Origin: Romanomermis culicivorax
Lineage: Eukaryota; Nematoda; Enoplea; Mermithida; Mermithidae
Direction: 5' to 3'
Assembly: GCA_963922205.1 (NCBI GenBank)
Contig: CAWUHX010000068.1
Location: 248,001 to 312,000, forward strand
Length of the DNA: 64,000 nt
The notes below the pieces were generated by a model, which was not told where the DNA came from, did no database searches, and was given only the letters and a program-made list of their open reading frames with translations. Shown piece after piece: positions 1 to 64,000 of this stretch. Numbering within the stretch: position 1 is the first letter of the stretch; each line of letters begins with the position of its first letter. The translations under genes and the position numbers were made by a program.

Positions 1-184
1 TAGGCAGTATCAGCTGGGATAGGTTCCCAAAATGAATATAATAGCCAACCACCCAAGGGGGTCACAGCGTGTCTCTCACAGTGATATGGCAGTATTGGTA
101 TCAATATGGCATGGGTTTTTCCCATCAATGTGATTGGTCACAAATCTACTTAATGTGACATGGCTCCAGTATTTCGTTTAATGT

Positions 185-1370
185 GACAACATCCTAGACA
201 CTCTCAAGGGAATGAAGTACTTCACTGCCCTTGATCAGGCAAATGCCTATCAGTCAATCCCGATTGCCGAGGCAGATAAGGAAAAGATGGCATTCAATTC
301 ATCCATTGGACTTTACAAGTTCAATTATTTGACTTTTGATTTGTGTAATGCCCCAGGGACATTTCAATGTCTCATGGACCTACTACTCACAGGAATTGAA
401 TGGTGCATGGCACTGACCTACCTCGACGACATTTTGGTGTTCGGCCATTCCTACATCCAAATGCTTGAGCACCTGGCAGACATCTTCTCTCATCTTCGCC
501 AGGGTGGAACGAAGCTCTGACTGAGCAAGTGCAAATTTTCGCAGTTGGAGGTTGAGTATCTTGGCTACCATATCTCACAGTGGGGCCTAGCACCAGATAA
601 AGCCAAACTGGCCGCTGTCCACAACCTCCCCATTCCACAAAACACCATAGACATCAAGTCCTTTCTTGGCCTTGTGTCTTACTATAGGCATTTCATCCCT
701 GGTTGTGCCTGGCTCAGTGAGCCGCTCACCAAGCTCTTAGGGAAAGAGGTCTTTTTTCAGTGGTCCAAAGCTCAGCAGGAGAAGTTCAATGAACTTTGAC
801 TATTGCTGATCAACCCACCTGTTTTGCGCCATCTGGACTTATCGAAATCCATCATCCTCCAGACGGATGCTAGTATTTCATGAATAGGTGCAGTTTTGAG
901 CCAGTTGGAGGAAAATGGACATGACCACCCTGTTGCTTATGCAAGCCAGGGATTAAAAGCAGCCGAGAAAAACTACTCTATTACGGAGCTAGAAACTCTC
1001 ACTATTGTCCATTTCATTAAGCACTTTCAACCATACCTCTTTGAACACGAGGTGGTTGTTCAGACTGACCATACTGCAGTCAAAGCAGTGTTGGAAAAAC
1101 CAAATCCCTCTGCTCAGATCACTAGCTTGGGACTCGCTCTTGCGGAGTTCAAACTGACTATCCCACCCTGAAAGGATCAGTCTAATTTTAATGCTGATGC
1201 AATATCCCACCTACTAGATACTGGTCAGAGTATTGATGATACTCCACTCTACCGACCTGAGGGGCATGTGATGATGGTCACCCATGCTGCGCAGCACCCA
1301 GACCAACCAGAGAGTTATGCTCTATTGCACCTATCCCTTACTGTCCTGCACTCTATTGTCTCAGTGGCTG
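185..1370 (+). mobile_element. Decayed Ty3/gypsy LTR-retrotransposon pol fragment (RT + RNase H)
   Basis: One reading frame from 185 to about 1370 matches gypsy Pol. It begins in reverse transcriptase (LDTLKG.KYFTALDQANAYQ), passes the catalytic YLDDILVF at about 419-442 and the thumb (FLGLVSYYRHFI at about 662-697), then runs into RNase H with QTDAS, ITELETL and VVQTDH, ending near NADAIS. Four in-frame stops interrupt it (518-520, 797-799, 881-883, 1169-1171), all TGA and with no frameshift. Protease, integrase and LTRs are absent, so this is a truncated inactive copy. The first 180 bases of the window show nothing recognisable. Family assignment is from conserved motifs; the exact clade was not determined. 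Confidence 0.93.
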
Positions 1371-2594
1371 ATGCAAAAATTTTTTCATGGGAGGGGGAAA
1401 TTTTTTATTTAAAATTTTTATATTTTTGTTAAATTATTTTTTTCTACATGTAAACGATTTTTTCTTTTTTTTCCCCTTTTTTTCTTATGATTTTTTTTTA
1501 AAAAGCAAAATGAAAAAAACTAAACAATAGAGCAGAAGATAAAATGCAAAAAAGTTAATTTTGCTCACAGTATTTAATTAAATTTTGTGGATTTCTGATA
1601 GTTTGCATTTGATCATTATACTGATAATTTTTATTTTTAGACTGTAAGTTCAGGAGGCATGGCCGCCCATACACCCTTATAACGTACCTGCTAACGCAGT
1701 ACTGTAAATATATAGCATACTGTATGTGATAGTTATTTATTAAATATTATTTCATTTTCATAATTTATTGTCTCAAGGGTGTGTGGGATTCACACCCAAA
1801 CATTCCTGTAAAATTACATGAAGTACTTTATTTTGATCCTTCCACACCACGGTAGCCGCTATTGACCCAATTAAGACGCCCCAATTAATTTGCACAAATG
1901 GCAGCTGGTCCCCTAGAACCTACACTAAACTACACATTCCACAGCTACCGAAATTCCTCATAAAAATCGTAAACAACACCTGCACACAGTAAAAAGTAAA
2001 AGCCCCACCGGACAGTAGTCTCAAGTGGGATGGTAGCGACGGTCCCACAAAACATGTGTACACAGAGGAAATAGATACAGAAGCATGCACAGAAGCACAG
2101 AGGTGTGGCTAAGCCCACTGTAGGAAGCAAGCACAGAGAAGACACGAAAAGCATACAGTACTAGAAAAGCACTGCAGGGCATGACTAAATTAGCAAGAAT
2201 AGTAAAGCAGGAAGCAGCGATTGGGGGAAGAAGATGGACAGAAGCAAGACCTCCCGCAACGCCCAGGGAGTGGCCAAAAGTGCCGTATTTAAAGAGAAGC
2301 AAAGCATGATTTGGGGAGTTTTTGTGTTTGTATCACAGTTAGATATCTCGCGCCGTTTTTCATTTGCAAGCAATCCGTTTTTATCCGAAAGCAATTAAAC
2401 TGAGCCGTTGTTATATTTGCAAGCTGAGCGCACAGTTCATTTTCGTAATCGATGATCAAGCGACCATCGACTGTCCTTTTATATTATCGTGCTACCACCC
2501 CCCGCGCCCCTTTGTCCACGGTAACGTCCGTTGTTTCCAGATCAAGTAAAGTGCTTCTCAAAACTGGTCGTTACACCCTGCATCCACTACTGTG
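1371..2594. other. Intergenic, nothing recognised
   Basis: Begins with a very AT-rich T-run tract (about 1376-1500). The remaining ORFs are short and without recognisable motifs on either strand. No gene, RNA or complete transposon could be supported. Confidence 0.5.
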
Positions 2595-2985
2595 TTGTTC
2601 CTAATGTCTGCGCTGTATTGTCCCTGCAAACTATTGATCTGTGCTCTATGGTCCTTGCGCTATATTTTCCCTGCACTCTATTGACCTGTGCTCGATTGTC
2701 CCTGAGATCTATTGGCCTGGGCTCTATTTTCCTTGTGCTCTATTTCCCCTGAGCTCTATTGTCCTGCACTCTAATGTCCCTGCACCCTATTGTCCTGCAC
2801 TCTTATGTCTCTGCGCTCTAATGTCCGGGCTCTTATCCCCTGAGCTCTATTGTCCCTGCGCTCTTATTATTGTCCCATGTTCTATTGTCCTGCGCTCTAA
2901 TGTCCTTGCGCTCTATTGTCCCTGTGCTCTAATGTCAACGCTCTAACGTCCGCGCTCTATTGTCCTTGCTCCATGCGCTCTAATA
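2595..2985 (+). repeat. Degenerate minisatellite, unit near GCGCTCTATTGTCCCT
   Basis: About twenty imperfect tandem units of 14-20 bases share CTCTATTGTCC or CTCTAATGTCC, with variable TGC/TGAGC/TGTG linkers. The variation in unit length and sequence suggests an old array. ORFs crossing it (Leu/Cys/Pro-rich) are repeat artefacts. Confidence 0.85.
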
Positions 2986-3409
2986 TCTCAGTACCGTCTT
3001 CTCCATAAGCTACAACATTGGGATTGGGCCCCAACTCTTTCTCTCTTCTCTTCCATTGTCGATTTATCCCTTCAGTCTTCAATCGGGTTTCTCCCTCCAT
3101 GACTTCCTCATTAGGACTAAGGTTCCAGCTCTCCACAAGGCCCCTCCCAGGACTAGGATTGCTGACGTCTCTCTCTCAACATCCATGGGCAGTCACTCTA
3201 CGTGATAGGCTCTGTGACGTACATAGTGGAGGTGATAAGTAGCATTTCCTTCCTACAGTACCCCAGTGCCTGCGATTCCCGTAGCACCCTTTGGCCCTCA
3301 CTCTTGAGGCATCGCTACTTCCCCTACTTCATGCCTCACAACACCCGGCCTAAAGCTACACAACCAAGAAAATCGACTTCATGTTGTTCCAAGCATCTAT
3401 TTCCTCGAT
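2986..3409. other. Intergenic downstream of CDK11, nothing recognised
   Basis: Relatively GC-rich compared with the surroundings. Only short ORFs with no motif are present. Confidence 0.4.
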
Positions 3410-4020
3410 TATTTATTTATAATTGAAAAATAAGGGTACATGTAAAATATCGACGAGATCATCAAAATATGTGCCGATCAAATTTCAAACTGAATCCCGT
3501 CGACGGTTTAGCGCCAGAAATTTTCAATTCCCTCAGCAGCTGATTGTCGGAAGCCGATGCCTGAAAAAATTTTTTTCTTATAATCTGTCTTATACAAAAT
3601 ATTTTTAAATTGAAAAATGACACGACTTTGGATTATTTGCACGAAGCTTTTACTGCCGAATTCTTTACTCACTTTAGCCGAGTAGTGCCCACGGATTTTC
3701 AGTCCTATTTGATGTTTTTGCAGAAAATTTCAAAATTCTAAATAGGCGTGCTTTCCAGCCTTATATTTGGCATTCCAAGGAAAACCGATTTTTTTTTGTT
3801 GAAAATTCAACGAGGTTCTTTCCCATTCTCAGGTAATAAAAGAACCGTAACAAAAATGAGAACACCGTTTCTAGCATCCAAAAATGTACCGTTATTTCTC
3901 GACGTCCGAAAGCTCCACCACCCAACGGCGAACGTTTACCGGCGCCGCCGTCGGGAGCGACGGACGACGCTTTGGGCGACGCGGCGTCTGCCGGCCGTTG
4001 CAAATTGCCCGGACGCGGCT
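3410..4020 (-). repeat. Source segment of a duplication (CDK11 3' end); copy at 27995-28620
   Basis: Sequence from about 3410 to 4020 recurs in the same orientation at about 27995-28620, covering both the 3' flank and the Ala/Pro/Gly-rich C-terminal coding part of the last CDK11 exon. Both copies contain a decayed TATAGTCTG-family MITE (about 3570-3800 here), so that MITE inserted before the duplication. Confidence 0.85.
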
Positions 4021-7000
4021 GAATACCACGAATAGCGGCGCCGCTCATTCTTTCCGATTTGGCGGGCCACGTGGGGAACATTTCAGTCGGAACGGGGCGC
4101 GGCTCTTCGCGGAACCAACCGGCTTCGTCTTCCAACGCTTCTTGAGCGGTTATTCGTTTTTTGGGATCGTAGGTCAAGAAGCTATAGTAGGCCATAGTAT
4201 GTTTTTTAAATGCTTATATATAATTGAAAGGTGAGCAACAGTAGGCCTGTTATAAGAATCGTTTACACAGAGCTTTTACTGTAGGATTTTTCACGCAAAA
4301 AAGTGCTAAAGGTTAGACTAAAAAACGTGACGGAGCCCAGAGGTCTAGCTGGATCGGGCGAGTTTTAGAGTTACTTCTTTGGAATTTGTTTAGAAAAATT
4401 GTTAAACTACAGCATCATTTTCATTTTTATGACGACATTCTCTTCTCTCTTGCTTATTTTCCTTCGTCATCTTCTCAATCATTGTTGGGCATATTCAAAT
4501 CTGCTGGGGGTCAATCAAAATCTACTGGGGGTCAAAAACAAGAGATCAAGCATACATAATCAGAGGAGCAAATGAAAAAAAGTAAAAAGAAATAAAAAAT
4601 AAAGTTAAATAGACAAAGCATAGAAAAACGAAAAGCAGAATAAAGCATGGAGAAATGATGAAAAAAGAAAACCAGCTGAAAAACGATGGAAAAAATACAA
4701 AAAATAGTAGAAGCAAGAGAGCGAAAAAACCAAAAAAAACAGAATCAAATGTTAAAAATGACATTCAACACAAAAACGTTCATCGCTTACTTGTTCAATA
4801 ACTTCAAGCCGGCTTCGGACAATATGTTTGCACCAAAATGTTTCCGCAACGAATTAATCGGATATTCAACGAACGACGCCTTCTTCAAACCCGGTAAATC
4901 GCTATAACCCGGCCAAATGGCGTCATTAGGGGTACCCAGAACCTGTAAAATAGTGAATAGATTATCGATTACAAATTTTTTCCTCATAAATATTACTTTA
5001 AAAATGCGACTCAATTGTTCCACGTCTCCTTTACCGGTGAAAAATGGTTTTAAGGTCAACATTTCAGCCATAATGCAACCGACCGACCACATGTCGATTT
5101 GCGAAGAATATTGCTAAAAGATTCAATGGAACTTTACGATCAAAATAAGGGTCAAAATAATATCATAAAACTTCGGATATAAAACATGAATATTTGAAAT
5201 TAATATCTAGAAAATGAAGTAGGAATATTTTCAAGATATTGGTCACATGAAACTAACCCAACTTACCGAAATACCGAGCAACAATTCCGGCGCCCGGTAC
5301 CACAAAGTGACGACGATTGGTGTATATTGCCTCAAAGGCGAGCCATACTCTCGAGCTAAGCCAAAATCTCCTATCTAAATATGGATTGCGAAATTTTAAT
5401 AAATTGTGAACAAAATCAAAGTTCCTCATGAAACTGTCTCAAAAACCACTGATACATAGAAATAAACATCGTGGAAACTTTTGCATTCTTATTCGACTAG
5501 TGATGTCAAAATCAGAAAATATTGATGTAAAAAGTTTGAATTAGAGGCAAATGGCAATTCAGCTAAAATTTAATGGATCATTTTGTCTATGAAATGAAAA
5601 TATCGTACTTGTAAAATGCCTCTATGACTCAATAGCAAATTCGAAGTCTTTAAATCGCGATGCAGAATCCAATTATCATGTAAATAGGCAACTCCGTTCA
5701 GCAACTGTTGCATTAATGTTTTGATTTCTCCTGAAAAAATCGTCTAACGAACTTGTCAACACGCCAAGATCTTGTCGTAAAACGACACTAACCTGTTAGA
5801 AAATGCTGGTTATGTTGCGACATAGTTTCCATCAGGCTTTTCAAATCGTGTTCAACGTAATCCATTACCAAGTAAATTTGATCCATATTGCTGCCAACGA
5901 CGATTTCCTGCAAAAAGCAGAATATTATTTTGAAAAATATAAGAAAAAGATGAGATAGTGTTAATGATAATGATAATCAAGATTAATCTTATACCCAAGA
6001 TTTTTTATGAGAGCAAATTTTGACGTAATAATTATATTTTAAGACCAATTGCAGCATGAAGTGAAAATTGCACTATAAACGATGCTTCACAATATTGTAA
6101 AGGTTCAAATAATATCGGCTCACAGATTTTAGAACATGATCGATTACATCAAAATCCTATCGAATTTGGTTTCAATGCAGCAAAGAATTCGAGTAATATG
6201 AGTACCAAGCATTTTTAGTGGAATGTAACGATATTGATACACAGATCAGACTGAAGCACGATTTTGTGGCATTTACGAACAAATATGTAATTCGATGATA
6301 TGATTTTTCATGAATGCAACCGCGGGGAAATTCTAAAATTCGATTGATTCACATTTTCGTTCAGAAAAATGAACGGTGAGAGTAACTTCAAATTTATGAC
6401 GTTTGAAAACACATATGATCGATTTCATATGAAATTTCAGTTATTTAAACAATAAAATAAATTCCGACAATAATTGCATGCTATTCGACGCACTTACGCG
6501 AACTTTTACGATATTTTCGCATTGACCAGCTTTCAATAGCATGTTTATTTCACGCAGAGATGTGATGGGGAAACCTTCTTTTTCTTTCTCCATCTTCAAA
6601 CGTTTCAAGGCGACAATTTCTCCTGGAATGAAAGACAAACATGAAATTGAAAAAAAAAACAAATTACTGCAATTTTTGACCGAAAATACTGAATTCCAAT
6701 CGAATTAGTTGTTGCGGTTCTGTTCTGTCATTCATAATTTGAAAATGCGAAATAGTTAGTGTTCAGTCTTTCAAAGTTTGGGCACACTTACCAGTTCTCT
6801 TTTCAACGGCCCGATAAACCACGCCATACGTGCCTTCTTCGATTCTATTTAAATTGTGGAATTCGTTGACATTCCGACAGCCCATAATTCCGGGAAAATA
6901 AATCGGAAGATGAGACAACGGGTCTTCATCTTCAGATTCGAGTTCAGCGACTGGTCCTTCGGGTTCTAATTCGTGCACAGGAGTTGTTACTAGAAAATAT

Positions 7001-10000
7001 TTTAGAAAAAAATGTCCATGAATGGCTCTACAATTAAAGCAGAATAAATTTAATGTAATTAGTGACTCAGCGGAGAAAGATCAAAAATTTAGGTTCCAGT
7101 CACATAATTAATAAACAAGTATTGGCTTGAATCAGACGACACTACATTCATGCAAGTACCTTCTTGATCTTTATCTTCATTTTCGCTGTGATCGACGGTT
7201 TCCTCGTCTTCTTTTATTTCAATATCGGCTTCACTGACTTCAGATTTAGAATCTGATTCGCTACTGCTACTTTCGAACTTCGAATATTTTTGCCTTTTAC
7301 TCGAAGATTCTGCAAAAAATTACATTATTCAACAAATTTGTTTGTAAAGACTTGCATCTATTGCAAGATTTATTGTATATATGTATGTATGTATCAGACA
7401 TGCACGGCAAGAATTTTCCAGGGTGGAGGGTCCATGGACTCTTTTCCCAGGGGTTAGCGGGGGTGGGTGAGCAGAAAAACAAAAAAAGTTCTACAAGCCT
7501 GTTTTTCATACAAAATATGCACAAAAATCATGAAAAAACTGTCTTGATAAAAGTTCAGGGGGGTGTTTTGACGATTTTTTTGGCCACGGGGGTGGCCAGA
7601 GTCTGAGGTATGAGGGTTTACCCCCCTATCCCCCCTATGTGCATGTATGAATGTATGTATATATGCGTGTATGTATGTACGTTTGTATGTATGTTTGTAT
7701 GTATGTATGTATGTATGTATGTATGTATGTATGTATGTATCATGTATGTATTATGTATGTATGTATGTGTGTATGCAGGCCCGTAACTAGGGAGAGAATG
7801 GGAGGGGGGATTTCCCCCCTGAAATGAAATTGACCGAAATTTTTTAGCCTGTCTGATAATGCAATTTCAACCGGAAAGATGCATTTTGGTGAACTTTAGA
7901 ATGTCAAAATCTCCAAATTTTCCGGCGCCTCGCGCCGATCTTGACTTAATAGTGATTGTTTCCTATCAGGCGAAGCCGTTAGCTTATTTACTTCTATTTA
8001 CTAATTTACCTTCAACAGTTTGTAATTAACCTCATCCCTTTTTTTATTCGTATGAGTCAGTGTTCTGCCGAAAATTGAGATTTTTGATCAATCCTCCGAT
8101 GGCTTTGAACATTGCAAACGTTTTTAACGCGTACTTAAGCATTTGTAAACGATGAAGTTTGAGGACTTCTTTCTAGACTGCAAATTTAAAGCTTCTCATT
8201 TCGGCAATGTCTATTGTAAAGATTCATTTTCGAGCGTTTTAGATTATAAAAATTCGAAAATTACAATTTGCATATTGGTATGATTTTAATTTATATTTCA
8301 ATGTCGCGAAGATTTATTTTCCAGCGTAATAGAATATAAAAACCGAAAATTTTCGAACAAAAATTCAAATTCAAAAATGAATTTCGATCATGAGTAGTCT
8401 AAATTATGTTTTAGCTGTCCATTTTCGGAAATTTTTCGAGTCTAGATAGCCACAAGTCGATTTATTCTAGAGCTTCGCTCCAGACCCCAACAGGAGACTC
8501 TTAGACGCGCCATTCTGAAGCTCTCAGCATAACATTCGGTAGCTACGCGACTTCACCCAGTCGAATTTCGTCTATGTTAAAAATTTTTGAAATTCCCTCC
8601 CCTGAAAAAATTCCAGGGTATAGGGTATGTAAATATTGAATAAAACCGAAATATTTTTACCAAAAGCAAATCGACCGTCACGATGAAATTTGTTGTTGAT
8701 TTTAGATTCTTCCCTTTTTTTGTTTTCGCCTTACTTTTTTCGGTCTCATCGTCGCTTCGCTGTTCTCCGGACTCTAGACTGCCGCGGGACGGTGATCGCG
8801 ACTTTCGTCGACGGGAACCGGAAGCTATCTCTTCGGTGGAAATTTCTGAAACACAAGTCGCAATTGAGCGCCCAAAAACTTTCGCTCTTGCCATTTTTAA
8901 GTATAGCTAGTTAGACATTTACATAAAAAATTATGCGAAGTTTATTTCATATAATTAATTTTTTAACCATTTTAATTTTTTATTGTTTTCTTTTAAACTA
9001 TTTATTACCTTGTTTCACCGTCTATCAGTTTTTTAATCAAATATTTTTTCAACGCTTTTCCCGACTTTGGAGCAAAAATTACGGATTATTAATCCAGCGA
9101 CCCATAAGAACTTTCACCACCCATGAGGTCAGTTGCATCCACAGTATGAAAATTGTACGGGCGCAAGGGAGCGGTCTCAAATTTTTTTCTGTTTTGATGA
9201 TGAAAGGAAGGATTTGAGCAACATATTTTTCAACGAATATTGTTGAAATAAGTGAACTTATTAGCAACATCAACACCTTCTTAGCTCTAATGTTACTTCT
9301 TTGGAGTTAAGAATGTATTGTTTGTCTTCTTATCTCCTGATCATCTTCTTTCATCTACTCGATCATTACTGTGGACTCGAATTTGCTGGAGGTAGCAAGA
9401 ATCTGCTGATGGTCAAAACGCAACCAAAGCCCCATAAATATTTATTGTTACAGTTACGCTTGTGGGTTGTTCCTAGCAACATCGACTAAAATGAAAGAAA
9501 TAATCTTTATATGAAAATACGTATATATCTTTATCGGTTTTTAAAAGTATAAAAAGTTTTCATGCAAACCTTCACTAGCACTTATAATGAGGAAAGAGCA
9601 TTGAATATCAGTTGCTAGAATATACTTAGAAAAATCAAAGACCGATTATGGAGAAATTTTAGACGAAACCGGAATGAATTCTTACAACATTTCCGCTCAC
9701 CCGAGTTTGCGTCCAAAATTGGCGGGTTTTCCGTATGTTCAACTTCATCGTTTTCGTGCTTATCTTCCAGTTCATCTTGCGTGGGCGTCGTCACGTGAGC
9801 AGGCGATGGACTACTAATTCTACCTTCTTCGGAAGCACGGCGGCGATTTTTTTCACGGTTTTGACGTTCTTTCTCGTTGGGAATTTCACTGAGTTAAATT
9901 AGAATGAAATTGCGGAAAATAATGATCGTCATAAAGACAAGTGTGATTGATCGGAAGCATCATTCAATTTTTACAAAAACTGCAAGTTTGTAATACAAAA

Positions 10001-12193
10001 AATCAAAAACTGTGACAAACAAATGTTTCAAAAAAAGTGCGCAAAAATGCAGTAAAATTCTGGGTTAGAAATACGCCAAAATCTGTTGCTAATGTATACC
10101 TCGAAACTGATTCTATTTTAGAACGCTTCTCGTCGTGACCAGGACTTTTATGGCGTTTGGATTCTGGAGAAATGAGGAAACTGTCAGAATTGTTAATCTT
10201 GGGATTATGAATGAATTTTACCAATGCGACACTTTTTCGTATCATAATCTTTAAGCTGCTTCTCGTAACGTTTCTTCCTGTCATCGTTAAGGTCAGATTT
10301 GTCTCTCGACGATGAAATTCTTGACAAAAATTAATACGTCATGCGTAAAATCAAAAACACGCGAAAAATTTCTCACTCTCTGGAGCGACGATGCATAGAA
10401 TCTTCTTGCGCTGAAGTTTTCGCCGTAGATTTGGCGGGTTTGTCTCTGGGTTCAACTGAACTATGTAACGAAACGTGCCTGGACGTCATTTTAGAGTGTG
10501 AGGACAATGGACCGTAACCAACATCAAGGTGTCGACCTAAAATACAATAGGACGCATAATTGCGCTTTCATAAGAATCATTTGATACATCAAATATAAGT
10601 CAAATCGATTTCAAGTTTTCAATCGCATTTTATTTATAAGCTTGAAATGAAAATAGCTGCAACATAACCATAAAATCAATGCCACAAATTTCTCATTTTT
10701 TCATCAGTTTCATGAAAGTATCGTGGAAAGATAGCGATTATTAAGAAGGTACTGCTAACTGAAAAACGTATTTTCTCCCAATTCGGGAATTTAGACTATT
10801 TGTTTTCCTGCTGGAATTGATCAAAAATAATTAATTTCTTTTTTTTATTTACTTGCGTGGACAGTTGAAGAAAAAGAGGTTGAAATTTGATAGAAAGTTG
10901 GAAACTAGACCGAATTTTGATTGAAAAATCACAAAGACAGATATACATTTAAAAAAGACATGATCAACAATAAAAAATTGAACTTCCCAGAACAATTTTC
11001 GACATAAAAATAAAATATACAGTACTATTCCGTCGGTAAGACAAGAGTTATCAAGACTAATCATTTCGTTAAACATGCGACTGGAAAATTATGAGCGTCA
11101 GTGTTATAGCAAGACTGAGCCTTCTCAGAAATCCACTCAAATACACGCTCTTATTTTGAGTTGGCTTTGTTTTTAACATACTCTTCTCAAGATTTTGTCC
11201 AAGTTTGGGTATCCGAAATCTTTTTCGATGTTGATTAAATGGCGTACGTTTACAAGCCCCAGAGAAAACGCAAAGTAGACTTCTGAGATAAAAAAAATTC
11301 TATGGTTATCAGAAAGTCTTCTGAACCATAGAATTCTAATTCACGATAATTCAGAATATATTAACTTTTCGAAAGGGTATTATGCATAATATTTCATGTC
11401 GTTAAAAAATCATAATTGCACGTCTATACGTTTGGATCACTGGAAGCCGATCAAGAAAACTGATCTGGATGGAGATGAATCGATATTCTAGAAGAAATTC
11501 ATCAATTTACTTACGTTTTGAATAACTTTCGGGCGATATTTCTTCACCGCGACGTTTAAAATCCCGATGGTAATATTTTTCCGAGGATTTGGTCATCTTT
11601 CTGCTGGCTTGGGGAGGTTGAATATTCGGTCCCAAACTTTCCAATTCTTCGTCCGAAACGTTCTTAACAACGTCATCATTATCGCGCGATTTTAAGTCGA
11701 AAATTTCCGTCGCGCTAATTTTCGCCACCGAAGACGACGATCCTAAACGTTCAGCGATTTTAGCATTTATTACATTCTGAATATCGTCGTCAATTTCGAC
11801 GACACGTCGACTCCCTTGCGTTTTTTTGGTAGTAAGCGTCGTCGGTGGCGCGGCAACTTTATTAACCGAATTTCTGGATTTTTCGTCGCCGCTACCACCT
11901 TCGTTTTCCGAACTCGCGCGTCGTTTTTTCTTCTTTTTGTGGTGATGGTGATGGTGTTTAGATGATTCACGAGACGGGGATTTAGGCACCGATTTGGACC
12001 CGCTGGGCGGTAAAACGACCGATCGCGGTTGTTGAGAAGTGATGGGCGATTTTTCGACTTTATCGCGAGAGGATTGCGCTTTTTTGGCCAATAGACGGGC
12101 GCGCAAGCGAGATTCTTCATCGTCGGCGCCATAAGTGGGCGAAGTATCGCTAGCTTTAGGACTATGTATAACGCCGGAGTCAGGAGATGACAT
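3761..12193 (-). CDS. CDK11: Cyclin-dependent kinase 11 (PITSLRE kinase), 15 coding exons, 935 aa
   Basis: Nuclear Ser/Thr kinase that partners cyclin L and acts in transcription, pre-mRNA splicing and mitosis (family knowledge). Exons on the minus strand: 12193-11515, 10536-10377, 10319-10222, 10163-10100, 9888-9701, 8845-8735, 7309-7160, 6989-6792, 6622-6498, 5907-5793, 5730-5609, 5374-5267, 5113-4997, 4942-4791, 4181-3761; all are GT-AG and total 2808 nt in frame. ATG (12191-12193, MSSPDSGV) lies 3 nt after an acceptor (ttttcag at 12197-12203), so a 5' UTR exon lies upstream. The N-terminal half is low-complexity: His6, Lys-rich, Ser/Arg and acidic tracts. The kinase domain has [23 protein letters not shown], the hallmark [43 protein letters not shown] and DMWSVGC. 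It ends in [11 protein letters not shown] and [10 protein letters not shown], then an Ala/Gly/Pro tail. The residues after GGGAF are uncertain (see findings). Introns carry several MITEs. Confidence 0.96.
4325..4555 (-). repeat. Dispersed repeat of the CAGCAGATT family (CDK11 intron)
   Basis: Contains a cttctttggaat... start, an AGCATCATTTTCATTTTTATGACG segment and two ATCxxCTGGGGGTCAA units. The same order recurs at 9285-9425 and 22515-22710, and inverted at 39385-39790 and 40605-41005. Confidence 0.7.
7405..7645 (+). repeat. Dispersed repeat, also present at 31886-32040
   Basis: Shares GCCTGTTTTTC.TACAAAA, CACAA...TCA.GAAAAA.CTGTCTTG, GGGGTGGCC.G.GTCT.AGGT and GTGCATGTATGAA, in the same order, with an intron of the peritrophin gene. 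It lies in CDK11 intron 7 (7310-8734). Confidence 0.65.
7646..7780 (+). repeat. TATG tetranucleotide microsatellite
   Basis: Long run of TATG/TGTA units with minor interruptions in a CDK11 intron, directly beside a hAT-like element and the dispersed repeat. Confidence 0.95.
7776..8625. mobile_element. hAT-like non-autonomous element in a CDK11 intron
   Basis: Left end reads CAGGCCCGTAACTAGGG, a typical hAT-type terminus, followed by a GGGGGGATTTCCCCCC palindrome. The right part has GAAATTCCCTCCCC facing it (about 8590). The interior holds the shared GC hairpin core (ccggcgcctcgcgccg near 7921) and two copies of the TTTTCxAGCGTxxTAGAxTAT module (near 8230 and 8320). No ORF is present. The exact right boundary and a target duplication are not resolved. 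Confidence 0.6.
9285..9425 (-). repeat. CAGCAGATT-family dispersed repeat copy (CDK11 intron)
   Basis: Shares AATGTTACTTCTTTGGA, a GATCATCTTCTT segment and ATCTGCTGATGGTCAAAA with the copies at 4325 and 22515. Confidence 0.6.
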
Positions 12194-12407
12194 GACCTGA
12201 AAATATATAAGATTAGATAATTTTACTAATTTTATAGGCTTTGTTTGCAGTAGTGTTGCCAGGTAAACATTTATAAGGTGCACTGAATACGAGGAAAAAG
12301 ATTTCGGAGGAAATAAAAAATTAAGACGTGTTCGGAAAACTTCAGAATAAATTCGAATGCAAAAAAATTAGATTTCTCTACTTGGTATTGTTAACTATAA
12401 GCATACT

Positions 12408-12557
12408 CAGGCCTGTAAGCAGGAGGGGTTGAGGGCTATGCCTTCTCGAACTGTTTCAAGTGTTGAAAATTTTTTTCTCTTCAAGAAAAAGTCAAGTCAG
12501 AAATGCCAATTTTATAGCCCCCCCCCCCCCCCGAAAAAATTCCTGGCTACAGGCCTT
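12408..12557. mobile_element. 150-bp hAT MITE with 8-bp target duplication
   Basis: Termini are CAGGCCTGTAAGCAGGA and, reverse-complemented, AAGGCCTGTAGCCAGGA. The flanks agcatact (12400-12407) and agcatacc (12558-12565) match at 7 of 8 bases, as expected for a hAT insertion. A long C run lies near the right end. It sits just upstream of the CDK11 start. Confidence 0.8.
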
Positions 12558-12565
12558 AGCATACC

Positions 12566-14849
12566 GACAAGAATTTTTTTATATTTGAAAACAATGGAAA
12601 ACTGGAAAAAGATGAATAAATAAAAATCAAACTTGAAGATTTTAATTTATTTCTGATTACTGCGTTCAGAACAGAGCACCCCATGGGGGGGTATGGGGGG
12701 TATTACCCCCGTCTTAGATTTGGAAATTCATTTACTACCCCCATTAAAACAGCTCACTATAGCAAAAAATTTTGGTAGACTTCATTCTCTCCCCAGTAGG
12801 TTATAGTAATTCGAGAAAAATTGCAGAATGTGTGATTCTGAGGAATTACTCACTGCTCTTTTTGATTCATTTACTGAGCAAATGATAATGGGAAAGTATG
12901 CAACTTCTATGCCATATAGCGATTTTTAGGAAAGGATATCAGCACATTAATATATACTACTTGTAGGAAATCATTATAAATATAATTGGGAGATGAAATA
13001 ATGACTTATGTATATGTGATTAATCAAAAAATCGCCTCTTGGGAAGAAAAACATTATGTTCTTAAAATTCTGCCTCTTCATGCTCTCCTTTCCTTTTCCC
13101 CGCTTCTGCGTTGGGTCTTCTGTGCGCATATGGTTACCCAAGCTGTGGCATACTTTCCTGCTATGAGTTGAGACATGTGAGGTCTGTTGACGTGGATCAG
13201 GAGTGTTACTTGGTTTCAAACTCGTAGTTTATAGTGTAATGGGTATGGGATTAATAATACTAAAGCCACATTCAGCATCAGGACTTTCAATTGGAAGCAC
13301 TGTTCCAAGCCTAATCAGTGATGGGATAAGCCCGGTTGAAACAATGTTTCCAAACGTATGTTGTGCCCGATTCTTGAAATGTGCAGGAATCAGTTGGCAC
13401 AACAGTCTTCAAAGTGTGACTATTCTGTACGTATAATTAGTGCATTAAAGTCGCATGATTGGGATCTGGAAAATGGAGTTGCAATAGTAAATGTTTTTTG
13501 ACTGTAAAAAGCATAAAGTAGGGGCATTAATCAGTTTTGTAAGTTCGAGAAACTACAACTCCCCCTCCTTAGCAAAAAGTTGAGAGCAAAAAAAAAGGTC
13601 ACGGCATATTTCAAGTACTACCCTTAAAATTTCAGATTTTACCCGGTCGACCTTGGAGACCTCTGGTTCAGAACCAAAAAAATGTTCGAAATTATAGATT
13701 TTAAATTTTTAATTAATCTTCATAACAATTACTCATGGTTGGAAGCCCTAAAATTACAGTCTCGAATGCTACTTTAGTTTTTAAATGCAAAAAGTCACCC
13801 CAAACGAAAATGAACTTGTGGAGATTAATGAAAAACCACAGCTTTCGACAAAATTTTAACTGTTGACGATAAAAAAGATAACATTTACTTCAATATTGAT
13901 AGAAACTGTTAATGAGACTCATTGATAAGTGGACGTAGAATTTTTTCGACTTTTCTTAATAATTTCGCATCTAAATTGATATTGCAAATCAATCTGACTT
14001 AGTTTAACTGTCAAATTTCTCGCCGCAGTTAAGGATACGTGTCCGTGGCGTCCGCCACCTCGTCAGTTCCCACAATACAGATTACTTATTTCTAAACACG
14101 GGTTTTCATCCTCCGAATTGTGCATTTGGGAGAGGGTAAATTCGGAGCATGAATACAATTTGTAAGCGTATTCGTTTCCGCAAAGTAATGTGCGTTCTTC
14201 TAGAATGCATATAGATTTGGAAAGAATGCACCATTTTCGCTAGGTCAGAAAAATGAAGCGAATACATTATAGCGGAGCGAATTAAATTATGTAAGTTTGC
14301 ATTTACCCGAAAAGACCCGTCGAATTTTTAGGGAAATAAAAAAAAGTGGATCAGAGTACAATCCCTCAGATGTGACAACGCTATTTTAAAGACCATGAAA
14401 TTATCCAACAGAATCGGAATCGTGCATCACACCTGCCAGTCTGAAAACCAGAGAATGACACTTCCTTTGAATTTTCCGGACTTCTTTACATGCTATTTTC
14501 AGTGTAGTAGTCTAGTCATCTGCATCAGAAATAATAAGATATTTCATGTTATTGATATTCAAGCAAAGGATTAATACCTAATGACTACGCGTGGAGTCTT
14601 TTGGCTGAAGTTGATTTGATTTGGTAGTTTTTCTCGGTTTATTTTCCCAAAGTCGTTTTGCGGTCTTCAAAAAGATTTTGATATCTGTGTGATTGAAACT
14701 TTTCGAGTCCAAGTGGGAATTCTTGCTGGTTGAAGAATCAAAATTCTTGGTTGCTTCCCTAGTTTTTGAATTTTAGTCTGCCCGACTGAAAATTCATTGA
14801 ATATGAATTCACTGAAAAATCAAACCTTCTGATTAGGAAGTAAAAAATG
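12566..14849. other. Intergenic, mostly unassigned
   Basis: A G/C-run patch lies at about 12680-12740 (GGGGGGG...TATTACCCCC). Between 13040 and 13440 the base composition is less AT-rich and short ORFs occur on both strands, including a Cys-containing one at 13203-13436, but no protein motif is recognisable; it could be a transposon remnant. Nothing else was supported. Confidence 0.4.
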
Positions 14850-15430
14850 TATAAAGGTTCATTTTCCAGCGTTCTAGAATATCAATTTTCCAGAAAAATT
14901 TTTGGCGCTAGGCGCCGAACAAGTTACTCATACCAATCTTTCCATTTTCTCTTCAAAACTCAAAAAATTTGGTTTCAAAAGCCTGAAACCGACGCGAATC
15001 GAATGGAATAGAAGAAACCATTTTTTTGTATTTTTTCCGATAAAATTAAGCAAATTTATTGATTTTAGAGTGAACAACCAAAAATTTATCTGTGCAACCA
15101 AAGTTTTTCCCAAGTTGCACATTGGAACCTGGCCTTTGCAGAAAAAAAGCTCTGTGGTTGAGTTCATACCTTTATGTCAGATTATCAGCATACCTGTAAG
15201 CATACATGTAATTGGGGGGAAGTGCTATGGGAACCCCCCCACAGAAATCGTCGACCATATGGCTAGCCATTGGGCGACCCCCCCTGTATTTTCCAATCCT
15301 ATGGCTAGCCATATGGTAGCCCTAGGGACCCCCATAGTTTTAGTGAGAAAAATACTGAAAAATGTCAATTTTTGAACAAAAAAGGTCAAAAACGTCAATT
15401 TTCTCGGCGCTTCGCGCCATAAGTACGTAT
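14850..15430. repeat. Remnant of GC-hairpin-core element family
   Basis: Carries TTCATTTTCCAGCGTTCTAG, then AAAAATTTTTGGCGCTAGGCGCC (14893-14915), and a second core CGGCGCTTCGCGCC near 15405. These are the same modules seen in the hAT-like elements elsewhere. The ORFs crossing it have no domain. Confidence 0.6.
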
Positions 15431-15611
15431 TTTATCATTTTTTAGACAAAAATTACTACTTTTAAACCCTTGTTCGGAAATTTTTGATGGAAAAAATCGA
15501 ATTTGTTTTCCTTCTGGGACCCCTCCCCCCCAAAATTTTGGGAATTACTGACCCCCGCCCCCAAAAAGGTGCTCCAACCCCCCCCCCCCCAGACCTTGGA
15601 GCTCCGTTACA

Positions 15612-15806
15612 TATATGCCTGTAAGAGGTCCGACCAGTTGGGGGGGGGGTGGGGTAAATCCGAAAATTCTCCCCAAAAAAGGCCGAAAAACATACACTTT
15701 TTGGCGTATTTTTTTACTTTTTTCCAAACTGGGAGGGTTGGGTTTATGGTTGGCCAAGTTGGGGGGGGTCCCCGCAACCCCCCCCCCCCGCCCAAGTACA
15801 GGTATG
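15612..15806 (+). mobile_element. G-tract MITE (TIR CATACCTGTA), copy 1
   Basis: Left end ATGCCTGTAAGAGGTCCGAC, then CAGTTGGGGGGGGG, a central block with CCAAAAAAGGCCGAAAAACA and a right end AAGTACAGGTATG. No matching target duplication is visible, so this copy is partly rearranged. Confidence 0.75.
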
Positions 15807-16582
15807 ATTGTCAGCTATTCAGAATAAGCTTTAAAATTCTATCTTTCATTGTTATCTTTTTATCACGGTTTATTGTTCGATTTACTTTTTATGTCAAAAA
15901 AATTAGGTTGTTTTATGTCGTCAAAGAACTAAAGATATATAGGTTATGCTGTTGAATCATTCTCTTGCTCATGCAAACTCACTTAAATATTCATCTATAA
16001 ACAGGTCATTAGCTCGAGTCTTTTTGCAAAAAATGTCGGTTTATTGGCGGAATAAGATGCAAGTTAATGAGAAACGTTCAAAAATCACATCAGAAATGAT
16101 TTTGAGCGATTTTTAAGCAAGGAAACAAAAAAAATTGATTTTTCCTCTTGAGGAAAATTTTTTTGGGGGTTTTCCTCAAATGGGGCAAAAAGTTTTGAGC
16201 AAAAAAAACACTGCTTCCCCACGTCCATTCAGGTGATAGTTGGATAGTTCGTATTCCGGAACAGATAGCTCTAAAGATACTAAATATAGCAAAATAATAA
16301 AGTTAGATTTAGCTTTTGTCACGTCCATGAGCTTTTCTGTATTAGTCGTATTTACTCTTGTATTTATTCGCATTTAATAAATTTCTTTCTTTCAGAATCA
16401 GCATTCTTTTTTTCGACCAGAAAATCTAAGTTTCGTGTGGTAGAGCCCAGTAGGACGTAAAATAATTCACGCCAAATGAGAAAACCCGCCCTGAAAAGTT
16501 CCGTAACTATCATAGACGAATTTGAAATTTTCGGGTACAGTAAACCATGATACCGAAATGAAAAAACGCATGTGATATCCAA

Positions 16583-16806
16583 CATTACCTGTAAGACCTC
16601 TGACCAGTTGGGGGGGGGGGTAAATCCGAAATTTGGGGGGTCTAAAAAAGTCGAAATTTTTCTCAAAAAAGTGCAAAAACCATACATTTTTTTGGAAATT
16701 TTTTTAATTTTTTTCCAAGCTGGGTGGTTGGGTGATGTTGGGTACATGGTTGGCCATGTTGGGTGGTCCCCCCCCCCCCCAACCCGCTCCCCCAAGTACA
16801 GGTATG
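16583..16806 (+). mobile_element. G-tract MITE (TIR CATACCTGTA), copy 2, perfect 8-bp TSD
   Basis: Element of 224 bp flanked by ATATCCAA on both sides (16575-16582 and 16807-16814). Ends are CATTACCTGTAAG and AAGTACAGGTATG. The paralogous host repeat at about 20520 lacks the insert. It contains runs of 10 G and 10 C, and no coding capacity. Confidence 0.92.
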
Positions 16807-17001
16807 ATATCCAAATATCGCAACGCTATGTTGAAGACAGCAAATAATTATGCAAAATTCACTATCGTGCGCTTAAATTGGTTGCTTCTTCGTTGAGATT
16901 TATGTAATTATCCGGAATATTTCTTATTTCGTTATTACTGTAGCAACGCTGTAACGAATTTTAATTTTTCCGCTGATAGATTTACGTGTCCTAACCGTGA
17001 G

Positions 17002-17051
17002 TCCAAGCCTAAGCCCAGGCCTAAGCCTAAGCCTGAGTCTAAGCCTAAGCC
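17002..17051 (-). repeat. Interstitial telomere-like hexamers (TTAGGC)n
   Basis: On the minus strand the tract is eight in-phase hexamers, four of them exact TTAGGC and the rest one or two changes away (TTAGAC, TCAGGC, CTGGGC, TTGGAC). TTAGGC is the nematode telomere repeat, whereas arthropods typically use TTAGG. It lies in host repeat H. Confidence 0.8.
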
Positions 17052-17155
17052 AGAAAATTTTCCAGAAACAACTGTAAAAATCAATAAATTTTTTCGACCA
17101 ATCAAAATGATGACAGATCTCGCTTCGCAATGCTTTGGTGGTGACTGGTGGGAAA

Positions 17156-18436
17156 CACTGTTTTTTTCCACATTTGCATTAAATGTGGAAAAAATTTTTG
17201 AGGTCTTTCCACAAATGTGGAAGAAAAATTTGGGGTTTTCATATTGAAAAGACTTGAAATATTAAAATTCATATTCATATTGAAATTTCATATTCAAAAG
17301 ACTGAAAAGACTGAAAGATTGAAAAGACATTTTGGTACATTTTAGGAGGTCCGAATCTCAAAATTTTGTAATCATCATTAATTATTAAGCAGCTCAGGCG
17401 CGGCTTTTATCATGTCTACCTTCATTTATCACTTAATCTATAATAGTTTTCATAAATACCTGTAAGACCTCCGACCAGTTGGAGGGGGGTAAATCCGAAA
17501 TTTTGGGGGGGTAGGAAAAAGTCGAAATTTTTCCCAAAAAAGGCCAAAAAACATACACTGTTTTGAAAATTTTTTTAATTTTTTCCAAACTGGGGGGGGG
17601 TTGGGGGGGGAAATGATTTTGGGTACAGGGTTGGCCGAGTTGGGGGGTCCCCCCCCCAACCCCCGCCCCAAGTACAGGTATGTTTTCATCATCTTAAACG
17701 TATTATCTCATGTTTTAATTGGTAATCTTCAATATTTTATCATGATATTTAATGAAGATTCGCATTTTTTCCTTTTGAGAAAGATCAATACGTCAAGTCT
17801 CTACGCTTTTTGATGCGATTGTTTCTTTGCTAACGTAAAATCAATTCAAAAGCTTCCTGGAAATATCTTTCGGAAATTTATACTTTTCTGACTTCTTACT
17901 CATATATTTTCGACCAAATTCATGAGAGTTTACAAAAAAATTACAGATTTTAAAATTTTTCAAGTAAAATTTTAGAAATTTCGACTTTTGAACACAAATT
18001 CGGAATTTAATTCTTGAAATAAATGTTCGGAAAATTGATTTTCCAGCATCCCAGAATGTCAATATACCCCAAAAATTTTCTATTGCCATCTTTTTTGGGC
18101 TTTCACTTGTCATCATAGAAGACTTGACCATCGATTTTTCGTGTAATTCAAGTCAATTATGCTCTTGGGTAGTTTGCTAGAAAATTTGTTCAACAATGCT
18201 TGTAGATTAGGCTTTAAAGTCGAACATTTCAATTTTTCTTCAATTTTAATGAATTAGCTTCTCTAAAAACACCGGAAAGCTTGAAAAAGCTCAAAAACAG
18301 TGCGATGAAGCGTCTGAGAGCATTTCTAAGCGAAAAAACGAGGATTTTTAGACGAAAAAAATTTTTCCAGATGCGGAAAAAAAATTTGACCCTTCCCCAC
18401 ATTTGTGGAAAGAAGTTCGTAGAAAAAAAACAGTCG
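17156..18436. mobile_element. hAT-like element family D, copy 1 (TIR CACTGTTTTTTTCC)
   Basis: Left end CACTGTTTTTTTCCACATTTG followed by palindromic CCACA...TGTGG segments; right end CCACATTTGTGGAAAG then GAAAAAAAACAGT. The interior matches 53947-56981, including GGCGCGGCTTTTA.CATGT.TACC and AATGAAGATTCGCATTTTTT. No transposase is present. The target duplication is unclear. Confidence 0.65.
17455..17682 (+). mobile_element. G-tract MITE copy 3, inside family D copy 1
   Basis: 228 bp flanked by TTTTCATA (17447-17454) and TTTTCATC (17683-17690). The second copy of the host (about 56255) has the uninterrupted site agttttcatcatcttg, which proves the insertion. Confidence 0.92.
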
Positions 18437-18440
18437 TGGG

Positions 18441-19433
18441 CAGTGTTTTTTTTGTGCCAAAACATGGTTTTTGGCACAAAAAAATTTGGAATGGCACAAA
18501 AAATTTTGAGCGTTTGTGCCAATTGGCACAAAAAATTTGGCTGGTCAAACATTAAATTTCCTTAATTTTTAGACGTTTTAGGGGCTGAAAATGCAAAAAA
18601 TTTTCGGCGCTTCGCACCGCGCCGAGTCAATGGATATAATATTTCCTATTCGTATATTTGACCCGAACGCGAACGATTTCTCTTCGAACAGTGTATTGGT
18701 ATTGTTGCAGCAAACCTTATAGGCTGTCTAGACTGATGAGTGAAAAGAAATTCTGAATATTCTCTGCAAATTCCAGATTCGGATTTAAAACAGGAATTCT
18801 TACTTTTTGTGTTTGATTGATTCTAATAGAAAAATTGATATCGTTGATAATCGTACAATGTTTAGATCGAAAATTTACACAATTTTTGACTTTATTTTCT
18901 CTAGTCTTTACATTGTTGTTAAATATAGATATTTTTCGTAGTCGAAAATTGAATCAATTTGAACTTCATGTACAATTCTAGAGCTAATTAAATTTTTTCA
19001 GCATTCCATTTATTGGGTTTTCGTGAATAATTTTGTTGCATAGTTTTCTTCTTGTCTCACTGACATGGTTAGCTGAAAAATAGGTTGGGCACGATTTTCA
19101 CAAAAATAATGTGTTAAACGTTAAATTTTTATCAAACTTTTGGCCTAAAACTTTTCCGCAGTTTTCATTGAGGTAAAGTGGGGTGACTTTGATCAGAGTA
19201 TAGCATTTGATAACTATTTGAGATCAGCACGTCATTTTCGCTGTGTAGGCAACCTCACAGCAGGGGTTATCTACTCAGCAAAAATGACCTGCTGACCTCA
19301 GATAGCTATCAAATGCCATACTACTCTGATCAAAGTCACCCCACTTTACCTTATGTTTCTAGCAAAAAAATTTTTTTTGTGCCATTGGCACAAATTTTTT
19401 TGGCCTCTTGTGCCAATTGGCACAAATGTCCGT
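18441..19433 (+). mobile_element. hAT-like family 1, copy A (GTGCCAATTGGCAC subtermini)
   Basis: Begins CAGTGTTTTTTTTGTGCC, with GTGCCAATTGGCACAAA palindromes near both ends and the GC hairpin core at about 18602. It is colinear with copy B (19640-20447). The right end is truncated after AAATGTCCGT. It contains the palindromic MITE at 19173-19352, which copy B lacks. Confidence 0.8.
19173..19352. mobile_element. 180-bp palindromic MITE (AGGTAAAGTGGGGTGACTTTG)
   Basis: Two arms of about 75 bases, AGGTAAAGTGGGGTGACTTTG...ATTTGATAACTATTTGAG and its near-complement, surround a short centre. The empty site is visible in copy B (ttttcagtatgtttc at about 20342). A second copy, split by another transposon, lies at 57181-58315. 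The superfamily cannot be assigned. Confidence 0.88.
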
Positions 19434-19639
19434 CCCACGTCGATTCACGGAATAATTGAATAGTTCGTATTCTGGAACATATAGCTCTAAATATACTACA
19501 CATCGTAAAAAAACAAAAGTAGATTCAGAAACAGCTTTCTTTTTCCTATCAGAAAATCTATGTTTCGTGTGATAGAGTTCAGTGAGACGTAACCTGATTT
19601 ACGCCAAATGAGAAAATCTGCTCTGAAAAGTTCCGTAAC

Positions 19640-20447
19640 CAGTGTTTTTTTTTTGTGCCAAAACATGGTTTTTGGCACAAAAAAATTTGGAATGGCACAA
19701 AAAAATTTAAGCGTTTGTGCCAATTGGCACAAAATTTTTGGCTGGTCCAACATTAAATTTCCTTGATTTTTAGACGTTTTAGGCGCTGAAAAAGCCAAAA
19801 ATTTTCGGCGCTTCGCGCCGATTCAATGAATTTCCTACTCGTATTTGGACCCGAACGCAAACGATTTCTCTTCGAACAGTGTATTAGTATCGTTGGAGCA
19901 AACTTTAGAAGCTGTCAATGACTAATGAATCAAAAGAAAATCGGAATATTCTCTGTTCATTCAGTCAGATTCGAATTTAAAAGTGAAATCCTTACTTTTT
20001 GTGTTTGATTGATTCAAATCGAAAAATCGATATCGTTGATACAATGTTTCGACCGAAAATTTACACAATTTTAGACTTTATTTTCTCTAGCCTTTACGTT
20101 ATATAGATATTCGCAGTCGAAAATTGAATCAATTTGAACTTCCTGAACAATTCTAGAGTTATTCAAATTTTCTCAGCATTTTTCAAGTCGCCGTGAATGA
20201 TTTTCTTGCAGTTCTTCCTTATTTCACTGTCGTGGTTAGCTGAAAAATAGGTGGGGCATGATTTTTACAAAAAATTAATGCGTTAAACGTAGCCTCAAAT
20301 GGGTATATTATCAAACATTTGGCCTAAAACTTTTCTGCGGTTTTCAGTATGTTTCTTGTAGAAAAAAATTTTTTGTGCCATTGGCACAAATTTTTTTGGC
20401 CTCTTGTGCCAATTGGCACAAATGTCCGTGCACAAAAAAAAACGCTG
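19640..20447 (+). mobile_element. hAT-like family 1, copy B, intact with 8-bp TSD
   Basis: 808 bp starting CAGTGTTTTTTTTTTGTGCC and ending GTGCACAAAAAAAAACGCTG, flanked by identical TCCGTAAC (19632-19639, 20448-20455). Subterminal GTGCCAATTGGCACAAA palindromes occur at both ends, and the GC hairpin core CGGCGCTTCGCGCCG at about 19805. No ORF resembles a transposase, so the element is non-autonomous. The CAGTG end and 8-bp duplication point to the hAT superfamily. It sits in host repeat H copy 2. Confidence 0.93.
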
Positions 20448-20749
20448 TCCGTAACTGTCAAGGCGGTATTTGAAATTTTTGGCTACAGTAAACTATGATA
20501 CCGAAATGAAAAAACGCGAGTGATATCAAGATGTCCCAACGCTATGTTGAAGACAATTGATAATTATGCAAGATTCACTATCGTACGCTGAAATTGGTTG
20601 TTTCTTTGCTGAGATATATGTAATTGACCGAAATATTTTTTTAATTCGCTAATACTGTAGCAACGGTATAACGAATTTTAATTTCTCCGCTGATGAATTT
20701 ACGTGGTCCGTGCACAAAAAAAACGCTGGCGGTGGGAAAACGAATGGAA

Positions 20750-21463
20750 AAGTTCTGTTAACGCTAAAATAACAGTAGACGAAATATGTTTGTGAAAAAA
20801 ATAGCATAATTACAAACCTGCCAATCTTTTCTCGAAAAATACTCAACAAGTCATGCGACAGGAAAAAACTTCACAGTATATCACGATGATAACAGGTTAT
20901 GAGGTCCCAAAAACTTGCATTTCCCCATGCGTTAATTATTTTTACTATATTCTCGAACAGATCCCGGCGGCATCGAAAGCCGAAAATTACTTTCATGAAC
21001 TTATTCGTGGTTTTCAAGTCTATAGCTCGTTTTTTATAAAGTGCTTCTAAATTTAAAAATGAGGAAAATCATTACTGTTGTCAAAATTGTTTACAGAAAG
21101 TCTTTAATGTAAAAATTTTTCATTCAAAAAATTGTTAAAGACTAGTTGAATAAATCTACAAAAATCTACAAATTTTAAGCCCTATGTGACTCGTTGTTCA
21201 GTCAGAAATTATAGAAATATGGTACAGTACTTGCTTTCCACTTTTATAATTTAGAAGCCTTTCAAGAAAAACAGACTATAATTGGTCACTAATGGGCAGA
21301 ATAAAGAATATTCGTCTCGCAAAAATTTGAAACAAGTCGACATTCCGTCAATTTCACTTCTCGAAATCGGAATTAAGAACTCACAATGCATTTTCGTATA
21401 GATATATATATATATATATATAGCATGTAAATGACATATACATGCATAGCATAGAAGTTCTGG
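20750..21463. other. Intergenic with TATAGTCTG-family MITE at 21021-21280
   Basis: The MITE copy has the AAAACAGACTATA terminus at about 21268-21280, GCTTTCCAC.TTTAT.ATTTAGAAGC and a TTTTTCATTCAAAAAATTGTTAAAG centre. A short (TA)n tract lies at about 21400-21422. No gene is supported. Confidence 0.6.
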
Positions 21464-22367
21464 GGCAGGTTGCATCAACTAAACCTGAGGCTAAACTCTA
21501 GCTCGGTTTTAACTGCTAAACCTGAGGTTAGCTAAATTCGATGTCAGATTTAACTTTTAGCAATGGCATCAAACATCTCAAGCTCGAGTTTAGCTAAACC
21601 TGATGTTCAACTCGAGCTTGGTTACAACTAAGTAAACACCACTTTTCTTTAGAAATAAAAACGTGCCACTGTGCATACTTTCTGCATTGTATGCATCATA
21701 TAGCCATAAAGTCAGTTTGTTGTGTCCATTTTTAGCCGAAGGACGAAGCCGTTTTTTATTCCATTTTTTTAAATATGAGAGAAAAAAATCTCGTCAGCCA
21801 AATTGGGCTGCAAAAGAAGAATTGCGGTTGCGTGAACTCTGTTTGGAGCATCGCAACATTTTTGATTCTGTGCTAGGAATTACAATGGAGAAGTATAGCG
21901 GGCGAAGTAAATGCCCAAAATCCAAACACTTGCCGAACGAAGTCCAAATGGAAAAATTTGAAGTCGAAAGCCAAAGAAGACTTTTCTCGAAAAACCCTGT
22001 CTCGCTCCATATTCCGATTAAGTAATCACAGTCGCAGAAAATTCATTCTTATTATTTATGAGGCATAAAGAACGAAAAAGAAACCAAATATTGTATGCAA
22101 CCCTTGCATAATAAACGGGAAAAACACTTAGACTTAAACCTGCTACCGACCATGATTAACTTTTTCATATTGCGCTAAACCCGAGCTCGGATTGGCAAAA
22201 ATTCTCATGCAACCCGACAGAATGAGCTCGAGATAAACCCGAGCTAGGGTTTATTTCGAGCTCGAGTTTAACTCCACCTTTATGCAACCGCTAAACCTGT
22301 ACTCAGACTTGAAATGGTCGGGATTAGCTCGAGCTCGAGTTTAACTGCTTTGATGCAATCGGCCCCT
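21464..22367 (+). mobile_element. PIF/Harbinger-like element with long subterminal repeats
   Basis: Ends are GGGGCAGGTTGCATCAA and, on the other strand, GGGGCCGATTGCATCAA, the usual Harbinger terminus style. About 180 bases at each end are filled with inverted and direct copies of CTCGAGTTTAACT/AACCTGAGCTCG-like motifs. It encodes a Myb/SANT-like protein but no DDE transposase. A clean 3-bp target duplication was not seen. Confidence 0.7.
21663..22025 (+). CDS. Myb/SANT-like DNA-binding protein of a Harbinger-type element
   Basis: ORF of 120 aa. Residues about 42-75 (KSRQPNWAAKEELRLREL..EHRNIF) read as the first helices of a Myb/SANT-like domain: a Trp after a basic stretch, then an acidic-leucine helix. 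In PIF/Harbinger transposons a Myb-like protein accompanies the transposase and binds the termini (family knowledge). The ORF is short and has no second Trp repeat and a Lys-rich C-terminus, so it may be truncated. The true start is unclear; the first 30 codons are hydrophobic and may be non-coding. Its position inside the terminal repeats supports a transposon origin. Confidence 0.5.
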   Translation: MPLCILSALYASYSHKVSLLCPFLAEGRSRFLFHFFKYERKKSRQPNWAAKEELRLRELCLEHRNIFDSVLGITMEKYSGRSKCPKSKHLPNEVQMEKFEVESQRRLFSKNPVSLHIPIK

Positions 22368-22514
22368 GCTGAGGAGCCAGTACAGGGGTGGAACAGAACA
22401 TTTTTTCGTACTTGATAATGGAAAGGAAAGTCTTATAACATTTAGGCAGCATATTCTTCGAACTTATATTAGTCAGATATGCGAAATTATTCGCTCAGAC
22501 AAAACTTTTCCAAG

Positions 22515-22710
22515 TTTTAGTGTTACTTCTTTGGAATCAAGTATGCTTTGTTTCGAAAAGTTGTTAACTACAGCATCATTTTAGTTTTTATGACGACTTT
22601 CTGCTCTCTGTCATCTTCTCAGTCATTGCCGAGGGGGTCAAATCTACTGGGGAGTCAATCAAAGTCCGCTTGTGGGTCAAACCCCCAATCCGCCCTCCAT
22701 GTGCGTGCAT
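22515..22710 (-). repeat. CAGCAGATT-family dispersed repeat copy
   Basis: Reads AGTGTTACTTCTTTGGAATC, GTTAACTACAGCATCATTTT, then AAATCTACTGGGG.GTCAA units; same order as 4325-4555. Confidence 0.65.
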
Positions 22711-23180
22711 GCTTATAAATATGTAGCCAAGTCGGAAAACGATTTCATATTTCTGTATAACTTTTCCAGCTAAACCAAACATCATGAAACTGAACTGAAA
22801 ATTTCATTACTAGAAGCTTTCAAACAGTTTAGCAGTTTTTCATTTCAACAAACATTTTATAAGTGAAGATCATTAGCATTTGATGAGTAAATTTGTTCAA
22901 AAATTCCCAATGAAAATAATATGTCTGTCTGAATATTATCTATTGGGCAAGAAAGAAGCCAATTCCGAATGGTTTTATGTATTAAACTGATGGTGAGTAC
23001 CGGATAATCATCGATATAAAATACAAGAGATTCAAAAGAAACACGATTTTTTTGTTTGAGGGCATGTAGAATTTGCAGTGTCAAAGTACAGCGCGTATTT
23101 CACATCAAAGTTTTAGATTGTTATTCAAATAATCATGCAATAAAAGAAACTTATTCATAATGATTCACTTTGATATTGAG
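22711..23180. other. Intergenic, nothing recognised
   Basis: AT-rich sequence with only short motif-free ORFs. Confidence 0.4.
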
Positions 23181-23184
23181 GATA

Positions 23185-23960
23185 CCGTTGACTTCGATTT
23201 TCTGCAGACTTCAATTGCTCCGATAAATCCGAAGGTCTCTATTCCAACCCTTTCTTCGCTTGCGACTCAGCTAATTACGCTTGCAGTGGCAGTAAAGGTC
23301 ACAAATTAGCATGAGCCGCCTCCCTTTATTTCGACGCTGAACTACAAGTTTGCGACATTTTCGATAATGTGGAAGCTTGTTCGAACATAAAACCAAGGCC
23401 TCCTCCGGAACCCGAAGTTTGGCCGACCGCCATGGAAGTTGCGGTTGATTTCGATTGCTCCAATTTGCTAGATGGAAATCATCCGGAACCGAAATCGACT
23501 CGTCGCATACAATTTAGTGTACTTATACTTATTTTTTACTGTGTAGGTGACTTTTAGGTTAGAAGACTGTAAGATTCCTGGTCTCTCTGAAGATGACAGA
23601 CTTTCCAAAACCCGATTGTGATCAATTGGTTTTGGTAACCCATCCGATTGTACGTTATACTCAATATTTAAGATTTTGGTCACCTGTGAATTTTTGGATT
23701 TTAAAGATTTCGATAATGGCTATTTGATCACGTTAAAGCCTAATAACTGTCTTGATTTTCATTTTTTGAAACTCACTTCCGCTTGCTTTGGCGAGAAAGC
23801 TCGTCAACTTGAATACGGGAGCCTCTTCTACGATCCCGATAATTACATTTGCGATTTCGACGATTTTATAGAAATTTATGCCCATCGCCCAATCCAACAA
23901 CACAAATTTTTTGCTGGAGCTTGTGGACTGACGATTCTTCATTTACGTGAAATATAGTTC
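23185..23960 (+). pseudogene. Partial duplicated pseudogene of the peritrophin-A gene
   Basis: Sequence is colinear with 30855-31495 of the functional gene: the end of the preceding intron including ttctgcag, exon 3, the following intron and the start of exon 4. A cysteine codon (TGT in the functional exon) is TGA here (23312-23314). The equivalent of the exon-3 donor (CTGCAG|GTTACT) is lost, and the exon-4 part is frameshifted and has lost a cysteine although FYDPDN survives. It lies about 5 kb upstream of the functional gene in the same orientation, so it is a segmental rather than a processed copy because intron sequence is retained. Confidence 0.92.
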
Positions 23961-24035
23961 AGTAGAAAAAGAATGAAAATGTGACATTTCCAGTTAATTA
24001 TTTGCTAGATTTCATAAAACATCTTCACATCATCC

Positions 24036-24584
24036 TCATTGAGCTGGTGATACTCGACAATTGCTCGATTCTTCTTTTTCGTAGTATCGAGTGTCTCCTG
24101 AATCGTCTAAGCAGAAGCATCGACCTTTCGATCGCGGATAGCAGTTACGTTTGAAAACGCTCGAGTTCGATTGAGAACTAGCATCGTTTCTTTCTCCGAT
24201 TGGTCGACCTTCTCTAATACCCTATTCGTAAAAGAGGTTTTTTATAATTTTTGTATGCTGTTCCGAAATGATTTTGATGATAGAAGGAAAAATCTGGCGA
24301 AAATCAAATAGGTTAATCGTCTTCAGCGTCGAAAATGAAGATACAATGTTTTGCTACCTGATCTGGATCAAATGTATCGATTTGCATCAAATTTGCGACT
24401 TCATGTAGAGAAAGAAAATTATCTCAAAGAGTACTTTTGCTGAAGTTTAAAACTTTGGGCCGTAGATCGAAATCCCAAGCCGCTTGAGACAATAACCTTC
24501 AACTTTTACACATGATTGTCTCACTTCATCGGCAGTGCACAATAAAATCAGAATGCATGTGATATAACACACGGAAATTCGCAT
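24036..24584 (-). CDS. Possible small secreted Cys-rich protein, two exons, 81 aa
   Basis: Unrecognised candidate. Exon 1 (24584-24525) encodes MRISVCYITCILILLCTADE, a good signal peptide, and ends at a strong donor GAA|GTGAGA in phase 0. Exon 2 (24221-24036) follows an acceptor (cgaatag) and stays open in phase 0 to TGA at 24036-24038. Its C-terminal half has four Cys in the order C-x7-C-x-C-x17-C (RNCYPRSKG, RCFCLDDSG, SSNC). Codon usage resembles neighbouring exons. An alternative is that exon 1 reads through the donor to a stop at the TTTTAA near 24460, giving a 45-aa peptide. Without transcript data the model is tentative. Confidence 0.35.
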
Positions 24585-24599
24585 CTTCAAAAATGTTCA

Positions 24600-25689
24600 A
24601 TTTTCGAGAACAATAAAACTGATGACATGTTCAACTTTCAACATGAAAATCGACGATAACCGATTTTTCTGCTTATTCAAAGTTTTTTTAAATCAGAAAA
24701 GTAAATAACTTAATCAGAAAATAATCGGAAAAAATGTTTTCAATAATCGTTGCATAATTATCATTTTAGGTAATTTTGACCAAAGTGTAGTTCACAAAAG
24801 TCTCCTAGCTAGTGCCAGTAAACCGACTTCGCATGATGACAATTTTTTTCATTGAGGCGATCTAAAACAAGTTCAATTCCGCAATTGTTACGATTTCTAT
24901 AGTCTATTTAATTTTAACCATGCAACAAGCCAATCGCAAATGACAAAAAATGAGAGGAAAACTGTGATTTCGTCGTTGAAGTTTTAATATCTTTATTCTT
25001 TTCCGCTCACAATGATCTTCTCAACCGGCACTATCATTTTCTTACGATGCATCTGAAGTGGAACACAAGTGTATCAGTTTTTACGATTTCCTGCTAATCA
25101 TACGTCACATAGACATAAAATTTGTCAGTGCACTAATCATTCCATCGTCAACTTCTTTTCGATGAAAAATTCTACAGTAGAAGCTTGGGGTAAACAGGAT
25201 GGCCTGAAATCAAACCATAGTTCCCATTTCTTGATTCATTGCAGAGGATGGATAAAGAATTTTGCATGTTTGGAAAATCATGTTTTCTTCAATTCTATTC
25301 GCAAGTATCAGCGTTCAGTACTTGAATTTTCTGAAATCTTGTTCTAGGCTAATATTCTACTCGACTCGAAGTCTGATTACAGTAAATTTACCGTAAAACT
25401 GTATAAAAAATGAAAAAGTATGTTGCAGAAAATATTGTGCCTTCCCAAGCCTCCAATGGTTCCCTAAACTATAACGAAATTCAGCAAATGCTTAAGGAAT
25501 GGACTTCCTGGTGAGCCTTATTTCACTTACGTTGAAATAAGGGGTTGTTGTGTCCCCTTACCTACATATGTTCTTATATGAAAAAAAGCTTATCCAGGAA
25601 ATAAATCTTGACAAAATTGAATTTTCAACGTTCCGATCTCAAAATCTATAAAAATTTTGCACTTTGCGCTAGAATATTTTATCATTCTT
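24600..25689. other. Intergenic, nothing firmly recognised
   Basis: A 92-codon plus-strand ORF at 25069-25347 has no motif and no clear exon signals. The remainder is AT-rich. A fragment of the core module (AATTTTCAACGTTCC..., near 25620) is present. Confidence 0.4.
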
Positions 25690-26090
25690 GATGTTTCGTT
25701 CCAATTTATCAAATATTTTTGATTTCATGTTAATTTTCTGACTTTTTTTACCAGCGTCCTAGGGTAAACAATTCCAAAAGGTATGAAGAAGGGATACATC
25801 ACAGTTTTTAGGAATGTGTGAATATTTTTCAGCGAAAAAAATAATTTGGCGAATATGGCGGGAAAAATTTTGACTTCTTTTGCCAAATGGCGAAAAGGTC
25901 TGCGCGAAAAAATTTGTGGTTCCGACTTCATTCGAATTCAATAAAATGGTTTTTTGATTTCATTCGTGATCTGAAAAATTCGAGTTTTTTCTGCAATGGT
26001 AGTTTTTCGGGGTATTTCGCAGTCAAAGGCAACACTTCCTTAGGCCTAAGCTCAAGCTCGGTTATGCACTCCAGGTAACAAGTTCGTGGC
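25690..26090. repeat. Remnant of hAT-like element, variant subterminus TTTTGCCAAATGGCGAA
   Basis: Shares GTGTGAATATTTTT.AGCGAAAAA, TTCATTCGAATTCAATAAAATG.TTTTTTG and GATCTGAAA..TTCG with 61780-62030. The palindrome TTTGCCAAATGGCGAAAA (near 25880) has the same relative position as the palindromes of the other families. Confidence 0.55.
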
Positions 26091-26270
26091 ATAAAAATTC
26101 TTGGAACAAAAATGGCATTGTTATAGGTGATAGGAATTTTATGTATTATTCGAGGTAATGGGTTTTTGGAGGTTACGTATTATTCAAGGAATTGGGTCTT
26201 AATCGAAATGGCAAATGAGGCGATCGTATAGTGAGGTAGTACAATAGAGAAAACTCTGAAAGTGAAAAAC

Positions 26271-26520
26271 TATAGTCTGTTTTTTTTAAATGCCTCTAAA
26301 TAATTAAAGTGGGAAGCAAGTAGTATTTCATCATTTCACGATCTTCTGATAAACAATATATCATAGAGCGATGGAAATTTGTGAGCGTACTGACCTAACC
26401 TTTAACAGTTTTTCGAGTGAAAAATTTTACAGTAAGAACTTTATGTACGCGATTTTCACGATGATTACTGATTTGTGTCACTTTTCTTTTTGGAAGCACT
26501 TTATAAAAAACAGACTATAG
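26271..26520 (-). mobile_element. TATAGTCTG-family MITE
   Basis: Begins TATAGTCTGTTTTTTTTAAATG and ends CTTTATAAAAAACAGACTATAG, with GAAGCAAGTAGTATTT and AATTTGTGAGCGTACTGACC inside. About 250 bp, no ORF. Confidence 0.88.
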
Positions 26521-26572
26521 GAATCTTTTTAAATGACTTGCTCAAAATGTATTATTTCTCAAGTATTTATGC

Positions 26573-26757
26573 CATAGTCTATTTTTTATGGAATGCTTCA
26601 TTGAAAAATTACCAAAATTAGTATTGATTGTCAAAATCGTTCACTGAAAGCTTTCACAGTAGTACCATTCAGTATACGGTTTGGCACAGAATGACACAAT
26701 TACGAAATAATACATGCTGTTCCGCTTTTGGAAGCACTCCAAGAAAAACGGCCTATA
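26573..26757 (+). mobile_element. TATAGTCTG-family MITE, shortened copy
   Basis: CATAGTCTATTTTTTATGGAATGC at the left and GGAAGCACTCCAAGAAAAACG at the right; internal AAAATCGTTCACTGAAAGC matches other copies. Confidence 0.75.
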
Positions 26758-27994
26758 AGTGTCGACCAGTACGTAAACCAAAAGTGGATATTCATGTTTT
26801 TATAATTTTAACCTCCTTGTTGCGGAGAAATGTTGCGTTTTCACTGCAGTATAAAGTTTTTCACTCCGCGGTAAGCAAATGTCGAATCCAACCTACTTTT
26901 TTTGTTGTAGATGTTCCATGTTTCAGTTTTGTGTAAGTCGATATTCGAGGACTTTATTCGAGATGAAAGTTCAGGCAATGCTGGCACTGTAGAATTAAAA
27001 ATGATGACAAATCATGCTTGGATCTTTGATTCGAATTAATAAATACATGAGATAGCGATAGACTGAGTGAAGGATTATACAGTAAAATCGTTATGTGAAT
27101 ACTGTAATTATTCCAATAAACCGTGCTCCGTTCACTATTTTTTGGGATCACTTGGTGCTCCATTTATAAGAATTTGAAGTTCATCGTGAAACATTTCAAT
27201 TTTATCCATTTTTGTATTCCTTCATGGATATTCCAATCGTAGCCATTCCATTTTAACTTTCGTTGACGCCACTGTCCTATCTGCATAATTTTCGTATGAA
27301 ATATTATTACCTTTCTTAACCAAGGAAATAAAAAAATATGAACAAAAGAAAAACAAAAAACGATAAAAAAGAAAGCAGAGGAAAACGAATGTAACGAAAG
27401 AAAAACAAGAGAAAAATAAAAACAAATAATGAAATGAAATAAAGAATGGAAAATATTTTACTCTTGATTCAGGTATTTTGAGGGCTAGCAATGGGTCGGT
27501 TTACTTCTTTTTCTGCTGCTGCTGCTCCAATAGTTTTAAGCTTAAAATCCCAACTGTACTTTTTTCTACTGTCCTGAATTGTAGCAGATTCATCTGAAGA
27601 CAGAATTTCACATAACCAAAAAATCAATTGAACACACTAAAAATTACTGCAATCAAAATGAGCTTTGAAGCATGAACTCACCTAACGAATGGTATCGATA
27701 AAGGACAGACATAAATCTAATAATCGGTGCGCCTTTTATTTAAATGAATATGGTAATTTTAATTTTATTATGATCCTTTTCAGCTTGAACAAAAAAATAG
27801 ACTAAAAAATATGCTCACTTCGAGTTAGCTTTTAGTTTATTTTGCAGACACAGAAATCATCACCATTCCTGCCATCCTAATTTCTTGGTTTTGTAAATGC
27901 CGAGTTAAAATGGACTTTGAGATCGAAAATTAAACAGGGAGGAAAATGAGTTCGGCTTGCATTGAGAATCAACCTTCTAGATCATTGTTTTCAT
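26758..27994. other. Intergenic, nothing recognised
   Basis: Contains a purine-rich AAAGAAAAACAAAAAACG tract (27300-27450) whose complement gives a Phe-rich ORF, and a short GCT-repeat at about 27515-27528. No gene could be supported. Confidence 0.4.
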
Positions 27995-28620
27995 TTATAG
28001 TCGAAAAATACGGGTGCCGTAAAATATCGATGAGATCATAAAAATATGTGTCGAGCCAATTTCAAGCTGAATTCCGTCTACGGTTTGCTGCCGGAAATTT
28101 TCAATGCCCTCAACAGCAGATTGTTCGGAGGCTGATGCCTGGAAGAAGGAAAAATCTTCTTTCCAATAATCTGTCTTTCACAAAATATCTGTAAATTGAA
28201 AAAACACGAATTACTACAGTCCCTGTACCGTTTACAGTAGTCTATTATTGGAGAATTTTTCACTCAAATAATTTTGACTGAGATGCCCCCCAGATTTCAA
28301 GTCCTATTTGACATGGTTTTGCAGAAAACCTTACAAATTCGAAATACTACTCGGTTTTATTATATTTAGAAGCATTTAAGAGGAACAGAATTTTTTTTGT
28401 TGAAAATTTAACAAGAATTTTTTCGATTCTCAGGAAATGAAAGAACTGCAGCGGAAGTGATAATCACATTTTTAGCATCCAAAGAATGTACCGTAATTTC
28501 TCGACGTCCTGAAAGCTCCACCACCTAACGGCGAATGTTTACCAGCACCGCCGTTGGCAGCGACGGACGACGCTTTGGGCGACGCGGCGTCCGCCGGCCG
28601 TTGCGAATGACCTGGACAAC
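27995..28620 (-). pseudogene. Duplicated 3' end of CDK11 (pseudogene fragment)
   Basis: Same-orientation copy of 3410-4020. On the minus strand it retains [28 protein letters not shown] in frame, then diverges by a 1-base difference (AGCTTTCAGGACG here against AGCTTTCGGACG in CDK11). No kinase sequence lies upstream, so it cannot encode CDK11. It ends abruptly near 28620, about 365 bases before the peritrophin start codon. Confidence 0.9.
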
Positions 28621-28984
28621 AAACAATCGGAAAAACAATTCAAGGAAAATAGATTTTTCTGCAACCTTGTGAATTTTGGCGTTAGAAGATTTCTCATTTT
28701 TTATTTCACTGATTTTTTAATTTTTTCCTGATATTTTCATTTCGCCATATCTCGTAATTCATTCACGAATCAACAAAAATTTTCATCTTTCATGCAAATT
28801 TTCCGGCGGCTACACCGTGTCCACGAGAAATATAGTCTAAACAATCTATGTTGCGCATTTGCATAGGATCAAAGTCAGACTTTGTATAAAACCTGCCGCA
28901 AACTGGACCGTCCATCATTCTTTTTTTGTTTCGCGTTTTCCGATCGTAGCTTATTAATTTCTATTGAACATCCGTCATTTCGAC

Positions 28985-31900
28985 ATGGTTTGTCATCGTT
29001 ACACCCTTTTGTGGGGTAGCCTGGTGCTCATCTGCACGATGCCAAATTTCGTATCGTCGCATAAACAGCGAGTGTCGGCGTCGTCGTCGTCGGGTAGCGG
29101 CGAATATGGAAAGACGAAACCGAAACCACCTCGTAGGACGACCCTGATGGATGTGGCGATTCCCACAGCCGAACCAATGGTGGTCATGCCAGAACCGGAA
29201 CCCGATCAAGGTGAGCTGGACATCTGCAGTACGTGCTATGACCTACAATATAACCCTGTTTTTTATAAGTCTCAAATTCACACATTGTCCCGTGGACAAG
29301 TTTGGTCCACAGTAGTTCCGTGTCAACTTCTGTGCTATCCGAAATGATAAATGTAGCGATCCCAAATACAATGAAGTTTCTTGTCCATGAGCAGTAAGCA
29401 GAATAACTCTGCTGCATCGTGAATTTGTTGACCGAATGCTTGTTAAAAATTGGGTCTTGGTTGGCTGTGACTTGCGGTTTAGCAGGAAACTCAAGCTCAT
29501 TTTTAGAGGCCTTGTAAGGACAGAGTAGCTGACTAGTGTACGCGCAGATACTGCTGACCGGGGCCCGAAGGTAGTATAGCTTTAGTGCAATACACCCCTG
29601 ATATTCTTTACTACTGTGTAACTCTTCTGTTTCAGATATTTGTTTCGGCCAACCTGACGGCGATTACGCTAAATCAGCTTGCGAAAACGAATACTACTCT
29701 TGCGTGGCAAATAGCAAAATCGTTCGATACTGCCCCGGAAAATTGGTCTTCGACGCATATTACACGGATTGCGCCGACAAATCCAAAAGCAAAGGCTGCA
29801 CTGGTAAAGATCGACCCGCGCCCGAAGATCTACCTGTGGTCTCCACTTATCCGCCACTGTCTGGTAGGTTTTCACTGATGGAAACAAGAAGATGGTGAAG
29901 ATAAAGACACTTTGAGATATGAGGATACTGTTGAGATATAAGGATACTATTGAGATATAAGAATACTGTCGAAATGAAGTATGAGGATACATTGTTGAGG
30001 TATGAGGATACATTGTTGAGGTATGAGGATACATTGTTGAGGTATGAGGATACATTGTTGAGGTGTGAGGATACATTGTTGAGGTGTGAGGATACATTGC
30101 TGAGGTATAAGGATACATTGTTGAGGTATGAGGATACATTGTTGAGGTATGAGGATACATTGTTGAGGTATGAGGATACATTCTTGAGGTATGAGGATAT
30201 TGAGGTATGAGGATACATTGTTGAGGTATGAGGATACATTGTTGAGGTATGAGGATACATTGTTGAGGTATGAGGATACATTGTTGAGGTATGAGGATAC
30301 ATTGTTGAGGTATGAGGATACATTGTTGAGGTATGAGGTTGTTGAGGTATGAGGATACATTGTTGAGGTATGAGGATACATTGTTGAGGTATGAGGATAC
30401 ATTGTTGAGGTATGAGGATACATTGTTGAGGTATGAGGATACATTGTTGAGGTATGAGGATACATTGTTGAGGTATGAGGATACATTGTTGAGGTATGAG
30501 GATACATTGTTGAGGTATGAGGATACATTGTTGAGGTATGAGGATACATTGTTGAGGTATGAGGATACATTGTTGAGGTATGAGGATACATTGTTGAGGA
30601 ATGAGGATACATTGTTGAGGTATGAGGATACACTGTTGAGGAATGAGGATACATTGTTGAGGTATGAGGATACATTGTTGAGGTATGAGGATACATTGTT
30701 GAGGTATGAGGATACATTGTTGAGGTATGAGGATACATTGTTGAGGAATGAGGATACATTGTTGAGGGTAAGAGGATACACTGTTGAGGAATGAGGATAC
30801 ATTGTTGAGGTATGAGGATACATTGTTGAAGTATGAGGATACATTGTTGAAGTATGAGGATATTGTTGACTTCGATTTTCTGCAGACTTCGATTGCTCCC
30901 ATAGAGCTGACGGTCTCTATGCCAACCCTCTCCTCGCTTGCGACTCGGCTTATTACGCTTGCAGCGGCGGCAAAGGTCACAAATTAGCATGTATCGCCTC
31001 CCTTTATTTCGACGCTGAACTACAAGTTTGCGACGTTTTCGATAATGTGGAAGCTTGTTCGGGCAAAAAACGAACCCCTTCTCCAGAACCCGAAGTTTGG
31101 ACGGCAGCAATGGAAGTTCCAGTCGATTTTGATTGCTCAGATTTGCCCGATGGGAACCATCCAGATCCGAATTCGGCCCCGACGCGCTGCAGGTTACTCT
31201 TACATTACTCATTGTGTAGGCGACTCTTGATCTGAAATCGCAGATTCTTGGGTCTCTGAAGATGACAGATTTTTCAAAAATTCGATTTTCAAGATTTCTT
31301 GGGTTTTTCACTTAATGGCACTTTTGGGTTTTTCAAAGGCATGCCCCTTATCTAGTGTGTGATCAGCAACTCACTGCTTCAACTTTCACAGCCATGTCTA
31401 CTATGCTTGCTTTGGCGGCAAAGCTCGCCAACTTGAATGTTACGGCAACCTTTTCTATGACCCTGATAATGACCTCTGCGACCTCAACGAATTTGTCGTC
31501 GCTTGCGGTGGCCAGCCTCGCCCGCAGTTACCTGTCCCTGTCACATCAGAGCCGGCCGTTTCAGCTTTTGATTGCTCGAATTTGGAAGACGGTTTTTATG
31601 CTAATCCGGACGAACAATGTTCTGCTGCTTATTACAGTTGCGCCGGCGGTTTTGGCCGTATTTTGGCTTGCCCCGATGGATTGGTTTTCGAACCAGAATC
31701 TTTGAGCTGCGAACCCCGCGACTCTGCTTTCGTTTGCACTGGTGTTCGACCGACCTCTCCTTTGCCAGAGGATTGGACTGCAGGGCCGACATTTCCACGT
31801 AATTTTTCAAGGGCCTAGCTGTAAATGTCTTTGGTCTGTAGTTTCATTTCTTTGACAAAATGACCAAATCTTGGAATTCCACTCTATGGGAAACTTGTTT

Positions 31901-34900
31901 GCAGTACATGTGGGGCGGGCAAAGAAACGTTCTGCACACCTGTTTTTCCTACAAAAAATTCACAATTATCAAAAAAAGCTGTCTTGGGGGTGGCCTGGGT
32001 CTCAGGTGAGGAGTTTTACCACCCTCTACCGTGCATGTATGAACTTAATAGAATTTGCGTATGTCTCATGCTCGTTTTTTTCACAGCCGTGGCCTTCAGC
32101 TGCGAAGGTCTCGAAGACGGGCCACATGTCAATCCTGCAACAACTTGTAGCCAAAACTTTTTCTATTGCTCTAATGGTGTGGCCACTGCCGAAACATGCC
32201 CCGGCCGCCTCTACTTCGACGCCTCGAAAAAAGCTTGCGACAGTTATATCAATATTTTTGACTGCACTGGTGAACTCGCACCGACTACAGTTTTGCCTGC
32301 TGATCAGGCACAATGTACGTAAAGTCTACAATAACCATTCTCTTCTCACTGTTTTGGTCTCCAGGTGTCAATGCTGACTTTGATTGTCGGAACCATGCTG
32401 ACGGTCTGTACCCAGATGACAAACAACCTTGCTCGCACCGTTACTTCGCCTGTACTGCCGGATGCTCTGTTGAAAAAATCTGTCCATTAGACTTGTACTT
32501 TGATCCGGAACTGAGCGTTTGTAATCGCTTCGAAGACACCTTCGTCTGCAGTGGTCATCGTCCGACACCTTATGTTCCTGTAGAGAATGAACGTGAGAAC
32601 ACTGTATTTTGTGTTTTTGGTCGGAATGTCCAAAATTTTCACTACAGTATACCCTTATTTGCTGCATCATCTTCTTTCCAGCTGCTAGTCGTCGACCTCA
32701 AGTTTATGACTGCTCCGACAAGCTGGACGGCTTGTACGCCAACCCGGAGAGTGCTTGCTCTAATTTCTACTACGTTTGCAGCAACAAAGTCAGTGATATC
32801 CTCTTCTGCGCCGATGGTCTATTCTTCGATTCCGAAAATAATGGCTGTGACCGTTACGTTAACGTTTTTGCTTGCAGTGGCCTGCGACCTAGGACTGTGA
32901 CGCCTGCTGCACCTCATGAACCAGTGACGTTTGCCCCAAGTAAGACTTGTCACACGGAAAATCGGATTTCATCAATTCTTTTGTTGGTCTATCCTGTTTG
33001 GGGGCATGACATATAAATTCTGCCATGGGTGAGATAGACAAAAAAATTAAAAATCAAATCAGCATATTCCAGTCAAATCAACATATTCCTTAGTCAAATC
33101 AAAATATTCCTCTGTCAAATCAGCATATTCTTCATTCAAATCAGCATATTCTTCAAGCTGCATACCCTCGGTTAGTATGTGGAGTCAGCGCTTGCTTATT
33201 GTGGATCAATGAGGTTTGGCGAAAATCCATGGGGGGTCAATGCCTCAACCCTCCTACGTTGATGCCTGCTTTTCACCCACATTGAGACTCTTTTTGCAGT
33301 TGATTTTGACTGCACTGGTAAAGCCGATGGTGATTATGCTGATCATCGAGAAGCCTGCAGTAGCATATACTACACTTGTTTCGGCGGTATTGGGCAAATG
33401 TCGGAATGTCCCGCAACAAATCTTGTCTTTGATCCCGAATTAGACTTGTGCGAAGTTCGTGAAAAAGTTCCCGTCTGTGGTGGCATCCGTCCTCTTCCTG
33501 AAGATATTCCCATCGTTCAGCCTGCTGGTAAGCTGACTCCCTTTCCGCATTGTTCTTGCCATTTCCGTGTACCACTTTCTTTAGAACAACCTTTTGACTG
33601 CTCCAAGCTTCAAGATGGCAATTACGGCTCCAGTGACTGTGATAACTTGTACTACTCTTGCGTTGGTGGTGCTGCATTTCCCATCCACTGCCCCAGCGAT
33701 TTATTTTACGACATTCAGAACAACGTTTGTGATTGGAAGCAGTTTATTGTAAAATGTGGCGGCGCCCCTCGGCCAGCGACCCCGGCTGAGCAGCCTCAAC
33801 CTCAAGCTGAGCCTGAGCCAGAACCTGAACCTGAACCAGTGAGCAAGCCAGACACTTGACCTCTTACTTTTGCACTTTTTGCATTGCTTCTTTTCTGGCC
33901 TTGTTTTTAGCGTCTCCGTCGTCATGCCACCTCGACTAGTGCATCCAGTGACAAGTCTCTGCATAAACATCACGCTCGCAAATCTTTGTCCATGCCCCGT
34001 CGTCCTACCCCAGAACCCGGTATTGCTGAGCCAGCTGCAGAGCCTGCACCGCGAGATCTGCCTGCCATCAGGCCTCCTGTTTATCGACGCACGACCCGCA
34101 AGTTGCTGCCTCCACCTCCGGCCCAGCCACCACGGAAGCCAGTTACCTATGGTAAACGTACGACCGCCAGACCCGTGCCTCAACAGCCTCCCAAAACTTA
34201 CCATCGGCCAAGGCCTGTCGTCGCCCAACCAACAACACACCTCCTTCCTCGCATTTATGGGCGACCTGTTCCCACCATTGTTAGGCAGCCTGTTGCATAC
34301 AGAAAAATTACAATGCGCCCACGTCCTACTTTATCGACAACAAAGCGTGTTGCAGCTGACGTTCCAAAAGTCTACCGTCCCAAGTTCAGGCCGGCTTCTT
34401 CCCTGATCAAAGGTGAGGCCAGTGCACAACACAGGTTGCTTAGGTTGACGTCCATCAGGATGGTCTGGTCCTTTTGGGCCGGGCACCTCACTTGATTTTA
34501 GCTTCTCTTCTGTACAAATATGTATGTTTTCATCTTTTCTACCCAGCCAAGCCTGCACCTGCTTCTCCGGCTGTATCAGCTGAGACATCTGCGTCTTCGG
34601 AAACTACGCAGTACAAACCCAAAACTCGAGATCTGCCAATGATGCGCGTAGCCGCCGTCCGCACCCATTCACTCGTCACTCGATTGACCCCTGCTCCTGC
34701 ATCATACCACAAGAAAGCTAGGCGTCCAACTTTACCGCCGATGACTAGACCCACTCCTCCAGCTGATGTGCCGAAGGCTTATGTACGACATTTGCCTGCT
34801 TCACCAGTTTTACCAGGTAATTTTTGTACCTATTTTCTTCGACCCTAGTAATTAAATTATTGTACATCAGGAAAAATCAAGCTACAGGTACACGACTGCT

Positions 34901-35870
34901 CATTAAACCTGCAACATTAATAACTGCTACCTGCTTTTCCCCATGTTCTGTACAAAGCATTAAATTTTTATAGCTGCAACTGCTTTTCCTTTCATACCGT
35001 CCTTATGGAAGCGCTTTTTCAGTTTATGGTCGACGACCGGCTCCCCCTCGGCCTGCTTCTTCAGAACAGTCAGCATCTGCTCCCGCGTCTCCGGAGGTTT
35101 CTGCAGAAGTTAAACCGGCAGTCTACGGGAAGCCTCTGGTCGTCAAATCTACTCCCAAACCGCCGGCCGATCAACCCGTTTATCGTAAGAAGCTAACTTT
35201 GCCACCCAGTAAGTTTATTCCTCCTTAGTTCAGAAAAGGGCAAGGGGGCCCGAAGCTCATTAGGGAGAATTGGAATAGTACATCCTTTCCACTCCCATTC
35301 TTAGTATGTACACAAACTCACCTTTTTCAGTTTATGGTCGAACAGTAGCTGCTGCCCAGCCCGCTTCTCCGGAGAAATCAGCCCCTGCGTCCCCGGAAGT
35401 ATCCGCCGAACTCACACCTTTGAAGGCTTACAAAAGACCCCCAGTGGTCAGAACTACACAACTGCCGGCTGATCAACCCATTTATCGTAAAACGCTCGCC
35501 CCCAAGACTACTGTGCCGCCCCCGCCCATGGACCTTCCTATTCGCTACGATGGTCAACCCGCTGACGTTTCGGTCCGTCCAGGTACGAAACATCCCCTCC
35601 CTGGTCGCTCTTCATGCCACACGGATTGATCTTATCTTTGTAGCTTACCGTCCCCCTGGTCGCCCTTCTCCAATGACTTCCGGCTCCACCGACTCCGCGT
35701 CTACTGAAACCAAACAACCCCTGACTTCGGGTTCGACGTCAGCCGAGAAGCCGAAGTTGAAAAAACCCAAGTTGATCGGGCGAAAATCGCACAAGCGGGT
35801 CCACAAGGCAACTACGACGGAGGCTACTATCTCGAACGAAGCTGCGTCTGCTTCGGCCGAAGCCAGTTAA
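28985..35870 (+). CDS. Secreted multi-domain chitin-binding (peritrophin-A/CBM14) protein, 1266 aa
   Basis: Extracellular protein predicted to bind chitin in a cuticle, eggshell or gut lining. Exons: 28985-29210, 29636-29863, 30886-31192, 31392-31798, 32087-32314, 32365-32592, 32682-32939, 33300-33527, 33585-33838, 33911-34412, 34547-34816, 35023-35208, 35331-35582, 35644-35870; total 3801 nt, all GT-AG and in phase. The start MVCHRYTLLWGSLVLICT is a signal peptide. Nine six-cysteine CBM14 domains follow (e.g. DGLYANP..AC...YYAC, LYFD...CD), one per exon except the pair shared by exons 3-4. From exon 10 the chain becomes Pro/Ala/Lys/Arg-rich with repeated VYGR, PASPEVSAE and PADQPVYRK modules and no Cys. 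Closest in layout to nematode CBD-1-type eggshell proteins, but orthology is not established. An upstream fragment is duplicated as a pseudogene at 23.2 kb. Confidence 0.95.
29905..30865 (+). repeat. 21-bp satellite in intron 2 of the peritrophin gene
   Basis: About 45 tandem units of TTGAGGTATGAGGATACATTG, nearly homogeneous in the centre and more divergent at both edges. The unit is a multiple of three, so long open frames appear on both strands (LLRYEDT-type repeats forward; three ORFs of roughly 380-450 codons in reverse). The flanking donor (29864) and acceptor (30885) show it is intronic. Confidence 0.97.
31886..32040 (+). repeat. Dispersed repeat shared with 7405-7645 (intron 4)
   Basis: Contains CACCTGTTTTTCCTACAAAA, AAAAAAAGCTGTCTTGGGGG, TGGCCTGGGTCTCAGGTGAG and CCGTGCATGTATGAAC, in the order found in CDK11 intron 7. 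Confidence 0.65.
33046..33165 (+). repeat. Short tandem array, 22-24 bp unit (intron 7)
   Basis: Five units of (A)AATCAGCATATTCxTxxGTC lie between exons 32682-32939 and 33300-33527. Confidence 0.85.
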
Positions 35871-38146
35871 CTTAGTTCATTTTTCTGCTATATCGCATTT
35901 TTTGTTACTTTCTATGTAGTTTATTTATAGTTTAAATACAGTCCTGTAGGGTTTTTCGACACTGTCTTGGGTGCTCCTTTTGCCCCACAAGTCTGTCACG
36001 CCCTACAGCTGGGCACTGTACTGAAAGTCGTGCGGAGGTCATATGGAGTCTTACTTGGTCACCTTAATAGAATCCGGCAGAACTTTTGTCTTCACTCAAT
36101 TCGTCTTTAAATGATCGATGCAACAATCGCCCTATCGTAAAACACGGCCTTATTAGGCAATCAGGATATTAATTTCGATGTTGAAAAAAGTGACCATCAA
36201 GAAGTATCATGAAAAAAGATTTCTTGAGTAAGTCAACGAACGAGCATTACATAACTTTGGAGAAAAGCGTGATTGTGACTCTACTGCATCGCTCATTTCA
36301 TAATAAATGGAGTATAGTGAGTTCAACATATTGTGGTAAAATTTCATTCAGGTTTACGTACCGATTTGCTAGGCGCACATTCCGAAAACTGATACAAAAT
36401 TTCTGATTAATACCAGCGTGCGATAAAAATTTTAAAACGTTCAGGTTAGACGAATAAAAAGATAATGTGAGTCGACTCACTGGTGAAATTCTATCGATCC
36501 ATTTACAATAGTTGTGCAACAAGGTGCCTCGGAAGAGACGAACAAAAACTCATCTTTTAAATTTGGTTGAAAAAATTGAAACTGCGAGTTTTCTCTCACA
36601 AAATAAAGGTCTCGGTTGCCTCGGCCTATTGTGTAGGTGTCAGAAAGTGCTCTACATTTGGAGGCACCTTGTTTTACATCACAGGGTGTCAGCCAGACGC
36701 AAATAGAACATAGTAGATGGCAGTGCCTTTCCAATAGAACAAAGGGCCCAATATCTCCTGCCGCTTTCCTGTAAATAGATTTCGAACAATCACTCGATTT
36801 CTGAAATTTAATGGAAATTTTGGAGATTTTCGATTTTTCGTTCGAAGAACTTCGTCCGAAAACCATCCAACCTATTGTCTGTTTTTTATAAAATGCTTCC
36901 AAATACAAAACTGGCACAAATCAGTACTGTCGTCAAAATCATTTGCATAGAGGTCTTATCGTAAAATTTTTCACTCAAAAAATTTTTAAAGGTGAGGTCA
37001 GTATGTTCACAAATTTTCAGTCCTATATGGTATACGATTTATCAGAAAATCGTGAAAATCTGAAATACTACTTGCTTTCCACTTTCATTATTTAGAAGTA
37101 TTAAGAAAAACAGACTATAGATGAAAATTTATCGAGGCCTTGAGCCACATTTTTTCGTTCAAATTAACAGATAACGCACCCTGTTTTCCCACAACTTTTT
37201 TGCTTGGGCATTTTTTCAGATTCAAAAACATATTTGAATGCAATTTTTTTTGTATTTTTCGCTCGTCATTTTCGGCAGTTTAAACTTTTTTTGCAGAGTT
37301 GTAAAATCTTCGTTTGTGAAACATTTAGTACATCAAGCTAGCCTGTTAATTATTTGATAAAATATAGATAATAGATATTAAATGTATTACAATGGGTAGA
37401 CAAGGGCCACCTGGAAAATGCAGTGACTTCTGAGTGAAATCGCCTTCTTCAGAGTTATGCAGCTTCCCAAACGCTGTAAAAATCTTTATGAAAATTCCAC
37501 CAATTCAGTACGAATAAGCTATAAAAAAACAACAAAATGCTGCGGCATTCAACGGGAAGGTGCTTGGGAGTGCTCATAAATAAAATTTTTATTATTTTGA
37601 CGGCTCATTTTTGACAATTTAAACTCTTTTAGAAAGTGTAATATGCAATAATTTACTTCAAATATTTCACAGAAAGAAAGCCTATTCTCTCCTCTGTGAA
37701 ATAAATATTCATTTATAGAATAAGATAACTCCAACCCCGAAATACCGCTTGGCTAGCAAGACTACTGATAAATGTCAAGAAAGCAGAAACTAAGCGCACG
37801 AAACTATCCAAAATGTTACATTTTGAGGTATGATTAATTCTCAACTTATCATAAGGAAGGCCGAACCTCTCGAAATCGTGTCTTAAATGCAAAGCAACTC
37901 TAAAATCCAGTTTTTTAGGTTCAACAGTAAGAATGCTTTAGCTGGATTATGAAAGTAAACAAACCTGAAGGTGACAAGTCAAACCTCCAAAGTCAATTAT
38001 ACTTTTTCCTGCAACAACTCTTCCAATTGCGAGTTTGTGCAACATCGTTTTGTCATTTCCCCTTCATCTCGTATTCTGTGCACATAGTGGAAAACTACTG
38101 TTAAACCTATTCATTTACCTCTGTCTCACGTTACCGATTTACATTT
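35871..38146. other. Intergenic with TATAGTCTG-family MITE at 36873-37120
   Basis: The MITE reads ATTGTCTGTTTTTTATAAAATG at the left and TATTAAGAAAAACAGACTATAG at the right. The first 200 bases after the peritrophin stop are the likely 3' UTR. The rest, including an ORF at 36477-36917 (minus), shows no motif. Confidence 0.55.
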
Positions 38147-41100
38147 ATGGCTTCAAAACAGGCGGTATGAAGTTCCAAAGACTTTTTTAGCATATTTGGG
38201 TGCAATCCTTCAACTTTCTGTGGAAGGCATAGCAGCGGGTATTAAGTACATACCACTTCTTGTACATAACGAAACGGGAGGCATTAAAATCATGCTTTTC
38301 TAAATTGATTATATACGGCAACATGTTCTTTATGTCGCAAATTGTAAATCAATTGAACCCGTTGGAAAAAAGTTTTTTTTCATATAAAACTGTTGGAAGT
38401 GTCTCATTTTTTTGTTGGGTGTTTCTCGTCTTTCTCGAATAATGCTTCTCTGCTTCGGAACCTCATCTCACAAGCTTGCTATATCATATGCTTGAAATTA
38501 TTCCGATTTCCAGACAAAAGAACTACAAGACAAGTTCCGCGACGTCCATCCATTCCTACTGTACAAGTGGGAACGAATATTCAAAACCATACTGGGTAAA
38601 GAAATTCGCTTAGAACGAGTGATAATCGTATATACTTGATCAGAGCTTCAGGATACCAAAAGCTTGATAGGAGATCACGTGGTACTAGTCATATTCAAAT
38701 TGTGGCTACCGATAAAACCCATAAAATTCAGATGATTAAATTAATATCACACTACGGGTTTTCTGCTTTTAGATTCCAATGCAAGCAACGAAATTGATTC
38801 ATATGACTACTACAATTTTATTAGGGTAAGACTTCACGATATGTCGGCGAATTGTCGTGTGATTCCTAGTTTCGTTTTTTTGGCTATTGAGGTAGACGCA
38901 ATGCAGTTCATTATCATTTGTGATTGCCGATCAGTTAACACAGATTTGTTGTGACGCCCCCACCACGGAATCGATGCATATAGAGTGATTCTTCCTACTG
39001 CGGTCTCATTTTTCTATCGCATATAATAATAAAAAGCTGACATCAGAGAATGCATCCAAATACAGAGGATAAAGGATGCAACCAGAGCTATGATAATCTT
39101 GAAATGCGCTTGGAAAGAGTGTTCATCAAGGAGTCTGTATCAAGGATGAAAAATTGATTGGATAGAGTCAATGAGCCCTCCATAATTTGAATAAAAATTC
39201 AGCTGCTACTTCGCTGCATCGATCATTTCAAAATGAAAGGAATATAGCGTATGACAGGTTTTGTAAATCATAGCCTGCGGTGTATCTCCAAAATCGACAT
39301 TAGAAGTATACCGGTCGAAGTAAGATCCACGACGATCATTGTTTAAATTTCTGATTCGTTCCATCCAGATGGCTTGTTATACATGCACATCAGTGTTTGG
39401 GGTGGTCTGAAACCCCAGCAGATTTTGATTGAACCTCAGCAGATTCTTGCTGCCACCAGCAGATTCGACCCCCCTTTAAGGATTGATCAAGAAGACGATG
39501 AAGAAACATGAGAAAAAAAGAAGAGAAAGACGTCATAGGGAACGAAAATGCTGCAGTAGTTTAACGACTTTTCCGGGAAAACCTGATTCTAAAGGAGTAA
39601 CATTAAGAAGGTGTTAACCAGGCAAATAGTTTTACACAACTAATATATATAGAACAATATGCTGCTTGGATGATAGAAGACCTTTATTTTTGTTATCGAG
39701 GAAGAAAAAGATTTCTATCCTACTCCCTGTCCCGGCTGACCCCCAACAGAATTTCCATGCTGTGCATATATACTCGTTACGAGAAAAATGAATCGAACCA
39801 CTGCTCAAATAATAGTAACAGTCTATAGAGCTGTGTTTACTGTTTTAGTTGAACCGAAATTTCACAATAAACGTAGTATGTGTATAAACGAAAAATTAGC
39901 ATCCCTGAATATCATACCTTGAATGGAATCTTGCATCTTTCAGTCGAAACTTTGACATAGTCAGACGGTATATGTCAAGCTTTCGAAAATAATCAGTTTT
40001 CAATTCGAGATAATCCACTATTCGGATAAGTGAAAAGTAATACTTCTTATTAACTCAATCTTACGCGGAAAAGTTGATCAGGATTCTTATGTGACTAGAT
40101 TCGTATCGCAACATTTCATCCGTTTGTTTTTATAACAGAGAGTCAAGCAAATTTACGGCAACGATTCTCAACAAACGATATACGCAACCAGTGCCTTGAA
40201 AGCTCTTTTTCAAGGCCTGATAGAAAAAGCCGACAAAGACAACGACACGCGAGTGACCACCGAGGAATTCGTCGATTTGATGAAAACTTGCGATCCGAAA
40301 GACAACCACACTTGGTACAACGATTACTGTATCTCCATGTTCAAATTGTTCGATGTTTCGTGTAAGTAAAAATACTGTAAGAAAATAACAGCACATAATT
40401 TTCATTACCACTGGTAGCCGATCAAAAGCTCGACATAGCAGAGTATGCCGACGGAATGCAAACTTACGGCGCCGATGAGCGTACGTCCAACGAAGCGTTT
40501 AGAAAATTCGCTAAGGTAAAGTTCCTCTCGAATGCGGAAAATAGGTTACGTAAAAATTTCATGCTATATGATTTTATGTTTTCAAAGTACCACCATACAT
40601 ACACACGGGGCGTTTGGGGTGAGTCTGGACCCCAGCAGATTTTGATTGGCCCTCAGCAGATTCTTGCTGACCCCCAGCAGATTCCCAGCATTGATCAAAG
40701 AGATGATGGAGAATATAAGGAAAAGAAGGGAAAGACGTTATCAGGATGAAAATGATGCTGTAGTTTGACGACTTTTCTACACAACAAAGCATACTTGATT
40801 AAAAAAGAGTAACATTATAACTTTAAAAAAGCCGACCAAGCGAATAGTTTCTCATATTTGACTGATGTAGATGGAAGAATATGCTGCTGGGATGATAGAA
40901 AACCTTTCTTTTGTTATCAAAAAAGAAAAAAAATTAGTATCCGCCCCTATCATGGCTGACCCCCAGCAGAATTTCCATGCTGTGCATCTATGCAAGTCAC
41001 GTGACACATCATCATTCTAGCGGATGAAATTTCAACTTGCTCTTTACATTGCGACAAATCGCTGTTTCAGGATAGCAAAGGCAAGCCCATGAAGTCTTTC

Positions 41101-41193
41101 AACTTATTACATTTCAAAAAACTGTGGGACGAATATTTCTATTCGATTGATCCGAATTCGTTGGGCAATCATTTGTTCGGCGTTTTGGAATGA
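38147..41193 (+). CDS. Calexcitin-like EF-hand protein 1, six exons, 198 aa
   Basis: Cytosolic calcium-binding sensor of the calexcitin/sarcoplasmic calcium-binding group. Exons: 38147-38164, 38514-38595, 38773-38825, 40139-40361, 40418-40515, 41071-41193 (597 nt, all phases close). The first exon is only 18 nt (MASKQA, donor GCG|GTATGA). EF loop 1 is DSNASNEIDSYD (Asp at position 12), loop 2 DKDNDTRVTTEE and loop 3 DVSSDQKLDIAE; the fourth hand is degenerate. The C-terminus LWDEYFYS..PNSLGNHLFGVLE matches the calexcitin ending. The second gene, 1.7 kb downstream, has the same exon lengths except the last. Two CAGCAGATT repeats sit in introns 3 and 5. The tiny start exon is inferred from the paralogue. 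Confidence 0.9.
39385..39790 (+). repeat. CAGCAGATT-family repeat (intron 3 of calexcitin-like 1)
   Basis: Three successive CAGCAGATT units within CCCCAGCAGATTTTGATTG and similar, followed by AAAATGCTGCAGTAGTTTAACG, GGAGTAACATT and GGCTGACCCCCAACAGAATT near the end. Colinear with 40605-41005. Confidence 0.8.
40605..41005 (+). repeat. CAGCAGATT-family repeat (intron 5 of calexcitin-like 1)
   Basis: Starts GGGGCGTTTGGGGTGAGTCTG, has three CAGCAGATT units and ends GGCTGACCCCCAGCAGAATTTC...GCTGTGCAT. About 400 bases, same orientation as the copy 1.2 kb upstream. Confidence 0.8.
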
Positions 41194-42855
41194 CGATTTT
41201 CTTATTTTTGGTACAATTTTAGCGTAGTTCACTCTAGAACAGTTCTTTGTTGTATGTAGATCCGTCATTAAATGTTCTTCACAAATTAATAATCACTCAC
41301 GAATTGATAAATCATTCATAGTTTCAGACGTGAAATTTTGTTATGCCAGAAGTTTTGAACTATGCTCAATGTCTGTTTTTAAGAACTTCTAAATGAAAAA
41401 TATTGTAGAATTTTTGACTTGAAGAATTGTAAACGCTAGTTGAGTACTCTCTCAAATATACCGTCCACTGTGACCTGTGTATACTCCAGTAAAAAATCGT
41501 ATAAAAAGTACTTGCTTTTCCAGTTTTGTCGTTTTTTATCGTTCATCGTATGCAGTTTTTATTTTTCACTGATAAATCGGCTGTTCATATTAGGGTGCAT
41601 CCCATCAATTGAGGAAGCAGCATGACAATGACATACACCATCCTAAATGAATAAATCGAAACTCTTCCTTGGAAATCAGCATATCACCACCGTGGAAAAG
41701 TTTACTTCCTTAAAATAAGAATATATTTAACGTCAGGATCAAAAATTTTGAACTTATTAGGAAAAGTTTCCACATTCAATTGTGTAGTCAAAAGTGGCAT
41801 TTTTGATTTTGAAATGTACGCTAAATGTCTGGATCAAATATTCCTGCCTGAAGAGTAGAAATCATGGATGCTGGATGGTACTATAGTAGCTTTTAAATGA
41901 GTCACGGTAAAGTAAAAAGGTAAAATATGCAAAGAAAAAGCCTGCCCCAGCCATCACTTTTTTTGAGAAGTTGACTTTGGCCACGCACAAATATCAATTT
42001 GTGTGACACAATTGGACAGTTGCTATTTTCTAATTTCCTCTCATTTGTATCTCGAATTACTCATTTTAACTTCACAGAATTCAAAAGTCGATCATAGTTG
42101 AAATTTTTTCAAGGAATGGATGGCTGGAAACGATTTTCTCATTGTTCGTTGGAAAATTTTTTACCGGATTCACAGCTTCTATCAAACGTTGCTAAAAAGG
42201 AGTAAAAAGTGACTTCAAAACACTATTTTTTGATTATTATTGAAGAACATCGGTTATTGTTTGGTCTCTTTTAGAATTCATCAAGATGCATATGGTTCTA
42301 TCAGGAACATCAGATGAATTGTTGGCATCAAAATATAAAGGGATCGAACTTTACTGCAAGTGCTATTATATGTCCTGGCCATGAACACCATGAGCCTTTG
42401 CCCAAAAGTTTGGGACTCGTTCCTACAGGTACATATCTCCTATACTTTTTCTCATAAATTCCGACGGCTGCAACATCATCTTACCGCTTGTATCTCATCT
42501 GACCTTGGAATTAGCCCAAAATTTAACCCAAACATTTCTCAGACTTCGTTAAAATGTAACTAAGAACGTTTCGCTAGACTTCTGGCTTTTCCTCAAAAAC
42601 CCCGAAAATGCAAAACAGAATAACAAAAACTTCTTCGAATTTTTCCTCATCAAATTAATATAAATTCTAGGCTTTATAGCATCTCGAAGATGTCTCTCCG
42701 TAATTTCCGAGGCGAATTTATAGCGGAAGATTATCAATTCTATTACTACTTCGTCGAGAAAATAAGTAAATGTATCCAATGTCATAGAGGTTCTCTAAAA
42801 GCTTCTCGTTTCTCAAAGAAAATCTTCACTATACGACGGTGTCATTTTTCGGGGA
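41194..42855. other. Intergenic between the calexcitin-like genes
   Basis: A degraded fragment resembling the TATAGTCTG MITE lies at about 41360-41500. No coding sequence was recognised. Confidence 0.45.
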
Positions 42856-45800
42856 ATGGCGAATTTGGAAGCTGTAAGTAGCATTTGTAATTGTAAGTAC
42901 TGTTATTCGAAAGAAGTCAGCTTACATTGACAGGAATGATCGGACATGATTTTCACTACTGCAAGCATGTTGCAATTGAAATAAAATTATTTGCTCAATC
43001 TTACATGAATTTTATCTTTGCAGTCTACAGAACTACTACAGAAGTACCCCGACATAAATCCTTTCATACTGTACAAATGGGAACGAATGTTCAAGACGAT
43101 TTTCGGTAAGGTTATTCTTATTTGTTAGTACTCTTTTATAGATACTGCACAAACAAGAAAGATTAACCATAATGTGTAAATTTTTTTAATGATACATTCT
43201 TCTATGCTACATGACTCCGAACTCAAAAATATGTGGTAGTGACAACGGCTCTTTAATCTTTAAATCTTTAATCCTCGAGTGTTTCAGTTTTGACACAAAG
43301 AAGAAGCAGACTTTTCATATGTTTGCTTTCCCTCTGAATTAAATAATTCTTCCGAATGTGTGAATGCATGGCGAGATAGGAAACAAAATAGATACAAGGG
43401 ATTGAGCATAATCATGTAACTTTAGGATAGCTCAAATTCGTTTTGGGTAATCAAATAATCTTTTTTTCCCTTTAATTTTCTCAAACCAGTCAGCTTCAAA
43501 AAAATTTGCTATAGAAAATTATCTGTCTTATGAAATGATCCTAATCACATTTCTATGAAAGTTTATCATACTTCTGGCTTTTAAAACATGCATCTAAAGA
43601 ATCTGATGGTCAATTCGAGCACATGTGAAAAGACAGATGACGTGCTAGAATGGACTGTTATGCCCACTCTATATACCTGTCAGCGACATATAATTCTGTG
43701 GATCATGCAAAACTATCTCGAAAATTTCAATATTAAATTTTGCAGATGCCAATGCCAGCAACGAAGTTAACTGGGACGATTACTATCTCATCATTAGGGT
43801 AAGTTGCAGAAGCTTGCACAACCGTTTATATGTTCACAGTCAAAAGTTTTTTCATCGTGCTCTGGGCAGAGCAGTAAAATGCATAAAATTTTGACGTGCT
43901 CATCAAGATCATCCTGAAAATGCAACATAATCAGAAAAGTCAAAAATTTCTGTTGTCACAATAGAGATTAAATGACGCTCTCGAATTCAAAAAATTTGGA
44001 TCATATGGAGACACATCACTTGGGAAAGAAAAAGTGTTCAAGACTTAAATTTTTCGTTCATGTAAATTCCAAAACCTAATGCAACACGGTTCCGCACCAC
44101 TCATGTACTACAGCCAAAATCTTCCGGATTCTACAAGCAATGCACATGTAACACTGGTGTCACATATATGCGGTAGCAGTATCTCATTTTCCGCGTCAAT
44201 GGGCTTGTGATAGGGTTTTCAAGACTTCGATATTCGTATGATGTACAGCAAATAAGTTTTTGATGGAAACTCGAAAATTTCAAACATTATGTGAAAATTG
44301 AAAGCTTTCTAAGGTCTTACGTTTTCAAATATTTCAACCGCCAAGAACACGTAATGATCCATACACCAGCTAGTTCAAACAATGCGTTTGATGAAATCGG
44401 TATACCGATCCTGAGTTAGGTTTAGGCTCAAACATAGAAGACCCGCATAGAAATAGTTGGGTGTCTTGATCGTTAGATCCGACGCTTAATCCGGATACGA
44501 CGAGATCCTGTTTTTGGGTTTTACTCAGTGATTAAAAGAAAATTGAGAATGACTTTTGACATTATATTTGGGATTTAGTCACTTTGGGATTTATAATCTG
44601 GGGCCAACTGCACCAAGATCAATAGTTTATTGGTTCAGCAGCCCCATCAGTAGACGCACAAAATTTTAGTTGCACTAATGACTACTAAAATAATCGATTT
44701 TCTAATGGTTTAACAGCACGTCTTGCGTTTCAATAGTTTAGTAGTCGTTTCTCTAGTGTTTCAGTAGTACCTACATAGGTTGATACTCGTATGTACGAAT
44801 TTTGAACTTCAGATTTGTTGAGAGAAAGTTGAATTCTTTTGTTTTTAGAATTCCTGATATACCATTTTATGCTACACGTATTTACGTTTTGAAGACAATT
44901 AAAAATTTTCAATTGGGGAGCTTGACTTTTGGTGCAACCAGAGCGTTTTTAATATCACAGGCATAACTGAACCTCCATACTTCTAGAGTAGTTCGATAGT
45001 TGTTGGTATGACCGGCCTCTAGTGTCGCAATCTCTCAAGCGTAATTTCATTTAACAAAATTTTCGCTGTTGTGACCTGATTCCGATTTGGGATCTTCTTA
45101 CCAAAACCCCATCATTTGTGTGTACAGAGGGTACGACAAATCTACGGCAACGATTCCGAACAAATGACCTTCGCCAAAAGCGCCATGAAAGCTTTGTGGC
45201 AAGGTCTATTCGATAAAGCCGATCAAAACAAAGACGAACAGGTTTCGGTCATCGAATGGATCGAATTGTTGAAAAAGAACGACCCGTCCAAACACGATAC
45301 TTGGTACGGCGAATATTGTGTATCAATGTTCAAGTTGTTCGACGTTTCAGGTAAAAATAAGCAAATAGCCAGAGGTTGCCCAAAACGTTTGAAATTCTAA
45401 GAGAGATTTACAGGTGTAAATTCCAAATATCCACATGCTATAGTTCATTCCATAGCCTCAAGACCTGTGAGTAATTTTACACTAATCTTCTTTGCCAATT
45501 CACACTAAAATTTACATAAACGTGGTCTTAAGCGGTTCTCATATCTCAAGTTCTCATATCGCCACATACTACAAGACAGCCTCTCTTCAAGCAAAAATGT
45601 AGAAAAAAAGTTTTCTCCGTGACAAAGGGCTACTTAGGAGTAGATGTGGAAAAAATCTGAAAAAAGCACAAGTTTCATTGAATTTTCATATCAATGAACT
45701 GAACGTTTCGGAAAAACCGTGAATAGTAAACAGATGAAAACATATTGTATAGTTCAATTGCACAACTTAGTACACATTATGATACTCACTCGTCAGTATA

Positions 45801-47129
45801 ACAGAAAATTCCCGATGAAAAAGGTCATGAATTGCCGGAATACTCCCATGTCTCATGAATGTTGGATACGCTCTAGTATGAACTGTAGTTAGTTGCATTT
45901 TCTTCATTCACAGTATACCGCCGGGTTTGTTTGGCGCCAATATTTTACGTTCATTCATTACCTGAGGTCCACTGAATGAAAAATTCGTAGATCTACAAAC
46001 TTCGATTCGGTGTTAAGAAACCTACCAGTCGGTAACCTGCAGCTACAACTTTATAAATTGTGCATAAAACTCGCCACAAGCTACGACTGAAAAAATGCTT
46101 TTCCTTCGTCATTGAAAGGCATCTCGGCAACCACAAACAGACCATGATACTCCAATTAACTACGGCAAAAACGGCATAAAAGATTATTTTCTCAAGAATG
46201 ACTTATTCGTGTGTGTGCTATTTTTCCCTGTACACGTCCCATGCCAAAAACTTCCACTTGTAGCTTGTTGAGATTTTCATGTACAATTTGCAGTAACTAT
46301 AGTTTAACAACAACCTGCTGACTTCTCCATGCACCACACCATCATGTTGCCACAAATATTTTGTGCCATGAACCCCTGAATGAAATAATTCTTGAATTTT
46401 GAGCAAATTGGGAATTTTGAACTCTTTTTCAAATTTTTACAGATCGAGTTTTCTAGAACAAATGAAGGGCAGGGAATTGAAACTATGAGTGTAAAAGTAT
46501 AATTTGGATTATAACTGAACTATAAGCTCTCTTTTTAGACGATCCTCAACCTCAGTCAGAAAACTTTTGACCTCACTCAGATGGGTTTTTGACCCCAACT
46601 AAATGGTGAATTAGCTTAAATCACATAATTTAAATTGAGGCCTCTCCATTTTTGACGAAGCTAATAGTGTGATAAAAATTTATTTGAAATTTGGTTTACC
46701 GTACTCAAATTCTCAGTGCTATCATTGCTTTCTGATTTATGAGTTTCTAGACTGATTTATGAAATAACTAGCTATTTAATGCAACTTTCTACTTACAGCC
46801 GACAAAAAACTTGATATGTTGGAATATGCTGACGGAATGCAGACCTACGGTGCCGACAATCGCCATTCACAAGAAGCTTTCAAAAGATTTTCAGTGGTAT
46901 GATTAGTCTGCTTATTTTTAACAAGAAAGAACTTTTAAATTCATAAATATCGACTATTTTCAAATTTTGCTGTTAATTATAATAATTTTCTTATAACACA
47001 AAGGATGCCAAAGGAAAACCAATGCAATCATTCGACTTGACGCAATTCAGGAAGCTGTGGGACGATTATTTCTACGCCACCGACAAAAAATTGGTCGGAA
47101 ACCATTTGTTCGGGATTTTGGAATGCTAG
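42856..47129 (+). CDS. Calexcitin-like EF-hand protein 2, six exons, 199 aa
   Basis: Tandem paralogue of the preceding gene. Exons: 42856-42873, 43024-43105, 43746-43798, 45128-45350, 46799-46896, 47004-47129 (600 nt in frame). Exon 1 encodes MANLEA and ends in GCT|GTAAGT. EF loop 1 is DANASNEVNWDD, loop 2 DQNKDEQVSVIE and loop 3 DVSADKKLDMLE. The end KLWDDYFYAT..LVGNHLFGILEC is calexcitin-like, with a terminal Cys the sister lacks. Lengths of exons 1-5 (18, 82, 53, 223, 98) equal those of gene 1, so the pair arose by tandem duplication. Introns differ greatly in size. A fragment of intron 3 resembles a Harbinger-type MITE. Confidence 0.9.
44598..44945. mobile_element. Possible Harbinger-like MITE in intron 3
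   Basis: Left end GGGGCCAACTGCACCAAGATC and right end CTTTTGGTGCAACC face each other, similar to the GGGGC..TTGCA style of Harbinger termini. Interior AATAGTTTA/TTTAGTAGT repeats. No ORF; boundaries approximate. Confidence 0.4.
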
Positions 47130-49143
47130 CGTAGAATTAATGATGCTAAATATACGTTATACTTTTCTGGACAATGTTCTACCTTCCAAATTTATTATGA
47201 TCCAATAAGATTTTATGTCGTTCTAAGTACAATTATCACTTCAAAATAATATGTAATATTTGCAAAAATATTCATGCTTTGCAAACCATAAAGCTGTGGG
47301 TTTCTAACAATTTTGCAAACAAGTACTAGATTTTCAATTAAACTTCTCACAGGGACTGAAGACCTGTGCGCATAATCACTCACTTTTGACTGTTTTTCGA
47401 ATAAAACATTTTATAGTCAAAAGGTCGTGTAAACGATTTCGGCAATGCTAACTTTTGTCATTTCCACTTCGCAAGCATGTTATTAAAAAAGGGACTATAG
47501 TCGCACTTGTCAGGGGAGTCGTTTACACTAAAATTAGTAATCAACAATTTCAACTTATTCTATGTCTGATCACAGCAATCATGAATGCTACGAAAATATG
47601 GAAAGATGTATTTGCCAGAATTCGCCCAGAATTCATATGCTCAGAAACAGATCTCATGTTGTTTCCGATCAATTAGTCAGGACAATTCACTGAATTTCAG
47701 AGCTTGATACCTTGGGGAATGTTACAAACGGCTTACAAAGCTAGTAAAAAAGGAATGCTCCTAGAAATTGCGTAGCAGTTTCGAGCTAATCATTGACACA
47801 CTCATAAAACACAGTCTCTCAGACCTCAAGCTCAAAAAAGTGTCATGATGGGTTAAGCCATGAAGAATACGCAGTTTTTTATCTGATTCACATACATTAC
47901 AAACCAAATAATTCCTCCTGAACTTTTAGGACGAAATTCCCCGATCAAAGTACCCCATGTCTGTTCGACTTTTTTTAAAGAAAAAAGGTATTATACATGC
48001 AACACTTGGCTACTGTTGCAAACTTCTTTGAATAACGGAATGCTTAAACGAGATAATTTTTTAAAATACTTAAATGACTTATAGACTGTTTCTCTTGATG
48101 CTTCAAACTATAAATCATTCAATTTGAAATGATAGACTCAGCGAAAACCAAAAAAAGGCAGTTAAATTTTATACGCAATTTCTGCTTAGTGGAAAATTTT
48201 GTGTTGTCCACTGTCGATTTGTACAAAACTGCGTCGATATATGATTGCCACTCGAGAAATTTTGACCATTTAATCAGGTAACTGAAAGAAATTTTTAAGC
48301 TGCTCTGTTTGTCGCCCACTGACGACAAATTTTTTTCATTGATTACAGTAATAAGCTTACAAGTTTTTTCTGTATTAAACTTATTTTCGCGTGGTCGCTG
48401 CCTCGATCATTTCAAAATGAAGTGTATGGTATAACTGAAAAACAAACACTATTCCGTATTTTCGGCAGTTTTCTGCTAAAAGTCTCGTAAGATGAGATCG
48501 GGAGTTCGTGAGGCAACTAACTTCAATAACATTCTTTTACAGTAGATGCATTGTGTGAACGGTTTTGAGGACAATACTTACTTTAACTGATTACGGCAAT
48601 TTTGGTATTGTTATTGTCCATCCACTTAAAACAATACAACTGCATGTCGTATGCCCAAATCCACAGAGGGGCTCGAGCCCTCGACCCTCTGCATACAAGG
48701 CAGGCGCTAACCGAACCACGTGGATGATTCGGAAATTGTGGTTGTAATGATGGTAGTGAGTGCGGGGAATACCGCGTAATGAATAGCCAGATGCACAACT
48801 ACAACATGCACTATAGGCAGTTTTTCTTGAAATGCTTATCCAGTATAAGAATGGAAAGCAAGTACTATTTTATGCCTTTATCATTTCCTATTAAACTCTA
48901 TGTCGAATAAGACTGGAAATTTGTGAGCCTAGTCGAGTAAATCGTTTTAATTTTTGACTCAAAAATTCTACAGTAAATGAGTTGTGTAAACGATTGTTTG
49001 GAGCAGTAAATTTTTTATCATCTTTAAATTTAGAAGCATTTTATAAAAACACTTAATACAATTTACACGCGATAGAAAAACAGCTCCACTTGCTCATCTC
49101 TAATACTTTGTACTACTACTGCATCCTTTTCCATTATTGTGCC
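47130..49143. other. Intergenic with MITE 48811-49056 and a tRNA-like sequence
   Basis: A TATAGTCTG-family MITE copy occupies 48811-49056 (CTATAGGCAGTTTTTCTTGAAATG to TTAGAAGCATTTTATAAAAAC), and a partial copy lies at about 47370-47510. The remaining sequence has no recognised gene. Confidence 0.55.
48659..48725 (-). tRNA. tRNA-like sequence, anticodon TGT (Thr), short D-arm; pseudogene or SINE head
   Basis: On the minus strand a 7-bp acceptor stem ATCCACG/TGTGGAT (one G-T) encloses an anticodon arm CTGCCTTGTATGCAG with TGT in the loop, and a T-arm GAGGG-CTCGAGC-CCCTC. The B-box-like GGGCTCGAGCC is good. Total length is only 67 nt because the D-arm is several bases short, so a functional tRNA is doubtful; a tRNA-derived SINE or pseudogene fits. 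Confidence 0.5.
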
Positions 49144-52100
49144 ATGTATCCGCATAACTACAACATGGGCGCCACAGTTCAAGGCCAATTCGGCCGCGGC
49201 GTCCCACCCGGTGGACGATCAATGGCGCCCGGCGCGATGGCCGGCGTCGGCCTCCCGATGATGGCCGGCGGCAACATCAACGCCCTTTTGGCGCCTTTGT
49301 ACGGACTGGATCGGGCCATCGTTCAGCAACAAGTCGAACCGTTGGAAGTTTTTACGGGCATAGAGACAAACAATCGGTATGTTATTTTCAATACAATGGG
49401 TCAGCCGATCTATTACGCCTACGAGGAAACGCACCCCTTCGCTCTGGCCTATATGGGAAAAAATAGGCCTTTCACCATTCGAATGATCGACGGTTTCGGG
49501 CAACAGGTAAACCCTTGAAATTTGAGACAAACTTTTTTCCCCAGTTACTGTAAGTAATTTGCAATTTCCAAAAATGTTGTAAAATTCAGTGTTTTGAACT
49601 ATTTTCATCCAATTGGAGGTCTTGACCATACCCGAAACTAGTTTAACCTCACCCAAATAGGTGTTCGACCCCATTCAAATAGTTACTTTTCAAAGTGAGT
49701 GACTATTGTTAAAATACCTCAAAAACGCATAAATTTATATATCAATAGATAGATCTAGTTGGAATCTAATCAAAAATATGTCGTAAAATAGTGTAACTTC
49801 GTTTTTCACGGATCTTTGTATGGTTAAAGTTGGGTTAAAATTTGGTTGATCTTCCCCAGATTTTCTCTAGTGCCCGGTATGTAATGTCTCTTTTTTGGGG
49901 ATAGCGATTTTTGTAGCAGTTTTTCCACTCGGTAAAATCGTATTATGAGCAGATCTTCGTTTCGAATTTTGATCGCCGTTGTGTGGTAAACTGTAATTTT
50001 GCTGCGAAATGTTTAGGACAGCCCTATACTATGTTTTTCTTGAAATGCTCGTAAATAATAATAGTGGAAAACAAATACTATTTTATATTTTCAGTATTTT
50101 CTACTAAACTATAAGCCATATAGAACTAAAAGTTTGTGAGCACATCTAATTTACTTTTGAAAATGTTTAGAAGAAAAAATTGTATCGTAAAAGCTCTGTG
50201 TAAACGATTTCGACGACATTGCTAATTTTAGTCGTTTTTCGATTAACAATCATGTTATAAAAAGCAAACTATAGTTACTCTATTTCCAGTGTCCAAACCA
50301 CTGTTTTTGGTTCACTACCTACGTAGTCTATTTTATGCAAATAGTTATTTAGCGAACGTCTTACTGTAAGAGTACTTTAAAGCTGAGACAGTAAGCCTCT
50401 TGACCTTCAGGGGGAAGACATCCATTGAAATCGCTGAGCAGAAAATTAACCTGCATCATGAGCTGAAATCTTTTTTCTCAGTTTGTTCGCCTAACTGCCA
50501 CGGTCAACTCGAGAAAAGAAGGCATCCCTATAAGCAGGTTGTTATTTATATTTGCATAAATATCTTTTTGCGCGCCGAGGCTCATTTGGAAAAAACAGGC
50601 TAGGAGAAAACGATTTTTTCATTTCCCCCAAGCATTTTATGTTTTGGCACATGATAATAATTTAATGTTAGAATTGAATTGCAGCAAATAGCAACAAGAA
50701 AAAATTGGTTAAATTTGACACGCAATTCTGACATAGTCGAAAACTTCATTCTGTAGGAAAAATATTACGTATACATTTTTTCCTGACAAAGAGGATTCCA
50801 AAATTTAAAAAAGCAACATCATGCTTATCCCTTATTGTTTTAGATGGAACTGTGTCGACATAACTATAGTCTGTTTCTTATAAAATGCTTCTAAATAGAA
50901 AAGTGACACAAATCAGTACTGTGGTCGAAATTGTTTACATAAAGTTTTTACTGTAAAATCTTTCACTCGAAAAATTGGTAAAGGTTAGCTCAGTATGCTC
51001 ACAAATTTCCAGTCCTGCATGATATATTGTTTATCAGAAAATCGCAAAAATCTGAAATACTACTTGCTTTCCACTTTCATTATTTGGAAGCATTTTAAGA
51101 AAAACAGATTATACATTTGACCAGATTGCTGAATAAAATTTTCAGTCTATCTGTTGGTCGCTAGTGGAGGAGGAAATTTTTCTCATTGATTACAGTAATA
51201 AGCTTACTTTTTTCCAAGCTGAAGGTCATAGGTTAGCTCCATATGCCATTTCAAAATAAATAGACTATAGTTTGCAGCGAATTTTCAAATTCAGTTAACC
51301 ATTTTCAGAATTATGGTCGGTGAGATTCTTCATTCAAAATAGCAAATGTTGATACTCAATACAATGTCACAAATCTTAAATTATTTTAGGTCAGATGTCC
51401 AATAGCTGTGTTTTCGGGAGAACTTCATTCAAATCTCCCAAATTTGATGAAATCTTGATCATAGAGTGTAGAATTTAGCACGTCCTTGTCCATCCAACAG
51501 ATGTATGATGTAAAAATTTCCTTGTTATACCACAGCTAATTGCCATCTTGCTGAATTTGTTTCTCAAATTTTTTGTAACTGTTTTAGTGCCACAGTAATG
51601 TGGACCTGTTATCTGTTTTTTAAAAAATGCTTCCAAATGTGACACAAATCAGTACTGTCGTCAAAAAAGTTTACGTAGAGCTTTTATGCTAAAGTTTTTC
51701 ATTCAAAAAATTGTTAAAGATGAGGTCAGTATGCTCAGAAATTTCCAGACCTACATGATATATTGTTCATTAAAGAATCGCGAAAATCTGAAATACTACT
51801 TGCTTCCCATTTCCATTCTGTAGAAGCATTTCAAGAAAAACGGACTATAAAAATAAAAATATGGTAAAAAGTCCAGTGGATCAACTCACTATACTGACTT
51901 ATCAAAAAATTTTCATTATTCTTATCTAAAAAGGAATTCAAGTCCAATATGATTGAGCCCATCGCATGACGTTAAATTGTTTTTTTCTATGAAAGATACT
52001 GTTTTTCCTAGATCATGATGGTCAATTCCAGCGTAGCCACTTTATCGAGGCAAGTTATGGTTCAAATCCCGGTAGGCCGACCAATGGCCGTCATTCAAAC

Positions 52101-52691
52101 GGAGTTCGGCTCATTTATACCGTCCTTTTTCGTCAACGACCTTTACGGTCGTATGATGTTTACTGTAAGTATCGTAGTTTGTGAAGTTTTACGTTGATAC
52201 AGTTAGGGAGAAGAAATATTCTTCTAGATTTTTGTTCCATGTAAAATCCTATTGTGAAATTTTTCCTCATATTCAGAATATGAGGGTATTCTTACTTGAT
52301 CACTGTATTAGATGTGATTTGCTTCTACAGTAGATAATTTACTTCTGATTTGTGAATTTTTTGAAAACGATTTTGCGAGCCGCAATGACTTTCTGGCTTT
52401 CCCAGACTTACTGTAAAATTTGTGTCAAAAATTTCTTGCGTTCCTCAGATACGAAGCCCTATGAACGCTCTCAACGGCGGCATGGCCGCCCTCGTCAATT
52501 TTCATGTACTTTCGGGCGACCAAATGTCTATGGTCGGCATGATCAGCAAAACTTACGACGGCATGTTTAGAGCCTTATACACAGACGCCGATACTTTTTG
52601 GGTCAGTTTCCCGCCAACGATGGATCCGTCAATGAAAGCTATGCTTATCGCAGCGACTTTTGTAGTCGATTTCACATTCTATGAAAATTAG
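49144..52691 (+). CDS. Phospholipid scramblase family protein, three exons, 252 aa, no cysteine
   Basis: Membrane protein of the PLSCR family, proposed to move phospholipids between leaflets in response to calcium. Exons: 49144-49506, 52012-52164, 52449-52691 (759 nt, phase 0 junctions). A Gly/Pro/Met-rich N-terminus (residues 1-50) precedes VEPLEVFTGIETNNRY, RPFTIRMIDGFGQQ, a GRPMAVIQTEFGSFIPSF middle, KTYDG..RALYTDADTFWVSFP (matching the family's DADNF calcium segment) and a C-terminal hydrophobic stretch MLIAATFVVDFTFYEN. The Cys clusters that are palmitoylated in mammalian scramblases are replaced by non-Cys residues, and no Cys occurs anywhere. Intron 1 (2.5 kb) holds three TATAGTCTG MITEs. 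The start ATG at 49144 was chosen because upstream codons are hydrophobic and non-homologous. Confidence 0.93.
50025..50274 (-). mobile_element. TATAGTCTG-family MITE (scramblase intron 1)
   Basis: CTATACTATGTTTTTCTTGAAATG at the left, ATGTTATAAAAAGCAAACTATAG at the right; inverted relative to the next two copies. Confidence 0.85.
50865..51113 (+). mobile_element. TATAGTCTG-family MITE (scramblase intron 1)
   Basis: TATAGTCTGTTTCTTATAAAATGC ... GGAAGCATTTTAAGAAAAACAG; about 249 bp with GACACAAATCAGTACTGT and TACTACTTGCTTTCCACTTT inside. Confidence 0.92.
51609..51849 (+). mobile_element. TATAGTCTG-family MITE (scramblase intron 1)
   Basis: TTATCTGTTTTTTAAAAAATGC ... AAGCATTTCAAGAAAAACGGACTATA, same orientation and interior as 50865-51113. 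Confidence 0.9.
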
Positions 52692-53530
52692 ACTCCGAAA
52701 TGATGCAACACATTCAATAGTTAACTCGACATGAATTATGAATTGTTCTACTGACCCGTTGGCAATGTCTTGCTGTTTTATCGCCTTGTTTCTGAAATTT
52801 CAGAATTTTTATATTTTCAATCCCTACTACCGTTGTTTCTTGATCTTGTCACTTCTTGGGGTAGGAAAAATTACAAAAAAGAATTTCGTTCAGTCATCAT
52901 CCATGACAAACAGAAATCCTCTCGAGTAGCAGAAATGTCAGAAATAAATTTCTCCCATAAAATTCCTTATCTCCAATTTCGACTGTTCATATTTTATATA
53001 TCTTACGTCCATGTTTATCACATGGACGTAAGATCAACACGAAAAATTAAAAAAAATTTCATTGTGATTAATGGAAAAATTTCTCCTTTATCGACAAACA
53101 GTCCAATTTCACATTTCTTTGAAAAGCCTTGTTCATCTACTGGCATTCAGATGTCAACAGTTCGATCCGAGTCAAAAGCGGATGAACTTACCATTTTTTC
53201 ATGATTTTTGACCGACCTCGTTATTGTTGTTAGGAAATTCAGTTTTTTCAACAGTATAAAGTTATTCACTACGGCATAATTGTTAGTTGCATTGAACTAT
53301 CCACCATTTCAAGGGAAATAGGCAGCCCAATAATGACGCCAATTTGAGCTTTTGATTCATTGTGAAACTACGAGAAGTGTGCTCCTTGAACAGAAAAGTT
53401 GTTGGTTCCTGACTGATATTCGTCGGTTTTTGTGTCGGCAGCTAAGTTCTTAGCGTACCAAGTCTTCTACAGTAAAGAGTACGCCGAACCGTAATTTCGA
53501 TCGCGCGACGGCCGCGCCGCACCGCCAGGC
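52692..53530. other. Intergenic downstream of scramblase, contains a perfect hairpin
   Basis: Nothing coding recognised. A 14-bp perfect inverted repeat lies at 53000-53034. The end (53490-53530) is a GC-rich patch next to a hAT-like terminus. Confidence 0.45.
53000..53034. other. Perfect 14-bp stem hairpin
   Basis: ATCTTACGTCCATG and its exact complement are separated by TTTATCA. It lies about 310 bases after the scramblase stop codon. No further function can be read from sequence. Confidence 0.85.
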
Positions 53531-53681
53531 CAGTGTTTTTTTGCGCCAAAACAGCGTTTTTTTGTGCACAGACATTTGTGCTAATTGGCACAAGAGGCCA
53601 AAAAAATTTGTGCCAATGGCACAAAAAATTTTTTTTAACTAGAGACATAACTGAAAACTGCGGAAAAGTTTTAGGCCAAGC

Positions 53682-53904
53682 CATACCTGTACTTGGGAGG
53701 GGGGGGGGGTTGGGGGGGGGGGTGGCCAACCCAGTACCCAAAATGATTTCCCCCCACCCCAGTTGGGAAAAAATTAAAAAAATTTGCCAAAAAGTGTATG
53801 TTTTTTGGCCTTTTTTGGGAAAAATTTCGACTTTTTCCTACTCCCCCCCCCAAAATTTCGGATTTACCCCCCCCCCCCAACTGGTCGGAGGTCTTACAGG
53901 TATG
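53682..53904 (-). mobile_element. G-tract MITE copy 4, perfect 8-bp TSD
   Basis: 223 bp with exact termini CATACCTGTA and TACAGGTATG, flanked by GGCCAAGC (53674-53681 and 53905-53912). Inverted relative to the other copies. Confidence 0.94.
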
Positions 53905-54199
53905 GGCCAAGCATACCTGTAAGACCTTCGACCAGTTGGGTGGGGGCACTGTTTTTTCCCCAAATCGTGCTTTTTCGGGAAAAAAAATCGGAAAAGGGAA
54001 AAAAATTTTGGGCTCTTTCCCCATTTGGGGAAGAAAATTTTGGGGATCGGATACAGAAAAAATGTATTTTGGTGCATTTTAGATAGAAGGTCATAATCTC
54101 AAAATTTTCCGGCGCTTCGCGCCGATTATAACTTTAATAATCATTATTATGCATTACTAACCCCTGGCGCGGCTTTTAGCATGTATACCTTCATTTATG

Positions 54200-56232
54200 A
54201 ATGAATGAATGAAATAATGAATGGATTTATTACTTGCATTAGAAAAAATAAACAACGATGACAGTCAATGGAAATAAATATGATTTGAGCGGTAATTATA
54301 AGAAAAGAAAAAAAAATACAAAATTGTTAATAGTAAACAAAATGCGAAAAAACCATATTAAAGATGTGACGATAGGCGAAAAATGATTACAGTATAAATC
54401 ATGCTGCAAGTAACAGGGAGCGCAGGTTACTATGCGTAACAGAACTAACGCGCCCCCCAAGATACCTTGAAAAATCTATTTTTGACACCATAGTTTTAAA
54501 GGCCTGTAGATTGGAAGAACTAATAACATCATTTGGGATGTCGTTCCATATGTTTACATATCTGTTGGAGAAATCATAAAGCCTTGCATTTGTTTTGGCT
54601 TTACCAGTAATCAGTTTGTAGTCATTTTTACGGCGAGTACAGTCAGAACTGCTGCTAATGAAAAAATCTGATGGTTTAAGGCAGGATTGGTTCTTAAAGA
54701 TTTGGAACATGAGATTTAATGCAGATAACAGTCGACGAACTTCTAGGCGTTCTATACCCAACTTTGATAAGCGCTGGTCTGGTCATAGGAAAGTTCACAC
54801 TTAAAACCAAAAATTCGCTTAGTAAACCTCCTCTGAACATTTTCAACTAAGTCGATATCAGAAGCATAATAGGGATTCCAAACAGTGGAACAATACTCTA
54901 ATATTGGTCTGACATAAACTGTAAAGGCACGGATAAGATTAGAGGCGTTACGAGAAGTAAATGTTTTCATTATCAAATAGCTCCGTTGGTAAGCCTTTTT
55001 AATTATATGATTGAGGTGATCCCTGAAATTTAAATTTTGGGAGATAAGTATACCAGGATCTCTAACGTGGATTGTTGCCGGGAATAACAGAATTACCCAT
55101 TGTGTAATTGTATTTTGGATTTGAAGAACCCAAATATAGAACAGTACTTTTTTCAGCAGAAATTTCTAATTACCATTTTTTGGACCAACCAAAAATTTGA
55201 TCAAGATCATCTTCGAGGATACGTTTGTTTCTGGAACAATTAAAGATCTTAACATTATCAGCAAAAAGATAGATATCAGATTTTAGATTGTCAGGGAGAT
55301 CATTGATGATCTTGATGCTGTCACTGAAATGAAAGATCTTGGTGTTTATGTTGATAAAAAACTCAGTTTTGTTCCGCACTGTGATTACATGATCAAGAAG
55401 GCTTCTAGGGTATCAAATCTAATTTTTAAATGTTTCAACTCAAATATAAATGAATTGAAAATCAGGGCATTTAAAACTTATGTTCGCCCAATCCTTGAGT
55501 ATGGTAGTCCTATTTGGAATCCTTCTCTAATGGGTGAAATACAAAGGGTAGAGAAAGTTCAGAGGTGGTTCACAAAACGATTATATGGTTTTAACTCTAG
55601 GAATTATCAAGAAAGATTGGAGTCCGCCAGTCTGCATTCTCTTGAATTTAGGAGAACTATAACTGATTTGTGCTATGTTTATTCTATAATCTGTAACAGC
55701 ATTCTGGACTCAAATAATTTTTTTGTTTACAGTAAATTTAATTATCGTACATATTAACAATCCATATAAATTATATAAGACAAAATTTCGTACACGATTA
55801 CTTGAAAAAGATTTTTGTAATAGATATATTGATACGTGGAATATGTTATCTAGTCATGTTACATCTGCCGTTAATGTTCATGTATTTAAAAAACGATGCA
55901 TTGCATTTTTGAGCTTATATCCGCGCGATACTAATCGCCTTTAAGCTCGTGATAATATATTTTTTTTTTCTTTATTCTTTTGTGAATGTATTTTTTCTAA
56001 TGACGAATAAACTATTCTTTCTTTCTTTCTTAATAACAAGAAAAGTGTAGGACCTAGAACACTACCCTGAGGAACACCACTAGAGACGGGAGCAAACTGA
56101 GAAGTGACATTATTGATACAGACTCTCTGGGTCCGAGTTAAGAGGAAATCTAAGATACACTTTTCAAGAAAGCCTGAGATACCATACAAGGTTTTCAATT
56201 TAAGCATCAATTTTTTGTGAGAAACGGGTCAA
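54200..56232 (-). mobile_element. 5'-truncated non-LTR retrotransposon (CR1/L2-Jockey-like), interrupted
   Basis: On the minus strand reverse transcriptase motifs run in order: SSGVPQGSVLGPTLFLL (about 56090), INDLP and the metal-site box FADN (expected FADD; about 55260), DLDQIFGWSKKW, then the C-terminal region YVRPILEYCSTVWNP and NVQRRFTKRIFGF (about 54850) to a stop at 54399. The 3' end carries a TTCA-type tail (54200-54225). Stops and frameshifts make it inactive. The host family D copy 1 has the empty site near 17429. Confidence 0.9.
55307..56034 (+). mobile_element. Second LINE 3' fragment, inserted inverted in the first
   Basis: Plus-strand KDLGVYVDKKLSFVPH, TYVRPILEYGSPIWNP and EKVQRWFTKRLYGFN are the C-terminal part of a related LINE ORF, ending near 55944 with the final stop and a 3' tail CTTTCTTTCTTTCTT at about 56016-56031. 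It splits the minus LINE between GPTLFLL and INDLP; joining the flanks restores that frame. Confidence 0.88.
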
Positions 56233-57180
56233 ATCATATAATCTATAATAGTTTTCATCATCTTGAACGTATTATCTCATGTTTTCATTGGTAATCTTCA
56301 ATATTTTATCATGATATTTAATGAAGATTCGCATTTTTTTAGAAAGATCAATACGTCAAGTCTCTAAGCTTTTTGATGCAATTATTTCTTTTCTAACGTA
56401 AAATCAATTCAAATGCTTCATGGAAATATCTTTCGGAAATTTATACTCTGCTTACTCATATATTTTCGACCAAGTATGAGAGTTTACAAATAAATTATAC
56501 TGGTTTTAAAATTTTTCAAGTAAAATTCTAGAAATTACGACTTTTGAACACAAAATTCAAATCTAATTCTTGAAATAAACGTTCGGAAAATTGATTTTCC
56601 AGCGTCGCAGAATATCAATACCTAAAAAATTTTTCCGGCGCCGGTAAAGTTAACATCCCTTTTGGGTTCTCACCTGTCATCATAGAGAACTTAACCATCG
56701 ATTTCTCATGTAATTCAAAGTCACTATGCTTTTGGATGGTTTGTTTGAAAGTTTGTTCCTATGCTTGTAGATTAAACTTTGAACTCGAAAATTTCAATTT
56801 TTTCCTCAATTTTAATGAATTAACGGGTCTGAAAACACCAGAAGGCTTGAGAAATCTCAAAAACACGTAAATAAAGCGTCTGTGAGCATTTTTAAGCGAA
56901 AAAAACGACTTCGGGAAAATGGAGAAAAAAATTTTGATCCCTTTCCATATTTGGGGAAAAGGCCCGGGGGAAAAACAGTGGTTGGGAGGGGGGGGGGGTA
57001 GAAAAAAAGTCGAAATTTTTCCCAAAAAATGCCAAAAAACATACACTTTTTGGCAAACTTTTTAAATTTTTTCCAAACTGGGGGGTTGGGGGGGTTGGAT
57101 GATTTTGGGTACAGGGTTGGTTAATTTGGGAGGGTCCCCCCCCCCAAGTACAGGTATAGCCAAAAGTTTGATAAAAAGTT

Positions 57181-58315
57181 AAGGTAAAGTGGGGTGACTT
57201 TGATCAGGGGCACCGTTTTTTTCCTCGAAGATTTTTTCCACATGAGAACCGGACCCAAAATTTTTTTCCTCATTTTCCAAAAATTTTCCTCATTTTTAAA
57301 AACATTTATGTGGCTACGGGTGTTTTTTTATGCATTTTAGGAGCATACATTTGTAGTCAGAAACCTGCAAAAATGAGGACAAAAATTGAGAAAATTCTGG
57401 TTATGTTAGTCGAAAAGAGCTCATGAGGAATATATTGGTATTCTATAGGAGCGGATAAAGCAATTTAACGATAGAGTTCTCATGAATATATCCGCTATCA
57501 ACATTTCTGTGATTCCGATTAGAATCATCTAATTTTATTTAATTCTTGGTCCGGCGCGGAGCGCCTTTTTGGATTTTCACTTTCTAAAACGCTGGAAAAT
57601 GAACGTTCATAACGTTCGGAAATAAATTAAAATCAGACGGATGAAGTGTAATTTGCTCCCAATTCCGGCGCGCAGCGCCGGAAAAATTTTTGGGTTTTTA
57701 TATTCAAAAACGCTGAAAAATAAATCTCTCCAACAGATAATTCGTGAACAAAAGTTTTAAAATCGCAGTCTAGAATGATGCCTTGAATTTCCACTTTCAA
57801 TAAACGCATAAGTTCAGATTGCAAACGTTTAAAAAATTCCAATCATCGAGAGAAAAAATTGAGAAAATTGATGAAAAATCTCTCTTTTCGGCGACATAAT
57901 TGACTGTAAACGATTAGAAAATGAAACGAGCTAGCTTGATTGATAGAAACTGTTGAGCATTAATTAGTAAGTCGAAGTAGATATGCTAACGGCCGCGCCT
58001 GATAGAATATAGTTATCATTATACCCATGACCGGCGCGAAGCGCCGAAAAATTTTGAGATTTTGACCTTTTAAAGTCAACCAAAACGCATCTTTTCGGTT
58101 AAGAGTTCCCTAAAATTTTTTCCACAATGAAAACCATTACCCAAAATTTTTTTCCTCAAAAGACCCCATTTGAGGGGAAAAAACGGTGATCAGGGGCGAC
58201 TTTGATCAGAGTGTCTACACAGCAGAAGTGACCTGTTGATCTCAAATAGTTATCAAATGCCATTCTCTGATCAAAGTCGCTCCTTATCATAGTCACCTCA
58301 CTTCACCTTATATTG
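57181..58315. mobile_element. Palindromic MITE copy 2, split by a hAT-like element
   Basis: Left arm AAGGTAAAGTGGGGTGACTT (57181) and right arm CAAAGTCGCTCC...CACTTCACCTTA (58315) match 19173-19352; the 978-bp insert separates them. Confidence 0.88.
57211..58188. mobile_element. 978-bp hAT-like element (TIR CACCGTTTTTTTCCTC), perfect TSD
   Basis: Flanked by ATCAGGGG on both sides (57203-57210, 58189-58196). Ends CACCGTTTTTTTCCTC and GAGGGGAAAAAACGGTG. Three GC hairpin cores at about 57550, 57665 and 58030. No transposase. Colinear with 60058-61012. Confidence 0.92.
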
Positions 58316-60057
58316 TTTAACGCATTAATTTTTTGTAAAAATCTTGCCCAACCTATTTTTCAGTTAACCATGTCAGTGAGAAGAGAAAAAACTGTGCAAC
58401 AAAATAGTTCACGAAATCCCATAAAGGAATGGAATGCTGAGACAATTTAAATAGCTCTAGAATTGTTCAGGAATTAATTCAATTTTCTACTACGAACGAA
58501 TATCTATGTTATGTATATTTAACAACCATGTAAAGACTAGAGAAAATAAAGTCGAAAATCGTGTTAATTTCTGATCGAAACATAGTGCCATTATCAACGA
58601 TATCGATTTTTCTATTTGAATCAAGCAAACACAAAAAGTAACAATTTCAGTTTTAAATCCGAATCTGACTGAATGAAGAGAGAATATTCAGAATTTCTTT
58701 TCACTCATCAGTCTTGACAGCCTAAAAGTTTGCTGCAACGATTCAAAGAGAAATCGTTCGCGTTCGGGTCAAATAGACGACTAGGAAATATTATATTCAT
58801 TGATTCGGCGCTAAGCGCCGAAAAAGTTTTGCATTTTCAGCCCCTAAAACGCCTAAAAATCATGGAAACTTTATGTTTGACCAGTCAAAAATCTATGCCA
58901 ATTGGCACAAACGCCCAAAATTTTTTCTGCCATTCCAAATTTTATGTGCCAAAACATGGTTTCTTGGCACAAAAAAATTTGGATTGGCACAAAAAATTTT
59001 GGGCGTTTGTGCCAATTGGCACACATTTTTTGACTGGTCGAAGGCTGAATTTCCTTGATTTTTAGTCATTTTGGGGGATGAAAACGCAAAATTTTTCGGC
59101 GCGAATATTACATACTTTCATCTGTCTAGAACTCGAGAGAATTGTATTTTAATAGTATATTTGTTTTATCGCAATAAACTTTAAGATTGTCAATGATGAT
59201 AAATAAATAGAAATGCTTAACTTCCACTGTTCATTCCGTGTGATATTAAAAGCCAAAATTTTTATTTTGATGTTTGATTAGAAAGAAAAATTGACATTGT
59301 TTGCACAATTTTTCAACCAAAAATTCACGCGACGTAACTTTCGGCTTGGTTTTTTTTCAGGAGAAAGCAATTATAGACATCCTTAATTTATTTAATCGGT
59401 GTTAAGGAGAAATTCGTCGTAGCCGAAAATTGAAGAAAAATATAATTTGCCTGAAAAATTCTTTAAAAATAATCTGAATTCTCGCAGCATCCGATTTCTT
59501 TTCGAATCAGTTTTTTTAGCGCACTGATGTGATTAGATAAAATAGAATTGGCACGGTTTTTATGCAAATTAGAGCTGTGAAAGTATCTTTGGTCATGTGT
59601 TTACTAAACTTCGGCATAAAACTTTTTAAAGGTTTTCAGTATGTTTTTAGGCCGCAAAATTTTTTGTGCCATTGGCACCAATTTTTTAGGCCCTTTGTGC
59701 CAATTGGCACAAATGTCCGTGCACAAAAAAAAAACACTGCGCTCCGCGCAACTTCCTTTTCTTCCCTCAAGAAAAGTGTTGCTTTCTGACTGAAAAAGTT
59801 CTGTAGAGGCGAACAAATTATGAGCCATTTCCCCATTCGATTACAAATTCGGGTAGTTCGTAGTCGAAAATGTGATTTTTTTGGTGCATTTTACATACTC
59901 CTGTGTTTTTCTCGCGAAATCGGTGCTTTGCTCATCTACTTTGTGAAGTAGAGAACTTAATCAGTCAAATTTGGCTGATAACAGATATTACAGAGATGAC
60001 AGCGGTGAAATTTCGCGGCAATTCATTGCTATTATTAATTTCGTTATATTCATTGGG

Positions 60058-61012
60058 CACCGTTTTTTTCCTCGAAGATTTTTTCCATGTGAGAACCGGA
60101 CCCAAAATTCTTTTCCTCATTGCCCAAAAATTTTCCACATTTTCAAAAACGTTTATAATGTGGCTACGAATGCTGTTTTCTACATTTTAGCAGCATACCA
60201 AAGCGTTTTGAAGTTGTTAAAGTCAGAAACCTGAAAAAATAAGGAAAAAATCAAGAAAATTCTGGTTAGGTTACTTAAAATGAGCTGATGAAGAATATAT
60301 TTGTGTTCTGCAGGAGCAGAGAAAGCATGTTAACGATAGAGTTCTCATGAATTTATCCGCTATTGACATTTTTGTGGTTCTGATTAGAATTAAACTAATT
60401 TTTCCTTAGTCCGGCGCGAGGCGCCGCAAATTTTTTTGGATTTTCACTCTCTAAAACGCCCTAAAATGAACCTTCACAACGTTGAGAAATAAATTCAAAT
60501 CAAACTAATCAAAGTAGAAAGTGATTTGTTCCTTATTCCGGCGCTCGAGCTTTGGAAAATAAATCTCTAACAGATACTCATAAACAGAAGTTGTAAAATC
60601 ACAGTTTAGAATGATGTCTCCAATTTCCATCCTTAATAAACGCAAAAGTCCATGTTGCAAACGTTTGCGAAATTCCAAGCATCGGAGAAAAAATTGAGAG
60701 AATCGATGAAAAATCTCTATTTTCAACGAAATACTGACTGTTAACGATTAGCAACTGAAACGAGCTAACTCGATTGATGGAAACTGTTGAACATTTATAA
60801 GCAAGTGGAGGTAGATATGCTAACTGCCGCACCCGATGGAAACTAGTGATTATAATACCCATGACCGGCGCGAAGTGCCGGAAAATTTTGAGATTTAATC
60901 TGTATAAAGTCTAGCGAATGACATCTTTCGGAAGTCCCCAAAATTTTTTCCACAATGAGAACCATACCCAAAATTTTTTTCCTGAAAAGACCCTATTTGA
61001 GAAAAAACGGTG
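60058..61012. mobile_element. Second copy of the CACCGTTTTTTTCC element, 955 bp
   Basis: Ends CACCGTTTTTTTCCTCG and GAGAAAAAACGGTG. Flanks TTCATTGG (60049-60056, plus one G) and TTCATAGG (61013-61020) match at 7 of 8. Cores at about 60411, 60540 and 60862. The ORFs inside have no domain. Confidence 0.88.
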
Positions 61013-62406
61013 TTCATAGGTCTGACCCAAAACTTAAAAAAAATTTTTTCGTCATTTTTTGGTAAATTAGTATAATTACAGCAAGTATGAGAATCTTCTA
61101 ATCAGCTCAAAAAACATAAATAAAGCATGTGTGAATATTTTTTTAGCGAAAAAGGATTTGGCGGAAGAACCGAAGAAGTGCACTGTTATTTTTAGCACAG
61201 GGTTGTTAGCCAATTCGCTAAAGTAGACAGGCAAAAAAATTTAGCCTATGGCTGAAATTTGTACTCGAACTACGGGAAAGTACTTAAACTTTGTTAGCGA
61301 ATTGTCGAAAACGTCTAAAAAAAGATTTTAGCCGAACCAAAAAATATTTAGCCAAAATTGATCATTTGGCTAAAGAAAACACCGTTTCGGAGGGTCAGAA
61401 AGCAAAATCAAGGGATTAATGTTAGGGAAGTGAAATTTTCTTTCAAGACAAATTTTAGGGGGAAAACCAATTTTTTGAGTTATTTTCTCAACTTTTAAAA
61501 GTTCGCGTACAAAGTAAATACGAAATTGCTTTGTACTTATTTAGAATGTCAGGCAAGGGGTATTTTGGTCTTCATGTAATCTTTTATTCCACCTCCTCCC
61601 AACAGAGTTTTTTTCTGCGGCGAGCACAGTTTTCGGAGCTCGTGCAAAAATTTTTGAGGGCGTTTTTTGCACGGTGCATAATTCGACTTTCATAACATAG
61701 GTTTTCAAAGCGGTTCGTATGTTCTTATTTTAGCCCATTCTTTCACAACCTGGAATGTCTCATCTTTTTGTTCAGTTTATCATTTTTTTCTCAAAAAAGC
61801 ATAAATAAGGCATGTGTGAGTATATTTCCAGCTTTTTGTTCCTGATAGCGAAAAAACCTGCATGAAAAACATTGTTTTAAGTTCATTTGAATTCAATAAA
61901 ATGATTTTTTTGTTAGTATTGCATACATATTTTGTGATCTGAAAGGTTCGGGGTCCATTTTGAAATCTGGTTTCTTTTCGGAGTTTTTCGCAGTCACAAG
62001 TTAACAACACTAGTCTTCTGAACATATTTGCCATGCAGCCTCTCACTCAAATGTCAGCGACAGTGATACAGGCAGTATCACACGAATTCACGTTATGAAA
62101 GTGCAGATTTTTTCTCACAGTCCACACTGCACAAAATTTTTGATCCAATTTGTGCACCGCACACCACGCGGGGCACAAAAAACCCTGCCTCCCAATGCTC
62201 ACCTACGAGTAATTTGCATTATAATGTGAAAATAGTGTGTTTGGATCGAACCTTTTTGTACATTTCGCATGTACGTTTTCCGTACTCAGCTGCAGAGCAG
62301 CTGATTTTGCAGTATTCTTGCAAAAAGACTATTGCTTTTACGAAGAATTTTGTTTAAGCATAAATTATGAATATTGGTTGAATAATTAATTCGTGAATAT
62401 TTAAAA
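61013..62406. other. Intergenic with variant hAT-like remnants
   Basis: At 61190-61390 a GCACTGTTATTTTTAGC end with TTAGCCAATTCGCTAA-type palindromes ends near 61385 (GGCTAAAGAAAACACCG). At 61630-62190 paired TGCACGGTGCA/TGTGCACCGCACA segments lie around a piece shared with 25690-26090. No gene is supported. The last 300 bases are the probable promoter and 5' UTR of the next gene. Confidence 0.5.
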
Positions 62407-63602
62407 ATGGACAATAGGGCCATCGACCCGTCGTTTATTTTCAATGATGTCCAGCACAGAATTTCCGGTGCTCCAGCCGTTCAATCATCTAACAGCGGGC
62501 CATATTTTCAACCGCAACGACAACAGTCGGCGCCGATCGGCTGTTTGCCAACAAACTTTCAAATGTTATCCAATAACAATCAAAGCTTCCCTTTGGCGAC
62601 CTCCTCTTCCGTAGCTGGATCTATAGACGTCGTGCATCATCAAATGACGCGTCGCGGTCCCGGTCGACCCAGGAAAGAAACCGCCGGTTCTTCGCCCGGT
62701 TTACAATCATCACGACGTCAGAGACGTTCGCGGGCCGCTTCGATGTTTCGTAATTCGGCGACGTTGGGCTTGGGAAGCGGCTCTTGTTCGACAGGCACGA
62801 CGGGTAGCGACGCTTCGTCGTCTTGTAGCGCCTCGCCCGGCACGCCCGCGGCGGTACTGGGAGTACCACCAACGGGCAGTTACGCGCTCCTTGGGTCGGG
62901 CGAATCGTCATTTTCGGGAGATACGGCTAATTTTTATACTCAGGAAAATAATAACAAGTTAGTTTCTTTATTCATATTCCTCATTTAGTCAGTCACCACT
63001 ATATTTATTCGATACGTTAGAATTTAATATTTTCTAACAAAATTATTATTGGAGTCTAATTGAAAAATCAGGAAAAAATTTTCGTGCGTAAAATAATTTT
63101 TCATGACAGAATATTTCATAATTTTTTGCACATTTTTCGACAGCTTAAATTTTTTTTTGGCGAAATTAGGCCACATGACAGACTTCATTGATAACCTGAA
63201 AACTTAAGAAAGCCCTGATATTTGTGATAAAATTCAAGGGCATTTTTAGGATTGGGTGAAAAAGGAGTCAACGAATTTTTAAATATTTATTGAGCATAAT
63301 ATGCTGCTTTACATATTTTAAGCTTCATTTTTTAGCTTTTTGGAACCGCAACCGCGTTGTCACCTTTGTAATTTGATTGAACATACGGCTTTCGGTTTGG
63401 GACCGCTTTTAAAATTTAAATGTTCGCCACGTGCGCAATACGATCATCAATCGACGAGTTCGAATTTACCAGGTAGTCAATCCTCACCGGCGGAAGAAGC
63501 AAAGGGTTCATCGATGTCCATAAATCAACAGATGCAAGATTCATCGTCAGAATTGACTTTAAGAATCAATTTGAAGCAATCGCGTATTGTTCGGTCTAAT
63601 AT
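62407..63602 (+). CDS. N-terminus of a chromatin-type protein (AT-hook, partial Cys-rich finger), possibly KMT2C/D-like; incomplete
   Basis: Exons 62407-62957 and 63336-63602 join in phase 2 (AAC|AA..C) and the second ends at AAT AT|GTAAGA, so the gene continues beyond the window or past 64000. The first 183 residues are Ser/Gln/Asn/Gly-rich with an AT-hook RRGPGRPRKE (about 80-89) and a basic RRQRRSRAA. Exon 2 opens PQPRCHLCNLIEH..FGLGPLLKF, which resembles the start of the first extended PHD region of MLL3/MLL4 proteins (CxxC, then E..., GxGxLxxF) placed, as in those proteins, after an AT-hook. The SET domain is not in view, so this is an inference; another AT-hook/PHD protein is possible. 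Confidence 0.75.
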
Positions 63603-64000
63603 GTAAGATTACGTAGCTTTCACAAGCGTTTTTAGTTAACCTGGACATGCATTCACGCAGAACTATTGAATAATCCTTAAGGTTGTTTGTGCTGTTGACA
63701 TTTTAGCTTTTAGATTACAAGAAATTTGAGTTGTGACTCTTTTCGTAAAACAGGATTTTGATATTTTATGATGCACAATTGACGTGAGCGCATTATAAAT
63801 GTAAAATATTCTAAGAAAATAATATATACTCAAAACTCCTTTCTTTGGAAACGGACCCGTAGTCAGCTTGCATGTAGCGATAACTTTTGAGCAAGAATCA
63901 CCGTCGTGGAATACCACAGTTGAAATTTTGGTCATTTTCCAGTAATTTTTAATACCAAATCAGTGTCTATCAATTATGAATTTTTCCAGTCCACAAAGTT
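63603..64000. other. Intron of the preceding gene (to window edge)
   Basis: Begins with donor GTAAGA at 63603. No further exon is visible before 64000. Confidence 0.5.

Follow-up and report, generated by a model that had tools for sequence, protein, structure and literature searches.

Does the segment at 53531-59739 hold a series of transposable elements (TEs) inserted one into another, and how much of the order of these insertions can still be read? The segment lies in a 64-kb window of DNA from the mosquito-parasitic nematode Romanomermis culicivorax, the whole stretch that was analysed, and is a real nested transposon stack in which six nested levels occur within 6.2 kb. The longest nesting chain runs from the family-1 copy 1b, the outermost host, through family-1 copy 1a, MITE2, element D and LINE A to LINE B. 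The participants (family 1, the G-tract MITE, D, a palindromic MITE, element E and two LINE lineages) represent at least six families. Removal of the inserts made the hosts continuous again, and they realigned with another copy in the window, as in a nested TE cluster. Every insert named in the initial annotation was located within the segment, whose outer element ends at 59739 and not at 59743 as given there. The focal stack contains no open reading frame of at least 150 aa, and no transposase was detected in it. Nesting is expected in R. culicivorax because its genome is rich in repeats, which make up about 47-48% according to the available part of the genome paper (PMC3890508) and 68.2% of the long-read assembly according to the available part of its report (PMC10879605); in the same part, the older short-read assembly is stated to have recovered TE content only in part (PMC10879605). 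The locus is an ordinary nested cluster that happens to be unusually legible; the process itself is well known, and nothing about it is surprising when taken alone.

The outermost host, 1b (plus strand), consists of a terminal fragment at 53531-53551 that matches the family-1 5' end and a remainder at 58955-59739 that resumes with CATGG and ends in AAACACTG. The rejoined copy aligned end to end with the reference at 19640-20447 (585 of 732 aligned columns identical), and the joint was gap-free. When the 21-bp fragment was compared with the reference 5' end, eight of the 127958 windows (21-base, both strands, 64 kb) reached its score, all of them at family-1 termini; this count includes 53531-53551 itself, and one site may appear in it in several overlapping frames. 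Copy 1a (53552-58954, minus strand) is inserted 21 bp inside 1b in the opposite orientation and, with its own inserts removed, is identical to the reverse complement of 19640-20447 at 656 of 730 aligned columns. The outermost layer had been described initially as one inverted family-1 copy interrupted by MITEs; the MITE interruptions of 1a hold, but there are two copies in opposite orientation. A single inverted copy was rejected as the outermost layer, as 58940-59733 aligns opposite to 53551-53679 and 58315-58977. The insertion of family 1 into itself is a layer that had been missed.

The 8-mers at the 1a/1b junctions are CGCCAAAA on the left (53544-53551) and TGCCAAAA on the right (58947-58954). 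About 30 bp are missing from the right (inner) end of 1a, and the heptamer GCCAAAA is common to the 1a subterminal sequence GTGCCAAAA and the 1b target. Because one terminus is missing and GCCAAAA is shared, the right boundary of 1a is ambiguous within 58947-58954, and the right junction 8-mer could originate from either copy. The presence of GCCAAAA in both 1a and the 1b target would make a deletion between direct repeats the simplest cause of the end loss. Kimura two-parameter (K2P) distances separate 1b from the other three family-1 copies by 0.222-0.237, whereas those three are mutually 0.100-0.109 apart; 1b is a distant member of the family, which fits its role as the older host.

The same arrangement could be read as one composite inverted family-1 dimer, with CAGTG ends on both sides, that moved as a unit. 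The unit 53531-59739 does have inverted ends (arms 53557-53632 and 59656-59731, 92% complementary), and a complete inner end is absent from 1a. However, the K2P distance between 1a and 1b (0.22) is about the same as that from 1b to the other copies, the 5' piece of 1b lies outside 1a at the left, 1b rejoins without a gap at CGCCAAAA and TGCCAAAA, and the outermost 8-bp flanks of 1b, which are those of the whole unit, match at only 5 of 8 positions (chance 0.037). We consider a dimer improbable and favor the insertion of 1a into a resident 1b.

Two G-tract MITEs interrupt 1a. MITE2 (outer coordinates 53912-57158, D included; plus strand) lies within 1a and is split by element D (53947-56980, plus strand, CACTGTTTTTTC...GAAAAACAGTG), as had been proposed: after excision of D, the rejoined MITE2 (53912-53946 and 56989-57158) realigned with the G-tract copy at 17455-17682 (182 of 197 columns identical). 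The MITE2 flanks, GCCAAG on the left and an intact GCCAAAAG on the right, are read as a single 8-mer whose left copy appears to have been shortened by two bases. MITE1 (53682-53904, minus strand; 198 identical columns among 211 aligned with the 17456-17683 copy) straddles the 1a/MITE2 junction, a placement that is suggested by its duplication. The initially reported 8-mer GGCCAAGC occurs exactly on both sides of MITE1 (53674-53681 and 53905-53912, 8/8; same-spacing chance 0.0028). Since both copies of this duplication show the shortened site, MITE1 would be later than the two-base loss. Rejoined D was identical at 802 of 922 aligned columns to the D reference from which a MITE had been excised, and its flanks, GGTGGGGG and GTTGGGAG, match at 6 of 8 positions (chance 0.008), as in a decayed duplication.

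A separate branch within 1a consists of the palindromic MITE (outer coordinates 57182-58308, E included) and element E (57211-58188, 978 bp, plus strand, CACCGTTTTTTT...AAAAAACGGTG) inserted in it. The rejoined MITE realigned with the copy at 19171-19351, in agreement with the initial description of a palindromic MITE split by a 978-bp element, both in reverse complement (110 of 123 columns identical) and on the forward strand (111 of 125), and its rejoined left arm matches the reverse complement of the intact right arm, which served as an internal control of the excision. E is flanked by an exact pair of the 8-mer ATCAGGGG, also noted initially (57203-57210 and 58189-58196, 8/8; same-spacing chance 0.0001), and is identical at 790 of 919 aligned columns to a second copy at 60058-61012. 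Fragments at 7869-8353 (minus strand) are about 70-86% identical to parts of E. No clear duplication was found around the palindromic MITE, with flank 8-mers matching at 2/8 and 3/8 at the two copies; shorter candidates (TA, TTA, TTAA) were weighed by eye. Both arms of the focal palindromic MITE contain a matching extra stretch of ~16 bp (57207-57210 with 58197-58208; about 58268-58290) that is absent from the copy at 19171-19351, as though the symmetry of the arms were maintained.

The reference copies come from a second nested stack at 15189-20736. The D reference (17156-18435, plus strand), initially given as uninterrupted at 17156-18436, belongs to this stack and is itself split by the G-tract MITE at 17455-17682. 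A family-1 copy, copy c (18441-20728), sits in the right duplication of the D reference; removal of copy c and one duplication restored GTGGGAAA on both sides (8/8). Copy c contains the palindromic MITE at 19171-19351 and an element F at about 19435-20706, the boundaries of which were set by eye. The family-1 reference (19640-20447, plus strand) lies uninterrupted inside F between exact copies of TCCGTAAC (8/8), and a related F copy near 16500 is unoccupied at this position, where TCCGTAAC is present once. At 618 bp, a G-tract MITE at 15189-15806 is almost three times as long as usual; its flanks match at 7/8, and it probably holds a further insert. The check proposed with the initial annotation, in which each insert is excised and the rejoined host is aligned with its reference copy, gave realignment of 1b, 1a, MITE2, D and the palindromic MITE. 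D preceded the family-1 copy c in the sister stack, while family-1 copy 1a preceded D in the focal stack; as the two families interrupt each other in opposite orders, their activities overlapped. Nesting at a single locus dates insertions, not families.

Ten DNA-element boundaries were scored at their final coordinates for a match between 8-bp flanks, after several had been shifted by 1-3 bases. Four matched at 8/8 (the family-1 reference, E and two G-tract copies), three at 7/8 (the other E copy and two additional G-tract copies), two at 6/8 (copy c and focal D) and one at 5/8 (1b). The same-spacing chance rates ranged from 0.0001 to 0.037 over the scored boundaries; with a slack of +/-3 bases, the chance was 0.002 for 8/8, 0.028 for at least 7/8 and 0.17 for at least 6/8. 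MITE2 and the D reference were scored apart, because one has an indel in one duplication copy and the other reaches 8/8 only with copy c excised. Ten rows of an initial 16-row flank list had scored at most 4/8, of which six stemmed from boundaries that were off by one to three bases. The other four were the D reference (copy c in the duplication and an end set two bases short), MITE2 (the two-base loss) and both palindromic MITEs, whose low scores are without explanation. These flanks bear on whether the stack is an assembly chimera of unrelated repeat copies. A repeat-rich genome, with 68.2% repeats in the long-read assembly as stated in the available part of its report (PMC10879605), favors misjoins, but misjoins would give neither matching duplications around inserts nor hosts that resume at the next base, and the flanks match at 7/8 or 8/8 at seven of the ten scored boundaries, including two in the focal stack. 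A chimera is highly improbable.

The innermost levels are two 5'-truncated LINEs. LINE A (54199-56232, ends +/- about 10 bp, minus strand) is a non-LTR retrotransposon within D, which picks up again at AATCTATAATAG after it; LINE B (about 55308-56031, plus strand, tail ATTCTTTCTTTCTTTCTT) is inserted in LINE A in the opposite orientation. The rejoined LINE A translation matched the Pfam reverse transcriptase (RT) family RVT_1 (PF00078) with 56.5 bits over profile positions 106-194 as one stretch (cut-off 29.6), the RT resuming beyond LINE B, while the separate pieces scored 19.6 and 24.6 bits, both under the cut-off. This rise upon excision of LINE B supports the earlier statement that D contains a LINE split by an oppositely oriented LINE and, along with the excised hosts that align with other window copies, the claim that hosts resume across their inserts. 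No RVT_1 match was found by Pfam in the surviving part of LINE B, and PF00078 is a precomputed annotation of two among its 12 protein relatives. LINE A resembles truncated non-LTR retrotransposons in its RT domain and in its truncation, and the LINE 3' tails are short repeats. No target-site duplication is visible at either LINE insertion; truncated LINE copies are often devoid of one, so that this absence does not decide the matter. The CR1-like tail and the absent duplications are presumably a lead toward the LINE clade and are taken only as such. Twin-priming inversion is a known LINE outcome that would give opposite orientations within a single LINE, but LINE B has its own 3' tail and duplicates part of the protein still encoded by LINE A (46% identity over the 98 aa retained in both), so that LINE B is a separate element and a 5' inversion of LINE A, ruled out by this overlap in coverage, deserves practically no credence.

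Successive independent transpositions, each into an element already present, very probably produced the stack. An old family-1 copy, 1b, would have been in place when 1a entered it in opposite orientation 21 bp from its end, after which about 30 bp of the 1a end would have been lost by deletion between the GCCAAAA repeats of 1a and the duplicated 1b target. MITE2 would then have inserted into 1a, its left duplication would have dropped two A's, and MITE1 would have entered across the 1a/MITE2 junction, copying the shortened site. Separately, D would have inserted into MITE2, then LINE A into D, presumably through target-primed reverse transcription, and finally LINE B into LINE A. In the other branch, the palindromic MITE would have entered 1a and E the palindromic MITE. 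The DNA elements have no long open frame here; transposases from other loci most likely mobilized them in trans. The nesting, the continuity of the hosts and the exact duplications are seen directly in the sequence, and the deletion mechanism, the LINE insertion route and the movement in trans are inferences from it. The mutual order of the MITE2-D-LINE branch and the palindrome-E branch is not readable; the relative chronology of at least six families that had been proposed therefore stands in the number of families, and its order is only partial. Divergence from the reference copies was not used to rank the inserts by age, because the distance that separates any two copies reflects how old the family is and not when the insertion took place: the D-D distance (K2P 0.144) exceeds that between MITE2 and its reference (0.081), though D is younger. 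With junctions mostly resolved to the base, the stack provides a clean worked example for the calibration of TE annotation in this nematode.

Several DNA elements landed close to the ends of their hosts. Copy c sits in the duplication of D, MITE1 lies across the first base of MITE2, and 1a is 21 bp inside 1b; further cases are F about 22 bp inside copy c and E and D, 29 bp and 35 bp inside their MITE hosts. Among 12 DNA-element insertions collected by hand, six are no more than 35 bp from a host end, where uniform landing would give about 2.1 (P 0.005), and the mean relative distance to the host end is 0.163 (P 0.018), in a post hoc test with the 35-bp limit set after the data had been seen, some boundaries (chiefly those of F) placed by eye, and both LINEs and the insert suspected at 15189-15806 left out. 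That these DNA elements preferentially target resident elements at their ends or in newly formed duplications is a doubtful proposition; if general, targeting would partly drive deep stacking, beyond repeat abundance alone.

A hairpin motif, GGCGC-N3-GCGCC, occurs at 10 sites in the window (7924, 14904, 15406, 19807, 54111, 57553, 57667, 58033, 58807 and 60413) and in at least three otherwise different families (family 1, D and E), with the D reference devoid of it at the matching place; it may be an internal motif for binding or folding that the families share. The window also contains a 21-bp minisatellite (29912-30869) of about 46 copies with 92% matches, ORFs for chitin-binding peritrophin (CBM_14) domains (32313-33859) and a tRNA gene (48658-48725, minus strand, 33.8 bits). 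Of five further ORFs in the window that were searched against Pfam, two contained CBM_14 and three had no match. The protein encoded at 11510-12283 (minus strand) has a sole match, an uncharacterised R. culicivorax protein (98% identity, 88% of the query covered), which places the window in this mermithid or a very close relative.

The hAT-like label for family 1, D, E and the G-tract elements is provisional, because it draws only on 8-bp duplications and short inverted ends, the stack having yielded no transposase. All four families show 8-bp target-site duplications and short inverted ends; CAGTG (family 1) fits the hAT terminal inverted repeat consensus, YARNG, and CACTG, CACCG and CATAC do not. 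P-MITEs of Anopheles gambiae share the inverted ends and 8-bp duplications, a likeness by structure alone, as described in the available part of the report (PMC1562414). Since 8-bp duplications fit both hAT and P elements (PMC1562414, same part), duplication length does not discriminate between them, for the G-tract MITE included. Among the matches listed in a literature search, no title concerned Romanomermis MITEs, and the families are not claimed to be unpublished.

Chronologies based on interruption have been built before: TRANScendence reportedly derives the order from a matrix of which element interrupts which. The copies of a maize double Ds are in inverted orientation. The 1a/1b pair differs from a double Ds in its K2P distance of 0.22, so it does not represent a recent hop into an own twin. 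As far as the available part of the Ac/Ds report extends (PMC3260210), maize Ac/Ds and the present DNA elements have in common non-autonomy, short inverted ends, 8-bp target duplications and copy-in-copy nesting, and they differ in end sequence from the 11-bp Ac/Ds end quoted there. That part further describes Ds-in-Ds nesting as rarer than the nesting of LTR elements, with no double Ds in B73, and chromosome breakage as a trait of double Ds (PMC3260210), whereas the present stack, in which no transposase was found, is known from its sequence alone. The REANNOTATE nested clusters, in the available part of their description (PMC2672092), have their insertion order likewise read from interruptions, so that there is no difference in kind; the present stack is a single locus of short DNA elements and two LINEs, resolved by hand and yielding a partial order.
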